Shown here: in pieces, positions 1-64,000 of the stretch | Layout of the letters: each line of letters opens with the position of its first letter | How positions within the stretch are numbered: position 1 is the first letter of the stretch | Source: Methanogenium sp. S4BF | GTDB taxonomy: Archaea > Halobacteriota > Methanomicrobia > Methanomicrobiales > Methanomicrobiaceae | Assembly: GCF_029633965.1 (NCBI RefSeq) | Contig: NZ_CP091277.1 | Coordinates: 620,001 to 684,000, forward strand | Reading direction: 5' to 3' | DNA: 64,000 nt | The notes under the pieces: generated by a model | The model's input: the letters and a program-made list of their open reading frames with translations, nothing else | Database searches by the model: none | Told to the model about the DNA's origin: nothing | Translations under genes and position numbers: made by a program

Positions 1-130
1 TTTTTGCAATATCTGATGCTGCCTCGGTGTTTATGTCATAGACAATCACATCTCCGACACTTTTCAGTTCGGAATACACACGGGCATGATTCTTCCCCAT
101 TACTCCTGTTCCAATGACTCCAACATCCAT
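1..130 (-). CDS. Gfo/Idh/MocA-family oxidoreductase, N-terminal fragment
   Basis: Only the first 43 codons lie in the window; the gene runs off the left edge. The translation begins MDVGVIGTGVMGKNHARVY, a Rossmann nucleotide-binding start (GxGxMGxxHARVY) typical of Gfo/Idh/MocA NAD(P)-dependent sugar or inositol dehydrogenases. The ATG at 128-130 is preceded by a GGAG Shine-Dalgarno-like sequence. In archaeal surface-glycan regions such enzymes often oxidise UDP-sugars, which fits the neighbours, but the substrate cannot be read from this fragment. Confidence 0.75.
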   Translation of the reverse strand, partial: MDVGVIGTGVMGKNHARVYSELKSVGDVIVYDINTEAASDIAK

Positions 131-566
131 TTAAATCACTCCGTTATTTTCATACAGAGATTCAGGCAGCATTCCGGAACCTCCCTGGTGCTGCCTTTCC
201 GGTGATCTTTCATTTGAAAGACTCTTACTGGCGTGGGCACATATGCGGACATCAATTTATGAGAGATATCCGGATGTGCTGGCCATTGTTGTTCACCCAA
301 TCTCCGTTTGCTAACAAGCCCTGAATGTTGTAAATCACTATTTAGATTTATGCCGGGCAGTGGCTGGATGATTCTTTGTTTATTCGAAATACAATTTAAT
401 ATATTTAAAAATGCGGATTATATTTGGATTTAGTCCTTAAAATGTGCATATAATAAGGCAATCTAATCAAATTGCGAATTTTCTGGTAATTTCGAAAGCG
501 GGTTGTATAAGCAATGCACCAGGACTGCCCGAGAGACTTGTTGTAATGAATATTCTGATTTCATTT
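131..566. other. Intergenic region, no gene seen
   Basis: 436 bp between two genes on the minus strand. Positions about 380-480 are very AT-rich with several TATA-like stretches. The ribosome-binding site of the oxidoreductase lies at the left end. No open frame with coding character and no RNA gene was recognised. Confidence 0.5.
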
Positions 567-1340
567 CTACAGAAGTAAGACAAATAAGATCGTAACAGCA
601 CCAAGGATGATACAGAATATCCAGAATGGTGTCCGTTTCGCTATCTTCAGGAGGACATTCATTGATATGTAACCAAAAAAAAGGGATGACACAGTTAAAA
701 TGAATGCAGTCTGGAGTGGTATAAGTCGAATCGTCCCAAAATCAATGAGGAAAATTGATAATGCTGCAGGGACACTCATCAGAAAAGAGATCACCAGTGC
801 TGTTTCCTGATTTATTTTTTGTGCAAGAAGCGCTGCCATGGTAATGCCGGACCGTGAAATCCCCGGAAGAATGGCAAACCCCTGAGCTAAACCTGTAATG
901 ATGGTATCTTTGTCAGTCATTTGATCCATTTCCTTCTTTCCTGAGGTTCCCGAGGCTTTCATAATTATGCCGGTAAGGATCAGCATACCCCCAATTAAAA
1001 GCGTAAAGGTGGATGAATTTTGTCCGGGGGATATTGATTTTAATAAAAAATATAGGGGCAGGGCGGTTACAGCCGTTGAAAGAGATGCGATCAGGATGAT
1101 TCTTGTTGGTTTATAGTCCAGGCGAAGGTTTCTTAAAATCTGGATGAACTCCTCCCTGAAACGGATTATCACTGCTATCATTGTGCCGAAGTGAAGATAA
1201 AATGCATAGGAAAGAGCCGTTTGAGGATTCATGTGGAGGGAATTAAGCAAATAGAGCATGGTCTGTGCTTCACTGCTTATCGGGAGCCATTCAATGGTTC
1301 CCTGAATTGCACCTGCAATAACTGCTTCCATGCCGTTCAT
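567..1340 (-). CDS. UppP/BacA-like polyprenyl-diphosphatase
   Basis: A 257-residue, multi-helix membrane protein of the UppP (BacA) family, which dephosphorylates polyprenyl diphosphate to recycle the lipid carrier of glycan assembly; in archaea the carrier would be dolichol-type. The two family motifs are visible: QGTIEWLPISS near the N-terminus and LPGISRSGIT in the second half. The histidine that follows the first motif in bacterial UppP (SSTGH) is glutamine here (SSEAQ). I start the gene at MNGMEAV (ATG at 1338-1340): an upstream start at 1442 would overlap the end of the neighbouring gene and add residues unlike the family. It sits 74 bp behind the lyase-like gene on the same strand and may be co-transcribed with it. 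Confidence 0.8.
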   Translation of the reverse strand: MNGMEAVIAGAIQGTIEWLPISSEAQTMLYLLNSLHMNPQTALSYAFYLHFGTMIAVIIRFREEFIQILRNLRLDYKPTRIILIASLSTAVTALPLYFLLKSISPGQNSSTFTLLIGGMLILTGIIMKASGTSGKKEMDQMTDKDTIITGLAQGFAILPGISRSGITMAALLAQKINQETALVISFLMSVPAALSIFLIDFGTIRLIPLQTAFILTVSSLFFGYISMNVLLKIAKRTPFWIFCIILGAVTILFVLLL

Positions 1341-1414
1341 ACGATAGAATGGAGTGGGTTCGCTATGATTAATAGTTTGTGCAGAATTACGAAACCGAAC
1401 ATATCGGGGGGGTG

Positions 1415-4111
1415 TTATCGTTTGTTTCTCCTGGCGCACCAACCGATGCCCGTGAGAACGATAATCCCTGTCATAAGGCTGGTGGCTATACTTCCTGTTT
1501 TTTGCTCAGCTGGAAATATTTCCGTTGTTTTTTCTGGTATATCATCAGCGATGGAGAATGTCTGAGATGAATCGGGTGATGTGAATTCATTCAGGAGAAT
1601 GATGTGAGCTGTTTGTCCCTTTGACTGAATCTCAAATGCAGAATTATTTTTATCGGAAAAAATTTTGACTGCAGATCCGTTATTCGTCTCTTCAAATCCG
1701 GTATATGGCATTCCATCTCTGTTTATCTGCCGGATTGTATTCTGAGGAATATTAACGGTTGCTTCCATCCCGGGATCAGTTTGCGAAATGGCGATCTGTT
1801 CCCTCCCATTCATCCTGAGGTAGGTGCCTCCTGAGATCATACAGTAATAATCTGCTGAATTTGCTGGCTGGCGGTAAAACAGCATCGCTGCATCTGTTTC
1901 AAATACATCAAAAGATACATCTCCTTTTCCGGAGTAAATGGTGTCAGTATTGGATGCTGAATTAATTTGCAACGCATTTCCTGTTCCGGTGACAGGAAGT
2001 TCAACCGCTTGTTTCCGTTCTTCATACAGGTATCCTGACATGAGAACAGTGATGCGGGAGAGTTCTTCTGCAGGTCTACTCCTCAGATAGACAATTGGTG
2101 TAAAAACCTCTGATGCAGCATCATACCCTGCAATTCGGCCAACATGCTTTGTGATAATAATCTCTGATGAAGGAACCGAAAAGATGCTCAGCAGAACCTG
2201 ATTTTTATACGGATTTGATGTTTCCCAGCTGATTGAATTCGTTCTGATACCGGTTTCGGTTTCCTGCTTATAAGGGAGAGAAAGCCAGTTGTATGAATCC
2301 CCGTTTATTGTAAGACTCCCTTTGACATGTCCGATTTCTGCTTCCACATATTCATTATCCCCGTTTTTATCCTCTGTCGGTATAATTTCAAGACTGGACG
2401 GGCGCAATACGTTTCGGTATATCCACTCCTGATCACTTGTCAGACTGTCAAATACCACGAAATAATCATCATCGGGATACAGAATCGTCCGGGTATACTG
2501 TATTGGTGACGTGAGCGCAACACTTGTTGACCAGTCATTGTCAATCACTGTGCTGATCGTTTCTGAGGCAGCGATCCCCTCCATCCATGGGGTCTGAATC
2601 ACTGTTTCAACAGTAACCGGGGTATCAATCCCGCCAGCATCTCCTTTATATATCCCTCTTGCCTGGCTGTCTGCCCACGAGGATGTCGTAAACGGGGTCT
2701 GCGGGTCTTCGATTTCAATACTGTTGTGGTGTACGCCATATTGTCCGTAATAGGTGTCAAGGACGTGCTTTGTTTCGCCTGCGTCTGCCAGGAGAAGATC
2801 TCCGTTGCCGTAATATTCAATGCTCAGCTGGTCATGGTGTGCCATGTCCCGGTTGCTGTTTGTCTGCACATTAAAGGTGACAAGCGACAGCCAGTCTGAA
2901 TCTTCCTGCCAGTCTTCCCTGAATACCTGATAGATGGCATCTTCATCCAGGCGACTGGTCCAGTCCGGTGAGTCGCGGCTGATGCTGTTGTAATTGCCAT
3001 AGACACAGAAGAGCAGTTTGGTTGGTGCAAGGTCATTTTCCCTGGAATACGGCAGGAGATTATCTCCTTTGGTCTGGTCAAGGTATCTGAGCACCTCTCC
3101 TTTCTCCTGATCATTCAGGAGACTGAGAATGGCCCTTTGGTACGTTTCAAGTGTATTTCCCGCCGTTACATAATTGTTCATGTATCCGTTGGGCATGGTC
3201 TCCCAGAGTTCAGACGTTACGATCTTTTTTGCCACCGGATAGTCATCGAGTATATTCCTGTCATAGTGGTTGCTGTATACCTGGAACCACCAGAGAAGAT
3301 CATCAATCACATATGTCTTGTATGCTCCAAGCAGGTGCTTTCCTGATGCCTCATCAAATCCAAACGATATGAGGGGCCTGTTATATGTGTGAAGTTCATC
3401 GTTAACGAAGAGATAATCTGTTCCGGCTTTAATCCAGTCCTCGGGGCCGGAATTTAACGGAATGTTGTTTGGATTGGTGTAGTCCTCAAGTGCGAGTCCT
3501 GCGATCGCAACACCTGGATATGCCTGTCCATGGTAGTCAGCAAATGTGACATAGGTCTTTTTCGTTCCGTCGCCATTCAGGTCGCGGTACGTACGGTCTG
3601 CAAGTATCGCAAGTTTGTCACGTATGATTGTGTCATCCGCAGAAGTGAGGCCCGGCTGTGCCCAGTCATAGGCAAGGGAATAACCGTTCAGTGATACTGC
3701 CCTGTCCATGTCATACGGAGCATCCCCGACATCGAGGTTGAGAAGTGCCTGACGCGCTTTATCAAGGTATTTCTGGTCCTTTGTTATCTGGTAGGCAAGG
3801 GCGAGATCACCTGCAAATCCGCTTCGGTATGATACCCTGTTATAGGTCGCCCAGTTTGGATTCGAGAAATCACGTGAGAGTGATGCATCTGCAGATCGGA
3901 GAATGCCTGCATTCCAGGTGTTCCATGGTGCAGATGAACTATACTGATAGCCGGGCACTTCGGTAATGTCTGAAAACAGGAGATTCGGATGCGATGCTGC
4001 TGATGGGAACGAGCAGCATACAGTCATTGATATGAGAATGAGTGCATATAAATACTTTTTTGTATTAATGCCTGATATTATAGCGAGGGTCTCATTCATG
4101 CTTTTATTCAT
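1415..4111 (-). CDS. Secreted alginate lyase / heparinase II/III-like protein, C-terminally anchored
   Basis: 898 residues. An N-terminal signal peptide (hydrophobic stretch ending around SAASHPN) is followed by an alpha/alpha-toroid alginate-lyase-like domain (about 60-350) and a heparinase II/III-like beta domain with HHDQLSIEYYGNGDLLLADAG (about 430-460). A C-terminal hydrophobic helix followed by RRNKR suggests a membrane anchor; no PGF or PEF sorting motif is seen. The family cleaves uronic-acid polysaccharides by beta-elimination; substrate and activity here are inferred. The start at 4111 has an AGGA sequence upstream and an AT-rich promoter; ATG at 4099 is an alternative. Its middle is almost identical to the gene at 9177-14111, although both ends have diverged. 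Confidence 0.8.
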   Translation of the reverse strand: MNKSMNETLAIISGINTKKYLYALILISMTVCCSFPSAASHPNLLFSDITEVPGYQYSSSAPWNTWNAGILRSADASLSRDFSNPNWATYNRVSYRSGFAGDLALAYQITKDQKYLDKARQALLNLDVGDAPYDMDRAVSLNGYSLAYDWAQPGLTSADDTIIRDKLAILADRTYRDLNGDGTKKTYVTFADYHGQAYPGVAIAGLALEDYTNPNNIPLNSGPEDWIKAGTDYLFVNDELHTYNRPLISFGFDEASGKHLLGAYKTYVIDDLLWWFQVYSNHYDRNILDDYPVAKKIVTSELWETMPNGYMNNYVTAGNTLETYQRAILSLLNDQEKGEVLRYLDQTKGDNLLPYSRENDLAPTKLLFCVYGNYNSISRDSPDWTSRLDEDAIYQVFREDWQEDSDWLSLVTFNVQTNSNRDMAHHDQLSIEYYGNGDLLLADAGETKHVLDTYYGQYGVHHNSIEIEDPQTPFTTSSWADSQARGIYKGDAGGIDTPVTVETVIQTPWMEGIAASETISTVIDNDWSTSVALTSPIQYTRTILYPDDDYFVVFDSLTSDQEWIYRNVLRPSSLEIIPTEDKNGDNEYVEAEIGHVKGSLTINGDSYNWLSLPYKQETETGIRTNSISWETSNPYKNQVLLSIFSVPSSEIIITKHVGRIAGYDAASEVFTPIVYLRSRPAEELSRITVLMSGYLYEERKQAVELPVTGTGNALQINSASNTDTIYSGKGDVSFDVFETDAAMLFYRQPANSADYYCMISGGTYLRMNGREQIAISQTDPGMEATVNIPQNTIRQINRDGMPYTGFEETNNGSAVKIFSDKNNSAFEIQSKGQTAHIILLNEFTSPDSSQTFSIADDIPEKTTEIFPAEQKTGSIATSLMTGIIVLTGIGWCARRNKR
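2766..3810. repeat. Nearly identical 1,045-bp tract, copy 1
   Basis: Base-by-base comparison with 12772-13816 (constant offset 10,006) shows a single mismatch, C/T at 3514/13520, which changes Gly to Ser. Mismatches begin immediately outside, at 2765 and at 3811 and 3818. The tract lies wholly inside the coding sequence of the lyase-like gene. Confidence 0.95.
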
Positions 4112-4284
4112 CCGTTCCTGATATAATAATTTATTTAATATTTGGGTTTCGGGAAAATTTTGTGGATCACATTAATATATTACAATAATAGATGAGGTAT
4201 CAGATTGGTGTGGTAGAGAAACATGCATCACAGAAGGACTGGGTTTACGTTTTGAAAGAGCGACTGACGATTAATTTCTAAAAT

Positions 4285-4294
4285 CTAAATAAAG
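4285..4294 (+). promoter_or_regulatory. TATA-like promoter of the GT-C-like gene
   Basis: CTAAATAAAG lies 18-27 bases before the ATG at 4312, and no Shine-Dalgarno sequence is visible. This spacing fits an archaeal TATA box with a leaderless or nearly leaderless transcript. The 200-bp divergent region also holds the promoter of the minus-strand lyase gene. Confidence 0.45.
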
Positions 4295-4311
4295 AATAAA
4301 ATTCGGTAATT

Positions 4312-7300
4312 ATGGGGTTAATAAGCTCAAACTGGCTGAAAAAGATGGATTACTTTGGGCGAATTCATGCATATTATGCAAAAGACAGATCGTTCTTTAT
4401 ATTGTTGCTTTTTCTTATTGCAGTCCTTCTAATTGGATATCTTATTCCTGCCTTCTATTTTGGCCGTCCTTTTGGAACAGATACGTATACCCATATTTTT
4501 CACGTGCAGGAGATGTATGGGACGAATTCACTGTTCGATTTTTATGACGAATTGGGGAAACAGGTATTGAATCCTGCTCTCGAGGATAATATGTTTAATT
4601 ACCCCTTTGGTTCATGGTTGTTTATTGCTGTTCTTGCAAAGGTGATCAATCTTGAACCAGATTTCACTGCCTTTATCTTTAGTGTGGTGTTTTTGGGAAT
4701 TGTCGCAATTTCATATTTCGTCTATGCAGGGCTTTTTGTCAAGACGAAATCCCAGAGATTGTTTGCAGTTTTGTTTTTATTTTCTATGCCAAATGTTGTA
4801 CTGACCGTGAACAATTATCGTCCGTCAACATTCGTTCTGCCATTTTTATTGTTTGCGATATATGCTACATATTCTGAAGAAATTAATTTAAAAAACCTTT
4901 TTCTTATGGCATTGGCGGTATTTGCTATAGCGCTGACCCACACGGGAACTCTTATTTACCTGATGATATTTTCTATTGCTTTTTTCTGGATTTATTGCCT
5001 ATTTGCAAGGAAATTTTCCCGTTCGCTTTTTTTATTGGCATCAAGCACGTTTCTTTTCTTCTGGATTGCGGTAAAATTTTTTCCTCATCTCTATCAACAG
5101 TATGCAGCGAAGTCTGCACTCTTTTTGACACCGGGTAATTTCCTTTCAGGTAAATTCCATATCTTTTTTGCTGACGATCTGAGTTCTGTGCTGTATGAAA
5201 ATCTCTTCATAAATCATCAGTTTGTGTATGTGATTATCTGGTCAGCATTTGTTTTTGCAGTAGGAAGTTTGCTGGTTTTTGTGGGGGAACAGATTTTTCA
5301 GCAATATTCACGATTCGAGAATGAGAGAAAACACGCTTTTCTTCCTTTATCAGGCATGTCTCATTCCTTTTTGACAACCCCATTCTGGATTGGACCGATG
5401 CATGCAATTCTTGGTGTCATCGGATTTTTCCGGCTTGATTTGAAGGGTAAATGTTTAGCGGTAACCGTTGTTCTGACAACTGTTGTACCGGCAATGATGC
5501 AGGCTTCAGAAGGAATAACGGGGGCTACCGGCGCACTCAGAGAAATCTCATACCTCTTCCTGATAATCCCTGTTGCTGCTGTTTTGGGTCTCTGGTATAT
5601 TATCCCGGTTATAAGGAAGAAAACCAAAAACAGCCATGCGATAATCACGCTGTTGTTTGTTTTGATCTTTACGGTAATTATTGTCACACCGGTAGTTGGG
5701 AATGGGTATTATCTGCCTTCGATTTCCGGCGACGATTATATCATCGAAGGAATGCAGTGGTTGTCAGGAACAGGCAACCAGAATGAAAAAGTCGCAGGAT
5801 ACGGGTATCGTACCGTACCTGTGTACAGCGGAAAGATGGACGCATCATATGGCCTTGCGTCCGGTACACAGACCCGTACTTTTATCGAACTCCTAAAAGG
5901 CATATACTTCAAAAATAATGGAAATCAGGTGATGGATTTCTATTCTCTGTTCGGTGCCAAATATGTGTTAATTTCTGACAAATTGATCGATAACCTCAAC
6001 AGTGACAATGAAGAGGTGGTTATTGATTCGGATATGTACCTGGATAAAATATTTTCGAGCAGAGATTTTGGAATATATGCTTTCCTGCAGCTATCAATCA
6101 ATCCTGCCGGCAATTATTTTACGAACGATCTGGTTTCAATTGACGATGTTGGGTCTAATGTCGAAATTCAGACAAAAATATATAAAGTGGTTATTGATCA
6201 GGATACACCAACGATAAAATATCTCGGAACCCCTTCGCAGAATTGCCTTCAGGAAGGTTCAATGTATGAGATGGCCCGGATATCCTGGCTTGGAAATAGT
6301 GATGATCTGGGGGCATATACCTTCTTTGATGAGGAGTTTACCCGTGAAGAATCTGAAAATCAACTCATTTATCGCACTGTCCTTAAAGACGATCGTGGGA
6401 TAAACACCTGGTCATCGGTTGCTGTAGTGTATACATTCCTTCCTGAAACGATTAAAAGAGAATTTATTATTTCAAATGACAGGCTTTCCACAAGTGAAGC
6501 ACCCATAATGAGAACATATTTCTCAACAAATCTCTTTATGCCCGCATCCACTTTTGTTCTGAAAAAATCCTTTAGCAGGATTGAAAAGGACATATACCCT
6601 TCAGAGGATGCAGTAGATATCAATGATGTTTATGAGGAATTTTATTTTTCAGGCGGTGATTCAGGTATATATATCAAATATGATGATACTGCCCCTTATC
6701 CCAATTATATTTCATATAAAGGTTCAACGGTATATGATTATAGTTCCTTTAGTGTCGGCAATTTTGAAATAATACAGCCAGGTGCATCTCTTCACATTAC
6801 GCAGTACATATCCGTTGGGAGTGAGGATCTTGCAAAACAACATATCCTAAATGAAAACCGGATATCATTACATCCGTATCCCGATGGGATTACTCCGCTG
6901 ATCCTTTGTGGTTATGACTGTGGTGGTAATACCATGAGATACGGAAGGCTTGATACCTTTGCAATAGGGGATCAGAATGTAGAATATACAGACGTTTCAG
7001 GTGTTTTACGGCTTAAAAATACTCTTAATTCCGTCTCAACTGATGGCGAAAGGAATATTCCTTACATAATTTCTATTGGGGTCTCCCCTCCTTACAACAA
7101 CATCCTGTACTGTGAAGGATTGCGTCAGCCCCAGATGGCAATGTATAATGGAAAACCAACAGGAACAGTTATTCTGCCGGAATCTGAACCCAGAACGGAG
7201 ATGCTGTCAAGCCGGAAAACCCGCCAGGAATTCTTTAATGACTGGGAAAATGTGATCCGTAGTGTTTCTGCAAACGATGACATGGCGCTCTTTCTGATGC

Positions 7301-7956
7301 GGCCGAAAGATGTGGAAAATCCTGTTTATTCTCAGGATTTTCTGGACATTCTTTCATATGCAAAGGAGTCCGGCCTTACACTCACTGAGCCGGAGGTTAT
7401 TGCCAATCATTTCAGCAATCTGCAGCAGATTGCCTATAATTCTTCCTTTGAGATGGATGAAGCGACAATAACTGTTATGAATAAAAATGCTGTCCCGGTA
7501 GAGGGCGTAACTTTTGTTGTGCGAATGCCAATGCTGGACCGGGATGTCTATGTTGTTGATAATAATGGTGAAATAAAAAAGACGGATAAGTATATTGATC
7601 AGAATATAATCTATGTGGCTGTTGATCTGGAACCACAGCAGTCAAAAACGATCACTATTCGGCCTGGTCTTGCAAAAAAGCAGCTCTCTGTTGAAATCCC
7701 GGGTTCCCTTAAAGAAGGGACCATAAATATTGTTGTACGTGATGAGATGGGTCAGCCGGTTAACAAAGCCCGGATAATTATTGATGATATGCCCTATACT
7801 ACGAATGAATATGGCAATGTTTCTTTGTATCTGAGACGGGGTTCATATGAGCTGACTGTGGAAAAGGCAGGTTACCGTAAAGAGATGCGTAATATCAATG
7901 TAAACAGCTATCTGTCATTCTTCGAAGAAATTTTTGGATCTGTTTTTTCTTCATGA
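4312..7956 (+). CDS. Large GT-C-like multi-pass membrane protein with extracytoplasmic domains
   Basis: 1214 residues. The first ~480 hold about a dozen hydrophobic helices; the first extracytoplasmic loop has an acidic FGTDTYTHIFHVQEM segment resembling the catalytic loop of GT-C lipid-linked glycosyltransferases. Residues ~490-1130 are a large soluble, probably beta-rich region of unknown family. The last ~75 residues (VVRDEMGQPVNKARIII, then GSYELTVEKAGY) look like a carboxypeptidase-regulatory/Ig-like fold. The protein is probably a surface-glycan polymerase or transferase. It is divergent from the lyase at 4111, which hints at a shared role in polysaccharide metabolism. The GT-C assignment rests on topology and the loop motif only. 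Confidence 0.55.
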   Translation: MGLISSNWLKKMDYFGRIHAYYAKDRSFFILLLFLIAVLLIGYLIPAFYFGRPFGTDTYTHIFHVQEMYGTNSLFDFYDELGKQVLNPALEDNMFNYPFGSWLFIAVLAKVINLEPDFTAFIFSVVFLGIVAISYFVYAGLFVKTKSQRLFAVLFLFSMPNVVLTVNNYRPSTFVLPFLLFAIYATYSEEINLKNLFLMALAVFAIALTHTGTLIYLMIFSIAFFWIYCLFARKFSRSLFLLASSTFLFFWIAVKFFPHLYQQYAAKSALFLTPGNFLSGKFHIFFADDLSSVLYENLFINHQFVYVIIWSAFVFAVGSLLVFVGEQIFQQYSRFENERKHAFLPLSGMSHSFLTTPFWIGPMHAILGVIGFFRLDLKGKCLAVTVVLTTVVPAMMQASEGITGATGALREISYLFLIIPVAAVLGLWYIIPVIRKKTKNSHAIITLLFVLIFTVIIVTPVVGNGYYLPSISGDDYIIEGMQWLSGTGNQNEKVAGYGYRTVPVYSGKMDASYGLASGTQTRTFIELLKGIYFKNNGNQVMDFYSLFGAKYVLISDKLIDNLNSDNEEVVIDSDMYLDKIFSSRDFGIYAFLQLSINPAGNYFTNDLVSIDDVGSNVEIQTKIYKVVIDQDTPTIKYLGTPSQNCLQEGSMYEMARISWLGNSDDLGAYTFFDEEFTREESENQLIYRTVLKDDRGINTWSSVAVVYTFLPETIKREFIISNDRLSTSEAPIMRTYFSTNLFMPASTFVLKKSFSRIEKDIYPSEDAVDINDVYEEFYFSGGDSGIYIKYDDTAPYPNYISYKGSTVYDYSSFSVGNFEIIQPGASLHITQYISVGSEDLAKQHILNENRISLHPYPDGITPLILCGYDCGGNTMRYGRLDTFAIGDQNVEYTDVSGVLRLKNTLNSVSTDGERNIPYIISIGVSPPYNNILYCEGLRQPQMAMYNGKPTGTVILPESEPRTEMLSSRKTRQEFFNDWENVIRSVSANDDMALFLMRPKDVENPVYSQDFLDILSYAKESGLTLTEPEVIANHFSNLQQIAYNSSFEMDEATITVMNKNAVPVEGVTFVVRMPMLDRDVYVVDNNGEIKKTDKYIDQNIIYVAVDLEPQQSKTITIRPGLAKKQLSVEIPGSLKEGTINIVVRDEMGQPVNKARIIIDDMPYTTNEYGNVSLYLRRGSYELTVEKAGYRKEMRNINVNSYLSFFEEIFGSVFSS

Positions 7957-8471
7957 AAACAAAACAGGAACATCACAGAAATGGCGGTCAAATAAAAAAA
8001 TCACTATTTTAAAAACTTCAATACCAATTGAAATCTCCGATTATGAATTCTGGTTCGGGCATATCTGATATTTGATGGTCCGGTACTTCTGCTGCAGAAA
8101 TATCACTGCTCATCATTTTGGGATTGTACTGTGCTGCAGAATCAACAGCCTCGAAATATTATCCGGCTGAAGAAGCCGGAGAGATAATAGCGTGGTGCAT
8201 GTTATTTGTCGACTGTAACTGGTTTATTCGGAAATGGCATCATATCTTGTGAATCGAAGGGTCGTTCCGCTTAGTAATCTGCAACGGCCCCCGTGCTTCT
8301 CTTTGAGAGTGACATTTTCCCATTTGACGGGTAATCTCAGCAAGAGAAAAAAACGAAATGTCTCTGATTCGATCAAATCTGAACAAATGGTCCAAGGATC
8401 ATACGGGGTCATATATCTGAGCTGCGTTTTATCACATAATGATAAAAAATAGGGGGGAATGGTTTAGGTAT
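7957..8471. other. Intergenic region with one hairpin
   Basis: 515 bp. A strong stem-loop lies at 8163-8179 (CCGGCT, 5-nt loop, AGCCGG), weakly extended by TTATC/GATAA arms at 8159-8187. Two short overlapping open frames (8224-8452, both strands) have no coding character. The hairpin could mark the 3' end of a transcript; nothing else is recognised. Confidence 0.4.
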
Positions 8472-8891
8472 TCATTCAATCCAGAAATGGACTTCTTCTG
8501 TGTTCATATTGTTTTTATTGGTGAGAAGTACCTGTATCTTTGCAGGATATGATATATTTTCTGTCAGAAGCAACTCTTCATTTTTTTCATAGTTTTCATT
8601 GTTGTCCAGTTGGAATTGTTCTGTAGCCATGATTTTATCATTTAAATTTATTTGAATTTCGTAATCCGTGGCTTTTTGTTCAGAACAGGTAACCCCATAG
8701 GTAAAAGATATTCTGTCAGTTACTGCCTGATTCTGATATGACTCAGGGATTATATATAGTGATGAATGCTGTTCTTCGGTAAAAATAAACAGATATCCTG
8801 TTATCGCAATTGCAATAATTATGGCGATGATTGCTGCAGTCTTAATGATTGAGTAGAATTCTGTCGTATTGCATCCGTCATCCATATTCAT
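8472..8891 (-). CDS. DUF1616 C-terminal-like, single-pass membrane protein
   Basis: 139 residues: a short cytoplasmic N-terminus, one membrane helix (about 16-37) and an outward domain of about 100 residues. The outward part has the layout of the C-terminal half of DUF1616 proteins: SLYIIPESY just after the membrane, a central beta segment, and a final EVHFWIE. In archaea DUF1616 proteins occur in surface-glycosylation loci; their biochemical role is unknown. The N-terminal membrane half of the same family is encoded separately at 15682-16119. An upstream ATATTTAAAC box about 30 bases before the ATG gives it its own promoter. Confidence 0.6.
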   Translation of the reverse strand: MNMDDGCNTTEFYSIIKTAAIIAIIIAIAITGYLFIFTEEQHSSLYIIPESYQNQAVTDRISFTYGVTCSEQKATDYEIQINLNDKIMATEQFQLDNNENYEKNEELLLTENISYPAKIQVLLTNKNNMNTEEVHFWIE

Positions 8892-9014
8892 TCAAACATA
8901 TGATGGTACAATATTGTTTAAATATATAGGTGGTGGTGCTAAAAAACCCGAATGAGCTGAATCTTCATTTTTTCAAAATACCGCTTAATATACTCCCGAA
9001 ATCCAAAATGGTCC

Positions 9015-9035
9015 CATGCAAACAATGTTTGCATG
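9015..9035. promoter_or_regulatory. Perfect 21-bp palindrome, operator-like
   Basis: CATGCAAACA-A-TGTTTGCATG: 10-bp perfect arms around one central base, about 125 bp upstream of the start at 8891 and outside any credible gene. This is the shape of a dimeric regulator site; no partner regulator is identified. Confidence 0.4.
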
Positions 9036-9176
9036 CCCGGTCATGTACCTGGCGGGCGTTTGCCAGAGGAACATTGAATCTCAGTGGGTCTATGAATAGA
9101 AAAATTCTGTTTGAGAGTCGAAAAACACCGGTAATAAAAATGAATGAACGGGAAATAAAAAATGGGGATATATTCT

Positions 9177-12100
9177 CTAAAGAACTGTGATGTATCCTTT
9201 TTTTGTTTCAAAGTCAATGCCTTCTTTATTGATCACCCTCAGGGTTACAGAGTATGTACCTGGTTTTGCGTAGGTATGTCCCGTGTACTTTTCAGATGTG
9301 GTTATTCCGTCTCCAAAGTACCATGTCCATGAGGTGGGGTTTCCCTGACTTTGATCGGTAAAGAACACCTGCAGCGGTGCAGGACCACGAACGATGTCAG
9401 CAGTGAACGCCGCCACTGGAATTGTTGTTTCGGAAGGAACCTGTGCAGCATTTACAGATATGTAGCTTGTCTTAGTCTCCGTATCTGTTCCATCTGTATT
9501 TGTGACCTTCAGGGCAACCGTGTATGTGCCTGGCTGAGTATAAACATGTTCCGGGTTTTCTTCTGTCGCAGTTGTACCGTCACCAAAGTTCCATGTATAT
9601 GAATCAGGGCTGTTTGTGCTTTCATCCGTGAAGGTTACCTTTAGTGGAACAATGCCCGATACTTTATCCGCACTGAATGCTGACACAGGGGGGTTTGTGA
9701 CCGGAACGGGCATTTCCTCATTGGTTACAGTGATGAATCCTTGTTTAACTTCAAAGTCTATGCCTTCAGTGTTAATTGCTCTGAGGGTTACTGAGTATGT
9801 GCCTGGTTCTGTGTATGAATGTGCCGGGTTCTGTTCGTATGAGGTTTCCCCGTCTCCAAAGTACCATGTCCATGACGTGGGTACTCCCTGGCTTTGGTCA
9901 GTAAATGATACCTGCATTGGCGCAGGTCCGCTTACGTTGTCAGCAGTGAACGCTGCTACCGGTCCGGTAGATATCTGGGCAGCGGTTACGGATATGTAGT
10001 TTGTCTTTGTCTCCGTATCCGTTCCATCAGCATTTGTTACTTCAAGGGTAACGGTGTATGTGCCTGTTTGTGTATAGATATGTTCAGGGCTTTCTTCATA
10101 TGCAGTTGTCCCGTCACCAAAACTCCATACGTATGAATCCGGGTTGTTCGTACTTTCATCCGTGAAGGTAACCTTCAGTGGGAGGATGCCCGATACTTTA
10201 TCTGCACTGAATGCTGCCACCGGCGGGTTTGTGACCGGAGCGGGGGTGTCTTCAGCGGTAACCGTAATGTATCCCTGTTTAACCTCAAAGTCAATGCCTT
10301 CAGTATTAATCGCTCTGAGGGTTACTGAGTATGTGCCTGGTTCTGTGTAGGAATGTGCCGGGTTCTGTTCGTATGAGGTTTCCCCGTCTCCAAAGTACCA
10401 TGTCCATGACATGGGCACACCCTCGCTTTGATCGGTAAATGTTACCTCCATGGGCGCAGGTCCGCTTACGCTGTCAGCAGTGAACGCTGCTACAAGTTGC
10501 GCGGGTTCGGCCGGGAGCTGGGGGGCGACGGATATGTAGCCTGTCTTTGTTTCGGTATCCGTTCCGTCATCATTTGTGACTTTCAGGGTGACTGTGTATG
10601 TGCCTGGCTGCGCGTAGGTATGTGACGGGTTCTGGGTATTTGCCAGCCATTCGTCACCAAAGTTCCACGACCATGAATTCGGGCTGTTTGAACTTTCATC
10701 TGTGAATGTCACTGCCAGGGGTGCAGTACCGGATACTACATCAGCACTGAACCCTGCCACCGGCGGGTTTGTGACCGGAGCGGGTGTGTCTTCATCGGTA
10801 ACCGTGATGTATCCTTGTTTAACCTCAAAGTCAATGCCCTCTGCGTTGATCGCTCTGAGGGTTACTGAGTATGTGCCGGGTTTTGTGTAGGAATGTGCCG
10901 GGTTCTGTTCGTATGAGGTTTCTCCGTCTCCAAAGTACCAAGTCCAGGATGTGGGCACTCCCTCGCTTTGATCGGTAAATGTTACCTGCATTGGTGCCGG
11001 ACCGTAAACGTTGTCAGCAGTGAACGCTGCTGTTGGTTTAGCTGTAACAGATGGTACCTGACCATCTGTTACAGATATGTAACCTGTCTTTGTCTCGGTA
11101 TCTGTTCCGTCATCATTTGTGACTTTCAGGGTAACGGTGTATGTACCTGGCTGTGTGTAGATATGTCCGGGGTTTTCTTCGACTGCAGTTGTCCCGTCAC
11201 CAAAGTTCCATGCCCACAATTGGGGACTGTTTATACTGGTGTCCGTAAACTGAACGCTAAGGGGCGCCTGACCGGATGTAACATCCGTCGTGAACGCTGC
11301 AACCGGCGCTGATGGATTGGTTGTACCGCCGGATGTTACGGTGATGTAATCGGTTTTTGTTTCGGAATCTGAACCACTTTCACCTGTTGCTGTCAAAACT
11401 ACAGTATAGGTTCCTGGTTCTGAATAGGTGTGTGATGGGTTCTGTTCACTTGATTGTGCTCCGTCTCCAAAGCTCCATGATGAGGAGACTGCATTTGTGC
11501 TGATATCGGTGAACTGAACGGAAAGTGGTGCTGTGCCTGTTGTCGGACTTGCGCTGAATTCCGCTTCAGTAATGGTAGGTACGGGCATCACTTCTCCGGA
11601 AGTGAGGAATGTGTATTCATGACTTCCGGGAGCTGTTGTGATGATTATGGCTGATTTGTCTTCGGAAAGCTTCCAGCCGGTATATATTGCACCATCCTTC
11701 AGCACCTTTCCTATGTCTGTGTTTAGCTGGTATAATGAGACCTGACCTGTTGATGCTGCGTCAACCACAAGGGCAACTGAATTCCCTTCTTTATTGAGCG
11801 AAACACTATTCGTTCCGGAGGTCGCGATGAGGGGTGCACTATTTTTGTTCAGGTATGTGCCTTTGATGAGTGTATAGCTGTAATCCGATGATGACGCAGG
11901 TGTCCTGATGAATGCCATCTCAGCATTTGTCGAGAATGCTCCAAAGGTGCTGCTTCCCGCTCCTGAATAGATAGTATCAGTATGTGCTGTTGCACTGACT
12001 CGTATTGCATTCCCGTTTCCACTGACAGGTATTTCCTGAGAACTCTTCTTTTCTTCGTTCAGGTAGTCTGATGTGAGAACGGTTATCCGGTACAGATCTG

Positions 12101-14111
12101 TTTCTGATCCGTCTTTCAGGTACACGACGGGTGAATATACCTCAGATGGAGAATCATAGCCTGCTATTCTCCCCGCATGCTTTGTTACAATTACTTCTGA
12201 TGCCGGTGAGGAATAGATGGTTAAAGTAACTTTGTCTCCATATGGATTTGTTGTGTCCCATTTCAGGGAGTTTGTTGTAATGCCGGTCGTTGTTTCATCC
12301 TTATACGGAAGTGATAGCCAGTTGTATGCTGTTCCGCCTATCGTGAGATCTCCTTTGACATTACCAATCACACCTGACTCAGTTGGTGTGATACTGAGAC
12401 TGGTCGGGCGGAAAACGTTCCGGTATGTCCACTCCTCGCTTCCGTCAAACCGGTCGAAAACTACGAAATAGTCATCCTCAGGATACATAATCGTCCGGCT
12501 GTAGTCAATAGGTGATGAAATACTTTTGGAGGCCGACCATGTATCGCCAATCACTTTTGTAATGGTTTCCGAGGCAGCGATCCCCTCCATCCATGGGGTC
12601 TGAATGACTGTCTCAACGGTAACCGGGGTGCTGATGCCAGCTGCGTACCCTTTGTATACTCCTCTTGCCTGGCTGTCTGCCCATGAGGATGTCGTAAATG
12701 GGGTCTGCGGGTCTTCGATTTCAATACTGTTGTGGTGGACGCCATATTGTCCGTAATAGTTGTCAAGGACATGCTTTGTTTCGCCTGCGTCTGCCAGGAG
12801 AAGATCTCCGTTGCCGTAATATTCAATGCTCAGCTGGTCATGGTGTGCCATGTCCCGGTTGCTGTTTGTCTGCACATTAAAGGTGACAAGCGACAGCCAG
12901 TCTGAATCTTCCTGCCAGTCTTCCCTGAATACCTGATAGATGGCATCTTCATCCAGGCGACTGGTCCAGTCCGGTGAGTCGCGGCTGATGCTGTTGTAAT
13001 TGCCATAGACACAGAAGAGCAGTTTGGTTGGTGCAAGGTCATTTTCCCTGGAATACGGCAGGAGATTATCTCCTTTGGTCTGGTCAAGGTATCTGAGCAC
13101 CTCTCCTTTCTCCTGATCATTCAGGAGACTGAGAATGGCCCTTTGGTACGTTTCAAGTGTATTTCCCGCCGTTACATAATTGTTCATGTATCCGTTGGGC
13201 ATGGTCTCCCAGAGTTCAGACGTTACGATCTTTTTTGCCACCGGATAGTCATCGAGTATATTCCTGTCATAGTGGTTGCTGTATACCTGGAACCACCAGA
13301 GAAGATCATCAATCACATATGTCTTGTATGCTCCAAGCAGGTGCTTTCCTGATGCCTCATCAAATCCAAACGATATGAGGGGCCTGTTATATGTGTGAAG
13401 TTCATCGTTAACGAAGAGATAATCTGTTCCGGCTTTAATCCAGTCCTCGGGGCCGGAATTTAACGGAATGTTGTTTGGATTGGTGTAGTCCTCAAGTGCG
13501 AGTCCTGCGATCGCAACACTTGGATATGCCTGTCCATGGTAGTCAGCAAATGTGACATAGGTCTTTTTCGTTCCGTCGCCATTCAGGTCGCGGTACGTAC
13601 GGTCTGCAAGTATCGCAAGTTTGTCACGTATGATTGTGTCATCCGCAGAAGTGAGGCCCGGCTGTGCCCAGTCATAGGCAAGGGAATAACCGTTCAGTGA
13701 TACTGCCCTGTCCATGTCATACGGAGCATCCCCGACATCGAGGTTGAGAAGTGCCTGACGCGCTTTATCAAGGTATTTCTGGTCCTTTGTTATCTGGTAG
13801 GCAAGGGCGAGATCACTTGCAAACCCGCTCCGGTATGAGATCCTGTTGTAGGTTGCCCAGTTTGGGTCCGAGAAGTCACGTGAGAGCGACACATCTGCTG
13901 AATTGATGATGACTGCCTTCCATGTGTTCCACGGTGCAGTTGAACTATACTGATAGCCGGGAACTTCGGTAATGTCGGAAAACAGGAGATTCGGATGCGA
14001 TGCTGCTGATGCAATTGCTGGTACTGCTAAGCTAATTATAATCAGGGTGATAATTAACTTAAATAATGGAATTTTTACATTCGCTGTTGACGTATTTTTT
14101 ATTTCAATCAT
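9177..14111 (-). CDS. Secreted alginate lyase / heparinase II/III-like protein with nine PKD domains
   Basis: 1644 residues. A signal peptide (about 1-37) is followed by an alginate-lyase-like toroid and a heparinase II/III-like domain, the same architecture as the protein at 1415-4111 up to about residue 840. Then come nine PKD domains (about 850-1644), each with the F(G)D-G core, an HxY motif and PGTYTV. PKD domains are beta-sandwich surface modules common in archaeal cell-envelope proteins. There is no C-terminal membrane helix or sorting signal: the protein ends with the last PKD strand, so it is probably released or held non-covalently. The ATG at 14111 has GAGGG about 12 bases upstream. 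The enzymatic substrate is unknown; uronic-acid polysaccharide is a family-based guess. Confidence 0.82.
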   Translation of the reverse strand: MIEIKNTSTANVKIPLFKLIITLIIISLAVPAIASAASHPNLLFSDITEVPGYQYSSTAPWNTWKAVIINSADVSLSRDFSDPNWATYNRISYRSGFASDLALAYQITKDQKYLDKARQALLNLDVGDAPYDMDRAVSLNGYSLAYDWAQPGLTSADDTIIRDKLAILADRTYRDLNGDGTKKTYVTFADYHGQAYPSVAIAGLALEDYTNPNNIPLNSGPEDWIKAGTDYLFVNDELHTYNRPLISFGFDEASGKHLLGAYKTYVIDDLLWWFQVYSNHYDRNILDDYPVAKKIVTSELWETMPNGYMNNYVTAGNTLETYQRAILSLLNDQEKGEVLRYLDQTKGDNLLPYSRENDLAPTKLLFCVYGNYNSISRDSPDWTSRLDEDAIYQVFREDWQEDSDWLSLVTFNVQTNSNRDMAHHDQLSIEYYGNGDLLLADAGETKHVLDNYYGQYGVHHNSIEIEDPQTPFTTSSWADSQARGVYKGYAAGISTPVTVETVIQTPWMEGIAASETITKVIGDTWSASKSISSPIDYSRTIMYPEDDYFVVFDRFDGSEEWTYRNVFRPTSLSITPTESGVIGNVKGDLTIGGTAYNWLSLPYKDETTTGITTNSLKWDTTNPYGDKVTLTIYSSPASEVIVTKHAGRIAGYDSPSEVYSPVVYLKDGSETDLYRITVLTSDYLNEEKKSSQEIPVSGNGNAIRVSATAHTDTIYSGAGSSTFGAFSTNAEMAFIRTPASSSDYSYTLIKGTYLNKNSAPLIATSGTNSVSLNKEGNSVALVVDAASTGQVSLYQLNTDIGKVLKDGAIYTGWKLSEDKSAIIITTAPGSHEYTFLTSGEVMPVPTITEAEFSASPTTGTAPLSVQFTDISTNAVSSSWSFGDGAQSSEQNPSHTYSEPGTYTVVLTATGESGSDSETKTDYITVTSGGTTNPSAPVAAFTTDVTSGQAPLSVQFTDTSINSPQLWAWNFGDGTTAVEENPGHIYTQPGTYTVTLKVTNDDGTDTETKTGYISVTDGQVPSVTAKPTAAFTADNVYGPAPMQVTFTDQSEGVPTSWTWYFGDGETSYEQNPAHSYTKPGTYSVTLRAINAEGIDFEVKQGYITVTDEDTPAPVTNPPVAGFSADVVSGTAPLAVTFTDESSNSPNSWSWNFGDEWLANTQNPSHTYAQPGTYTVTLKVTNDDGTDTETKTGYISVAPQLPAEPAQLVAAFTADSVSGPAPMEVTFTDQSEGVPMSWTWYFGDGETSYEQNPAHSYTEPGTYSVTLRAINTEGIDFEVKQGYITVTAEDTPAPVTNPPVAAFSADKVSGILPLKVTFTDESTNNPDSYVWSFGDGTTAYEESPEHIYTQTGTYTVTLEVTNADGTDTETKTNYISVTAAQISTGPVAAFTADNVSGPAPMQVSFTDQSQGVPTSWTWYFGDGETSYEQNPAHSYTEPGTYSVTLRAINTEGIDFEVKQGFITVTNEEMPVPVTNPPVSAFSADKVSGIVPLKVTFTDESTNSPDSYTWNFGDGTTATEENPEHVYTQPGTYTVALKVTNTDGTDTETKTSYISVNAAQVPSETTIPVAAFTADIVRGPAPLQVFFTDQSQGNPTSWTWYFGDGITTSEKYTGHTYAKPGTYSVTLRVINKEGIDFETKKGYITVL
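9180..11560. repeat. PKD array with a two-domain higher-order repeat
   Basis: Nine PKD-coding units of roughly 260-270 bp. After the first, they alternate between two types: one ending TNDDGTDTETKTGYISV and one carrying TSWTWYFGDGETSYEQNP and ending EGIDFEVKQGYITV. Like units recur every ~534-540 bp (for example, the GAGGGTTACTGAGTATGTGC block at 9783, 10317 and 10857), so the array grew by duplicating a pair. Confidence 0.85.
12772..13816. repeat. Nearly identical 1,045-bp tract, copy 2
   Basis: Partner of 2766-3810, in direct orientation and differing at one base (13520). It lies inside the lyase part of the nine-PKD gene. Flanking sequence is still alignable but clearly more diverged. Confidence 0.95.
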
Positions 14112-14658
14112 TGTCCTGCCCTCATTATTACTATTACTAAATTGATTCAGGTCTGATTTTTGTGATGTTCTCTTGCGAATCGCTGTTCACTAATAATCCC
14201 CCTCCCCCCAAAATGGCCGGAGAATTTCCCGGGTATGTTGTTTTGTTCAACACCATGTGGGTACTATTCCTCCTTGTGTTCAGGCTCTCATTACATCCAT
14301 CATTATATAAATGTGTTGTCTAATGATTGACAATAGGACATATCAAATGCCGCCATCATAATAGGTTATCATTAAATTTATGCGAAAATTCGTCGTTTTT
14401 TTCCTGAAGGGAAGGATTTGTCCAGAAGATTATGGATTATTATGATGAATTGATGAGAGTTGACTTTATTTGTATTCGGGCGACTTCACTCCATATCTGG
14501 CAGATTAGGCTCTAAATAGTGTATGCGTGCTAAAAATGGGAGATAAAATATTCATTCGGTTAGAATTCCGGCTTTTTGAGAATGGTTTTACTTCAGTGTT
14601 TTTGGGTGCCGCAGATGACCGATAATATATTAATCTATTATGTCGAGATGAAGATAAA
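14112..14658. promoter_or_regulatory. Divergent promoter region
   Basis: 547 bp between the minus-strand PKD gene and the plus-strand glycan operon. A TATA box AATATATTA at 14624-14632 lies 27-35 bases before the ATG at 14659. A second AT-rich box is at 14301-14312 and an imperfect palindrome (TTGTC-8 nt-GACAA) at 14316-14333. A C-rich tract lies near 14200. No gene is seen. Confidence 0.5.
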
Positions 14659-15642
14659 ATGACGATTGCGGATTTGGTGAATCCTTTAAACCTTATGATT
14701 TCAGTTTTTTTTGTTGTACCATTCATAGCAACTGTTGTGGTGATGCCTTACCTGATCCAACGGCTTAAAGAGAATAATATTGTTGCAAAAGATATGTACA
14801 AAGCGGATCAACCGGATATTGCGGTAAACGGCGGAATCATTATTCTTCTTATATCTCTGCTTTCCCTGTCAGTTATTTCACTTTTTTATTGTAATTACAT
14901 TCTTCCGGCTAATTATGTAATAATAATGGTTGTCACTCTTTTTGCTCTTTTTGGGATTCTTGATGATATGATAAATATTGGCCGTCCTGCCAAACTTATT
15001 CTTCTGTATTACTGTTCATACTCTCTGATATCATGCGCAACGGTTACTCTTGTCTATTTACCTTTTATCGGAACAGTTGATTTAGGAATTTTTTATCTTC
15101 AACTAATCCTTCCTCTCTATGTTCCGGTAGTTGCCAACCTGGTTAATATGCATTCAGGGTTTAATGGTCTGGCGCCGGGTCTTTCTCTGATTGTCCTAAT
15201 CACGTTAATCTTAAAGACAATAGTAAATGCGGAAATAATGGATATTCTTTTTATTGTCTGTCTCACCGGTTCCCTTGCAGCATATTGGTTATTTGAGAAA
15301 TACCCTGCCCGTATTTTCTGGGGAAATATTGGGGCGTTATCTGTTGGTGCAGCAATAGGTGCAACGATAGTGATAGAAGGCTTCATTTTCAGTGGTTTTG
15401 TAATGCTCATTCCTCATGTTGTGAATTTTTTACTGTATGTATACTGGCGTCTTCATACCAAACGATATCCTATAGCCAAGTTTGGAAAAATCAGAGAGGA
15501 TGGAACTCTTGAAGTGCCGAATCCTCTTACCCTGAAGTGGGTATTGCCATATTTTTTCCCAATGACCGAACGGCAGGGAGTAACAGTGATGTATGCGCTG
15601 ACGGGGATATTTTGTTTCATTGGATTTATGATTCCCGGATAG
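14659..15642 (+). CDS. AglH-type polyprenyl-phosphate GlcNAc-1-phosphate transferase (MraY/WecA family)
   Basis: 327 residues with about ten membrane helices. It transfers a sugar-1-phosphate from a UDP-sugar to a dolichol-phosphate carrier, the first membrane step of N- or surface-glycan assembly. Visible motifs of the family are FGILDDMINIGRPAKL (DDx6K), NLVNMHSGFNGLAPG (the NxxNxxxGxNGL loop, with Ser-Gly where bacterial enzymes have Asp-Gly), GNIGALSVGAAIG and the archaeal FGKIREDGTLEVPNP segment near the C-terminus. It opens a long plus-strand gene series that continues to 26481. The sugar is not predictable. Confidence 0.85.
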   Translation: MTIADLVNPLNLMISVFFVVPFIATVVVMPYLIQRLKENNIVAKDMYKADQPDIAVNGGIIILLISLLSLSVISLFYCNYILPANYVIIMVVTLFALFGILDDMINIGRPAKLILLYYCSYSLISCATVTLVYLPFIGTVDLGIFYLQLILPLYVPVVANLVNMHSGFNGLAPGLSLIVLITLILKTIVNAEIMDILFIVCLTGSLAAYWLFEKYPARIFWGNIGALSVGAAIGATIVIEGFIFSGFVMLIPHVVNFLLYVYWRLHTKRYPIAKFGKIREDGTLEVPNPLTLKWVLPYFFPMTERQGVTVMYALTGIFCFIGFMIPG

Positions 15643-15650
15643 AAGGGGAA

Positions 15651-15662
15651 AAATATAAATTT
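15651..15662 (+). promoter_or_regulatory. TATA-like promoter before the DUF1616 gene
   Basis: AAATATAAATTT ends 20 bases before the ATG at 15682 in a 39-bp gap, suggesting an internal, leaderless promoter for the genes that follow. Confidence 0.4.
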
Positions 15663-15681
15663 AAAAAGCTTCTCTCCTGTT

Positions 15682-16119
15682 ATGTTGTTGGGGGGGTCAA
15701 TTATTGAATTTATTGCAATACTATTAGCATTTTTTCGGGCGATTTTTGGATTTTTTCTCATTTTGTTTATTCCGGGGTATACACTAACATTGGTGCTTTA
15801 TCCCGGGAAAACTGAGATTTCAGTTATAGAAAGAACAGGGCTTTCAATAGTCATGAGCATGGGTTCTGTTCTTCTTATTGTCCTTTTTATTGATGAGGTT
15901 CTGGCATTCAACACTACTCCGGTTAACATTGTTTGCGCAGTTCTTATCTTCTCTTTTTTAGCATTGTGCGTCTGGAAAACTGAGCTTATCCTGAAGAAAA
16001 ATTTCATGCAGAATGTCTTTCCTTTACGCCCTTCTGCAGTAATAATCAGGTCAAAGTCCGGAGATACCGATTCAAGGGAAAAAGAATCGGAAGAGGAAGG
16101 GAATAATGATGACTTCTGA
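15682..16119 (+). CDS. DUF1616 membrane protein, N-terminal half only
   Basis: 145 residues with about four hydrophobic segments. The pattern FLILFIPGYTLTLVLYPGK...ISVIERTGLSIVMSMG is the characteristic beginning of DUF1616 membrane proteins, found in archaeal surface-glycosylation loci. The usual outward C-terminal domain is absent; instead the protein ends in a charged, acidic-basic tail (DSREKESEEEG). A protein resembling that missing half is encoded at 8472-8891. Its end overlaps the next gene by 14 bases, so the two are likely translated together. Confidence 0.7.
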   Translation: MLLGGSIIEFIAILLAFFRAIFGFFLILFIPGYTLTLVLYPGKTEISVIERTGLSIVMSMGSVLLIVLFIDEVLAFNTTPVNIVCAVLIFSFLALCVWKTELILKKNFMQNVFPLRPSAVIIRSKSGDTDSREKESEEEGNNDDF

Positions 16120-17641
16120 TCTGACAAAATTGGTTCCTGAGAATCATACACTACGGGTAAATCAGCAGTTAAACGTCTCCTCTCTTTTGGACATCTCCCG
16201 ATCATTTGCCCGCAATGCTGAATATGAGTGTGACAGCAACCCTTCCGTTCAGGATGACATTCTCATACTTGAGTCTGGGCATCAACCGAATTTTTTTCCC
16301 TATTCGGGTGTTTGGAAAAAAGTATTTTTATTGGATCAATTTCGAAAAATGCTTGCTAGCAATGGTGATTGCGGAATCGCTTTTTTTGGATTTGCAGATC
16401 AGAATGCAACCACAGCTCCATTTCTTTATAAAAACCAGGTTCCGGCACTGAACAAAACCGGGATGCAAAAAATCGGGTTTACGGTGAAAGGTTCGGAAAA
16501 ATGGAAGCGCTTTGACACTCTTAAAAAACCTCTCCCTGAGGTGTGGGAAGAGGAAATGCTCAAAATGAAAAATTTGTCTGCAGGGACGAAATCAGAACTT
16601 CCTGCAATAATGGAAATTATGTGGAAGAGTTATGAACGTGCTGATTCGTTTTCTGATCTGAATGGATATATCTTTTCAAGGATTTCCAGAGAGATTCTGG
16701 GATTTGATGTCCACTTTTTCCGGTACTCCGACATTCATCGCAACCAATTGTTTTCGGATGAATGCAAACAAATCCTTGAAAAAATGGACTGTTACCAAAC
16801 AGTATACAATGATGTAATCAGAAATAAAAATATTCCGTCCCGGCAAGTTGTTTCAGGTGAGGTCCCATTTTGGTATCATTGCGATTGTGGCGGCAAAATT
16901 CCTCTTATGATTGATTCTTTTGGTATTTGCAGGGGTGAATGTCCCATCTGCAAAAACGAATATGAACTGGATTTTGATACCGATTTCAGTCGATTTGATG
17001 CTTTTTCACAAAATATGAGCTTTTCTGCGGTGAGCAGGAATCTGGTTTTTTCTGAGGGACTGGGTACACACATCTTCGTCTCAGGAGCAGGAGGGGGGCT
17101 CAGATACGGCAAAATATCAGATGCAATTTCATCGGAAATTGGTTTTAACAAACCTTTGACATGTTCCTGGTCCTCAAAGGATTATTACCTCGGAAAGATA
17201 CATGCGAATGCTGTAAAAGAGTTGCAAAAGATGTTTTCCCTCACCAAAGAAGAGGTGTTGGATGTAGCCATTGATGAGCTGATTCGTAAATTCCGGGAAA
17301 ATATGGAGCAAAAAATTACCGAAATGGAGGCAGAGGGTGCCGATAATAAGAGCATTCGTTTGTATCGGGGGAGATTTCTTGGATCCGCAAAAACTGCTGA
17401 AATGGTTTCCAGGGTATTCTCTACAATCCCCTCTATGTTTGATCTGTACCTGAATTTTGACAGAGAGGAGATTGTGAAGAGCTGGGTTAAAGCTCTGGAC
17501 TGTTCTGTTCAGGAAAAGTATGGCTCCACCTGTATCATTTCACAGGATGTTGTATATGACAGAAGAGAAGAATCAGGATTTTCTCCGGATGAAATACCGG
17601 TTTTATACGGAAATATGTCTGCTATAGGTGTGAAAAACTAA
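16106..17641 (+). CDS. BshC/WbqC-like protein with an inserted zinc ribbon
   Basis: 511 residues, apparently soluble. GHQPNFFPYSGVWKK (residues 58-72) and IAFFGFADQNATT downstream recall the N-terminus of BshC, the putative cysteine ligase that finishes bacillithiol; the HQPNFxP start is also seen in WbqC-like proteins. Residues 259-282 form a C-x-C-x13-C-x3-C-x2-C zinc ribbon that I do not associate with either family. A glycine-rich FVSGAGGGLRYGKISDA segment follows, then a helical, coiled-coil-like region. The gene is directly followed by a PIG-L deacetylase, the enzyme class that precedes BshC in bacillithiol synthesis. A strong GAGGAAGGG sequence precedes the start. Function is an inference; it may condense an amino acid with a deacetylated amino sugar. 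Confidence 0.45.
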   Translation: MMTSDLTKLVPENHTLRVNQQLNVSSLLDISRSFARNAEYECDSNPSVQDDILILESGHQPNFFPYSGVWKKVFLLDQFRKMLASNGDCGIAFFGFADQNATTAPFLYKNQVPALNKTGMQKIGFTVKGSEKWKRFDTLKKPLPEVWEEEMLKMKNLSAGTKSELPAIMEIMWKSYERADSFSDLNGYIFSRISREILGFDVHFFRYSDIHRNQLFSDECKQILEKMDCYQTVYNDVIRNKNIPSRQVVSGEVPFWYHCDCGGKIPLMIDSFGICRGECPICKNEYELDFDTDFSRFDAFSQNMSFSAVSRNLVFSEGLGTHIFVSGAGGGLRYGKISDAISSEIGFNKPLTCSWSSKDYYLGKIHANAVKELQKMFSLTKEEVLDVAIDELIRKFRENMEQKITEMEAEGADNKSIRLYRGRFLGSAKTAEMVSRVFSTIPSMFDLYLNFDREEIVKSWVKALDCSVQEKYGSTCIISQDVVYDRREESGFSPDEIPVLYGNMSAIGVKN

Positions 17642-18265
17642 ATGACAAAACGGATGCTAATCATTAGTCCGCATACGGATGATGGGGAACTTGGATGTGG
17701 GGGAAGCATCGCCCGTTTTATTCGTGAAGGATATGATGTTAAATATGTGGCACTTTCCTGTTGCGAACAATCAGTCCCTGAAGAATATCCGAGAGATATT
17801 CTCCGAACTGAAGTAAAGGCTGCAACAAAAAGACTTGGAATAGATGATCCGATCCTGCTTGAATATGAGGTCCGGAAATTCCCTCAGTATCGTCAGCAGA
17901 TTCTCGATGCATTAATTGAATTAAAAAAAGAAATAAAGCCGGTTACGGTATTTACGCCATCTTCTTTTGACACTCATCAGGATCATAAAGTGACCCGTGA
18001 AGAGACCTTACGCGCCTTCAAACAGTGTACTATCCTTGGATACGAACAGCCATGGAATAATATTACTTTCAATACCCTTGCGTTTGTTTCGTTAAATGAA
18101 GAATATCTCCAGATGAAAATTGATGCACTGGGCTGTTATGAAACTCAGAAGGAGAGGTCATACTTTAATTGCGACTTTATCCGGGGCCTTGCATTAACAA
18201 GGGGGACCCAGATTGAAGAACGGTATGCAGAGGCCTTTGAGGTAATTAAATGGGTGTTGCGGTGA
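17642..18265 (+). CDS. PIG-L family N-acetylglucosaminyl deacetylase
   Basis: 207 residues covering the whole PIG-L fold. The zinc-binding motifs are clear: SPHTDDGELGCGG at residues 9-21 and THQDHKVTREE near residue 115. These enzymes remove the N-acetyl group from GlcNAc attached to lipids, inositol or malate. The ATG follows directly after the stop codon of the BshC-like gene, so the pair is almost certainly coupled. The substrate could be a GlcNAc on the lipid carrier or a small GlcNAc conjugate. Confidence 0.88.
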   Translation: MTKRMLIISPHTDDGELGCGGSIARFIREGYDVKYVALSCCEQSVPEEYPRDILRTEVKAATKRLGIDDPILLEYEVRKFPQYRQQILDALIELKKEIKPVTVFTPSSFDTHQDHKVTREETLRAFKQCTILGYEQPWNNITFNTLAFVSLNEEYLQMKIDALGCYETQKERSYFNCDFIRGLALTRGTQIEERYAEAFEVIKWVLR

Positions 18266-18381
18266 GTGATTTTGTGTTTGTCGTGGATAATTCTCTTTTC
18301 CCTTCCGGTGAGGAGAGAGATATCAGGCTGGGGACTGTAGTGATTTTTGATGAGTTTAAGAAGATACTATTCACAAGGTAG
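18262..18381 (+). CDS. Possible 39-residue protein filling the gap
   Basis: A GTG start at 18262 overlaps the stop codon of the PIG-L gene (GTGA), and the frame stays open to TAG at 18379-18381, eight bases before the next ATG. The translation begins VSDFVFVVDNSLFPSGEERD and ends FDEFKKILFTR: balanced, soluble, no known motif. The exact fit between two operon genes is the main support; it may be a remnant of a longer gene. Confidence 0.4.
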   Translation: MSDFVFVVDNSLFPSGEERDIRLGTVVIFDEFKKILFTR

Positions 18382-18389
18382 GGGGCATT

Positions 18390-19472
18390 ATGAAAATACT
18401 AATTGATATCGGACATCCCGCACATGTTCACTTTTTTAAGGGAACGATTACGGCTCTGTTGAGTAAAGGCCATGAAATTTTGATCGTAACCAGAAACAAA
18501 GAGATGACCTTAGACCTTCTGAATAAATCGGGATTTAATTATATTAATGTCGGTGAGCATAAAACGAGTATGGCCGGCAAAGCATTTGCGCTTATACAGT
18601 TTGATTACCGGATACTTCGGATTGCACAAAAATTCAGACCAGATCTTCTTATAGCACTGGGTTCCCCCTATCTTGCACATGTTTCAAAGCTGATAAAAAA
18701 GCCCTATATTTCATTCTGGGATACTGAGGATGCAAATTTGATTATCAGACTGACATCGCCGTTCACTGATATTATCTGTACTCCGTCCTGTTTTCTCAGG
18801 GATTTTGGTGAACGCCAGGTTCGGTTTGACGGGTATAAAGAACTCGCATATCTCCATCCGGAAGTGTTTCAGCCTGACCGTTCCGTGCTGGATGAACTGA
18901 ATCTGTCGGTGGATGACCGGTTCATCATTGTACGATTCATCTCCTGGGCAGCATCTCACGATGTCGGGTTAAAAGGGATGAAAAACCCGATAGAAGTTGT
19001 GAAAACACTGGAAAAATACGGAACTGTATACATAAGTTCTGAGAAACCTCCTGATCCTGAACTTGAGAAATATATTCTCCATATTTCTCCGGATAAGTTC
19101 CATTCTCTGTTGGCCTACGCCACATTATACATCGGGGAAGGAGGAACTATCACTACTGAAGCCGCAGTTTTGGGAACACCTGCGATTCATATCGAAGCGA
19201 ATTCCGAAGGGGAAGCAACGGGAAATACCAGTGGAAATTTCCTGGAGATACGGGATAAATATGAATTGATGTATTTTTTCCCGGATCAAGATGCCGCTCT
19301 TGAAAAAGCAGTTCAGATTCTTGAAAATACCGATTCGAAAAAGGAATGGCAGCAGAAACGAGAGCGTCTTCTTGTGGATAAAATTAATGTCTCCGCCTGG
19401 ATGACGGACTTCATCGCAGATTATCCGGAAAGCTACCAAAAATATCTTACAACGAGAGAGAGCAGGAAATGA
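18390..19472 (+). CDS. DUF354 family GT-B-like glycosyltransferase
   Basis: 360 residues. MKILIDIGHPAHVHFFKGTI and the later FWDTEDANLI and GEGGTITTEAAVLGTPAI segments are typical of DUF354, a family with the GT-B/UDP-GlcNAc 2-epimerase fold found in archaeal and bacterial glycan loci. It probably handles a nucleotide-sugar donor in the cytoplasm. AGGTAGGGGG just upstream of the ATG is a strong ribosome-binding site. Its stop overlaps the next start by four bases (ATGA). Confidence 0.8.
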   Translation: MKILIDIGHPAHVHFFKGTITALLSKGHEILIVTRNKEMTLDLLNKSGFNYINVGEHKTSMAGKAFALIQFDYRILRIAQKFRPDLLIALGSPYLAHVSKLIKKPYISFWDTEDANLIIRLTSPFTDIICTPSCFLRDFGERQVRFDGYKELAYLHPEVFQPDRSVLDELNLSVDDRFIIVRFISWAASHDVGLKGMKNPIEVVKTLEKYGTVYISSEKPPDPELEKYILHISPDKFHSLLAYATLYIGEGGTITTEAAVLGTPAIHIEANSEGEATGNTSGNFLEIRDKYELMYFFPDQDAALEKAVQILENTDSKKEWQQKRERLLVDKINVSAWMTDFIADYPESYQKYLTTRESRK

Positions 19473-21097
19473 TATCATTTGTCTGCAATACGGACGATCC
19501 GGTTTCCCGGTATGGCATTGATCATTTTATCCATACCGCCGGATTGTCTGTTCTGCCGGGTGGCAACACAGACTCCGGCGTATGCATCGGGTATGAAACA
19601 GAGGGGATGGGCCAATTTTCAGTCAGCGTTGTGAGAAATACAGCTATTGAAGTAAATGCCGGAGAAATTGCGACGCATAATCTGGAATACCCCCTGTTTC
19701 AGGTTCCGATTGATACATATGATGCCGGAAATCGGTGTATTGCAGAATTCAGGTCAGAGAACCTGAAATACCCCTGCATATCCGGTTCAGATTCAGGGAT
19801 ACTCATTGGATTTGATATTTTCAGATTGACAGGATCTCTCTTATCCGGTTATCTGGATAAAACAGGAGCCGGATCTGATGATGAACACTATCCACACCTG
19901 ATATCACAACCTCTTGTTGATTTTTATGAAGATATGCTGTTCAAAGCTATTCTGATGGGATGCAGCGAAATCGGGATGCCTCTCGTCAGGAAATCATACT
20001 GGCCTCCCGGCAGGGAATTTGCGGTCTGCCTCACCCATGATGTTGATGAATTTACAAAGACCTATCAATGGATTACCCGTCCGCTGAGATATCTGAAAGG
20101 AGGGGATTTTAATGGATTAAAAAACCAAATGAAGTCTTTTTCCCGAAAGATCAGAGGGCATGAACCATATTGGACTTTTGAAGAGATTATGCAAAATGAA
20201 AAGAAACAGGGTGTCTGTTCAACATACTTTTTCCTGAAGGAGTCCGGAAAAAAAAGCCTTTTCAGACCGGAATCCTGGCATCTGTACGGTCGCTCTCATT
20301 CTTTGCAGAAACCGTGTGTCATCGGGTTAATCCGGAAGTTGTCTGAAGAAGGGCATGAGATTGGTGTGCATGGGTCTACATTTTCCCATAATAACCCCAT
20401 CCTTCTCAATTGCGAGAAGGCAGAAATTGAAACACTTCTGGGCATACCTGTCAGAGGAATCCGACAGCATCGTCTGAATCTGACAATCCCTGATACATGG
20501 GATTTTCAGTCAGATGCCGGGTTTGTTTATGATACTTCTCTGGGATACAAGGCAGCGAATGGTACGGGTTTTCGGTGGGGAACCTGTTTTCCCTTCCATC
20601 CGCAGGGTGCAACCGGGGTACTTCCGCTTCTTGAGATCCCTCTCTCTCTCATGGATATTACTCTTCAGGATGGGGGTGCTGGATGGGATATCTGCAACAG
20701 CATGATTGAGCAGGTAAGAAATGTGAGGGGTGTCCTTACATTGCTCTGGCATCCTGCAGTGTTTAATAATCTGGAATACCCCGAAATCGGGAGCTGGTAC
20801 TGGAAGATTATTGAAGCATGCAAAGAAAACGGCGGATGGGTGACAACCGGTGGGGAAATTGCTTCGTGGTGGCATTCACGTGAGGCAACTGCATATGAAT
20901 GCCTGTATTCAGACGGTGAACTATCAGTTTGCTGCGACGGCAACGCCGAATGCTCTTATGATTTGTATGTTCCGGAAAACCGTTCTGCTGAACTGATTTC
21001 AGAAAATGCAACACTTTCTATGGCTGAAAACGGGCACTATATACTATCTTCTGAAAATGGGCATATGCCGAATAAAATGGTGGTGCGATTACGATGA
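19469..21097 (+). CDS. Polysaccharide deacetylase-like protein (CE4/NodB fold)
   Basis: 542 residues. The N-terminal ~170 are of unknown fold; the NodB-like domain follows, with CLTHDVDEF (the TxDxD metal/catalytic motif) at about 188, HEIGVHGSTFSHNN (HxxxH) at about 297 and a conserved end LWHPAVF at about 428. A C-terminal ~80-residue beta domain completes it. There is no signal peptide, so it acts on cytoplasmic or carrier-linked glycan. Similar deacetylases are standard members of bacterial exosortase-linked exopolysaccharide loci. It overlaps both neighbours by four bases, so it is part of a tight operon. Confidence 0.82.
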   Translation: MISFVCNTDDPVSRYGIDHFIHTAGLSVLPGGNTDSGVCIGYETEGMGQFSVSVVRNTAIEVNAGEIATHNLEYPLFQVPIDTYDAGNRCIAEFRSENLKYPCISGSDSGILIGFDIFRLTGSLLSGYLDKTGAGSDDEHYPHLISQPLVDFYEDMLFKAILMGCSEIGMPLVRKSYWPPGREFAVCLTHDVDEFTKTYQWITRPLRYLKGGDFNGLKNQMKSFSRKIRGHEPYWTFEEIMQNEKKQGVCSTYFFLKESGKKSLFRPESWHLYGRSHSLQKPCVIGLIRKLSEEGHEIGVHGSTFSHNNPILLNCEKAEIETLLGIPVRGIRQHRLNLTIPDTWDFQSDAGFVYDTSLGYKAANGTGFRWGTCFPFHPQGATGVLPLLEIPLSLMDITLQDGGAGWDICNSMIEQVRNVRGVLTLLWHPAVFNNLEYPEIGSWYWKIIEACKENGGWVTTGGEIASWWHSREATAYECLYSDGELSVCCDGNAECSYDLYVPENRSAELISENATLSMAENGHYILSSENGHMPNKMVVRLR

Positions 21098-22146
21098 ATG
21101 TGAAATTATGCAGAGTGGATAAAGAGAAGGCTGACGAATGGAACAGAATTGCCAATGAATCCCCTCAGGGGACGATATTTCATACCTGGAACTGGCTTAC
21201 CATCGCTGGTAAACACAGTGGATTCACTCTGCATCCGCTTATAGGATATGTGAACAATGAACCAGTAGCTCTGTTCCCTCTTTTTCATAGAAAAAAATTC
21301 GGTCTGAACTTTGTGTTCTCTCCTCCGCCTCACACGGCTCTTCTTTACCTTGGACCCGTATTTCGATTTGATGAGAAGATGCAGCAAAGCAGAAGAGAAC
21401 ACATATACTGCTCATTTCTGGAGGGGATCAATGATTATATCAAACGGAACCTGCATGCTCAGTATGTGCAGGTTTTTTTGCCCCCGAAATTATGTGATCC
21501 CCGCCCCTTTACGTGGTCAGGGTATACCGTTAAACCCGAATATAACTATGTAACGGACCTGAGTCCCGGGGCTGATTATCTCATACAAAGCCTTCCAAAA
21601 AAGAAGCGACAGGATATTAGCCGGGCTTACAAGCGGGGTATCACGGTTGAAATGGGTGGAAAAGAAGAGCTCGAAGTAATATATAATCTGATGGTTGACC
21701 GCTACAGGGAACAGGGCCGATCAGTACTTGTTCCGAAGGAATACTTATTCGAAATATATGACGCGTACTGTGATCAGATTAAGATATTTGTTACAAAATA
21801 TGAAGGTGAGATAGCAACCGGACTGATTGATGTTCTCTACAACAACTCATTATATAGCTGGATTGGAAATCCGAAACCACTGACTGAGATTTCACCATCT
21901 CCAAATGACCTCCTTTTGTGGGAGGAAATTCAATATTGCTGTGAACATGGGTTTACCTCATATGTTACGATGGGGGCTGCCGGCAATGAGCGTCTCCATA
22001 CCTATTATTCTTCGAAATTCAACCCGGATTTGGATATCCGTTTTTCAGCGAAAAAATGCTCTTCCATTATCGGATGCTTTGAATCGGCATATGCAAATGC
22101 ATACAAACCTGCGAAATCCTATATTAAAAAATCAGGATTTCCCTGA
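21094..22146 (+). CDS. FemAB/GNAT-like aminoacyl- or acyltransferase, copy 1
   Basis: 350 residues, duplicated GNAT fold of the FemAB type. Markers are GTIFHTWNWLTIAGKH (residues ~28-43), LPKKKRQDISRAYKRG in the middle (the basic region seen in FemAB-like proteins) and NERLHTYYSSKFNP near the end. Bacterial FemX/A/B enzymes add amino acids from aminoacyl-tRNA to lipid-linked muropeptides; a related family accompanies exosortase loci. Here it more likely modifies an amino sugar on the glycan. The start overlaps the deacetylase stop (ATGA). A paralog lies at 23399-24427. Confidence 0.75.
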   Translation: MNVKLCRVDKEKADEWNRIANESPQGTIFHTWNWLTIAGKHSGFTLHPLIGYVNNEPVALFPLFHRKKFGLNFVFSPPPHTALLYLGPVFRFDEKMQQSRREHIYCSFLEGINDYIKRNLHAQYVQVFLPPKLCDPRPFTWSGYTVKPEYNYVTDLSPGADYLIQSLPKKKRQDISRAYKRGITVEMGGKEELEVIYNLMVDRYREQGRSVLVPKEYLFEIYDAYCDQIKIFVTKYEGEIATGLIDVLYNNSLYSWIGNPKPLTEISPSPNDLLLWEEIQYCCEHGFTSYVTMGAAGNERLHTYYSSKFNPDLDIRFSAKKCSSIIGCFESAYANAYKPAKSYIKKSGFP

Positions 22147-22216
22147 GAATCTATTTATATGGCTCATTATTATTCATTCTTAATTCGTGAAGTGTTGTAA
22201 AAGGGGGAGTAAAAAT

Positions 22217-23371
22217 ATGAATGCTGTTGTGCCTACGGGTGTTGGAGATCATATTGGTCTTGCTGTTGTACGCTCCCTTGGAAAAAAGAAAATTTCTACC
22301 ACTGTTGTCTCGAATGAAAAGAGATCAATGCCGTTTTACTCGAAATACTGCACAAAAAAACGAATTGCCGAATATAACGACGAATTTCTTTCTGAATTAA
22401 CAGAAAATGACATCATAATGCCCAACGGGGAAGATGAAATGCTTTTTTTTGCAAAGAATGCCCCTTTGTATGACTATTCACTTGCTTTTCCTGATTATGC
22501 AACCCTTGAGACCATCATTGATAAATCACACCTGATGCGGTTTGCAGAAATGCATCATATTTCTGCTCCAAAGACATTTTTCATTGATGATCCTGATTTT
22601 CTTCATGAAATAGCCCATAGTCTGACATATCCTGCCATAATTAAGCCAAACCGGGGGAGAGGAGGGAGAGGCATCGTACGGGTTGACAGTCCTGATATGG
22701 TAGAGGAAACGTATGCAAACATCCTTTTTCAGTACGGACCTTCAACGATTCAGGAATACATCCCTTTTACGAAGCGGTATTCCTCTGCTGTTTTGACAGA
22801 TAATACTTTTGAGATTCAGAGGATCTGTATCATACAGGAAAAGAGAACCTATCCGCTTAATACCGGTCCAGGCTGTTTTGTTGAGACTGTTGCCAATGAA
22901 GAGATTATGAATCTGACATTTGATATCATGAATGCTTTAAAAATCCGGGGCGTAACCGAACTTGATTTTGTTATCGACGAACGTGATGGAAAGCCTAAGT
23001 TATTGGAGATAAATCCCCGATTTTGGGGCTCAGTACAGTGCGCAATCTCCGCAGGAGTTGACTTTCCGTTTTTGCTGTATGAGATCGCTACAGATAATTC
23101 TATTGCTGTTTCGTATGATTATCGGGCAGGAATAACGGGGAGAAATGTTTTCTGTAATGATCTTCGGCACCTGCTGACCGTTCTCAGGGGAAGGTTTCCG
23201 TTACCATATAAACTGAAAACGATGAGTGATTTTATTAAATTTTATCAGGATGATGCCTATTTTATCTTTTCATCCGAAGATATTCGCCCGTTTATCTCAA
23301 TATTCGAATATTATCTTTTAAGAAAGACAGATCAGGTACGTTTGAATTTTTTCAAGGAAATATCTAAATAG
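22217..23371 (+). CDS. ATP-grasp ligase (carboxylate-amine ligase)
   Basis: 384 residues. The N-terminal preATP-grasp domain begins MNAVVPTGVGDHIGLAVVRSL; the ATP-grasp core has YPAIIKPNRGRGGRGIVRV (ATP-binding Lys and glycine loop) at about 148-166 and ELDFVIDERDGKPKLLEINPRFWG (Mg-binding Asp/Glu...ExNxR) at about 253-276. Such enzymes form amide bonds between a carboxylate and an amine through an acyl phosphate. I start at ATG 22217, preceded by GGGGGAG; an in-frame GTG at 22187 would lack this. Sitting between two FemAB-like genes, it may make the amino-acid or peptide group they transfer. Confidence 0.82.
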   Translation: MNAVVPTGVGDHIGLAVVRSLGKKKISTTVVSNEKRSMPFYSKYCTKKRIAEYNDEFLSELTENDIIMPNGEDEMLFFAKNAPLYDYSLAFPDYATLETIIDKSHLMRFAEMHHISAPKTFFIDDPDFLHEIAHSLTYPAIIKPNRGRGGRGIVRVDSPDMVEETYANILFQYGPSTIQEYIPFTKRYSSAVLTDNTFEIQRICIIQEKRTYPLNTGPGCFVETVANEEIMNLTFDIMNALKIRGVTELDFVIDERDGKPKLLEINPRFWGSVQCAISAGVDFPFLLYEIATDNSIAVSYDYRAGITGRNVFCNDLRHLLTVLRGRFPLPYKLKTMSDFIKFYQDDAYFIFSSEDIRPFISIFEYYLLRKTDQVRLNFFKEISK

Positions 23372-23398
23372 TAGCTGGACTTATTGGTGCTTGGTAAC

Positions 23399-24427
23399 AT
23401 GGGATTTTATATACAGATTGCTGATGATAATCATCAAAAAGAGTGGGATGATTATATCCAATCTTCATCCTTTGGTACAATTTTCCATACATGGCAATGG
23501 CTGAAAATTATGGAAAAACACACGAATAGTACGTTGTATCCCCTTCAGATATTCAAAGGAACGACGCATATTGCCAGCTATCCGATTTTTTTTAAGAAAA
23601 AAGGGTTTGTGAAAGTTGCCCTTTCTCCTCCTTATAACACAGACATACTATATCTTGGTCCTGTTATATCTCATTATGAATCCTTTAAACAACCTAAAAA
23701 AGAAGAGTATCTAATGGGTATTCAGTCTGAGATTGATAAGTTTCTCTTTTCTGACCTCGGATGCAATTATGTAAATCTTCGTACAGCACCGGGATTATTG
23801 GATTCACGGTCTCTTCGATGGGCAGGTTACCACGTTGAACCATTATACTCCTATCGATTGGATTTGAATACGGGGCTTGATAATATATGGACCAGCCTGC
23901 ACAGATCGGTTCGAAAAAATATCAAAAATGCTCAGGATAAAGGAATCGTCATTGAAAAGGGGGATAAAGATGATCTTTTCTACATTCATTCTGAAATACA
24001 ACGAAGATTCGGTGAACAGGGCAGAAAAAAAGATGATATTTTATTGTATTTAGATGAGGTTTTTCATCAGTATAATGGCCGCAATCTGGACATATTTGTG
24101 GCAAAATATCTGGGGGAAACCGTAAGCGGTGTTATTCATCTGAATTATAATGGCATTATGTATCAATGGGTGGGACTTCCCAAAGAAGAAATCGATGGCA
24201 TCTCACCAAATGATCTGCTGGTCTGGGAAAGCATAAAGTCAGGCCGTGAAATGGGGATGAGATATTATGATATCATGGATGGGGGAGATAATCCACGATT
24301 GAGACGATTTAAATCGAAATTTAATCCTGAGCTGTCCATCTGGTATTCTGCAGAGAAATATTCTCATCCGATATATGGATTCGCAAGGACGGCATCCCGA
24401 AAAACCGGGTATCATGTTAAAATTTGA
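23399..24427 (+). CDS. FemAB/GNAT-like aminoacyl- or acyltransferase, copy 2
   Basis: 342 residues, paralogous to the protein at 21094-22146: GTIFHTWQWLKIMEKH near the start, a basic VRKNIKNAQDKG segment in the centre and NPRLRRFKSKFNPELS near the end. The ATG at 23399 is preferred over an in-frame TTG 15 bases earlier because it puts the conserved tryptophan and GTIFHTW block at exactly the same residue numbers as in copy 1. Two non-identical transferases suggest two successive additions or two acceptor positions. Confidence 0.75.
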   Translation: MGFYIQIADDNHQKEWDDYIQSSSFGTIFHTWQWLKIMEKHTNSTLYPLQIFKGTTHIASYPIFFKKKGFVKVALSPPYNTDILYLGPVISHYESFKQPKKEEYLMGIQSEIDKFLFSDLGCNYVNLRTAPGLLDSRSLRWAGYHVEPLYSYRLDLNTGLDNIWTSLHRSVRKNIKNAQDKGIVIEKGDKDDLFYIHSEIQRRFGEQGRKKDDILLYLDEVFHQYNGRNLDIFVAKYLGETVSGVIHLNYNGIMYQWVGLPKEEIDGISPNDLLVWESIKSGREMGMRYYDIMDGGDNPRLRRFKSKFNPELSIWYSAEKYSHPIYGFARTASRKTGYHVKI

Positions 24428-24490
24428 TGAGATCTCCGTTTAACGCCGGATTGAACGTCAAAGAAAATTTCTGATGAAGGAGGGGGGGTA

Positions 24491-25048
24491 TTGCGAAATA
24501 TTGCTGAAGTGTACGAACGAATTCGGTTCAGTCTTCTTGTAAAAGGATTTCTGCATATTCTTGCAATGAATATCCCCAATGACCGCCTACGCAATACCTT
24601 CTACCGATGGCGGGGAACGAAAATCGGGAACAATGTTGGGATTGGGTATGGGGTTTTCATTGAGGAATCACGCCCATACCTCATAGAGATTGAGGATGGA
24701 GTGAATATTGGCCCACGGGCTGTGATTGTAGCCCATGATTCAAGTTTTCACTGCATCAGTCCTGAAGTTCCGATACTTTTTGGACGGGTAATAGTCCGTA
24801 AGAATGGGTATATCGGAGCAAAAGCGGTTATCCTGCCGGGTGTTACGATCGGGGAGGGTGCCATTGTTGCAGCGGGAGCTGTTGTTACAAAGGATGTTGC
24901 GCCAGGCACGATTGTGGCAGGTGTTCCGGCAAAACCATTAACCACTGTTAAAGACGCGTTGAGTCGGTTTAATGACCTGGATGCATTGCGAAAGGAGATG
25001 GATTTGGTAAAATCCTGCACATCCACTGCCCAAAGTGAGGACAGATAA
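24491..25048 (+). CDS. Left-handed beta-helix acyltransferase (WbbJ/maltose O-acetyltransferase type)
   Basis: 185 residues with hexapeptide repeats ([16 protein letters not shown], then [25 protein letters not shown]) and the usual VAGVPAKPL ending of acetyl-CoA-dependent sugar O- or N-acetyltransferases. The catalytic histidine region is visible as [10 protein letters not shown]. The start is TTG at 24491; a very strong AAGGAGGGGGGG sequence directly upstream decides this choice. Probably acetylates a sugar of the same glycan. The stop codon overlaps the flippase start (TAATG). Confidence 0.87.
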
Positions 25049-26481
25049 TGGATCGTAATCTTTCTTTTTATACCCTGTTTTATGTAGGTTCACTTGTTCT
25101 CATGCGTTTTTGCGGGATCATTACCAAAATTATCCTTGCACGTGCGATTACCCCCTTTGAATATGGAATCATTATGCTTATTGTGATTTCCCTGCCTGCT
25201 ATCTTCCAGCTGATGACCAATTTTTGCATTTTTGATATTCTGGGCCATGCGGGAGAGGGACGAAAATATTTTGGTTTTTCTATGGCATATGGGATCCTTG
25301 CAACCATTGGTGTGGGGCTGCTTCTCTTTGCCTTTCCGGTTCAGATCTGTAATTTTCTGAATATACCGGTGGAGATGTGGCCATTCCTGTTTTCAATATT
25401 AATTATTGTGTTGCTTTCTGTTACGTTAAGTGTGGACATCATGGGATTATTGCGGGGAAAGAAAAACCATTCAATTGCTGCTGCCATCTCCGCAGCGCCG
25501 GGTCTATTGAGGCTTGGTTTGATATTTTTGGCAGTGTCAGTATTGGGAATAACCGATTTTGATATCATATTCATTATTTTTGCCATCCCGCCACTAATCG
25601 TCCTTCTTGCAGTAATTCTCAGGAAGGCAAAGACAATTATTAATTCAATTCATTCTATCCAGATTCCGTCCCGAAAAATTCTGATTTTTGGTTTTTCAGT
25701 GTATATTATTGGCGTCTGGCTTACATTATGCCAAAATCTTAATAAAATCGTTATCAGCCATGATCTTGGGATTGAATTTCAGGCCTTTTTTGATGTATCA
25801 CTTACACTGGCAGCGGTAATCACCTTTTTTTCATCGGCATTATATCTGATATCAGTTCCCGAATCCACAGGAGCAGAGGATAAATCTCTTCTCCTGAACC
25901 GGCCCGGAGGACTGGGGGACATTGGGAGACTTCTTTTTGCTATGACCCTGTTTTGTGTGCTTATTCTTGCATTTTATGCAAAAGAACTGATTGTCCTGTT
26001 ATTTTCCGCCGATTATGCACCTGCAGGTGATTACATTCTTCTTATTGCAATTGGATATGTTTTCATATTTATTCAACAGTTTAGTGCCTATGTAAATGTT
26101 TCATTTTATGAGAAATCAACGAAACCATTTGTTCTCATTACCGTAATCAGTTTATTGATATTCCCTGTTTTTAGCCATATACTAATTGGGTATTTTGGAT
26201 TTCAGGGAGCATATCTGGCATTTATTATAATTCTTGTCCTCTATTCTCTTGCTACAATATTGGTATCCCAGGATATTGAGCCTCTTTGTGTACTCTTCCA
26301 CAGGGTTGTGTATCTGATTATCTCATTCGCTGCAGTGTATCTCGTACTGTTTGTTGGGAATCTCTCGTTATTTCCAGGGATTGTTGTGTCATCATTACTG
26401 TTTGGAGGCCTGATTTTTGCCACCCGATATCTGGATGTATCCATTATTCGGGATTTAATCGGTAGAACGAAACAAGAATAA
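25048..26481 (+). CDS. Wzx-type polysaccharide flippase (MOP superfamily)
   Basis: 477 residues with about 12-14 hydrophobic helices, beginning with the FARAITPFEYGIIM-like pattern typical of Wzx/MATE-type oligosaccharide flippases. It should move the lipid-linked glycan made by the preceding genes across the membrane. It is the last gene of the tight series from 14659. Confidence 0.82.
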   Translation: MDRNLSFYTLFYVGSLVLMRFCGIITKIILARAITPFEYGIIMLIVISLPAIFQLMTNFCIFDILGHAGEGRKYFGFSMAYGILATIGVGLLLFAFPVQICNFLNIPVEMWPFLFSILIIVLLSVTLSVDIMGLLRGKKNHSIAAAISAAPGLLRLGLIFLAVSVLGITDFDIIFIIFAIPPLIVLLAVILRKAKTIINSIHSIQIPSRKILIFGFSVYIIGVWLTLCQNLNKIVISHDLGIEFQAFFDVSLTLAAVITFFSSALYLISVPESTGAEDKSLLLNRPGGLGDIGRLLFAMTLFCVLILAFYAKELIVLLFSADYAPAGDYILLIAIGYVFIFIQQFSAYVNVSFYEKSTKPFVLITVISLLIFPVFSHILIGYFGFQGAYLAFIIILVLYSLATILVSQDIEPLCVLFHRVVYLIISFAAVYLVLFVGNLSLFPGIVVSSLLFGGLIFATRYLDVSIIRDLIGRTKQE

Positions 26482-26816
26482 ATTTCAGATGTGAGGAGAT
26501 TTTTCATATTCTCTCTTTTACGATTATTTTGCATCGGTAATGTGTAGTCTTCAATACAGGGAGGGATTGATGCGATCTTCGCATTGAACTGAAGATCAGC
26601 AGTATTTTTTTCGATTTATCCCCCGTGGCTGAATGATACTTTAATGCAAAATGAGCCGGGTCTGAATTTTTTTGGGGCGTATCAATGTCAGGCACTTGCG
26701 TTGGGCACTATTAACTGGCACTTGGTTATATGCTGGTATGAATATGTTGGCATCAGAGTGGCTGTTGCAGGCACTTGTTATTACCACGTGTATTTTCTGC
26801 ACAGTCTGGCGGTTCA
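26482..26816. other. Intergenic region
   Basis: 335 bp after the flippase. The octamer GGCACTTG occurs three times (near 26690, 26717 and 26769). A possible open frame from TTG 26672 is hydrophobic but runs on into the next gene in another frame, so I do not call it. Part of this region must hold the promoter of the following secreted protein. Confidence 0.4.
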
Positions 26817-27749
26817 ATGAATATGCGAATCATGATGGGAATTCTCTGGGTTGGAATGGCTTTGATTCTGTTTACGCCGGCAATGGCATATACAATAGAC
26901 GGAGATCTGAGTGACTGGGGTCTTTCCGGATTAAATACAGGTGACTGGTCAGAAAATAAAACATGGATTCCTGCCGATGGTGTATCATTTATTATTGAGG
27001 ATAATACAAATCCCTGGTTTTTGTCTGATTATCGTGGTGTACATATATCAGGAACAGCTGAATCATGGAAGTTCTATAATGAGCAGCAGAGAATTCATTC
27101 AATAACCAAAAGACGATTGAATGAGCCATACGGCGGAGAAGAGTATGATATGGAAGCATACTATTTTGATCAGGACCCGGATTTCATTTACCTGGCCATT
27201 GTAACTTCTCTGAAACCGGATGGGGAGGGGGATACCCGTCCCATGGATCTTGCGCTCAACTTTGGCAATAATCCGGTACTGGATGATCTTGGATATGAAT
27301 ATGGAGTGAAAATACGGGAAGACTCACTTCAGGGATCGATTATTCGGAGTCCGGTATGGGAAAAGTCAGACTATTTCTCCCCGGCCAAACCCGATTTCAT
27401 TCAGTCGGGAACGGGTTCCTATGTGGGAAAGGCAGAGATATCATATACCAATAGCTGGCTGACCCGTACAGATAACGGGTTTGATAATTATGTTATTGAG
27501 ATTGCCATCCGAAAAACAGATGTTGGTATGAATGGATATCCACAAATAAATTCAATTTATTATGGCGACAGCAGCATGAATGAAGTTACCTTCGCCCCTG
27601 AATTTCCGGGAATTGCCTTATCTCAGGCGATAATTACAGGGATGGTATTCTGTGCATATCTGTTCCGGGGGAGAGTCAGTTACCGGTCCTGTCAGGACCG
27701 AAATCCTGAGGTACAAATAATGAATACTCAGAACATAAAACCTGAGTGA
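26817..27749 (+). CDS. Secreted protein with a PEF-CTERM-like sorting signal, probable archaeosortase substrate
   Basis: 310 residues from the ATG at 26817 (a longer frame from 26775 adds a non-signal-like stretch). A signal peptide (1-24, ending AMA) is followed by a beta-rich ectodomain that starts with YTIDGDLSDWGL, a sequence style seen in CBM9/DOMON-like modules. Near the C-terminus comes APEFPGIAL (P261-E262-F263), a hydrophobic helix (about 267-285) and basic RGRVSYR: the tripartite PEF-CTERM signal. Unusually, about 20 more hydrophilic residues follow. The next gene is an archaeosortase, so this is most simply its dedicated substrate. Confidence 0.72.
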   Translation: MNMRIMMGILWVGMALILFTPAMAYTIDGDLSDWGLSGLNTGDWSENKTWIPADGVSFIIEDNTNPWFLSDYRGVHISGTAESWKFYNEQQRIHSITKRRLNEPYGGEEYDMEAYYFDQDPDFIYLAIVTSLKPDGEGDTRPMDLALNFGNNPVLDDLGYEYGVKIREDSLQGSIIRSPVWEKSDYFSPAKPDFIQSGTGSYVGKAEISYTNSWLTRTDNGFDNYVIEIAIRKTDVGMNGYPQINSIYYGDSSMNEVTFAPEFPGIALSQAIITGMVFCAYLFRGRVSYRSCQDRNPEVQIMNTQNIKPE

Positions 27750-27768
27750 ATCCGGAATTTTATACAAC

Positions 27769-27780
27769 AAATATATATTC
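27769..27780 (+). promoter_or_regulatory. TATA-like promoter of the archaeosortase gene
   Basis: AAATATATATTC lies 54-65 bases before the ATG at 27834, followed by a GGGGG ribosome-binding site four bases before the start. This suggests a short leader of about 30 nt and expression separate from the glycan operon. Confidence 0.45.
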
Positions 27781-27833
27781 AGTTAGATATGTAGAAACTA
27801 ACAATACTCTATGGAATCATAACCGGGGGAATC

Positions 27834-28733
27834 ATGGATAGTAATTCAATCAATATCACAACTCCGCAAAAGGCTGCGAAGATCTGGGTAATCCTTGCGA
27901 TTGCTGCCCTCTCTCTCTTTTTTGTGTTATCCTCCCTATCCTACTCAAAAGTTGATGCAGTCAGTATCTGGATACTGACCTGCATTTCAATGATCTATTT
28001 CTCTACCAAAACCCAGAAGTACCTCGGAAAAAGAGAACAGATTGCTGTAGTTTTGGCAGGATTCGGGATTTGTATATTCAGTTTTCTCAATATCCCTCTT
28101 GGCCTTGGCAATCCCCCGTTTTCCATTGCTGAATTCTCTCTTTTACTCTCAGGAATCAGTATAGTAGTGTTTGGACTGCTTGCATTCAGAACATTGATAT
28201 TCCCGTTATTCTTTCCAATCATTGCTGTTCTTGGGTTTGAAATGTACGAAATTTTCATTCGCCATGAGGACTGGCTGATAGCCCCCCTGATTCCCCCGAC
28301 AATCACCCTTACAACCGGTATCATCCGCCTGATGGGAATTGATCCTAGTGTGAATGGAAATATCATCTCATTTTTATCCATTTCCGGTGAAACAATCCGA
28401 CTTGCCGTGGTGTCAGACTGTACCGGCATCTGGTCACTTGGAACGTTCACTGTTGCATCCATAATTGTTCTGTCAACATTTCCTGAGGCGATCTCAAAGC
28501 GGGGAGCCCTTCTGATACTCATTGGATATATCGGAACGTATGCATCGAATATCGGAAGGATTGCAATCATTTCCCTGAGTGGCTATATTTACGGGCCTGA
28601 GGGAATCATTGAACAGGTGCATATTCATACCGGCTGGATTTTGTTTACTGCCTGGATGGTCATATTCTGGTATTATTTCTTTACCCGTCATCTTGGTTTT
28701 TCGTTTACGGGAAAGAAGAGACAGGCCGAATAG
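27834..28733 (+). CDS. Archaeosortase/exosortase family transpeptidase, probably ArtC-like
   Basis: 299 residues, about eight membrane helices. The family's catalytic triad is visible: Cys196 in SDCTGIWSLG, Arg242 in ASNIGRIAI and His263 or His265 in HIHTGW. Archaeosortases cut the C-terminal sorting signal of secreted proteins and are thought to attach them to a membrane lipid or other acceptor. The adjacent gene encodes a protein with a PEF-type signal, which suggests the ArtC (PEF-CTERM) branch; the branch assignment is inference. The location next to a complete glycan-assembly set parallels bacterial exosortase/exopolysaccharide loci. Confidence 0.87.
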   Translation: MDSNSINITTPQKAAKIWVILAIAALSLFFVLSSLSYSKVDAVSIWILTCISMIYFSTKTQKYLGKREQIAVVLAGFGICIFSFLNIPLGLGNPPFSIAEFSLLLSGISIVVFGLLAFRTLIFPLFFPIIAVLGFEMYEIFIRHEDWLIAPLIPPTITLTTGIIRLMGIDPSVNGNIISFLSISGETIRLAVVSDCTGIWSLGTFTVASIIVLSTFPEAISKRGALLILIGYIGTYASNIGRIAIISLSGYIYGPEGIIEQVHIHTGWILFTAWMVIFWYYFFTRHLGFSFTGKKRQAE

Positions 28734-28921
28734 CGACCGGATGATTAGGTTTCTGAGTGCTGATTCTGATTATTTCACAAAATATTTACTCTGATAAGAG
28801 TCATACTATCGTTCTCTCTAACCGCCGTGATGCCGTTTACCTTTTATCTATTCACTGAGAGTTATCTAAGCACGATCAGGTGTACCTGATATCTGAAAAC
28901 AAAAGAGTGTTGGAAAGAAAT

Positions 28922-29602
28922 ATGAAACTTGGTGTACTATTTTCCGGCGGCAAAGATTCAGTATATGCCACATACCGGGCAATGCAGAAAGAAGAGGTCT
29001 CCTGCCTGATCTCGCTTGTATCTGAAAATGACGAGAGTTACATGTTTCATACGCCGAATATTCATCTCACATCACTGCAGGCAGAGGCAATGGGCCTCCC
29101 CATACTGGAATATACTACCACAGGTATAGAAGAAGAAGAACTGGAAGACCTGAAGCGTGCGATATCCCTTGCTGTTGAGCAGTACGGTATTGAGGGTATT
29201 GTGACCGGAGCCGTTCTCTCTGTGTATCAGGCGACCCGTATTCAGAAGATCTGTGATGCCCTTGGTCTCTGGTGCTATAACCCGCTCTGGCATATTGATC
29301 AGGACTGGTACATGCAGACTCTGATTGATGAGGGCTTTGAAGTAATTATCTCCGGTGTTTTCTCTGCTCCCTTTGACGAAACCTGGCTGGGAAGACGTAT
29401 TGATGATGAAGCCCTCAGGCTTCTGCGGCTCTATGCAGCAAAATATGGCATCACCCTTACCGGAGAGGGGGGCGAACTGGAAACCCTGGTGACTAATGCA
29501 CCGTTTTTTAAGAAAAAAATTGCCGTATTGAAGTCAGAGTCAGTGTATGCAAATTATAACGGTCGGTATCAGATACACGCCGCGGAAGTGACTGATAAAT
29601 GA
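28922..29602 (+). CDS. Dph6-type diphthine-ammonia ligase (ATP-pyrophosphatase)
   Basis: 226 residues. MKLGVLFSGGKDSVYATY is the PP-loop (SGGKDS) of N-type ATP pyrophosphatases; GIVTGAVLSVYQATR, FSAPFDETWLGR and GEGGELETLV are hallmarks of Dph6, which converts diphthine on elongation factor 2 to diphthamide. The start at 28922 is chosen because the PP-loop follows at once; an upstream start at 28880 would add an unrelated leader. Its stop overlaps the next gene, a glutamine amidotransferase, by four bases. Confidence 0.87.
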   Translation: MKLGVLFSGGKDSVYATYRAMQKEEVSCLISLVSENDESYMFHTPNIHLTSLQAEAMGLPILEYTTTGIEEEELEDLKRAISLAVEQYGIEGIVTGAVLSVYQATRIQKICDALGLWCYNPLWHIDQDWYMQTLIDEGFEVIISGVFSAPFDETWLGRRIDDEALRLLRLYAAKYGITLTGEGGELETLVTNAPFFKKKIAVLKSESVYANYNGRYQIHAAEVTDK

Positions 29603-30183
29603 TCCTCCTCGTAGATCTCTGCTATCGACCGCATTCTCTTGGTGAGGATGAGTTTGTTCGTCCAATCGCAGATATTGTAAAGGGTTGTGGGTATCAGCCT
29701 GAAATTTGTCATTTTACCGAATGGGAATCTGCATCCATGGATAAAGCTGGTGCAGCGATCCTCTGCGGAACACCGCTCAGAGACAATCGCTTTGCCGGAA
29801 TGACTGAATGCTTCACATGGATCCCGGAATCGCCGGTGCCGGTTCTTGGAATATGCGCAGGCATGCAGGCGCTCATCCTTGCATATGGCGGCAGCATTGA
29901 GCAAAACCCTGAAATTGGCATGACTGCCATCCGTTGCACAGCAACCGGTGATCCGATATTCCGTGAAAACCGATGGACCGCATATGAACTGCACCGGTTT
30001 AGTACAGTCCCCGGGGGTGAGTTTATTCCTCTTGCAGAATCAGACGCCTGCGTTCAGGCGGTTCGGCATAAGGATAACCCTGCATATGGCGTCATGTTTC
30101 ACCCGGAAGTGCGCAATACATGGGTGGTGGAGCGGTTCCTCTCTGCCCATGTCCGGCATGATTCAACCCTTTCTTCTGAGTGA
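29599..30183 (+). CDS. Class I glutamine amidotransferase-like protein
   Basis: 194 residues. GICAGMQAL contains the nucleophilic Cys of class I glutaminases and MFHPEVR the His-Glu pair, so the triad looks complete. It resembles the GuaA-type glutaminase subunit. The ATGA overlap with the Dph6 gene suggests it provides ammonia from glutamine to the diphthamide ligase or to a related ATP-pyrophosphatase reaction. This partnership is inferred from gene order only. Confidence 0.8.
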   Translation: MILLVDLCYRPHSLGEDEFVRPIADIVKGCGYQPEICHFTEWESASMDKAGAAILCGTPLRDNRFAGMTECFTWIPESPVPVLGICAGMQALILAYGGSIEQNPEIGMTAIRCTATGDPIFRENRWTAYELHRFSTVPGGEFIPLAESDACVQAVRHKDNPAYGVMFHPEVRNTWVVERFLSAHVRHDSTLSSE

Positions 30184-30231
30184 ACATATTACGTATGCAT
30201 AAATAATCTGCTAATAGAAGATTCAGTACAG

Positions 30232-30636
30232 ATGAGAAGGTGCAATTCCGGGGAAGAAACCCCATCGCGGCGTGGGAGGCCCCGTAAAAGAAGATTTCTG
30301 AATAAAGATTCACAGTACCGCTGTTTTCAGCCATGCTGCCATCCTGATGCTGAGGGGAGGGTGAATGTCCTTGAACCTGAGGAGCTTGAGGCTCTCAGGC
30401 TGGTTGATTTGCTGGATTATGACCAGGAATCTGCAGCTGTAAAGATGGGAATTTCCCGGAAAACATTGTGGCGTGATCTCCATGAAGGCCGCAGAAAGGT
30501 TGTAGAAACTCTCGTTGAAGGCAAGCGTCTTGAGATGGCAGGCTGTGCTGATTCAGAAAAAGAAGAATGCTGCTGCAGAAACCGGGAGTGCAGGTATGCA
30601 TCAGACGCATCCTGCGAACAGAAGTCAGAACAGTAA
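30232..30636 (+). CDS. DUF134/UPF0251 family putative DNA-binding protein
   Basis: 134 residues. GRPRKRRF near the start, VNVLEPEELEALRLVDLLDYDQESAAVKMGISRKTLWRDL in the centre (a sigma-70-region-4-like helix-turn-helix; the quoted segment spans about residues 44-83) and LHEGRRKVVE are the UPF0251 pattern. The C-terminal ~30 residues are rich in cysteine (ECCCRNREC), possibly metal-binding. Likely a redox- or metal-responsive transcription regulator; targets unknown. Confidence 0.85.
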   Translation: MRRCNSGEETPSRRGRPRKRRFLNKDSQYRCFQPCCHPDAEGRVNVLEPEELEALRLVDLLDYDQESAAVKMGISRKTLWRDLHEGRRKVVETLVEGKRLEMAGCADSEKEECCCRNRECRYASDASCEQKSEQ

Positions 30637-30654
30637 TCCACTTTTTTTCGGATA

Positions 30655-31800
30655 TCAGGCCCGGGTAAGGAAGATATCTGCATAGTTACGGGCAACCTTT
30701 CCCCCGATTGTCGGTTTAAGACATTCAAGCCAGAGGAAAAATCCGGTCATCTGTGGGGTCCGTTTACTTTCAACGCGGAAACCGCCCGATTTTCGCACAA
30801 CGACTTTCAGGTACTCCTTTTTATTTCGTGAGCGGAGGTAAATGACGGGTTCAAATTCCGGGATATCCAGTGCAATAATTACTTTTGAAAATTCCTTTGC
30901 GATTTTCTCCTGATCATATGCTATTCCTTTAATGAGCAGTTTTTTTCCATCCCAGATTTCCCGTGAGCCCGATTCATGGAGGGCACCCAGCAGCAGTTTT
31001 TTGGCGACAGGCGGGAGTTCATCTTTCTCATGAAATTCTTCTTTTGGTCTGCCTGCAGTAATCTCTGAAAGGACTCTGTCCCTTCGGTAGTCATGAATTT
31101 TTTTATAGTCAAAGGGCCGCCGTGGCTGAAGATCTTTCACATCAATGAGTTTTGCATGGTTCAGTGGTTTGCGCGGAATACCTCTGGTTGAAGCACTGCT
31201 GAGAAGATGTTTCAGCGTATCACAGGATTTCGTGACAATCAGTACGCTCTCTGTTTCACGCATCAGTTTTTTCACGACGGAAGAGCGTGAGATGTCAACG
31301 GAGGAAAACAGAACAAATGGCACGGTAATCTGTCCATAGAGGTATCCAAGAAGTTTCTTTTTGTAATGGACCTCTTCTCTGAGTTCTTTGAGTTCGGTTC
31401 CGGATGTAACTACTTCTGCAAATCCGATTTTTCCGTCTCCTCCGACAAAGAGCATATCAACTTCAGCAATATCCTGACCGTTTCCGCGGATATTTATATC
31501 TCCCCGGTTGGAGAAGTACAGGCCATTCTGGCCAAATTTTGCAGGAATTGAAGGGAAGGGTGCATCTGCTCCTTTTCGGACGATATGCTGAAGATTGCTG
31601 GATCTGCATGAGAATTCCAGCAGCATTTCATACATCAGCGATTCATACCATCGTCCTTCCGCTGCACGCATGGTTGAAATATCATCTGAAAATAGCTGTT
31701 TCTTCTCGATTTTTTTCAGATGCCGGATTGCCCGCTTTGCAATTGCTTTATTTGGATTACAGGATCTGAAGGATTCCTTTATCCACCTGAGAGTATTCAT
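30655..31800 (-). CDS. Conserved hypothetical protein, putative PD-(D/E)XK nuclease fold
   Basis: 381 residues, no signal peptide. I do not recognise a named family. The segment E48...E53, IAEVDMLF (E113, D115) and IGFAEVVTS (E129) has the spacing of a restriction-endonuclease-like active site, in which an acidic residue, then E-x-V on the next strand, bind the metal. The rest is basic and lysine-rich, consistent with nucleic-acid binding. It stands alone on the minus strand, convergent with the DUF134 gene. The nuclease idea needs structural support. Confidence 0.45.
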   Translation of the reverse strand: MNTLRWIKESFRSCNPNKAIAKRAIRHLKKIEKKQLFSDDISTMRAAEGRWYESLMYEMLLEFSCRSSNLQHIVRKGADAPFPSIPAKFGQNGLYFSNRGDINIRGNGQDIAEVDMLFVGGDGKIGFAEVVTSGTELKELREEVHYKKKLLGYLYGQITVPFVLFSSVDISRSSVVKKLMRETESVLIVTKSCDTLKHLLSSASTRGIPRKPLNHAKLIDVKDLQPRRPFDYKKIHDYRRDRVLSEITAGRPKEEFHEKDELPPVAKKLLLGALHESGSREIWDGKKLLIKGIAYDQEKIAKEFSKVIIALDIPEFEPVIYLRSRNKKEYLKVVVRKSGGFRVESKRTPQMTGFFLWLECLKPTIGGKVARNYADIFLTRA

Positions 31801-31984
31801 GTGATAACCTTTTTCGCCCAGGCAATGCGGAATACAGTATAATGATATTGATATTATTATCCGTGTTGCCTGATAGTACTTTTACCTGAATACTATATTA
31901 TAGTGGCGAACGTCTGGTGATTGGATCGTCCCCTCAAAAAAACAAAAAATATGTATTGCATTATCCGAAAGAAAACCCTCCACA

Positions 31985-32974
31985 CTATGCAGTATGCGTT
32001 TCGGCCGGAGTATTCTCCGGAGATTTCAGAATCATGATCTGCCGGGTCAGGCTTTTGTGTATTCGCTGGGAGAATTTTCTGACAATCGTAAATTCCTTCT
32101 CCGCGAGAGTCTGGATGTCCACATGTGTTACAATGACGCATCGTCCACCCGGTTTGACAATTCTGCGGATTTCACGCAGCGAATCCGTGTATAACTGATC
32201 CATTGATTCTGCCATGATGCACACGGAATGGCCATAAGGAAGGTCCGTTACCACTGAATCAACAGAGTTGTCGCTTAGCGGGAGAGCTGTTGCATCTGCC
32301 AGGAAGAGATCAGCGTCCGGGAGATTTTTGCGGCATCCGTCAATCATCATCGGATCCATATCACTTCCGATGATCTCCATTCCACAGAGTTTCGCCTCCA
32401 GCAGTACGCCGCCGGTTCCGCAGAACGGGTCACAGATGATATCGCCCGCTTTTGCCTGAGAAAGATTCACCAGCGTGCGGGCCGTAATCGGCATCATCAC
32501 ACCAGGGTGAAAGAACGGCCTGCGCATCGGATTTCTGTACTGGTAACTCCCCCTGTCGATGTGGAGGATGACCCGGCCAAAATAACATGTGTTGCCGGTA
32601 AGAATCGCCCGGTATTCCGTCTCCGGTGCATCAAGCGAGACCGGGCCTTTTATGTTGGTACCAATCAGCCTCTCCAGTGAAAGCTGTGATATCCCTGGAC
32701 CTGCATCCTCCATTTTCCGTACCCGTGCGGCAAACGTCTGTTCGGTTGTAATGGAAAGTGCCTGAAGCATGGCCGTGATACTGGCTTCATCTGCATCACA
32801 TCTGCCCAGATATTCCATGACGGTATGTGTCATGGCCAGCCTGCAGCAGGCTTCAGGGTCGGAGCATTCAGCGACAGCCACCTGTGTTGCCTGTTCTTCA
32901 ATGCAGGCGAAGGTTTCAACTTCTGCAAACGGAAGTTCAGGATGCTCCCCGGAGAGCTCAAAGATACATTTCAT
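31985..32974 (-). CDS. tRNA (guanine-10-N2) dimethyltransferase, archaeal Trm-G10 type
   Basis: 329 residues. The N-terminal ~150 are a ferredoxin-like/THUMP RNA-binding region; the C-terminal methyltransferase domain shows DPFCGTGGVLLEA (SAM-binding motif I) and TDLPYGHS (the catalytic N-P-P-Y-like motif IV). The family methylates G10 of tRNA to m2G/m2,2G. It is monocistronic, with about 110 bp to its upstream neighbour. Confidence 0.85.
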   Translation of the reverse strand: MKCIFELSGEHPELPFAEVETFACIEEQATQVAVAECSDPEACCRLAMTHTVMEYLGRCDADEASITAMLQALSITTEQTFAARVRKMEDAGPGISQLSLERLIGTNIKGPVSLDAPETEYRAILTGNTCYFGRVILHIDRGSYQYRNPMRRPFFHPGVMMPITARTLVNLSQAKAGDIICDPFCGTGGVLLEAKLCGMEIIGSDMDPMMIDGCRKNLPDADLFLADATALPLSDNSVDSVVTDLPYGHSVCIMAESMDQLYTDSLREIRRIVKPGGRCVIVTHVDIQTLAEKEFTIVRKFSQRIHKSLTRQIMILKSPENTPAETHTA

Positions 32975-33090
32975 ATACTGGTATAGTTCTACTCCATCCG
33001 GAGTGATAACTCCTTTGGAATGGGTAATGGAAGTATTATTTGAGTATATACAGCTGCGCTTCAGACAGAAAAAAGAATGATTATTCAGAA

Positions 33091-34230
33091 TTATTTGATT
33101 TTGTCCTTCAGATCCTGGAAGAATCCCTTTGAACCATGTCCTGATTCTTTATTCCCTTCCAGTTCCAGAATCTTTTCATAGAGTTCTTTCTCCTGTGAAC
33201 CCGGGTGTTTCGGGATGATGATCTTCATTCTGACAAGCAGGTCTCCCGGTCTGCCGCGCCGGCGAACGCCTTCTCCCGGAATCTTGAGTGCGGTATTATT
33301 CTGAACGCCTGCAGGGACTTTCAGATCAATCTTCCTGCCGTCGATTGATTTAATGGTGATCGATGATCCAATCACCGCCTGGGCAGGAGAAATGTCGGCT
33401 GTCGTTTCAAGGTTGTCCCCGATACGGGTGAATTGTGGATTCGGGGTTATATGCACCTCTATAAAGAGGTCACCATTCGGAGCGCCTGCATCTCCTGCTT
33501 CTCCGTATCCCTCCATCCTCAGGCGCATGCCGCTCTCAATCCCCGCAGGGATATTAACGGTAATTGTCCTCTTCACCCGTGAGTGACCGCTGCCATTGCA
33601 TGTTTTGCAGCGTTCTTCAGGAATTCGTCCGGACCCGCCACACTGTGAACAGGTTGCCATGCTGACAAACTGACCGAATGGGGTATTGTTTGCGCGACGT
33701 TCCTGGCCGCTTCCGCCACACCTGGGGCAGACATTCGTCTTTTTCGTTGCACTTCCTGTTCCGTCACATGCCGTACAGGGTTCATTGTGCATCACATCAA
33801 TGTCCCTGTCAACGCCAAAGACGGTGTCCTGAAGGGTGATCTGGATGCGCATTAAGAGATCAGACCCGCGCTGGGGGCCCCGGGGGCCCCGTGCACCGCC
33901 GCCGAAGAAGGAATCAAAGATATCTCCGAATCCACCGAAGTCTGCGTTAAATCCACCTGACCCGTATCCGCCGCCCTGATATGATCCTTTTGACGCGCTG
34001 GTATAGGTGTCGTGGCCCATCTGATCATACTGGGCCCGTTTCTGGGAGTCAGAGAGGACGCTGTACGCCTCATTGATCTCTTTGAATTTATCCTCTGCGC
34101 CCTCGTCCTTGTTTATGTCCGGGTGATATTTCTTTGTCAGACTCCGGTATGCACGTTTTAGTTCCTTTTCATCGGCATTACGCGGAACATTAAGGATGTC
34201 ATAGTAATTTTTCCCGGACATCCTGCTCAC
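33091..34230 (-). CDS. dnaJ: Chaperone protein DnaJ
   Basis: 379 residues with all type-I DnaJ parts in order: J domain with the HPD motif (KKYHPDINK), a Gly/Phe-rich linker, four CxxCxGxG zinc repeats ([32 protein letters not shown]) and the C-terminal substrate-binding domains. It stimulates the ATPase of DnaK and delivers unfolded proteins. Its start overlaps the end of dnaK by four bases. Confidence 0.97.
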
Positions 34231-36074
34231 TCTTTCTTATCTTCGTGAACTTCATAATCTGCATCGACGACTGAATCATCATTCGGTGCAGATGCCTGAG
34301 GTTCTCCGGTTTCACCGCTTGCCTGTGCTTCAGCCGCAGCCTCCTGGTACAGGCGTATGGTTACTGCATAGACTGCTTCGGTGAGTGCCTCGGTCTCCGT
34401 CTTAATGGTCTCGGTGTCATCACCTTCAAGGGCAGATTTGACCTTTTCAACAGCGTCTTCAACCGACTTCTTCTCATCATCGGTGATCTTGTCTGCAGAA
34501 TCCTTCAGAAGTTTTTCAGAGGAGAATATGGCAGTATCAGCATTATTGCGGATTTCAATCTCTTCGCGCTTCCGTTTGTCTTCTTCTTCAAACTCCTTGG
34601 CTTTGTTGACCATCTCATCAATCTCTTCATCCGAGAGGTGACGGTCACCGGAGATTGTGATGGCCTGCTGGTTTCCGCTTCCAAGATCTTTTGCCGAGAC
34701 ATTGATGATGCCGTTTGCATCGATGTCGAATGTCACTTCAATCTGCGGGATGCCGCGGGGTGCAGGCGGGATGCCGGTCAGCTGGAATTTGCCGAGGGTG
34801 AAGTTGTCCTTGGCAAGCGCCCGTTCACCCTGCACCACATGAATCTCAACACTGGTCTGCTTATCTGCGGCAGTGGTAAAGATCTGGCTTTTTCGTGTAG
34901 GGATGGTTGTATTGCGTTCAATGAGTTTTGTGGCAATTCCACCCATGGTTTCAATGGAGAGTGTGAGTGGCGTAACATCAAGGAGAACGATGTCCTTTGC
35001 TTCACCGGTAAGTACTCCACCCTGAATTGCAGCACCGAGTGCCACACATTCATCCGGATTGATCCCTTTATCTGCGTCCTTTTTCAGGATCTCTTTGACT
35101 TTTTCCTGTACCAGCGGAACACGGGTGGAACCACCAACCAGAAGGACATGGTCGATTCCGTTTGCCGTGAGACCGGCATCGTCAAGGGCCTGCCTGACCG
35201 GGCCCAGCGTTTTGTCAACCAGACTTCCGATGAGCTGTTCGAACTTTGCACGGGTAAGATCGATATCAAGGAATTTCGGGCCTGCTGCATCAGTGGTGAT
35301 ATACGGAAGGTTGATATTTGTCTTCTGAACCGTTGAAAGCTCCTTTTTGGCATTTTCTGCTGCATCACGGAGACGCTGCATGGCCATCGGATCCTTTGTC
35401 AGGTCGATACCTTCCTTCTTTTTAAACTCATCAACGAGGTAATTAATGACGCACTGGTCGAAGTCGTCGCCACCGAGGAGATTGTCTCCTGCTGTAGCCT
35501 GCACCTCAAAGACACCGTCACCGAGGGTCATCACGGAGACATCGAATGTACCGCCGCCAAGGTCGTAGACAAGGACGGTCGCCTCTTCTTCTTTGTCAAT
35601 GCCATATGCGAGAGCACTTGCTGTTGGTTCATTGATGATACGCATTACTTCAAGGCCGGCAATTTTCCCTGCGTCTTTGGTCGCCTGGCGCTGGGAATCA
35701 TTGAAGTATGCAGGCACGGTGATGACTGCCTTGTTAATTTTCTCACCAAGGTATGCTTCAGCGTCTGTCTTCAGTTTCTGAAGAATCATTGCTGATATCT
35801 CCTGTGGTGTGTACTCCTTGTCATCAATCTTTACTTTCCGGTTAGACCCCATGTCACGTTTGATTGAGATGATGGTCCGTCCCGGGTTTGTGATTGCCTG
35901 CCGTTTCGCGACATTGCCAACTAGGCGCTCTCCCTCTTTGGAGAATGCGACAACTGACGGTGTTGTCCGTCCTCCTTCTGCATTTGGAATAACGATTGAT
36001 TTTCCGCCTTCCATGATTGACATGCATGAGTTTGTTGTACCAAGGTCAATTCCGAGAATTTTTTCTGATGCCAT
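34227..36074 (-). CDS. dnaK: Chaperone protein DnaK (Hsp70)
   Basis: 615 residues, the usual bacterial length. It begins [18 protein letters not shown] and has the [11 protein letters not shown] phosphate-binding and [10 protein letters not shown] motifs of the Hsp70 ATPase domain, then the substrate-binding domain and an acidic tail ([17 protein letters not shown]). Hsp70 is absent from hyperthermophilic archaea and was acquired from bacteria by mesophilic ones. The middle gene of grpE-dnaK-dnaJ, with a four-base gap after grpE. Confidence 0.98.
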
Positions 36075-36078
36075 ATTC

Positions 36079-36630
36079 CTATTCCTCTGTTGTGTTTCCC
36101 TGTGACACTGCGACTCTCGCGCAGCGAATTACTTTTCCTTTTCTGCAATATCCCGGTTCAATTTCGTCAATGACTGTTCCTTCAGTACAGTCCGAAGGCA
36201 CATACGCCACCGCTTCCTGTGTTTCCGGGTTAAATGGAAGGTTCAGACATTCGATCCTGGTAATTTCATGGTGATCCAGCACTGATTCAAGCAGTTTATG
36301 AATCTGTTCGACACCTTCACGGAGGGTACTTTCATCCGATACGAGTGCCCGTTCAATGTTGTCGGCAATAACCAGCACTTCACGGGCCAGTTGCTCCACA
36401 GCACGGTTTGAGCGTTCTTCTGATTCCCGTCCGACACGCTTTTTGTAGTTCTCGAAATCAGCAGCAAGCCGCAGATATCGTTTGTTTTGCTCATCACACT
36501 CTCTGTAGAGTTCAACCAGTCGTTCAGCGTCTGTAAGTTCGGTCTGGTCATTTTCTGCCATATCAGAGGACGAGGTGCCATCCGAAGGTGCAGATGTTTC
36601 ATCTTTTTTCAGGTCCGGATTATCAGTCAT
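36079..36630 (-). CDS. grpE: Nucleotide exchange factor GrpE
   Basis: 183 residues from ATG at 36628-36630, which has GAGGT about eight bases upstream; a longer frame to 36714 lacks this. An acidic, disordered N-terminus, a long coiled coil (about 40-110) and a C-terminal beta domain with [19 protein letters not shown] and [25 protein letters not shown] match GrpE, which releases ADP from DnaK. First gene of the chaperone operon. Confidence 0.95.
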
Positions 36631-36688
36631 GATTACCTCTGCCAACTGGCATTTTCTGATCGATATACCTACTTTATGGCTAGGGGTT

Positions 36689-36699
36689 CTATATATTGG
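36689..36699 (-). promoter_or_regulatory. TATA box of the grpE-dnaK-dnaJ operon
   Basis: Read on the minus strand, CCAATATATAG lies about 60-70 bases before the grpE ATG, giving a leader of about 35-40 nt. No CIRCE-type inverted repeat was seen, so control is probably archaeal. Confidence 0.45.
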
Positions 36700-36759
36700 T
36701 TTCTCTTTAAACAAAAATTTAGTCCCGCCTATGTGGCCTAAATTTAAAAAAATGGGAGT

Positions 36760-38154
36760 TTATCGCTTATTTTTTATTTTTATTGATCTTTGGGTGTTTA
36801 TTTGAATGCCACTCTCTTTCATGAGCTCTGCCATTTTTGGCGGCGGGCTCTTCCAGCGCCACCATCCACATTTCATCGCTGCTTCTGAAATATGCTCTTT
36901 TTTGGCATATTTTGCAAGAATTTTCTCCCATTCTGCTATCTTTTCCGGGTGAAGTCCCCGTGTTATTTCATATTCTGATTCGAGCATGGCAGGGCACATC
37001 CAGCACCCGACGCGCTCGAATCCCTGTTCGTATAATGGATTTACCGGAAGCTCTCTCCACCATATATACAGGAATACTTCAAGCGCCCGCCATCCCCGGA
37101 TAGGGGATATGTTCAGCTGTCCGGAATAATAGGGGTTCTCAGCCACGCCGGGAAGTCCCGCCCGTGCAAATGATTCATACCAGCGATTGCCCTGAACGGT
37201 GACACACTCCCCTCTGGTTTCTCTCCATTGACGGACGGGTTCAAGTTTCAGCCATTCACAGCACCACCGGTGATCCTTTGCAGGAATACCATTTTTGCGA
37301 AGTCCCGCCTGGAAATCCTGACCCCGGAGTGTCAATGGAATTTCAAGTGACCGGACAAATTCGGTTGTTTCCGGAAATTCCAGTCCGGTATCGACATAGT
37401 AGCAGTCGGTGACACCTGCCTTCCGCGCGAGTTCACGAACAACAACACTGTCTTTACCACCGGAGAATGCAACATTGCACTCCGGACGCCGGTTTTTCTC
37501 TATTTTGATAAACCGTATGGCATGGCGTTCCAGATTTTTGAGATGGGGTTTGTTGCAGCGTATCACCTGTTCACGGTCCGGGTCCGGAAATACTGCAGGG
37601 CGGGGTCTCCCCATACTTTTTACTTTCACCACATTGTTCCGCAGCCATCCGGTTCCGTATCGCCCGTTTGCGTGAACGATAACCGGTCCGTCTGTGAGAT
37701 CGGATTTGCAGGGAATATTTTTGCCACCCAGATGGCGGTTTGCCCCTTCTGCAATCTCATTCGTGATATCAACAATTCCTTTGGAAACTTCGCTAATGAC
37801 AAACGGGAGGGCATCAGGGGTGAGTTCTATGGTATATTCCCGCAGAAGCGGATCAAATGTTAAACGGCCGAACTGAACCCCGTTTGCAATAATGGTATCC
37901 GTACGGTCAATGCCCCCCGATTTATTGAGGAGAAGGATTTGAGGAAGCGTTTCAATACCGAATCTGGTATTCAGGTATTCTGTGATGATATTTCTGTCAT
38001 GCTCCAGCACAGGGCGAACATCATGCGGCCGGGTAAGGGGTATCTCATACCCTGATTTTCCGCATCCGCAGGTAGATGCAACAAGCGGGACATTACAGTC
38101 CGGACACCAGAACAGGCTTTTTCGAAATGGTGGTTCTCGAATAGATTCTCTCAT
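36760..38154 (-). CDS. PAPS reductase-like protein with N-terminal zinc ribbon and PUA-like region
   Basis: 464 residues. The N-terminus (WCPDCNVPLVASTCGCG) is a zinc-ribbon-like knuckle; the middle (about 60-190) contains a probable PUA-like RNA-binding region; from about 225 the domain is of the PAPS reductase/adenine nucleotide alpha-hydrolase type with FSGGKDSVVV (PP-loop). Cysteines in HRWCCEWLKLEP and VGCWMCPAML could hold an iron-sulfur cluster. Archaeal members are often annotated as PAPS reductases, but the RNA-binding layout fits thiolation or another RNA-modification step as well. It precedes grpE by 129 bp on the same strand. Confidence 0.7.
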   Translation of the reverse strand: MRESIREPPFRKSLFWCPDCNVPLVASTCGCGKSGYEIPLTRPHDVRPVLEHDRNIITEYLNTRFGIETLPQILLLNKSGGIDRTDTIIANGVQFGRLTFDPLLREYTIELTPDALPFVISEVSKGIVDITNEIAEGANRHLGGKNIPCKSDLTDGPVIVHANGRYGTGWLRNNVVKVKSMGRPRPAVFPDPDREQVIRCNKPHLKNLERHAIRFIKIEKNRRPECNVAFSGGKDSVVVRELARKAGVTDCYYVDTGLEFPETTEFVRSLEIPLTLRGQDFQAGLRKNGIPAKDHRWCCEWLKLEPVRQWRETRGECVTVQGNRWYESFARAGLPGVAENPYYSGQLNISPIRGWRALEVFLYIWWRELPVNPLYEQGFERVGCWMCPAMLESEYEITRGLHPEKIAEWEKILAKYAKKEHISEAAMKCGWWRWKSPPPKMAELMKESGIQINTQRSIKIKNKR

Positions 38155-38246
38155 ATAATGCTATAGTGTGTGTTGTTCTGACGCAAAAATACGTGTTACT
38201 GCGGCAGACGCTGGTCATTAGTTTCTTAATATCTTACGCTGATAAT

Positions 38247-39740
38247 ATGCGCATGAAAACTGCACTTCTCTCTGTGTGGGACAAGACAGGAATTATTGAA
38301 CTGGCCCGTTTCCTGTCTGAGTCCGACATTGCAATTCTGAGTTCGGGAGGGACCGGAAAGGCCCTTGCAGAAGCAGGGATTCCGTTTACGGAAGTATCTG
38401 AATATACCGGTTCTCCTGAGATGATGGACGGGAGAGTAAAAACGCTGCATCCAAAGATTCATGGCGGACTTCTGGGCAGGAGAGGGAAAGATGAACAGGT
38501 GATGGCTGAACAGGGAATCGGACCTATTGATCTCCTTGTTGTGAATCTCTATCCCTTTGAAGAGATGGCGAAAAAAGATCTCTCTCTCCCCGAACTGATT
38601 GAATTTATCGATATTGGCGGGCCTGCAATGATTCGTTCCGCTGCCAAGAATTTCCGGGATGTAGCAGTGGTCATTGATCCGTCGGATTACCCGGCAATCA
38701 TGGAAGAAATAAAAGAAGGGGGCCTTTCAGAAGAAGACCGTCTCCACCTTGCACGGAAAGTCTTTGCGCGGACCGCTTCCTATGATGCGGCAATCTCTAA
38801 TTATCTGTACAATATTGACCGCGAATTCCCGGAAATATACTCATTCCAGCTGAAAAACGGCCGTGAACTCCGGTATGGTGAGAATCCTCATCAGAAGGCG
38901 GCAGTCTACGGCACCAGCGGTATTGCGGGACAGACACCGCTTCAGGGCAAACAGATGTCGTATAACAACTACCTTGATGCAGATTCCGCAACGGCCCTTC
39001 TGTATGAATTTGATGAACCTGCGGCAGTCATTGTGAAGCATAACAATCCCTGTGGCGTTGCAACGGGAGACGCACTGCTTCCTGCATATCTCCGTGCCCG
39101 TGATGTGGACCCGGTCTCAGCATACGGATCTGTTGTAGCCTTGAACCGCATGGTGGAGGATGATGTCGCAGAAGAACTCGCGTCAACCTTTGTCGAGGTC
39201 GTCATTGCACCAGGCTATACTGATTCCGCACGGGAGATCATGAAGAGAAAAGAGAACATGCGTGTTCTGATATTACCGGAAAAAGAGACGGCACCTGCTG
39301 TTCGCTCCATCAGCGGCGGAGCTCTCATTCAGGTATCACCCGAATCCATAACCGACAACTGGCATGTTGTGAGCGAACGTGAACCAACTGCCGGAGAGTT
39401 TGATGCAATGAAGATGGCATGGAAGGTCTGTCAGCACACAAAAAGCAATACGATTATTTTTGCAAACTCCACTGCCACCGTTGGCATCGGGGCAGGTCAG
39501 ATGAGTCGTGTTGATGCAGCAAAGATTGCTGTCGAAAAGGCACTTTCCTCCCTTGAAGGCACCTCTGTTGCCTCTGACGCGTTCCTGCCATTCCCTGATG
39601 CTCTGGAAGAAGCGGCAAAGGCAGGCGCGACAGCATTGATTCAGCCGGGCGGCTCCATTCGGGATCAGGAAGTGATTGATGCGGCAAACCGCCTCAATAT
39701 TGCGATGGTATTTACCGGAGTCCGGCATTTCAGACATTAA
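38247..39740 (+). CDS. purH: Bifunctional AICAR formyltransferase / IMP cyclohydrolase PurH
   Basis: 497 residues, full length. The N-terminal MGS-like IMP cyclohydrolase domain shows LSVWDKTGIIELA and RVKTLHPKIHGGLL; the C-terminal formyltransferase domain shows LRYGENPHQKAA and IVKHNNPCGVA (catalytic Lys-His) . It carries out the last two steps of purine synthesis with formyl-tetrahydrofolate-type donors. Many methanogens use PurP and PurO instead, so the bacterial-type enzyme is notable but not unique. The start at 38247 is preferred to an in-frame upstream start at 38166 because it matches the family N-terminus. Confidence 0.95.
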   Translation: MRMKTALLSVWDKTGIIELARFLSESDIAILSSGGTGKALAEAGIPFTEVSEYTGSPEMMDGRVKTLHPKIHGGLLGRRGKDEQVMAEQGIGPIDLLVVNLYPFEEMAKKDLSLPELIEFIDIGGPAMIRSAAKNFRDVAVVIDPSDYPAIMEEIKEGGLSEEDRLHLARKVFARTASYDAAISNYLYNIDREFPEIYSFQLKNGRELRYGENPHQKAAVYGTSGIAGQTPLQGKQMSYNNYLDADSATALLYEFDEPAAVIVKHNNPCGVATGDALLPAYLRARDVDPVSAYGSVVALNRMVEDDVAEELASTFVEVVIAPGYTDSAREIMKRKENMRVLILPEKETAPAVRSISGGALIQVSPESITDNWHVVSEREPTAGEFDAMKMAWKVCQHTKSNTIIFANSTATVGIGAGQMSRVDAAKIAVEKALSSLEGTSVASDAFLPFPDALEEAAKAGATALIQPGGSIRDQEVIDAANRLNIAMVFTGVRHFRH

Positions 39741-39822
39741 ACCTATTTCATTCTATTTTTGCACGGAAGCAAATGATTATAATATCTTCAGGTACATTTC
39801 TGTCCGGGTGTATTACCTATGA

Positions 39823-41325
39823 GTGGTTGCTTTATTTGTCGATAAGCCCCGTTTTTTTGACACCACCCTGAGGGATGGTGAACAGACACCTGGTGTTACG
39901 CTGACTCCTGAACAAAAAATGGAGATTGCGTGTGCCCTGTCTGATATTGGAGTCCATGTTATAGAAGCAGGTTCAGCCGCAGCCTCGGAAGGGGAGCTTA
40001 CTGCAATCCGGTTGATCTCTGATGCAGGTCTTGGCACTGAGTGCTGCACCTATGTGCGGGCACTTGCCTATGATATTGACCTCGCTGCAGACGCAGGTGC
40101 CGATTCCGTTCATCTTGTAGTTCCGGTAAGTGATCTGCATATAACAGAAAAGATGCGCAAGACCCGTGAACAGGTATATGCGATGGCGATGTCCGCTGTT
40201 GAGTATGCAAAGGAGCGGGGGCTTGTGGTTGAACTTTCCGGTGAGGACGCGTCCCGTGCAGATCAGGCATTTCTTGCCCATCTGTTTACCGATGGTGTTG
40301 CCCATGGAGCCGACCGGCTCTGCTTCTGTGATACTGTTGGTATTCTCACACCGGAACACACGGCAGAGTATATTCCTCCGTTAACCCGCATTGCACCGGT
40401 CAGTATCCACTGCCATAATGATCTCGGATTTGCACTCCCGAATACCATCACCGCACTAAAATCAGGTGCCTCGTGTGCGCATGTTACGGTGAATGGTCTT
40501 GGTGAGCGTGCAGGCAATACCCCCTTCGAAGAGGTGGTGATGTCGCTTGAAGTACTCTATGGAAGAGACACCGGCATAAAGACGGAACGGATATATCCCC
40601 TTTCGACACTGGTGTCACGCCTTACCGGGATTGATCTTCCGGCAAACAAGGCCATTGTCGGCTCCATGGCATTTACCCATGAAAGTGGAATTCATGCCCA
40701 CGGAGTGCTCAGAAATGCACGAACGTATGAGCCCGTGCCGCCCGAGATGGTCGGAAGAACCCGAAGGATTGTCCTGGGAAAGCATTCCGGGAGTGCATCT
40801 GTTGAGGCGTCCCTGACAGAACTGGGCTATACGGCCACATCCGAACAGCTTGCAGCGATCCTGACACGGGTGAAAAAGCTGGGAGATGAAGGAAAGCGGG
40901 TTACGGATGCTGACCTGATGGCAATAGCAGATACCGTCCTGCAGCTGGTATGCACTCCGGTGATCAGTATGCGCCAGTTTACCGTTGTTTCCGGCAACCG
41001 GTCAATTCCTACTGCCTCGGTAACAATGGCAGTGAACGGAGTGGAGAAAACCGGTGCTGCCACAGGCAACGGGCCGGTTGATGCAGCCATTAAGGCATTG
41101 CAGGACTCGGTTTCCGGTGTTGCTGATATCCGGCTTGAGGATTACCATGTAGATGCGATTACCGGTGGTGCAGATGCACTGGTAGATGTAACTGTTAAAT
41201 TAAGGAAAGACGGTAAAGTAATAACATCCCGGGGCGCGCGGACTGACATTATCACCGCGAGTGTTGAAGCAGTAATTGCCGGGATGAACCGATTAATGAG
41301 GGAAGAGAATGAAAACCGGGGCTAA
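39823..41325 (+). CDS. 2-isopropylmalate synthase / (R)-citramalate synthase family enzyme
   Basis: 500 residues. The catalytic barrel has FFDTTLRDGEQTPGV and VSIHCHNDLGFALPN; the linker HESGIHAHGVL and ILGKHSG follow, and the last ~120 residues are the LeuA dimer regulatory domain. The enzyme condenses acetyl-CoA with 2-oxoisovalerate (leucine) or pyruvate (isoleucine through citramalate). Overlap with ilvB by 17 bases places it in a branched-chain amino-acid operon and makes either reaction plausible; the sequence alone does not decide. The start is GTG at 39823. Confidence 0.88.
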   Translation: MVALFVDKPRFFDTTLRDGEQTPGVTLTPEQKMEIACALSDIGVHVIEAGSAAASEGELTAIRLISDAGLGTECCTYVRALAYDIDLAADAGADSVHLVVPVSDLHITEKMRKTREQVYAMAMSAVEYAKERGLVVELSGEDASRADQAFLAHLFTDGVAHGADRLCFCDTVGILTPEHTAEYIPPLTRIAPVSIHCHNDLGFALPNTITALKSGASCAHVTVNGLGERAGNTPFEEVVMSLEVLYGRDTGIKTERIYPLSTLVSRLTGIDLPANKAIVGSMAFTHESGIHAHGVLRNARTYEPVPPEMVGRTRRIVLGKHSGSASVEASLTELGYTATSEQLAAILTRVKKLGDEGKRVTDADLMAIADTVLQLVCTPVISMRQFTVVSGNRSIPTASVTMAVNGVEKTGAATGNGPVDAAIKALQDSVSGVADIRLEDYHVDAITGGADALVDVTVKLRKDGKVITSRGARTDIITASVEAVIAGMNRLMREENENRG

Positions 41326-42988
41326 AATACTTATTGAGAGCCTGCTGCACGAAGGGGTGGATGCCATTTTTGGATACCCCGGAGGCACTGTTCTGCCGAT
41401 ATATGACGAATTATATGATTCTTCACTCCGGCACATCCTTGTTCGCCATGAACAGGCAGCGGTACACGCTGCAGACGGATATGCACGGGCAAGCGGCAGA
41501 GTGGGTGTTTGCCTCGCCACCTCCGGACCAGGTGCCTGTAATCTGGTCACCGGAATTGCCACTGCCTATATGGATTCTGTACCGGTCGTGGCAATTACCG
41601 GGCAGGTCCCCACCACCCTTCTGGGAAATGATGCATTTCAGGAATCAGACATCACGGGGATCACTCTTCCGATCACGAAACACAGTTATCTCGTGAATAA
41701 TGCGGGTGAACTCGGAAAGATTGTCCATGAAGCCTTCTACATCGCCGGCACCGGACGGATGGGCCCGGTCTTAATCGATATTCCCAAGGATGTACAGACT
41801 GATGTTGTTGCGGATCCGGAAACTGTGCCGGAGAAGGTTTCGATACGGGGGTATCAGCCGACGGTGCGGGGGCACCCGAAACAGATTGAAAAGGCTGTTA
41901 GTATGATATCCGGGGCTTCCCGCCCTGTTATCTATGCAGGAGGCGGTGTGATTGCATCCGGTGGCGATGCAGAGCTTATGCGTTTTGCAGAAACCATGAT
42001 GATCCCGGTCACCACCACCCTGATGGGCCTTGGGGCTATTCCCGCCCATCATCCCCTGAACCTGGGAATGCTGGGGATGCATGGGACCCAGAGTGCAAAC
42101 TATGCAGTGACCGAATGTGATCTCCTTATCGCGGTCGGTGCACGGTTTGATGACCGGGTCACCGGAAAACTCGAGTCATTTGCCCCCAATGCACAGGTTA
42201 TCCATATCGATATCGATCCCGCTGAGATTGGTAAAAATAAGGCCGTGGACCTTCCGATTGTGGGAGATGTCAGGCAGGTCCTAAAAGAGATTAACCTGAA
42301 ACTGACGGAAAAACGCGTTCAGAGTCCATGGAATGACCGGCTGGCAGAATGGAAGAGCCAATCCATACAGCCTCCGGCAGTTGATACCGGTCTTTTAACG
42401 CCTCAGTATATTGTCCGGACGCTCTCTGATCTGCTCACAGACTCCGGGATCATCGTGACTGAGGTTGGCCAGAATCAGATGTGGGCTGCACAGCATTATT
42501 CATTTACCCGTCCGCGCCAGTGGATTACGTCAGGCGGCCTGGGTACTATGGGATACGGATTCCCCGCAGCAATCGGCGCAAGTATTGCATGCCCTGATAA
42601 GACGGTTGTTGATATTGCAGGGGATGGCAGTTTCCAGATGAATATTCAGGAGCTTGCAACCGTTGTCCAGTATAATATTCCGGTAAAGATCATGATCCTG
42701 AATAACCAGTACCTCGGCATGGTCCGTCAGTGGCAGGAACTGTTCTATGACAGACGATATTCCTACACCGAACTGCCTTCGGTTGATTTTGTCGGTATTG
42801 CGAAGGCATACGGCGTGCCGGGGATCTGTGTCACGGACCCGGCCGATGTAAAGGATGCACTCCGGCAGTCACTCACCTGTGACGGGCCGTTTTTGCTTGA
42901 CTTCAGAATTGAGCGGGAAGAGAATGTCATGCCGATGGTCCCGGCAGGCGCTGCCATCAATGAGATGATTTTGGGGGATAAAAGATGA
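41309..42988 (+). CDS. ilvB: Acetolactate synthase large subunit
   Basis: 559 residues. Three thiamin-enzyme domains are recognisable: the N-terminal domain with GYPGGTVLPIYDEL and the ThDP-activating glutamate in RHEQAAVHAADGYAR, the central FAD-binding-type domain and the C-terminal ThDP domain with IAGDGSFQMNIQEL...ILNN. It makes acetolactate and acetohydroxybutyrate for valine, leucine and isoleucine. It overlaps both neighbours, so it is translated within a tight operon. Confidence 0.95.
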   Translation: MKTGAKILIESLLHEGVDAIFGYPGGTVLPIYDELYDSSLRHILVRHEQAAVHAADGYARASGRVGVCLATSGPGACNLVTGIATAYMDSVPVVAITGQVPTTLLGNDAFQESDITGITLPITKHSYLVNNAGELGKIVHEAFYIAGTGRMGPVLIDIPKDVQTDVVADPETVPEKVSIRGYQPTVRGHPKQIEKAVSMISGASRPVIYAGGGVIASGGDAELMRFAETMMIPVTTTLMGLGAIPAHHPLNLGMLGMHGTQSANYAVTECDLLIAVGARFDDRVTGKLESFAPNAQVIHIDIDPAEIGKNKAVDLPIVGDVRQVLKEINLKLTEKRVQSPWNDRLAEWKSQSIQPPAVDTGLLTPQYIVRTLSDLLTDSGIIVTEVGQNQMWAAQHYSFTRPRQWITSGGLGTMGYGFPAAIGASIACPDKTVVDIAGDGSFQMNIQELATVVQYNIPVKIMILNNQYLGMVRQWQELFYDRRYSYTELPSVDFVGIAKAYGVPGICVTDPADVKDALRQSLTCDGPFLLDFRIEREENVMPMVPAGAAINEMILGDKR

Positions 42989-43488
42989 AACCGCATACGA
43001 TCTCGATTCTGGTAGAGAACCGACCGGGTGTTCTCTCCCGTGTGGCCGGTCTTTTCACCCGCCGGGGTTTTAATATTGAAAGTCTTGCCGTCGGGACCTG
43101 CGAAGAGCCGGGAATGAGCAGAATTACTGCCGTCGTGATTGCAGACGATGAGATTATTGAGCAGGTGAAAAAGCAGCTGAATAAACTCATCAATGTTATT
43201 AAGGTGAGCGATATCACCTATATCGATCACGTGGCCCGGGAGATTGCGCTGATAAAGGTCTCAGCCGAACCCGGCACATCGCGTGCTGAGGTGATGCAGC
43301 TTGCAGATAATTTCCGTGCGCGTATTATTGATGTCGGGACACGGACTGTCGTTCTCGAAGTGACGGGTGACACAGTTAAGATTGACGCACTGGAGAAATT
43401 ACTCCACCAGTATGGCATCAAAGAACTGGTGCGGACCGGAAAGATTGCCATGCCGCGCGGTTCAAAGACCGTTTCCCCCAGGAAATAA
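42985..43488 (+). CDS. ilvN: Acetolactate synthase small (regulatory) subunit
   Basis: 167 residues. An N-terminal ACT domain (ISILVENRPGVLSRVAGLF, RGFNIESLAVG) and a C-terminal ALS-small domain match IlvN/IlvH, which activates the large subunit and gives valine feedback control. It overlaps ilvB by four bases. A T-rich stretch just after the stop could end the transcript. Confidence 0.95.
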   Translation: MKPHTISILVENRPGVLSRVAGLFTRRGFNIESLAVGTCEEPGMSRITAVVIADDEIIEQVKKQLNKLINVIKVSDITYIDHVAREIALIKVSAEPGTSRAEVMQLADNFRARIIDVGTRTVVLEVTGDTVKIDALEKLLHQYGIKELVRTGKIAMPRGSKTVSPRK

Positions 43489-43552
43489 CTATTCTTCTTT
43501 TTTTCAGGAATCGCCGGAGGCATCCGGAAAAATATCCAATCATGTTATATGT

Positions 43553-43573
43553 TAGCATGCTACATACTAGCAT
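43553..43573. promoter_or_regulatory. TAGCAT palindrome and repeat upstream of the symporter unit
   Basis: TAGCATGCTA (43553-43562) is a perfect 10-bp palindrome, and TAGCAT recurs 15 bases after its first position (43568-43573). It lies 7-27 bases before the small ORF start at 43580, where it could act as an operator or overlap the transcription start. Confidence 0.35.
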
Positions 43574-43579
43574 AGTTAC

Positions 43580-43693
43580 ATGTTTGGATTACCGGTATTA
43601 ACGATGGTGTCTGTGGGCTGTGCGCTTGCAGTATCTTTTGGTCTCCTCATCTGGTGGGGCCTGCATTTCAGAGGTGACGAGCCCGATGTCTGA
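43580..43693 (+). CDS. Small symporter-associated membrane protein, 37 residues
   Basis: ATG at 43580 opens a 37-codon frame ending at TGA 43691-43693, overlapping the symporter's ATG (43686) by eight bases. The product is one hydrophobic helix (VLTMVSVGCALAVSFGLLI) followed by WWGLHFRGDEPDV. Very small membrane proteins of this shape are known immediately upstream of solute:sodium symporters in bacteria and archaea (symporter small accessory proteins). The frame, composition and translational coupling all support a real gene. Confidence 0.7.
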   Translation: MFGLPVLTMVSVGCALAVSFGLLIWWGLHFRGDEPDV

Positions 43694-45203
43694 TATCATT
43701 ACTCTCGGAATAATTGCCCTCTACGGTATCATGCTCATCGGTATCGGGGGGTGGGCCTCAAAGAAAATTCATAACACTGAAGACTATATCCTTGCGGGCC
43801 GTTCTCTTGGGTTCTGGGTGTTCACCATCCTGATGGTGGCATCGGTCTGTTCCGGAATGACGCTCGTCGGCGTCAGCGGGTTTGGGTATGCATCCGGATG
43901 GCCGGGTATATGGGAGCAGATATTTGTCCCGCTTGCTGCATCCTTTGCCATCATTGTCTTTGGTGCAAAACTCCATGCGGTCTCGCGAAAAACCGGGTAC
44001 ATGACGGTCGAGGATTACCTTGCACACCGGTATGAGAGCCCGCGGACGGTGCGGGGGCTCGCTGCAGTGTCAGGCATTGTGGTTTCCCTGATTTACCTTG
44101 TTGGCCAGTATACGGCAATCAGCCTTGTTTTAGTATGGCTCTTTAATATTCCGCATACAACAGCACTGATTATATCAGCCATCATTATTACGGTATACAC
44201 GGTTATCGGCGGGATGTACGCAGTCTCATGGACCACACTGATTCAGGGCATCATTCTCATTGCCGGGGTCCTCATCATGGCACCTCTTGTCATTATCTCT
44301 GCCGGCGGTCTGACCCATATCAACGAAGTGCTGTCATCCATTGATCCGAATATGGTGCAGCCCTTCTACCCATCCCCTGCCTACGCGGCATATGCTTACT
44401 GTACACCGGAATTTCTGTTCTCATTTGGCATTCTTCTGATGGTAGGTCTTGCCTGCGCCCCGCATGTGATCAATAACATTCTCGCTGCAAAAGAGACCAG
44501 ATTCTTCCGGTGGTCTCCATTGGTGGCATTCGGAATTTATCTGGTTGTGATGTTTCTGGTGAAATTTACCGGTTTTGCCGTGCGGACGCTGGTTGAGGAA
44601 GGAAAACTGGTACTGCCTGCGACCGTAAATACCCAGGATTTTGCGTTCATGTATGGCGTGGAGTATGCCATGCCCAGCATGCTGGTCTGGGCATTTTTTG
44701 CGGTGATTGTGCTTGCGGCGGTCATGTCAACAACGGACCGGCTGATGCTTACCATCGGCACCCTGTTTTCCTGGGATGTCTACCGGAATCTGCTGAAGCC
44801 CAAAGCCTCCGATCGTGAGGTACTGAAAGTGAGTCAGGTCTGTGTGGTTATTGCAGCAGCAGTGTCACTCTTCCTTGCAATTAATCCGCCTGCAATGCTT
44901 GCATGGCTCATCTGGATGGGAATTGGCGTCATGCTTGCTACCTTTGCCGTGCCGCTTTTGGCAGCACTCTACTGGCGGCGGGCGAATGGTGCCGGTGCTA
45001 TTGCAAGTATGCTTGCAGGCCTCATCGGGTCCGGCATCTTTGGATATTACCACAAGTTTGTGTCACCGCTGCCGGTGCATTTCAGTCTTTATGCACTGAC
45101 GCTCTCTATCATTGCGATGATTGCGTTCAGCCTGATGACACCGAAGAACAGTGAAGATGTGCTGAATGATACCCTGACCGGTCCTTTCATTCAGCCCAAA
45201 TAA
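43686..45203 (+). CDS. Sodium:solute symporter family protein
   Basis: 505 residues, 13 or so membrane helices. DYILAGRSLGFW near the N-terminus and the GMTLVGVSGFGYASGWPG and LVGQYTAISLVLVW segments are typical of the SSS family (PutP/PanF/acetate-permease type). The start is the ATG at 43686 with GAGGTGAC upstream. Sodium-driven import is expected; the solute (for instance proline, pantothenate or a carboxylate) cannot be read from the sequence. Confidence 0.87.
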   Translation: MSDIITLGIIALYGIMLIGIGGWASKKIHNTEDYILAGRSLGFWVFTILMVASVCSGMTLVGVSGFGYASGWPGIWEQIFVPLAASFAIIVFGAKLHAVSRKTGYMTVEDYLAHRYESPRTVRGLAAVSGIVVSLIYLVGQYTAISLVLVWLFNIPHTTALIISAIIITVYTVIGGMYAVSWTTLIQGIILIAGVLIMAPLVIISAGGLTHINEVLSSIDPNMVQPFYPSPAYAAYAYCTPEFLFSFGILLMVGLACAPHVINNILAAKETRFFRWSPLVAFGIYLVVMFLVKFTGFAVRTLVEEGKLVLPATVNTQDFAFMYGVEYAMPSMLVWAFFAVIVLAAVMSTTDRLMLTIGTLFSWDVYRNLLKPKASDREVLKVSQVCVVIAAAVSLFLAINPPAMLAWLIWMGIGVMLATFAVPLLAALYWRRANGAGAIASMLAGLIGSGIFGYYHKFVSPLPVHFSLYALTLSIIAMIAFSLMTPKNSEDVLNDTLTGPFIQPK

Positions 45204-45222
45204 TTTTTCCCTGCCTTTTTTA
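45204..45222 (+). terminator. T-rich terminator after the symporter
   Basis: Two T runs (TTTTT and TTTTTT separated by seven bases) start directly after the stop codon, the usual form of an archaeal intrinsic terminator. Confidence 0.45.
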
Positions 45223-45249
45223 TGCCCCGGCGGCATAATAATTTAGATT

Positions 45250-46569
45250 GTGACGACAGCGATAATCGGTGGCGGACTTACCGGTGTCACGCTTGCCAGA
45301 CTCCTTTCCCAACAGGGTGAGGAAGTAGTTATTCTGGAGCGTGACGACACATACGGAGGGCTCTGCCGTTCCCATACAGAAAATGGATTTACCTTTGATG
45401 ACGGAGGCTCCCATATTATATTCTCGCGTGATGCTGAGGTCCAGTCATTTATGCGTGATGTGCTGCAGGATAACAAAGCGGAGCGGAACCGGAACACCAA
45501 GATCTTTTTTAAGGGAGCATATGTCAAGTATCCGTTTGAAAACGGCCTTGCCGGGCTTCCCCCGGAAGACCGGTTTTACTGCATCAATGAGTATATCAAA
45601 ACGCTCATCGCTCTTGAAAAAGGAGAACTGCTGCCTCCGGAAAATTTCCGGGAATGGATTCTCTATACCTTCGGCGCCGGGATTGCCGACCTCTATATGA
45701 TTCCGTATAATGAGAAAATATGGAATTATCCGGCAGATAAGATGTCACTGCACTGGGTGGACGGTCGCATCCCCCGCCCTCCGGTGGAAGATATCATCAA
45801 ATCCGCGATAGGGATTGAAACAGAGGGCTATACCCACCAGTCAGTCTTTACCTATCCGGTGACAGGCGGCATCGAGGCGCTTGTCCGTGCAATTGCCGCA
45901 CCTGTTGAAGATAAAATCAGATGCGGTTTTTCCGTTTCATCCATTCAGAAAACTGCTGATGGATTTATAATCAGCAATGGCACAGAAACAATTGTGGCGG
46001 ACCGGTGCATATCGACGATTCCTCCGCAGGAATTGCTGCCATGCCTCTCCGATGTGCCGAAGAATGTCCGTGAGGCCATCACTGCCCTCCGGTATAACTC
46101 CCTCTTTTCCGTCTGTCTGGGAGTATCCCATAAGGTGTTTGATTATTCCTGGCTGTATGTGCCCCAGAAGGAGCTTGGGATGTTCAACCGCATTTCCTTC
46201 CCGTCCAATTACTCGGATGCCGTTGCCCCTTCAGGACAGTCATCGGTTCTTGCGGAAATTACCTTTAATGAAGGAGATGAGGTCTCCCGGATGACGGATG
46301 ATGCGATAATATCCCACACGGTGAAAGGACTGACAGAAATGAATATTCTGGAATCGCCGGATGATGTGGTGTATGCTGCTGTCCGGCGGCAGGACTATGC
46401 CTATGTCGTGTATGACCTTGCCTATCAGAAAAATATCGGGATTGTTCTTTCCTATCTCCGGGATGAGGGAATCGAACCGCTCGGACGGTTTGGAGAATTT
46501 GAATACCTGAATATGGACGGCTGTATCCGTCGTGTCCTTGATTTCCTGGATTTGAAGAATCCGGCCTGA
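45250..46569 (+). CDS. FAD-dependent amine oxidase / protoporphyrinogen oxidase-like protein
   Basis: 439 residues. The N-terminal TTAIIGGGLTGVTLARLL and ERDDTYGGLCRS are the dinucleotide-binding motif and FAD region of the NAD(P)-binding amine oxidase superfamily; NGFTFDDGGSHIIFS and the later YPVTGGIEALVRAI resemble UDP-galactopyranose mutase-like and protoporphyrinogen-oxidase-like proteins of glycan or lipid metabolism. Start is GTG at 45250. The substrate is open; relation to UDP-sugar mutases is an inference. Confidence 0.75.
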   Translation: MTTAIIGGGLTGVTLARLLSQQGEEVVILERDDTYGGLCRSHTENGFTFDDGGSHIIFSRDAEVQSFMRDVLQDNKAERNRNTKIFFKGAYVKYPFENGLAGLPPEDRFYCINEYIKTLIALEKGELLPPENFREWILYTFGAGIADLYMIPYNEKIWNYPADKMSLHWVDGRIPRPPVEDIIKSAIGIETEGYTHQSVFTYPVTGGIEALVRAIAAPVEDKIRCGFSVSSIQKTADGFIISNGTETIVADRCISTIPPQELLPCLSDVPKNVREAITALRYNSLFSVCLGVSHKVFDYSWLYVPQKELGMFNRISFPSNYSDAVAPSGQSSVLAEITFNEGDEVSRMTDDAIISHTVKGLTEMNILESPDDVVYAAVRRQDYAYVVYDLAYQKNIGIVLSYLRDEGIEPLGRFGEFEYLNMDGCIRRVLDFLDLKNPA

Positions 46570-46591
46570 TTGAAAGGCAAAAATCCGGCTC

Positions 46592-47383
46592 TTATTTTTT
46601 GAGAAAGATCTCTTTTTTGAGCATCCCATACCCATCAAAGCTGATGAAGGATGTAAGAATAATCGCAAGCGTAACGCAGACGGTTGTGGTCGAGTAAATC
46701 GTGACCATCAAAACAATCTGGTATGAGATGGCAGTCATCGGGGAGAGCCCTGCAAGCAGCTGTCCGGTCATCATGCCGGGGAGAAATACAATGCCCATAA
46801 CAGCGACATTCCCAAGAGAGGGTTTGAGGGCGGACTTCAGTGCGGTTCTGAAATGCGGAAGGAGCGCCTCTGTTCGCTGGGCGCCGAAGGAAAGTGCCGA
46901 GATGTAGCGGTTTTCATTTCTGCGCAGGTCATTATAGAAGAGGGATACCGCTATAATCGTCCCTCCAAGCGAGTTGCCCAGCAGCATGCCGGCGATGGGT
47001 ATTAGAAACCGTGCCTCGGAAATTCCGCCGTCCTGGAGAATGAGTGTCTCAAAATAGATGAGCGATAGTGTGACTGCGATGACGAAGGCGGCAAAGGTCG
47101 GCAGATAGAGCTTTTTGATATTTAACTCCTGTTTGCGCACGGACTCATATGCCGCAACAGTGATCATGACACACAGCCAGAGGACGTTTAAAAGAGGGTC
47201 GTTATACTCAAAGAGCACTGTCAGGAATACTCCCGCAAGAGCAAGCTGAACGGACATCCGGAGGAATGACCAGACCGTCTCCCGGATCATCGGAAGCCGG
47301 GTTTTGTACATAATGTATACGGGAATTGTGAGCAGGAGAAATGCGAAAAGAATGCCCGAGAGGTGGATGACAGGGGTTGTCAT
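46592..47383 (-). CDS. ABC transporter permease, FetB/YbbM (UPF0014) family
   Basis: 263 residues with about seven membrane helices. The conserved RMSVQLALAGVFL, PIAGMLLGNSLGG and FLPGMMTGQLLAG segments identify the UPF0014 family; in E. coli the homologue FetB is linked to iron homeostasis and oxidative-stress resistance. Its start overlaps the end of the ATPase gene by four bases (ATGA), making a two-gene transporter. Confidence 0.88.
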   Translation of the reverse strand: MTTPVIHLSGILFAFLLLTIPVYIMYKTRLPMIRETVWSFLRMSVQLALAGVFLTVLFEYNDPLLNVLWLCVMITVAAYESVRKQELNIKKLYLPTFAAFVIAVTLSLIYFETLILQDGGISEARFLIPIAGMLLGNSLGGTIIAVSLFYNDLRRNENRYISALSFGAQRTEALLPHFRTALKSALKPSLGNVAVMGIVFLPGMMTGQLLAGLSPMTAISYQIVLMVTIYSTTTVCVTLAIILTSFISFDGYGMLKKEIFLKK

Positions 47384-48018
47384 GGTTTCGTGCCTCCGAT
47401 GGGAATGATGCGGACCCCTTCCCGGTACCAGGCATCATCGTGTGAGATGGCAATGACTGTCCATTCATTATGGGAGAGAAAGTAGTCCGCAACCTGCTGT
47501 TTCATCCGGCCGTCGAGTGCTGCGGTGATTTCATCAAGGAAAAATATCGTTCGTCCAAGCAGGAGTGAGATGATAATGACGATTCTCTGTTTTTCCCCAC
47601 CGGAAAGCGAGCGGAAATCTTTGTCGAGAATGGTTTTGTCCAAGGAAAACAGGCTGAGATACTGATTCAGGGATTTTTGATACGGGATTGTTGTGTTTGC
47701 AGCGTATGCAAAGACACCTGCAATCAGTTCCCTGACAACTCCCTCTCCGATATCGGTATCCTGTGATATGTATGCGGTTTCCTGCCGTATTCTCCATGCT
47801 GTCTCAGCATCAATCTCATGCGTCCGGTACGTAACCGTGCCGGTATTAGGTCTGGCATATCCCTGTGCCATCTTCAGAAGAGTTGATTTCCCGGAACCCG
47901 ATGGTCCCCGGAGTATGACTTTATCCCCTTTGCATACGGGAAGGGAAAACTGTTTGATGATGGTCTTTCCATCAAATACAACGGACACATTCTCATATCT
48001 GATGATCTCTTCTTCCAT
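47380..48018 (-). CDS. ABC transporter ATP-binding protein, FetA-like
   Basis: 212 residues. RGPSGSGKSTLLKMAQG is Walker A, LSGGEKQRIVII the signature and FFLDEITAALD Walker B; the H-loop is in IAISHDD. It powers the FetB-like permease encoded next. GGGAG lies about 13 bases before the ATG. The substrate is not certain; metal or stress-related export is the family-based expectation. Confidence 0.88.
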   Translation of the reverse strand: MEEEIIRYENVSVVFDGKTIIKQFSLPVCKGDKVILRGPSGSGKSTLLKMAQGYARPNTGTVTYRTHEIDAETAWRIRQETAYISQDTDIGEGVVRELIAGVFAYAANTTIPYQKSLNQYLSLFSLDKTILDKDFRSLSGGEKQRIVIIISLLLGRTIFFLDEITAALDGRMKQQVADYFLSHNEWTVIAISHDDAWYREGVRIIPIGGTKP

Positions 48019-48116
48019 GGTGGCAGCTCCCTTTTCCTCTTTTGAATAAATTGGTATTTTAATGGAATACCTTTCATTGATCTTCGTTTCAGAAAATCCA
48101 ATTTATGTCTGCTCCT

Positions 48117-48255
48117 GAGGCTGTTGCACGAATGAATTTTATTGGCAAATGATGGCAATAAGGTATACTTCGGTGACAATGAAACACACAACAGATGTCA
48201 TTTTGCACTCCAATTGTCCTCATTGTCTACAGCAAACAGTTCATGCAACAGCCTC
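48117..48255. repeat. Inverted repeat pair (16 bp) around 107 bp
   Basis: GAGGCTGTTGCACGAA at 48117-48132 and the reverse complement of GAGGCTGTTGCATGAA at 48240-48255 match at 15 of 16 positions. The right arm lies inside the TGA-interrupted frame at 48179-48418. GAGGCTGTT occurs a third time near 48391. No target-site duplication is obvious. Confidence 0.45.
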
Positions 48256-48418
48256 TCCTGAACAATGAAATTCTCCGGCAGATTTCGATCGTGTATTCTA
48301 CGGAGGTTTAATTAATTACGTTCCAATTGACGTTCTGAAAAACCTTCTTCATCAGGATGTACAGGATTTTCCTTTCCGTTTGAGGCTGTTAAAAATATGT
48401 GAAAAAAGAATGACTTAA
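48179..48418 (+). pseudogene. 79-codon frame interrupted by one TGA
   Basis: From ATG 48179 the frame reads MKHTTDVILHSNCPHCLQQT and onwards to codon 29, then TGA at 48266-48268, then continues in the same frame, without a new start codon, through FDRVFYGGLINYVPIDV to TAA at 48416-48418. Both halves look coding, and a CPHC knuckle sits before the stop. The simplest reading is a gene with one nonsense mutation or the remnant of a longer one; read-through is possible but not supported by anything else here. Family unknown. It converges on the esterase gene, overlapping its end by a few bases. Confidence 0.4.
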
Positions 48419-49947
48419 TTGTCGCTCTTCACCGTCGGGATATCCCCTATATCGAGATACAGGCCTCCATCCCGGGTGTATTGTGGCCAGGTTACATTCA
48501 TACCGCCGTTCGGGTCCCCCGTTTTTGCAAATCGTGTCCAGAGATCTATCATGTTATCGGCAACCGAGTCAGTCGCCTGATCACGTTGTATAGGAACCCC
48601 AAACAACAGCAGGGTCTCACTGCCATGGAATGCCCCATAGGGCTGTCCGGGAAGTACGTAAGAATATCTGTACAGGTAGGTATTCGGTTCGATATCTGCC
48701 ATCGATCCCGCCACAAACTTCGCTGCATCTGTGAAGTCATAGTCGGTCATGATCTGCTCAAGCCGGAGCTGGACTTCTGCGGTTGAACTGGCAGGATATT
48801 GTACCAGAACCTTATCTGCATCCTCACCGAACCGGTTCTGGATATATGTCCGGTATTCCGGAACGGTCATGTTTGCATCTGCGGCAAGCGTGGTTCCGTC
48901 ATCAGCGTTGTTTCCGATGATGATGGGGACCGGGTTCTGACGGTGGAGACGGTACAGGTTGTCCGGGGAATCAGGGATTACCCACCCGTCAATCGTTGGC
49001 TCGAAATGCCTGCTGTTCACCATCTGGAAAGGGGATGCCGGCCAGGGGGTTGCATTGGCGACATCCTGGAAACTCAGCTTTCGCATTTGTGTAATCGCAT
49101 CCGGGCCGGAATACCCGAGGCTTTGTGCGTATGTCTCCCCGAGCTGCTCGGCATCGGCTTTTGTATTGAAAGAATCAATTTCCGCTCCGTTTGTCCAGAA
49201 TGTACCGCTCTCGACAATTGCCTGCTGGTAGAGCCCCCTGCTCTGCGGGCTGATAAGATGGATAAGAACACTCTCCCCTCCTGCTGATTGCCCGAATATG
49301 GTCACGCGGGACGGGTCGCCGCCAAACGCCCCGATGTTTTTCCGGACCCACTGCATAGCGGCAATCTGATCGAGAAGCCCGTAATTTCCCGAACTGTTAT
49401 TCGGTGACTCACGTGTCAGTTGGGGATGGGCAAGGAACCCAAGAGCCCCAACCCGGTAATTGGTCGTGACGACAATGACTCCTTTCTCTGCAAGGGCGGT
49501 GCCGTTATACAGCGGCATGGAGCCGGCAATCTTTCCGAATGCCCCTCCATAGAAAAAGATCATTACCGGCAGTTTTTCATCAGCACTCTTTGCCGGGGTC
49601 CAGACATTGAGGTACAGGCAGTCCTCGCTCATATTGAGAGAAACTCCGGAATCCGCAGCGGCCGGCTGGGGGCAGGCCGGTGAAAACACCCTTGTCTCCT
49701 TAACGCCTTCCCATGGCTGTACAGGTGCAGGCGGTTTCCACCGCAAGTCTCCGGTCGGAGGAGCCGCAAACGGGATACCTAAAAAAATCCGGAGGTCGTC
49801 CTGCTGTAGTCCTGAAATATATCCGGCGTCAGTCTTTACAACATCGGGTTCTGATTCCTGTTGGGTACATCCTGCAAGAAAAGAACATCCGATGAGGACC
49901 ACGCAGATTACCAGAATATTACGTATTACTTTACCCTTTTTTTGCAT
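48415..49947 (-). CDS. Type B carboxylesterase, lipoprotein
   Basis: 510 residues. The N-terminus (a basic start, hydrophobic CVVLIGCSFLAGC) is a lipoprotein signal with LAGC lipobox, so the enzyme is probably tethered outside the membrane. The alpha/beta-hydrolase body shows LRIFLGIPFAAPPTGDLRW, EDCLYLNVWTP, FGQSAGGESV (nucleophile serine) and AFHGSETLLLFG (catalytic histidine), the cholinesterase/type B carboxylesterase pattern. Ester substrates are not predictable. Such esterases are much commoner in bacteria, so transfer is likely. Confidence 0.9.
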   Translation of the reverse strand: MQKKGKVIRNILVICVVLIGCSFLAGCTQQESEPDVVKTDAGYISGLQQDDLRIFLGIPFAAPPTGDLRWKPPAPVQPWEGVKETRVFSPACPQPAAADSGVSLNMSEDCLYLNVWTPAKSADEKLPVMIFFYGGAFGKIAGSMPLYNGTALAEKGVIVVTTNYRVGALGFLAHPQLTRESPNNSSGNYGLLDQIAAMQWVRKNIGAFGGDPSRVTIFGQSAGGESVLIHLISPQSRGLYQQAIVESGTFWTNGAEIDSFNTKADAEQLGETYAQSLGYSGPDAITQMRKLSFQDVANATPWPASPFQMVNSRHFEPTIDGWVIPDSPDNLYRLHRQNPVPIIIGNNADDGTTLAADANMTVPEYRTYIQNRFGEDADKVLVQYPASSTAEVQLRLEQIMTDYDFTDAAKFVAGSMADIEPNTYLYRYSYVLPGQPYGAFHGSETLLLFGVPIQRDQATDSVADNMIDLWTRFAKTGDPNGGMNVTWPQYTRDGGLYLDIGDIPTVKSDN

Positions 49948-50413
49948 ACGATTTCATCTCCATCTCATCCGGGTATATACACCATAGAAATTTTGTGAAT
50001 ATCACTCTATAATGGTTTAATGCTATGTACCTGCCGCAATTTGACGACAGGATCACTGCTAGCCTTTCTGTATATATCTCACAACAGCTCTCTCTGTTGC
50101 TTCGTTCTCCCCCTGTTCGTTTAACGAAAGCCTGCCCCCTCCTTCCCTTTCCTATCTTCCGGGCATACTCCTGGTCGGGAAATGTTGCAAAGATGGGGAA
50201 AGAACGGGACCATGGTTGCCGGCTGTCCAGAGTGAGGTGCCCGAATGGGCAAAGAAGAAATGCGAAAAATCCGGCTTTACTCCGGGATTATCTGGCACCT
50301 GCATTTATCCAAAACACCTGGAACAAAAAATGAAGCAAATTAAAAATTTTTCAAATGGTTCACGAAGAACCAATTCCGAATATATATCCAGTTTCCTAAC
50401 AGATCTTTATTAT
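49948..50413. other. Intergenic region with an uncalled open frame
   Basis: 466 bp between divergent genes. The frame of the metallophosphoesterase remains open upstream to at least 50180; the segment KKKCEKSGFTPGLSGTCIYP has a plausible composition but no start site or family, and it precedes a standard signal peptide, so I leave it out of the gene. The rest is AT-rich promoter sequence and a C-rich stretch near 50110-50160. Confidence 0.35.
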
Positions 50414-52816
50414 ATGGCGGGACGCAAAATTCTCTCGGTAATTATTTTATGTATGTTGGTATCCGTGACAATCGTTGCGGCGAGTACACCCAGTTATCCA
50501 ATAAATTCCACGGTGTTAACAACTGCCAACAGGACTGTTGACATTGTTCCCGTTCCTACGGACTCTCCCTCACTTCTTCGTAGTGATGATATTGCAAATT
50601 ATACTTCGTATGGTTATGGTGTCTGGCAGTATGGCCCGAAGCTGAGCCATGAAAAAAGATTGGATCTTATGCCATCCGGATATACCGGATCTTCAGTTAA
50701 CCATACGGCAAAACTTCTCAATTTTTTTACCATATCCGATATCCATATAACCGATGAAGAAACTGCTGCTTCAGCGATATTCTTTGGCATCTACGGCACT
50801 GTTTCTTCGGGATATTCACCGGTTATGTCCTTAACGACACAGGTTTTAGACGCAGCCGTTCAGACAATAAACGCCCAGCACCTGCAAAAGCCGTTTGATT
50901 TCGGTATCTCACTTGGCGATGCAGCCAACAGCAATCAGTACAACGAATTGCGATGGTATATCGATGTCATCGACGGGCAGTTGGTAGACCCCGATTCCGG
51001 TGTAAAAGATGATCCGGTCAACGGAACACACAATGATTACCAGGATGAATTCCAGGCGGCGGGAATTAATCCATCAATCAAGTGGTACCAGACGCTCGGC
51101 AACCACGATCATTTCTGGACAGGTTTCCTGCCACAGGATGATTATTCCCGACAGACGATGATCGGCCTTGATATCCTCAACCTGGGAGATGTATTCACCA
51201 ACTCTCACGGCATGAACTCCCGTGGTTTCTATATGGGTTCCATCAACGGTTCCACACCCAATGCTACGGTTTTCGGTGTTGGCCCGAACAGTACCTTTCC
51301 CATCACCCCTCCGAAGGTACTTGCAGCCGATCCGAACCGCCATTCATTCACCGTATCCGAATGGATGAACGAATTTTTTAATACCACAACAAGTCCCCAG
51401 GGACACGGGTTCAATCAATCTGATGTAGCAGCAGGATTTGCCTGCTATTCGTTCGAACCAGTTTCGGACATACCGATCAAGGTTATTGTGCTTGATGATA
51501 CCCAGACCGATAGCGATCCCGAAGATCCCAATTCTCTCGGATATGGACATGGCACTCTTGATAAGAAACGGTATGACTGGCTGGTAAACGAACTTGATAA
51601 CGGTCAGCGTGAAGGGAAGCTCATGATAATCGCTGCGCATGTACCGATAGGAGTCTTAGATCCGGGTGAAATGGCAGGCTGGAGCATTTATTCGTATAAA
51701 AGCGAAACAGAGATAATTGACAAACTTCATACCTACCCGAACTTCATATTGTGGATATCTGGACATCTTCATCAGAATACGGTATCCGCATTTCCATCAC
51801 CGGATCCAAGCTATCCGGAATTCGGGTTCTGGGAGGTTCAGACTTCATCATTACGGGATTATCCTCAGCAGTACCGCACGTTTGAGATTTTCCGCAACAG
51901 CGATGAGACAATTTCAATCATTATAACCAACGTTGATCCGGCGGTTAGTGACGGGTCACTTGCGGCGAAATCGCGTTTTTATGGTGTCGCCGCCCAGGAG
52001 ATATTCGACAATCCGCTGTCCCCATTGCCGAATGGTTCATACAATGCAGAACTGGTCAAACAAGTAAAATCTAGTGTGCCGATTCCGACTCCATACTATG
52101 ATTCCAGTGATGAAACCTTTGTCAGACCTCCTGGTCCAACCCGGACAGAAATCATCAATGTCGGTGGCGGATCGGCAGTAACCCGCGCTGAGATGACAGG
52201 AACTGATCTTGGAAAGAACCTTGTAATCACGGCCATCCCCCGTAGTACCCTGCCTGCAACAATGGCTGCCCCACCCACGACCATATACCAGTACATGTCA
52301 ATAACCTCGAGTACGATAACCGGAGTCGTCAACCAGACGACTCTGGATTTCAATATCCCGCTATCATGGCTTACCGAGCATGGGTTTTCCGTTGAAGATA
52401 TCGTTATGATGCATAATGTGGAAGGGCAGTGGCAGACACTCAATACCCAGTTTGTATCACAGATCGGTGGGAATGTTCGTTACCGTTCGACAACGCCGAC
52501 ATTCTCGTATTTTGCGATTGCATACCAGAAAGATGGCACGGATATGGGAACGGTTACTCCCATTCCAACCACATTGGCGGCGGTAACGGCCTCAGTAACA
52601 AATACACCCACACCCGTTTCCTCATCACCCGTTGCAAATACTACAACCCTGACGCCGACCGTAGCACTACCTACGCCAGTTACATCTCCGGATGGGGGGA
52701 TGCCTCTGATGATGATTGTTGTCGGAGTTATCGGTGCGATTATCACTATCATAGGGGCATTGTTTGTAAGGCGCTGGTTGATCCAGAGGCAAAACCCGGA
52801 TCTATTTAGAAAATAG
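50414..52816 (+). CDS. Secreted metallophosphoesterase with PGF-pre-PGF-like domain and C-terminal anchor
   Basis: 800 residues from ATG 50414, where a signal peptide begins (MAGRKILSVIILCML...). The calcineurin-type phosphoesterase domain shows SDIHITDEE (~109), SLGDAAN, GNHDHFW (~228), AAHVPIG and SGHLHQN (~449), the full set of metal ligands. Residues ~580-710 match the PGF-pre-PGF style (IPLSWLTEHGFSVEDIV, FSYFAIAYQ). Then come a Thr/Pro-rich, probably glycosylated linker and a C-terminal helix with RRW. The usual PGF motif before the helix is absent (PDGGMPLMM). It likely removes phosphate from nucleotides or organic phosphates outside the cell. Confidence 0.82.
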   Translation: MAGRKILSVIILCMLVSVTIVAASTPSYPINSTVLTTANRTVDIVPVPTDSPSLLRSDDIANYTSYGYGVWQYGPKLSHEKRLDLMPSGYTGSSVNHTAKLLNFFTISDIHITDEETAASAIFFGIYGTVSSGYSPVMSLTTQVLDAAVQTINAQHLQKPFDFGISLGDAANSNQYNELRWYIDVIDGQLVDPDSGVKDDPVNGTHNDYQDEFQAAGINPSIKWYQTLGNHDHFWTGFLPQDDYSRQTMIGLDILNLGDVFTNSHGMNSRGFYMGSINGSTPNATVFGVGPNSTFPITPPKVLAADPNRHSFTVSEWMNEFFNTTTSPQGHGFNQSDVAAGFACYSFEPVSDIPIKVIVLDDTQTDSDPEDPNSLGYGHGTLDKKRYDWLVNELDNGQREGKLMIIAAHVPIGVLDPGEMAGWSIYSYKSETEIIDKLHTYPNFILWISGHLHQNTVSAFPSPDPSYPEFGFWEVQTSSLRDYPQQYRTFEIFRNSDETISIIITNVDPAVSDGSLAAKSRFYGVAAQEIFDNPLSPLPNGSYNAELVKQVKSSVPIPTPYYDSSDETFVRPPGPTRTEIINVGGGSAVTRAEMTGTDLGKNLVITAIPRSTLPATMAAPPTTIYQYMSITSSTITGVVNQTTLDFNIPLSWLTEHGFSVEDIVMMHNVEGQWQTLNTQFVSQIGGNVRYRSTTPTFSYFAIAYQKDGTDMGTVTPIPTTLAAVTASVTNTPTPVSSSPVANTTTLTPTVALPTPVTSPDGGMPLMMIVVGVIGAIITIIGALFVRRWLIQRQNPDLFRK

Positions 52817-52824
52817 GATTAAAA

Positions 52825-52841
52825 TTTTTTGTTCTTTTTTT
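52825..52841 (+). terminator. T-rich terminator after the metallophosphoesterase
   Basis: TTTTTT, GTTC and TTTTTTT follow within 25 bases of the stop codon, typical of archaeal transcription termination in a convergent gene pair. Confidence 0.5.
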
Positions 52842-52854
52842 GTATAAACAGTAT

Positions 52855-53275
52855 TTATGCATCCGAACCATACATCCAGCCGGTGTATTCGGGTGCCGCG
52901 TCCTTCATATCCTGATACAGCCATGCCATCCGGTCCAAAAACCACAGTTTGCTCAGATAAACGACAACCGCACCAAACAGGGTTGGCCAGACTTCGAGGC
53001 TAAATACGCCCCAGATAACAAACAATGCCCCTATGCCGGAGAGAGACGAGAGAATATTCGGCGCAAGCCTATGATGTTCTGGTATGGGGATCTCTTTTCT
53101 GTTCATCCAGACCCGTTCGCCAAGCACAGCCATGGACGCCCAGTTATCCGTTGATTCTGGCTTTTTAAAGAGACGCGGGTTTATCCACGTCCAGATGACT
53201 CCATGGGTTTGCATGCCGGGCCCATGTCTCATCATCCATCTGAAAAAGGGATGCAATTTTTTGCTCTATTGTCAC
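52855..53275 (-). pseudogene. DUF6653 membrane protein with frame-shifting internal deletion
   Basis: The last 115 codons read WTWINPRLFKKPESTDNWAS, LGERVWMNRKEIPIPEHHR and KLWFLDRMAWLYQDMK, a good DUF6653 C-terminus. The family's N-terminal signature, FQMDDETWARHANPWS, is also present, but in another frame, starting from GTG 53273-53275. The two halves meet near 53200, where about 30 codons that should encode the first membrane helix are missing. The gene is therefore broken by a deletion that also shifts the frame. An ATG at 53256 opens the C-terminal frame but yields a protein without the normal N-terminus. Function of the family is unknown. Confidence 0.7.
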
Positions 53276-53457
53276 GTGCATCCATTTCTGATTGGTGTGA
53301 CATTATAGGTTGTGGCTAAATCGCAGCGCTTTTTTGAGAACCAAAAAACCACAGGTTTTGTGGAGTGAACTCCCATTTTGTCACCGTTTCAAAAAAAGGT
53401 CGCTATAAAGCCATTCATAACGGTATGCATAAATAAATTCTGTGTGAAACAATTTTT

Positions 53458-53625
53458 ATGACGTATACAGCAAGAGAGCTTGTTATTTTTGTCGGAGGTC
53501 TTGTTGCAATTATTGCGAGTATCTATAATATTGCAGCCGGTGCTACAGGAACCGGATTGTATGTTTCCTGTTTTGTTATCCTGATGTTTATCATTGTTAT
53601 TGTTATGACGCTGAAGAAGGAATAA
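53458..53625 (+). CDS. Small two-helix membrane protein, 55 residues
   Basis: ATG 53458 to TAA 53623-53625. The sequence starts MTYTARELVIFVGGLVAII, continues SIYNIAAGATGTGLYVSCF and ends MTLKKE: two membrane helices joined by a Gly/Ala/Thr-rich turn, with a basic end. A TATA-like CATAAATAAA about 27 bases before the ATG and no Shine-Dalgarno sequence fit a leaderless mRNA. A degraded relative lies at 55902-55994. No family recognised. Confidence 0.6.
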   Translation: MTYTARELVIFVGGLVAIIASIYNIAAGATGTGLYVSCFVILMFIIVIVMTLKKE

Positions 53626-53926
53626 AATGCGATAAAATATCCGTTTATCTTTTATCCGGATCAGCGGGTCACAACGGCCTGACAAATAAAAACCACCCAC
53701 CCTCCTCAATGAGAATTCGTACATTCTGCCTGCATGACCAAATGATATCAGTTGGAATGCCGTCGGGCACAATTACGATATTAGCCGGTTTTCCGGAAAC
53801 TAAAATTCTGTGCATCAGGAAATATGGGATAATCATGTCAAACTTTCCTCCGGAAAAATGATATAAGCTAAACTATCCGCCCCGAATCCTTCCGAATGGG
53901 ATGTATAATCCGTATATACAATAATT

Positions 53927-55852
53927 TCAATCGTAATCCGAATGAAACCGGTAATTTCCTTTCGGGAAGGTAATTTCAAATCTGATACCTTCTCCCGAAA
54001 TGCTGTTTTCCGGAATGGTGATGTCGGTTATGGACAGGATCTCACGGGAAAGGAACAGGCCAAGCCCGGTATGTTTGCCATAATCTTTTTGAAAAAGATT
54101 CTTCCTGTCAATTTCTGTAATCCCCACACCGTTGTCGAGATAGGTAATCATGAGTCCTGCATCAGTTTCCGAGTATGAGAGAGATGGCGGTTACGTGTTC
54201 GCCGTGGCGGACTGAGTTTTCAATCAGATTATAAAATACCTTCCCGATAAGGGGGTCGGCGAAGACTTCAACTCCTTTCAGAGAATTATTCAGCCGGATA
54301 CCTTCTATATTCAGAGATCCTGAAACCTCGTCAACAATTTCACCGGGATTCTGCCATTTCGGCTCCTTCATTCCGATATCCTGATAATACTGCGTAAACT
54401 CGATCTGACGGATGAATAGCGTCCACGGCTTCTTTCTCTTTTAAAATATATTTTTTCAGAACGGTTTTGTCCTCAGTATCCTCTGACAATTGAATATAGC
54501 CACGGACTACCATAATCAGGTTCAGGATATCGTGCCTTGTTATGGAGGAGAGCATCTGAAGTTTTTTATTTGCCACACAAAGAGCTTCCTGCGCTTTTCT
54601 GCGTATAGTGAGGTCCTGGTTCGCACCGTGGATTCTTATCGTCCTGCCGTTTTTGTCCTGTATCGTTCCCAGACTTACGACAGTATATCTCATGTCACCA
54701 TTCCTGCGGATGATCCGGTACTCTAATTTTGATATGTATCCGGGGTCTGTGGCCTCTGTGGCTTTTTGTAATTCTTCTGTCATGAAGTGCCTGTCATCCG
54801 GGTGAACGAATCTTTGGGCATAATCCTCTAATGACATCCGGTTGCCGCCTTCGCGTTCCGCTGTCGTGCCATAAAGAGCGTAGAACAGGTTATTAAAGGT
54901 AAACATACCCATTGTGACATCAAATTCCCAGTTCGCGATGTGTGCCGGATTCATCGCCTCCTCAAGCCTGAGCTGGCTTGTTTTTAGTCTATTCTCCGCC
55001 ATTTTGCGTTTGGTTACATCCCATACTGTTGACATAACGAGGTTTTTTCCCGGAATAGGGATATTCATCGCACTGACGAAGGTTGTCTCATCTCCCAAAC
55101 GGGTAATGGGGATGTCTTCCCAGTGCATTTTGTCAGGATCGCCGCTGGCAGAATCCTCGAGAACTCTTTGCTTTATTTCTTCACGAAAGAACGGGTCCTC
55201 ATACACCATATCCCAGAATAAGTCCGGCGATAAAGAGCCTCTGCAGTAGTCCGGTAGATTTTCAGAAAAATTTCATTGAAATACTTAAATGAAACATTTG
55301 GATCGACAGAATGTACTGAGACACCGATTGGCAGATTATCAAGGACTTTCCTGATATAAGCCTCGCCCTCCCTGAGTTTCCCCTCTGTCTCTTTGAGTTC
55401 GGTGATGTCTTCGAGCGTTTCTACGGCACCGATTATCCTGCCCCTTTCATCTCTGATGGGAGAGACAGTGAGGTGGAGCCAGACTCCTGATTCTCCCATG
55501 CCCGGGAAAAAAAGGTTCCATCGTGGGTGCCTTTGATAAAGGGTATTTTTCTCTTTTTTTCGTCATACAATTCCGGAATCCGGCTTTCCAGCCCGTCAAC
55601 CAGTAAATCCGCCATTGATGGTCTTTCATACGGATAAATCGCTTTCCAATGGCTTTTTGTTCCAACCACTTCTTCGGCTTTTATCCCACTGTATATTTCA
55701 AGGGCCTTGTTCCAGTAGATAACCCGGTGGTTGCTGTCTATAGCAAACTGGGGGATTGGTGATCCGTGGGTAATGGCTTCCATCCAGATTCCACACTTCT
55801 GTGAAATATCTCCGGGATTTTTGGTATCCTCTGTCTGGTTCTGCCGGCTCAT
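53927..55852 (-). pseudogene. Multi-PAS sensor histidine kinase broken by four frameshifts
   Basis: Reading from 55852 to 53927, five frame segments join into one kinase: PAS (QFAIDSNHRVIYWNKALEIY), PAS with PAC end (HLTVSPIRDERGRIIGAVETLEDIT), PAS, PAS, then an H-box (LSSITRHDILNLIMVV), N-box (FYNLIENSVRHGEHVT), G1 (YLDNGVGI) and G2 (TGLGLFLSREIL). The frame changes at about 55508 (a run of seven T, one short), 55235 (short T run), 54412 (an extra C) and 54180 (a TC repeat missing two bases). All domains remain recognisable, so the damage is recent, or the sequence has local errors. No response regulator is adjacent. Confidence 0.8.
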
Positions 55853-55901
55853 TCCCTGTTTAGCTGTGCCTTTAATTTAAAGAGGTAATATTTAAGTATA
55901 A

Positions 55902-55994
55902 CTGCCCAGTGATGGCATCGTCAAAATCATTGCAGACATGGTCAGCAATGCCACAGGCACAGCTGGAACCGGATTATATGCCTCCCCCTTTTAG
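55902..55994 (+). pseudogene. Relic of the 55-residue small membrane protein
   Basis: The frame DGIVKIIADMVSNATGTAGT followed by GLYASPF and a stop aligns with VGGLVAIIASIYNIAAGATG-TGLYVSCF of the protein at 53458-53625. There is no start codon (a TAA precedes at 55899) and the second helix is missing. The rest of the 55853-56439 gap holds no gene I can support. Confidence 0.5.
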
Positions 55995-56388
55995 ACTCAT
56001 GTTTTGGAGAATTGGGGGTAGAATGGACGTATTTAGAGCCCTCTTTTCCTACTCGTAAAAATACGGATGTAATGCCGCCTATTTGCTAAAATGATGAATA
56101 ATTGCGAACTACTGAAGGTCGCCATTGGCAGATATTTTTGAGAGGATCTACAGGCTTTCTCCGGTTGAGATCTGCCACCTCAGGGCTTCTGTGTGGACGT
56201 GTTTTTCCAATACGAAGAGCATATTATGGGTTATTTATGCGTTGTTTAACCATATTCCGGGATTTTACCAAAAATAACGTGGATCGTTTCACCGCAGTTT
56301 CAGGAGAGAAAGAGCAAACAGCATAGTACATCTGGTGCCTGTCACCCGTAATATAACCCCTTCCACACGTTCAAGTATTTTTACCGGC

Positions 56389-56396
56389 AATATATA
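56389..56396 (+). promoter_or_regulatory. TATA box of the GT2 gene
   Basis: AATATATA lies 44-51 bases before the ATG at 56440; GGTGG about nine bases before the ATG may be its ribosome-binding site. Confidence 0.4.
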
Positions 56397-56439
56397 CCCA
56401 CGGTATTCTGCAATTCTGCAATATCACCGGTGGCTGACC

Positions 56440-57144
56440 ATGAAAGTTTCAGTAGTTATTCCGACATACAACGAAGAGAAAAATATCGGCAGGTGCCTTG
56501 AATCACTCTGTAACCAGACGATGAACCGAACAGATTACGAACTCATCGTGGTTGACGGCAATTCAAAGGACAGCACGCGTGATATTGCCCGGAAGTATGC
56601 AGACCAGGTAATCATCCAGACCCGTGCGAAGGTAGGAGGTGCACGAAATGACGGCGCCGACCTTGCAACAGCTGATATCATCGCCACCACCGATGGGGAC
56701 TGCGTCCTGCCTCCGGAATGGATCGAGACAGTCTATAACGAATTTGCAGCCCATCCGGAAGCGGCAGCCATTTACGGGACCGTCTACCCGCTTGAGGAAG
56801 GCATAAAGAACCAGATCAATCTGGGCCTCGCGAATACCTTCTCCCGGCTTGGATATTACACAAAGATGCTCTATTACACACTGGGATGTAACACGGCATT
56901 CCGGAAAGCAGCCTTCCTGAAGATTGGCGGGTACAAAGTCTGCGACGCAGGAGACGACCTGGAGATTGCGCGGCGGATTGTCCATGAAGGAGCTGTCCGT
57001 TTCTGTCCAAAGATGCGGGTCGCCTTCTCCATGCGCCGATATGATCAGTTCGGGACCATAAAATCCCTCCGTGAATGGATACATATCGTACGAAAGGGCG
57101 GGGACTCCGATGAGTGCCAGTATTCAAAACGTGAATACCAGTAA
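56440..57144 (+). CDS. Family 2 glycosyltransferase
   Basis: 234 residues. MKVSVVIPTYNEEKNIGRCL, VDGNSKDSTRDIA and ATTDGDCVLPPEW (the DxD-type metal motif) define a GT-A family 2 transferase; GCNTAFRKAAFLKIGGYK and DDLEIARR are the conserved second half. No membrane helix, so it works in the cytoplasm or on the inner membrane face. The ATG at 56440 matches the family N-terminus; an upstream start at 56335 adds unrelated residues. It stands alone, so donor and acceptor are unknown. Confidence 0.9.
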   Translation: MKVSVVIPTYNEEKNIGRCLESLCNQTMNRTDYELIVVDGNSKDSTRDIARKYADQVIIQTRAKVGGARNDGADLATADIIATTDGDCVLPPEWIETVYNEFAAHPEAAAIYGTVYPLEEGIKNQINLGLANTFSRLGYYTKMLYYTLGCNTAFRKAAFLKIGGYKVCDAGDDLEIARRIVHEGAVRFCPKMRVAFSMRRYDQFGTIKSLREWIHIVRKGGDSDECQYSKREYQ

Positions 57145-57508
57145 ATATCCTGCTTTTACCTCATACAAAAATATTTATTGAGATTATTCTGGCATCAGAT
57201 TATCTGACACAAACTGCAATTTTCTTTTTGCGATTTGTAATGCCATTCAATTAACCCGTTCCATCCCATGAACTGGCTCTCCCTCTGGGAAGAGGAGGGG
57301 CCCGGCGTATGCCGGGCGGGTGAGAGGGGGAATTTTTCTGTTTTCACCCCCTTTCCATTGTTTTGATCTGGACTTTTCTGTTCCCGCCATTCCCAAAAGA
57401 TATCATTGAAAATAATGGATACAATGCATCATGGTTTTTAGTCTCTTTATTTAAACGAAAATATTCCGGATAGGAGGCTTTTTATTACGGGTTCTGCTCA
57501 TATCTGAT
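57145..57508. other. Intergenic region with repeat copy 1 and a promoter
   Basis: 364 bp. It contains the GC-rich repeat at 57267-57330 and a TATA-like TTTATTTAAACG at 57448-57459, about 50 bases before the ATG at 57509. No gene is seen. Confidence 0.5.
57267..57330. repeat. GC-rich hairpin repeat, copy 1
   Basis: 64 bp beginning CATGAACTGGCTCTCC and ending GTGAGAGGGGG, with a central GCCCGGC-GTAT-GCCGGGC stem-loop and outer CCCTCT/AGAGGG arms. A second copy lies at 59409-59476. Both are intergenic and in the same orientation. Confidence 0.8.
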
Positions 57509-58057
57509 ATGAATCCTGAAACCCGTGCGGCAGGAATGGTCGCAGACCTGATGGTCCTCTCTGCACGGACCGCCCCGAAAGGGAAAGGAACTGATTCTGT
57601 CACAGCAGTTGTGAAGACAGGGAATGAACTGGCAATCCTTTCTGATGAGATGAAACGGATTGGGGAACGTGACGGCGTTGGCTTTTTCATCCGTGATGCC
57701 GGGAATGTTACGTCCGCTGATGCATGCGTGATCCTTGGATGCGCCGGGGGCACCATACTTGGCCTCAACTGCGGCGGATGCGGTTATGCCACCTGCAAAG
57801 AGATGGCCGATGCATGGACAGAAAGAGACCAGAATCAGCCATTCTCCGGGCCAAATTGTGTCATCAAGATGGCAGACCTGGGTATTGCCGTTGGCTCTGC
57901 CGTGAAGACCGCATCCATCCATAACCTCGATAACCGGATCATGTACTCAGCGGGTGTGGCGGCACTGAGCCTTGGCTGGCTGGAAGGGTGTTCAGTGGCA
58001 TACGCGATACCCGTCCGGGCGGCAGGGAAGAATATTTTCTTTGACAGGAAGGCGTGA
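57509..58057 (+). CDS. DUF2148 ferredoxin-domain protein
   Basis: 182 residues. LGCAGGTILGLNCGGCGYATCKEM contains the cysteine cluster of DUF2148 (about residues 78-101; C-x9-C-x2-C-x4-C), which probably binds an iron-sulfur cluster. The family is conserved in methanogens and other anaerobes; its biochemical role is not settled. Seven bases separate it from the beta-RFAP-synthase-like gene, so they form an operon. Confidence 0.85.
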   Translation: MNPETRAAGMVADLMVLSARTAPKGKGTDSVTAVVKTGNELAILSDEMKRIGERDGVGFFIRDAGNVTSADACVILGCAGGTILGLNCGGCGYATCKEMADAWTERDQNQPFSGPNCVIKMADLGIAVGSAVKTASIHNLDNRIMYSAGVAALSLGWLEGCSVAYAIPVRAAGKNIFFDRKA

Positions 58058-58063
58058 GGCATT

Positions 58064-59131
58064 ATGGCGAAAATGACCATCCGGGGCGGAGACCTCGACC
58101 TTGTCGAGTATGACTTCGCCCCGTTCTCACCAGGGGATTACATCAATACCCTAGGGTTTGAGAAGGACTACCCACTTGAGATATCTGAGAAACCCGTGAC
58201 CGTCCGCGTGCCTGCACGTATCCATCTGACAGTACTCGATATGAACCGGTTTGCACCCAACAGGCCGGGAGGAGGCGGATTTGGATTTGCCCTTCAGCTC
58301 TATTCCACCGCAACCGTTGAATGCATTCCATCCGGTGTGGAAATACACTATACCCGTGTGCCGATGCTCCGTCATCTGGTGGCGGTGCTCCAGAAGGTCA
58401 CCGGCTATACCGGCGGATTCAGCATCACTGTGGTTGACCATGAACGAAAGCATGTTGGCCTCGGATCAACAGGATCCGTGCTGACGGCGGTTGCGCATGC
58501 AGTGAATACAGCCATTGGCTCTCCTCTGACAACAAAACAGCTGCGCCTTCTGGTGGGTCACAATTATGTTGAGGAGACCGCGACCGGCGAAGTCGTCCAG
58601 GGATTTGAGACCGGCGTCGGGCCTGCTGCTGTCGCCTACGGCGGAATGGCCGTGCTGGGAGATGAACTGACCCTGATCTGCTGCCATCCCTTTGCCAAAG
58701 ACAAGAATGTGTTCATCATCATCCCTCCGGTGGAGGCTGAAGCAGCAGGAGAGAGTGAGTTCAATGTACTGATGAACCGGGCACGTGTACTGGATTACCG
58801 GGACCGTGAACTCAAGGCATATCTGGTGTTAATGGACCTCATCCCCGCCCTGATTCATGACGACCTGCGGCGTGCGGGAGATGTCGTCTGGGAGATCGAG
58901 TTCCGGGGCTCAAAACGTGCGGAAGTGGAGCACAACAGTTTCATGATCTACCAGTATATGAGTCATCTCAGGGAGGCAGGATTTGAGTTTGTGGCGATGA
59001 GTTCAGTCGGCCCCACCATCGCTGTTGTAACCGAAGCATCCCGTGCAGAGGTTGAGGCCGTCCTGAAACCACTGGGGATAGAGATTGCCCTTGAAACCAA
59101 AGTGGATAATGAGGGAATCAAAGTAATCTGA
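58064..59131 (+). CDS. Beta-ribofuranosylaminobenzene 5'-phosphate synthase-like protein (GHMP-kinase fold)
   Basis: 355 residues. RVPARIHLTVLDMN and KHVGLGSTGSVLTAVAHAV (the GHMP glycine loop) match the MptG-type enzyme that joins p-hydroxybenzoate to PRPP in methanopterin synthesis; LVLMDLIPALIHDDL and MSSVGPTIAVV agree with the second half. It is divergent: a variable N-terminal extension of about 40 residues precedes the core, and GETATGEVVQG replaces the usual glycine-rich SGIG segment. It could be a paralog with another aryl or sugar-phosphate substrate. GTGAGG precedes the ATG. Confidence 0.6.
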   Translation: MAKMTIRGGDLDLVEYDFAPFSPGDYINTLGFEKDYPLEISEKPVTVRVPARIHLTVLDMNRFAPNRPGGGGFGFALQLYSTATVECIPSGVEIHYTRVPMLRHLVAVLQKVTGYTGGFSITVVDHERKHVGLGSTGSVLTAVAHAVNTAIGSPLTTKQLRLLVGHNYVEETATGEVVQGFETGVGPAAVAYGGMAVLGDELTLICCHPFAKDKNVFIIIPPVEAEAAGESEFNVLMNRARVLDYRDRELKAYLVLMDLIPALIHDDLRRAGDVVWEIEFRGSKRAEVEHNSFMIYQYMSHLREAGFEFVAMSSVGPTIAVVTEASRAEVEAVLKPLGIEIALETKVDNEGIKVI

Positions 59132-59148
59132 GGAATTATTATTCCTCA
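59129..59148 (+). terminator. Perfect hairpin at the end of the gene
   Basis: TGAGGAAT, a 4-nt loop and ATTCCTCA: an eight-base-pair stem that includes the stop codon itself. No T run follows, so it may be a 3'-end-stabilising structure rather than a terminator in the strict sense. Confidence 0.5.
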
Positions 59149-59733
59149 ATCCTGTTCCACAGGACGATTCCCCGGATTGTGTCGAGCAGAGAACACCATT
59201 TATAATAATTCATTTTTCACTCTTGTCCGTGCCGGTTTATGAAGAATCGCATGTGATGGCTCCCTTCCCTGCAAGACTCACCCCCCAGGTACGATGGAAT
59301 CGCAGGAGAGATGGGCAAAAATAGTCCACTGGTTCTGTATGTTCCAGTTATTTGATCCCCCTGTTTATATTGTGGGTTATGTGTGACATTTAAATCAGGG
59401 TTCTGTCACATGAACTGCCTCTCACCCTCTGGGGGGAGAGGAGGAGCCCGGCGTATGCCGGGCGGGTGAGAGGGGGTATGTTGATCTGAGATAATTACCG
59501 ATCTCTAAATAGTCGGAATGAATGTGGCAGTCCTGTTATTTGTAAGGATTAAGGACAATTTTTGTCCGAATTTTCAGTGCAGAATCAAATGTACGTGCAA
59601 AATGCACGATTATTTTATGCCGCTCCATTCCATTAGAGAAACACGGAGACATCTATCCAAAAAATACAGCAAAGAGTCCTGTGAATAGAGTCAGGAGAAC
59701 CTATTTTTTCCGAAAAAAATGAAATGAATATTC
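59132..59733. other. Intergenic region with repeat copy 2
   Basis: 602 bp between convergent genes. It holds the hairpin at its left end and the GC-rich repeat at 59409-59476. I saw no gene, tRNA or further repeat in the remainder. Confidence 0.5.
59409..59476. repeat. GC-rich hairpin repeat, copy 2
   Basis: 68 bp matching 57267-57330 over its length, with a 4-bp longer purine stretch before the hairpin. The GCCCGGCGTATGCCGGGC core and the 14 bases after it are identical in both. Confidence 0.8.
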
Positions 59734-61086
59734 TTACTCAGTTCCGGCAAGCATACGGTTGATGGTACCCGCCGCCTTCTTCGCAGATCCCATCGCCCAG
59801 ATGACCGTTGCGGCCCCGGTTGCAATGTCGCCGCCCGCGAACACATGCGAAATGGATGTCCGTCCGTCTTCATCCACTTCGATATTGCCGCGTTTGCCCC
59901 GTTTCAGTCCGGGGATGAGTCCTGCGAGAAGCGGGTTCGGGCCCTGGCCGATTGCTTCGATGACCACATCCACATCGAGGGTGAATGTGCTGCCCTCTCC
60001 GGTGCAGGCACGGGGAACCGGTCTGCCGCTCTCATCCAGCTCGCACATGTCCATCCGGTTGCACTCGATTCCCTGCACTTCCGGACCGCCCAGAATCCGG
60101 GTCGGGTTGGCACAGCAGACAAACTCCACCCCTTCCTCAATGGCGTTTTCCACTTCCTCCTGCCGGGCAGGCAGATCCTCTTCACGCCGCCGGTAGATGA
60201 GGTATACCTTTGCCCCGAGCCTGCGGGCGACACGGGCAGAGTCCATTGCCACATTGCCGCCGCCGACCACGGCCACCCTGCTTCCGCGGATGACCGGGGT
60301 GTCATACTCCGGGAATTTATCGGCGTGCATCAGGTTTATGCGGGTCAGAAATTCATTGGCCGAATACACTCCGCTGAAATTCTCGCCCTCAATACCCATG
60401 AAGTAGGGAAGACCGGCACCGGTGCCGATGAATACGGCGTCATAGGCCAGCAGTTCATCAACCGGGACACTTCTTCCGACGATATGGTTCAGGCGCAGTT
60501 CGGCACCAAGGGCAAGGACCTGGTCGATCTCAAATCTGACGATGTCCTTTGGCATCCGGAATGCGGGAATGCCATAGGTCAGTACCCCGCCTGCTTCATG
60601 CAGGGACTCAAAGATGGTGACCTCGTGGCCTGCACGGAGGCATTCTGTTGCTGCCGTGATACCGGCAGGACCGGACCCGACAACGGCCACCCGTTTGCCT
60701 GTTGCCGGTGCGGTCTGTGGCGCTTCAACACCATTCTCTCTCTCCCAGTCTGCAACAAACCGTTCAAGCGCTCCAATGCGCACCGGCTTGTCTTTCTTTC
60801 CGAGAATACAGGTGCCCTGGCACTGTGCCTCCTGAGGGCAGACCCGGCCGCATATTGCAGGGAGCATATTGTCCTGTTTGAGAATTCTTGCAGCAGTCCT
60901 GAAGTCCTCATTGGCTATTGCATTGATGAAACCGGGAATATCGATTGAGACCGGGCACCCGTTTACACAGAGGGGACGGGGGCATCCCATGCATCGCAGT
61001 GCCTCAAATACTGCGGTCTGTACCGGAAGGCCTGTCGCCACCTCTTCAAAATCGTGAATGCGTTCTTCCGGAGGTCTTCGGTTCAT
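59734..61086 (-). CDS. gltA: NADPH-dependent glutamate synthase-type / NfnB-SudA-like flavoprotein
   Basis: 450 residues. The N-terminal cysteine-rich domain (CPRPLCVNGCP, ICGRVCPQEAQCQGTC) binds two [4Fe-4S] clusters; two nucleotide-binding motifs follow, VAVVGSGPAGITAA (FAD) and VAVVGGGNVAMDSARVA (NADPH), and the GD-type end FAGGDIATGAATVIWAMG. Archaeal homologues are annotated as homotetrameric glutamate synthase, sulfide dehydrogenase SudA or the large subunit of NADH-dependent ferredoxin:NADP oxidoreductase. The partner gene directly upstream, overlapping by four bases, encodes the small FAD/[2Fe-2S] subunit, which favours the NfnAB-type complex. Confidence 0.88.
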   Translation of the reverse strand: MNRRPPEERIHDFEEVATGLPVQTAVFEALRCMGCPRPLCVNGCPVSIDIPGFINAIANEDFRTAARILKQDNMLPAICGRVCPQEAQCQGTCILGKKDKPVRIGALERFVADWERENGVEAPQTAPATGKRVAVVGSGPAGITAATECLRAGHEVTIFESLHEAGGVLTYGIPAFRMPKDIVRFEIDQVLALGAELRLNHIVGRSVPVDELLAYDAVFIGTGAGLPYFMGIEGENFSGVYSANEFLTRINLMHADKFPEYDTPVIRGSRVAVVGGGNVAMDSARVARRLGAKVYLIYRRREEDLPARQEEVENAIEEGVEFVCCANPTRILGGPEVQGIECNRMDMCELDESGRPVPRACTGEGSTFTLDVDVVIEAIGQGPNPLLAGLIPGLKRGKRGNIEVDEDGRTSISHVFAGGDIATGAATVIWAMGSAKKAAGTINRMLAGTE

Positions 61087-61922
61087 TGATGCTCACCACA
61101 CCGGCATTTGTGTTCATGATAATGCTCCAAAGATTCCTTCTCCTGTGGGTTGTATGTGCGCTGACGGTTCATCAGTTCGTTCCAGTCAACCTGATGCGCA
61201 TCAAATTCCGGGCCGTCGACGCAGGCAAATTTCGTCTCGCCGCCGACGGTCACCCGGCATGAACCACACATGCCGGTACCGTCAACCATAATCGGATTCA
61301 GGCTGACAAAGGTCTTAATGCCGGTATCGAGTGTTGCAAGCGAGGTTATTTTCATCATAATAGCAGGGCCGATAATCCAGACGGCATCCAGTGCATTTGC
61401 AGCGACCTTCTCCTTCAGGATATCAGCAGGGAATCCGTGATGCCCTTTTGAACCGTCATCCGTACAGATGACCAGTTCGTCACATGCCTCGCGGAGTTCA
61501 TCTTCCAGCAGGAGAAGCCCTGCATTTCGTGCACCGATAATGCCGGTGACCTCATTTCCTGCAGCTTTTAATTCCCGTGCGAGAATAGGGAGACAGGCAA
61601 TACCGACGCCGCCGCCGATGACTGCACAGCGGCCCCATTTTTTCACCTCTGACGGTGTGCCAAGGGGACCGGCAATATCGCGGATACTCTCTCCTTCCTG
61701 AAGAGCAGCCAGCTGCTGGGTTGTTTTGCCGATTGTCATGAAGACAATCCTGACGTCATCCCCGCGGGTGGCCGAAATGGTCAGGGGGATTCTCTCCCCG
61801 TGTTCATCAATACGAAGTACGACAAACTGTCCTGCACGACCCGTTTTTGTTACATGGGGTGCATTGATCCAGAATTCGTAGATATTATCCGCTATTTGGT
61901 TCCGTTTAATTATCCTGTACAC
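61083..61922 (-). CDS. FAD/[2Fe-2S] subunit, NfnA/SudB-like (dihydroorotate dehydrogenase electron-transfer type)
   Basis: 279 residues. The FAD-binding barrel (GQFVVLRIDEHGERIPLT) and NAD-binding domain (CAVIGGGVGIACLPIL) are followed by a [2Fe-2S] cluster site DGTGMCGSCRVTVGG...FACVDGPEFDAH. With the large subunit downstream it forms the NfnAB/SudAB type of complex, moving electrons between NADH, NADPH and ferredoxin, possibly by bifurcation. The His/Cys-rich tail (HEHKCRCGEH) is unusual and may bind metal. Confidence 0.87.
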   Translation of the reverse strand: MYRIIKRNQIADNIYEFWINAPHVTKTGRAGQFVVLRIDEHGERIPLTISATRGDDVRIVFMTIGKTTQQLAALQEGESIRDIAGPLGTPSEVKKWGRCAVIGGGVGIACLPILARELKAAGNEVTGIIGARNAGLLLLEDELREACDELVICTDDGSKGHHGFPADILKEKVAANALDAVWIIGPAIMMKITSLATLDTGIKTFVSLNPIMVDGTGMCGSCRVTVGGETKFACVDGPEFDAHQVDWNELMNRQRTYNPQEKESLEHYHEHKCRCGEHQ

Positions 61923-61967
61923 AGCGCCATCTCCAGGAGATACAAATAATGTGAATATTATTGGGAG

Positions 61968-63602
61968 TTACCCCTTCTTTACCTTACGCAACTTTACTGC
62001 GACACCGCGAGTTGAATGCAGCATCTCTTTGGCACCCATGACTGCCCTGCCGGTTGCCTGCGCACGGGGGCCGGTGACAAATACCTCATCCCCTTCCCGT
62101 ATTGCAGGGTCTGCATCCAGTACACCGGGAGCAAGTACATCGCCCTGCGGGATGAAGTCATCAATGTGAACCTGATACCGGTCACCAATCAGACCCCAGC
62201 CTTCCATTGTGGGGCGCATCAGCCCGGTGGATTCATCAATACTGAATAGCTGGGTACGTCCGCTCATCACTTTCCGGCGGCCCCTGCGGCCCTTCAGCAT
62301 CAGACGGCTGGTATCCACATCTGTATCAAACTGCCAGGAGAGTGTTCCCCGGATAACATCAGATCCCATCTTGCGGTTCCCTTTCAGGCTTTCCTCGAGC
62401 CGCCTGAGGGATTCCGGAGATGTCGTGCGGTCGCCGACGCAGGTGGATTCAATCTCCATACCAACACGGTTCGCCGCATCTTCTGCAAGGATACGCGTCT
62501 TTTCATCAAGATGCGCGATGATTCTTCCGAACTGATGTTTTTCAAAGTAGCGTGCAAGAGATGACGAGATAAATTCCCGCTCCTCACGGTCCCAGTAGCC
62601 GGTGACCGGAATGTCATAATGGCCTGCCGGATAAATGGCCTCCAGCTCCCGTGGCACAATCCCCATAGGGGAGGTCAGAATCAGTTCATGTGCCCTGTTC
62701 TGGATGGCAAACGTGAATTTGCGGTGGCTCTGTGAGAGGGAATATGGTTTGCGCGCAGAGCAGGGAAGAAGCACCACGGTGTCTGTCCGGGTCGGGATGA
62801 ACCGGTCAATCACCCGGTTGACAAACCGCGTGACCTCTGTTCGCTTCAGGGAGTCTGCGCTGTTTGCCGAGAATGGTGTGGTCCGTACAATCGGTATGAC
62901 CGGTTCAGAGTATGCGGATGCGGCATCGAGGAGGCGCATAACAGCCACCTGCCAGGCAGCATTCCGAACCCGTTTCTCTATAAATTCGCGGAACACGTGT
63001 GAGCGGATGAACCAGCGTGCGGATGCAATCTCTGTATCGAGTGCAGTCCGGTTATGCAGTTTTAGATCGCCATTCCTGCAGCCATCACATGAACAGATAC
63101 CGGAATCACGCACCTCATCATACGAAAACTCACCGTCCGGCGTGCAGAACATTCCCCGTACCGTCATCAGGTCAACTGCCCGGTAATCAAAGAGATCAAA
63201 TCCACAGTAGATGAGGACGGACACATTCGACGGCAGCGCACTTGCCGGTGCATACCAGGCAGTGTCCATCGGGAACCGTTCTTTCAGGTCAATTATAAGA
63301 TCCGTAAACCGGCGTGGGTTTTCAAAGAGGATGTGGCATCCCGGAACGATTACCGCTGACTCCTCTGAGCCGTCCGGCATCTCCCCGACGAATGCATTCA
63401 GGACACCTTCATACTGGACTGGCTTTGGCCACCGGATTTTATCCGGAAATTCAGGAGGGGTATTTGCGAACGGATGGTTGTATAAATCGGGAAACATCTC
63501 CTGTGGATTGATGACAGCAGGTGTCGCCACACCTGTGTCTCCGGAACGGTATTTTCCCGTCCGGCCCGGACCGTCACGAATGATACGCTCAAATAAACTC
63601 AT
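61968..63602 (-). CDS. arcS: Archaeosine synthase subunit ArcS (TgtA2)
   Basis: 544 residues from ATG 63600-63602, with GGAG about 11 bases upstream; a longer frame to 63740 lies inside the neighbouring gene. The conserved LLPCSARKPYSLSQSHRKF motif is diagnostic for ArcS, which adds a nitrogen (from lysine in the archaeal route) to preQ0 at tRNA position 15. The N-terminus keeps a TGT-like region without the catalytic aspartates; the C-terminus is a PUA domain (DDFIPQGDVLAPGVLDADP...GRAVMGAKEM). The upstream gene is the transglycosylase that inserts preQ0, so both steps are adjacent; the coding sequences overlap by 14 bases. Confidence 0.9.
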   Translation of the reverse strand: MSLFERIIRDGPGRTGKYRSGDTGVATPAVINPQEMFPDLYNHPFANTPPEFPDKIRWPKPVQYEGVLNAFVGEMPDGSEESAVIVPGCHILFENPRRFTDLIIDLKERFPMDTAWYAPASALPSNVSVLIYCGFDLFDYRAVDLMTVRGMFCTPDGEFSYDEVRDSGICSCDGCRNGDLKLHNRTALDTEIASARWFIRSHVFREFIEKRVRNAAWQVAVMRLLDAASAYSEPVIPIVRTTPFSANSADSLKRTEVTRFVNRVIDRFIPTRTDTVVLLPCSARKPYSLSQSHRKFTFAIQNRAHELILTSPMGIVPRELEAIYPAGHYDIPVTGYWDREEREFISSSLARYFEKHQFGRIIAHLDEKTRILAEDAANRVGMEIESTCVGDRTTSPESLRRLEESLKGNRKMGSDVIRGTLSWQFDTDVDTSRLMLKGRRGRRKVMSGRTQLFSIDESTGLMRPTMEGWGLIGDRYQVHIDDFIPQGDVLAPGVLDADPAIREGDEVFVTGPRAQATGRAVMGAKEMLHSTRGVAVKLRKVKKG

Positions 63603-64000
63603 AGCATTTCTCCATATTCTGCAGTGCATCTGCGATGACCGGTTTCCATCGCACACCTGCATTGATGGTGACCGGAATGCCGGGGTTTGCATGAATAAGT
63701 TCGATGATTCCCCTGCACCCGCTTCTGACCATATCTTCATCCCATTCCGGAATCTCGCTCTGACCTATCGGGAATGTTTCACTCAGTTCAGGTGGATACG
63801 GACCGAAAGGGGGCTTAAAGCGGAATGCTGTTGCACCGGCAGGGCCTTCCTCATCATTCAGGCTGATATGGATGGCTTCTCCGACGGAAAACCGGGGAAT
63901 CATCCCGTGATATCGTATCACTTCAGTCCGGCTGCAGGATTCGCTTCCCCGATAGAAAAACCGGCGTTTTGTCACCGAATCCCGTGTCAGGAGTTCTTCT
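63589..64000 (-). CDS. tgtA: tRNA-guanine(15) transglycosylase TgtA, C-terminal part
   Basis: The frame is open to the window's right edge, so only the last ~137 residues are visible. KRRFFYRGSESCSRTEVIRYHG and the following FPIGQSEIPEWDEDMV match the end of the archaeal TGT catalytic part and the domain that links it to PUA in ArcTGT. A GTG at 63975 could be misread as a start. Placement directly before arcS supports the call. TgtA exchanges guanine-15 for preQ0 in archaeal tRNA. Confidence 0.72.
   Translation of the reverse strand, partial: EELLTRDSVTKRRFFYRGSESCSRTEVIRYHGMIPRFSVGEAIHISLNDEEGPAGATAFRFKPPFGPYPPELSETFPIGQSEIPEWDEDMVRSGCRGIIELIHANPGIPVTINAGVRWKPVIADALQNMEKCYEFI

Follow-up and report, generated by a model that had tools for sequence, protein, structure and literature searches.

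An archaeal family of BshC-like proteins bridges BshC and the WbqC proteins, and both this family and WbqC are tied to PIG-L deacetylases and to archaeosortase C. The member described here is encoded in the window (the whole stretch of 64,000 nucleotides that was analysed), which is part of a complete archaeal genome of 2.5 Mb, and its gene is directly followed by that of a PIG-L deacetylase. On balance we favour the reading that the two proteins form a module with two steps, acting on a sugar amine within an archaeal surface-polysaccharide and archaeosortase C locus. The BshC-like enzyme, judging from its sequence kinships and predicted fold, probably joins an amino acid and a sugar.

The BshC-like protein and its relatives

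The argument centres on the following features of the window:

16106..17641, + strand: BshC/WbqC-like protein, 511 aa, with a class I aminoacyl-tRNA-synthetase-like fold and an inserted zinc ribbon (model, Foldseek, hhalign)
16280..16291, + strand: HQPN motif, residues 59-62; H59 and Q60 invariant in 31 relatives
16880..16951, + strand: zinc ribbon CxC...CxxC, residues 259-282; C259, C261, C279 and C282 invariant
17075..17107, + strand: glycine motif FVSGAGGGLRY, residues 324-334; G327 invariant, Y334 at least 90%
17642..18265, + strand: PIG-L family N-deacetylase, 207 aa, with HTDD/HQDH metal motifs (Pfam PF02585, 8.6e-20)

The 511-residue protein matched none of the Pfam or NCBIfam models, and a sequence search of the PDB with this single protein returned chance matches only. 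A search of 84,980 genomes (the GTDB species set) found 38 BshC-like loci, spread over Methanomicrobiales, Methanoperedens, Archaeoglobi, Alkanophagales, Altiarchaeales and Thermoplasmatales, plus a distant group 2 that according to the names in the records consists of Bathyarchaeota, Nanohaloarchaea, Hadesarchaea and bog 'Methanomicrobia'. Within the phylum of the window genome, relatives with the same motifs are present in 23 of 295 genomes. The nearest relatives of the locus are from Methanogenium, with 68-71% identity in the BshC-like protein and up to about 90% in neighbouring genes. The sole locus labelled bacterial (L029) almost certainly stems from a Methanogenium contig that was misbinned, and phage records, plasmid records and IMG/VR contained no relative of the protein. 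The BshC-like proteins are a real archaeal family, unnamed in the libraries that we searched.

An alignment of 31 sequences showed that H59, Q60, G68, K72, P113, G119, P142, N186, F204, P254, W256, Y257, C259, C261, C279, C282, G327, Y361, S443 and D446 are invariant, which includes two residues of the HQPN motif that the initial annotation had located at residues 59-62. The KMSKS signature is absent from the family, and HQPN replaces HIGH. The cysteines of the window protein at 259, 261, 275, 279 and 282 literally form the C-x-C-x13-C-x3-C-x2-C ribbon that had been described at 259-282. However, across 21-31 relatives the motif reads PFWYHCxCGGK...C-x2-C and C275 is unconserved, such that the true ribbon is C-x-C-x17-C-x2-C. 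As an insertion, it separates the two core motifs of the protein, and it gives a weak profile match to the CSL ribbons of Kti11/Dph3.

Kinship with BshC, WbqC and class I LysRS

The AlphaFold (AF2) model of the BshC-like protein (pLDDT 90.1, pTM 0.90) was compared with the PDB using Foldseek, where the first-ranking match was B. subtilis BshC (4wbd; E 1.9e-13, TM 0.61/0.58), followed by class I LysRS (1irx; E 2.6e-10) and then by other class I synthetases. The relationship to BshC and WbqC had been suggested by the initial annotation, which named profile comparison and structure prediction as checks; it is borne out by hhalign matches to both families and by the top structural match, and the predicted structure has a class-I-synthetase-like core with the ribbon as part of that fold.

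For the profile comparison with BshC, three annotated BshC proteins were used; the BshC bait was a fragment whose sole use was to retrieve the records annotated bshC. The BshC-like family matched this profile with a probability of 94 (E 1.4e-7) and with the motifs in register, pairing HQPN with GQQAG, K72 with K104 (invariant in BshC), and SGAGGxxxY with GPGExxYW. Archaeal WbqC proteins were matched with a probability of 97 (E 1.3e-10), HQPN being aligned with xQPxYLP. When the ribbon columns were removed, the WbqC match rose to a probability of 97.8 (E 7.2e-13) and now reached the glycine motif, which was aligned with YISGxGGxxY; the ribbon has therefore been inserted into a core that the two families share. 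Against the BshC-like family, eight unrelated control profiles gave probabilities of 0.6 or less. The WbqC and BshC profiles do not find each other directly; it is the BshC-like family that, at the level of sequence profiles, bridges the two. The match to the LysRS profile was weak (probability 26), passed through the ribbon and vanished without it.

Searched singly, members of the family match models of WbqC, BshC, LysRS and CSL with E-values between 1e-4 and 1e-3. The BshC model TIGR03998 matches five of 31 members (best 3.3e-7), and PF10079, also a BshC model, is passed by one Bathyarchaeal member (27.1 bits vs a cut-off of 27.0). Likewise, one relative passes the WbqC model PF08889 (22.6 bits vs a cut-off of 21.3) and others stay under it; the window protein matches none of the three. 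A fold search with a WbqC model against the PDB gave zero significant matches, just weak ones to TyrRS, and the link to WbqC thus rests on the profile match.

The BshC-like family and BshC share their overall fold, a similar length, a PIG-L deacetylase partner and corresponding motifs (GQQ and GPGE-Y in BshC), though their identity is only about 10-14%. The BshC sequences compared have no zinc ribbon and, like the BshC-like family, no KMSKS. Furthermore, the BshC-like family, unlike BshC, is found in surface-polysaccharide and archaeosortase loci, and the window genome has no BshA over the cut-off. WbqC (PF08889) is alike in its core profile, in its xQPN.LP and SGxGGxxY motifs, in having a PIG-L partner and, in Methanosarcina-type archaea, in its archaeosortase C context, but with about 230 aa it has neither the ribbon nor the long C-terminal helical part. 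Class I LysRS (PF01921) carries a cysteine ribbon in the corresponding region, whereas the BshC-like family differs from it in having no KMSKS, in a sequence match that is weak and ribbon-dependent, and in a context that is not that of a tRNA synthetase.

The PIG-L partner and the archaeosortase neighbourhood

In the window, the TAA of the BshC-like frame directly abuts the ATG of the PIG-L gene with zero gap (17641/17642), as had been noted from the sequence. The best NCBIfam model for the PIG-L protein is BshB1, and its scores with the BshB models TIGR04001 and TIGR04000 (63 and 39 bits) do not reach their cut-offs (182 and 195). Among the 36 loci in which contig ends permit the test of adjacency, 32 have PIG-L within about 110 bases of the BshC-like gene, mostly downstream and in eight cases upstream. 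The exceptions are L034, where PIG-L is 3.1 kb off on the other strand, two Methanoperedens loci that have ligase and archaeosortase with no PIG-L within 10 kb, and an extra copy in a bog archaeon. In a PIG-L tree, which contains some long deep branches of unsure placement, the group 1 proteins form one clade with HTDD and those of the other groups fall into other clades with HPDD. That the partnership holds on both flanks and with more than one PIG-L clade speaks for two activities that go together, in line with the functional coupling that the initial annotation had proposed.

The pair is surrounded by genes of a surface-polysaccharide cluster:

14659..15642, + strand: glycosyl transferase family 4 (GT4; MraY/WecA-like sugar-1-phosphate transferase), PF00953 6.1e-24; recurrent neighbour
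15682..16119, + strand: DUF1616 membrane protein whose frame overlaps the BshC-like start, PF07760 3.1e-12; neighbour in many loci
18390..19472, + strand: DUF354, glycosyltransferase/epimerase-like, PF04007 2.2e-21; recurrent neighbour
19469..21097, + strand: polysaccharide deacetylase resembling VimE, NF053580 8e-25, 87 bits, under the equivalog cut-off of 440
21094..22146, + strand: FemAB/GNAT aminoacyl-transferase-like, VimA-type, TIGR03019 1.4e-12, under the equivalog cut-off; Pfam FemAB 7.5e-8
22187..23371, + strand: ATP-grasp ligase, PF02655 3.4e-11
23384..24427, + strand: second FemAB/GNAT protein, TIGR03019-like, 3.6e-11, under the equivalog cut-off
24491..25048, + strand: hexapeptide-repeat acyltransferase, sugar acetyltransferase-like, PF00132 4.9e-11; NeuD/PglB-type 1.7e-19, under cut-off
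25048..26481, + strand: multi-spanning membrane protein, flippase-like as judged from its sequence, no family match; recurrent neighbour
26775..27749, + strand: secreted protein with a PEF-CTERM-like end (APEF, membrane span, RGR), read from the sequence; no NCBIfam match
27834..28733, + strand: archaeosortase (archaeosortase C-like), PF09721 2.5e-24; TIGR04178 over cut-off

The initial annotation had not covered the nearby archaeosortase and PEF-CTERM protein, the genes resembling those of VimE and VimA, or the replacement by WbqC in other archaea.

The window archaeosortase is the only PF09721 match in its genome. With the archaeosortase C model TIGR03762 it scores 47.6 bits, under the cut-off of 100, which is passed by its equivalents in L111, L046, L116 and L117. 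The model for PEF-CTERM (TIGR03024) reaches at best 13.1 across the window genome, against a cut-off of 23; the signals were read by pattern, i.e., PEF, a membrane span and basic residues. Ten distinct relatives at related loci carry the same type of C-terminal signal. On the ORFs of the BshC-like loci, 19 PEF-type ends were counted, compared to 0-2 for most permuted or near motifs; the control EFP gave 9 because it overlaps PEFP.

In Archaeoglobi, where archaeosortase C passes its cut-off, the order is GT4, DUF1616, BshC-like, PIG-L, archaeosortase and PEF-CTERM protein, and then DUF354, VimE-like, FemAB, acyltransferase, FemAB and flippase. An archaeosortase lies about 1.5-12 kb from the BshC-like gene in 13 of 16 group 1 genomes, the window genome included; a single-seed phmmer search missed divergent ones, and seeding from archaeosortases already located worked. 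In Bathyarchaeota, Nanohaloarchaea and the bog 'Methanomicrobia' of group 2, the pair is kept with no archaeosortase nearby, and it therefore has a use beyond archaeosortase.

Among the 295 genomes, with kinship ignored, archaeosortase C accompanies the BshC-like gene in 11 of 16 group 1 genomes as compared to 31 of 279 (p 3.6e-7), and WbqC in 17 of 25 as compared to 25 of 270 (p 7.9e-11); for either gene together the association has a p of 1e-14. All three co-occur in only two genomes, and in one of these WbqC lies at a distance of 1 Mb. From one family (Methanosarcina-type), nine loci were chosen in which WbqC and archaeosortase C are less than 13 kb apart. Each of the nine has PIG-L, often directly adjoining WbqC, and these loci also carry DUF1616, DUF354 and usually a PEF-CTERM gene. 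The respective genomes have no BshC-like gene, and WbqC plus PIG-L occupies the place of the BshC-like protein plus PIG-L in them. Three other archaeosortase C loci of this family carry neither WbqC nor PIG-L, and the module is therefore optional.

A candidate product of the pair

In the two-step module that we favour, PIG-L would first strip the N-acetyl group from a GlcNAc-type sugar, which probably is nucleotide- or lipid-linked; this step is proposed because of the family of the protein and its intact metal motifs. The BshC/WbqC-type protein would then consume ATP to couple an amino acid, through its carboxyl group, to the amine thus exposed, generating an aminoacyl-amide sugar; this second step is proposed because the protein is homologous to BshC and resembles class I synthetases in fold. 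Its HQPN and SGxGG motifs would be the counterparts of those of BshC and WbqC, and its ribbon, at the site where a ribbon is also present in class I LysRS, probably stabilises the connective domain. What the pair makes would be a unit of a surface glycan, and it may supply the primary amine that receives PEF-CTERM proteins via archaeosortase C.

It may also well be that the pair uses the same chemistry to decorate an S-layer glycan or exopolysaccharide repeat with an amino acid and has no role in making a sortase acceptor, the archaeosortase being nearby only because surface-assembly genes cluster. We give this slightly less than an even chance. It would fit with the GT4 transferase, DUF354, acyltransferase and flippase-like genes that share the cluster, with the retention of the pair in group 2, and with VimE- and FemAB-like proteins that could provide an acceptor separately. 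However, the nearly gapless order of ligase, PIG-L, archaeosortase and PEF-CTERM protein in Archaeoglobi speaks against it, as does the recurrence of WbqC and PIG-L at archaeosortase C loci of a different lineage.

We consider it improbable that the BshC-like protein is not a ligase and acts as a scaffold, a regulator or another enzyme without synthetase chemistry. While the absence of KMSKS would agree with this, as would the fact that we found no paper establishing a function for WbqC, the BshC sequences compared likewise have no KMSKS, BshC has been described as adding cysteine to GlcN-malate (PMC5372718), and the motif residues of the BshC-like family do not vary even among distant archaea. 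A tRNA-dependent aminoacyl transferase or divergent tRNA synthetase, as might be suspected from the structural match to class I LysRS and its ribbon, is very unlikely, because an ordinary class I LysRS is encoded elsewhere in the genome and the gene lies among sugar genes. Least credible, and rejected here, is an archaeal low-molecular-weight thiol like bacillithiol, which the initial annotation had ranked behind a glycan product: despite the structural likeness to BshC and the presence of a BshB-superfamily deacetylase, the genome holds no true BshA (best TIGR03999 score 128 vs a cut-off of 273.7 bits), PIG-L is far under the BshB cut-offs, and the gene sits in a surface-polysaccharide cluster, which favours the glycan as that annotation did.

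There is a conceivable parallel to the two-step module in the sortase-like system of Porphyromonas gingivalis, where the linking sugar is made by VimE, which removes an N-acetyl group, and VimA, which transfers serine or glycine (PMC7468200). The kinship of VimA to TIGR03019 was noted by the authors, who suggested similar products for exosortases (PMC7468200). By analogy, the archaeal pair would de-N-acetylate a sugar, add an amino acid to the amine and deliver a sortase-like acceptor, though with different enzyme families for both steps; VimE-like and VimA-type genes are present in the window cluster, too. In the case of archaeosortase A, the proposed acceptor is an amine lipid from PssA/PssD, which was first suspected from gene neighbourhood (PMC7157517). 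Here, too, an archaeosortase adjoins genes that may make an amine acceptor, which for archaeosortase A is a phospholipid amine and in the window would be an aminoacyl sugar. Extended to archaeosortase C, this reasoning naturally points to an aminoacyl sugar as a candidate.

Tentatively, and with the chances rather against it, we therefore put forward that PIG-L together with a BshC-like or WbqC protein makes an aminoacyl sugar, and that archaeosortase C places PEF-CTERM proteins on the amine of this sugar. Such a sugar would correspond to the linking sugar of P. gingivalis and be made by enzymes that resemble class I synthetases, with WbqC as a second member of the ligase superfamily. The clearest archaeosortase clusters also contain a VimE-like deacetylase and FemAB transferases, and the acceptor could come from those instead.

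These results join BshC, WbqC and class I LysRS, which no paper that we found had linked, and they give the WbqC proteins a concrete candidate function. The pair may furthermore provide a genetic handle on what archaeosortase C, and by extension the exosortases, attach proteins to.

Archaeosortase and PEF-CTERM-like proteins

The archaeosortase, with the BshC-like/PIG-L pair 10 kb upstream of it, is the sole PF09721 match of the genome.

26775-27749: secreted protein; C-terminal part APEF, membrane span, RGR
27834-28733: archaeosortase (EpsH family), by PF09721
G000:C1:616045-616698 (= L126:10045-10698): open reading frame a short way upstream of the window; C-terminus VPEFPTMMIPVFLVGSVMVAASVLKKE

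Judging by its C-terminus, the upstream frame likely encodes a PEF-CTERM protein; its score against TIGR03024, the model for this sorting signal, is below the cut-off. After RGR, the secreted protein carries an unusual extra tail of 22 residues, absent from the Methanogenium-like relative L030, which possibly represents a frameshift or natural variation.

Large surface and membrane proteins

1415-4111 and 9177-14111, - strand: protein pair, the N-terminal parts almost identical and weakly matching DUF4962
4312-7956: multi-membrane protein, 1214 aa

The pair, one member of which has nine PKD repeats, consists of copies of a large surface protein that arose by recent duplication, and it flanks the multi-membrane protein. 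The latter has no family match beyond a weak carboxypeptidase-regulatory domain; Methanogenium-like genomes conserve it in the vicinity of the cluster. A contig labelled Deltaproteobacteria (L029) holds a Methanogenium-like copy of the cluster, with protein identity of up to 89%, and is almost certainly misbinned.

Further enzymes and neighbours of PIG-L genes

19469-21097: VimE-like deacetylase
21094-22146 and 23384-24427: two VimA-type (TIGR03019-like) FemAB genes, an ATP-grasp gene between them
28880-29602: diphthine-ammonia ligase (Dph6), near the cluster

The VimE-like and the two VimA-type genes may constitute a second aminoacyl-sugar route within the cluster that holds the BshC-like/PIG-L pair. 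A Dph6-homologous frame also lies ~9 kb from distant group-2 pairs (L052, L057, L058, L060-L062, L128), and the zinc ribbon of the BshC-like ligase resembles Dph3 ribbons; this is probably coincidence.

WbqC proper likewise has a PIG-L gene nearby, often as immediate neighbour (loci L129-L137, L141), and in L129-L137, from Methanosarcina-type genomes, both lie inside archaeosortase C loci. This closeness to PIG-L genes suggests a function for WbqC.
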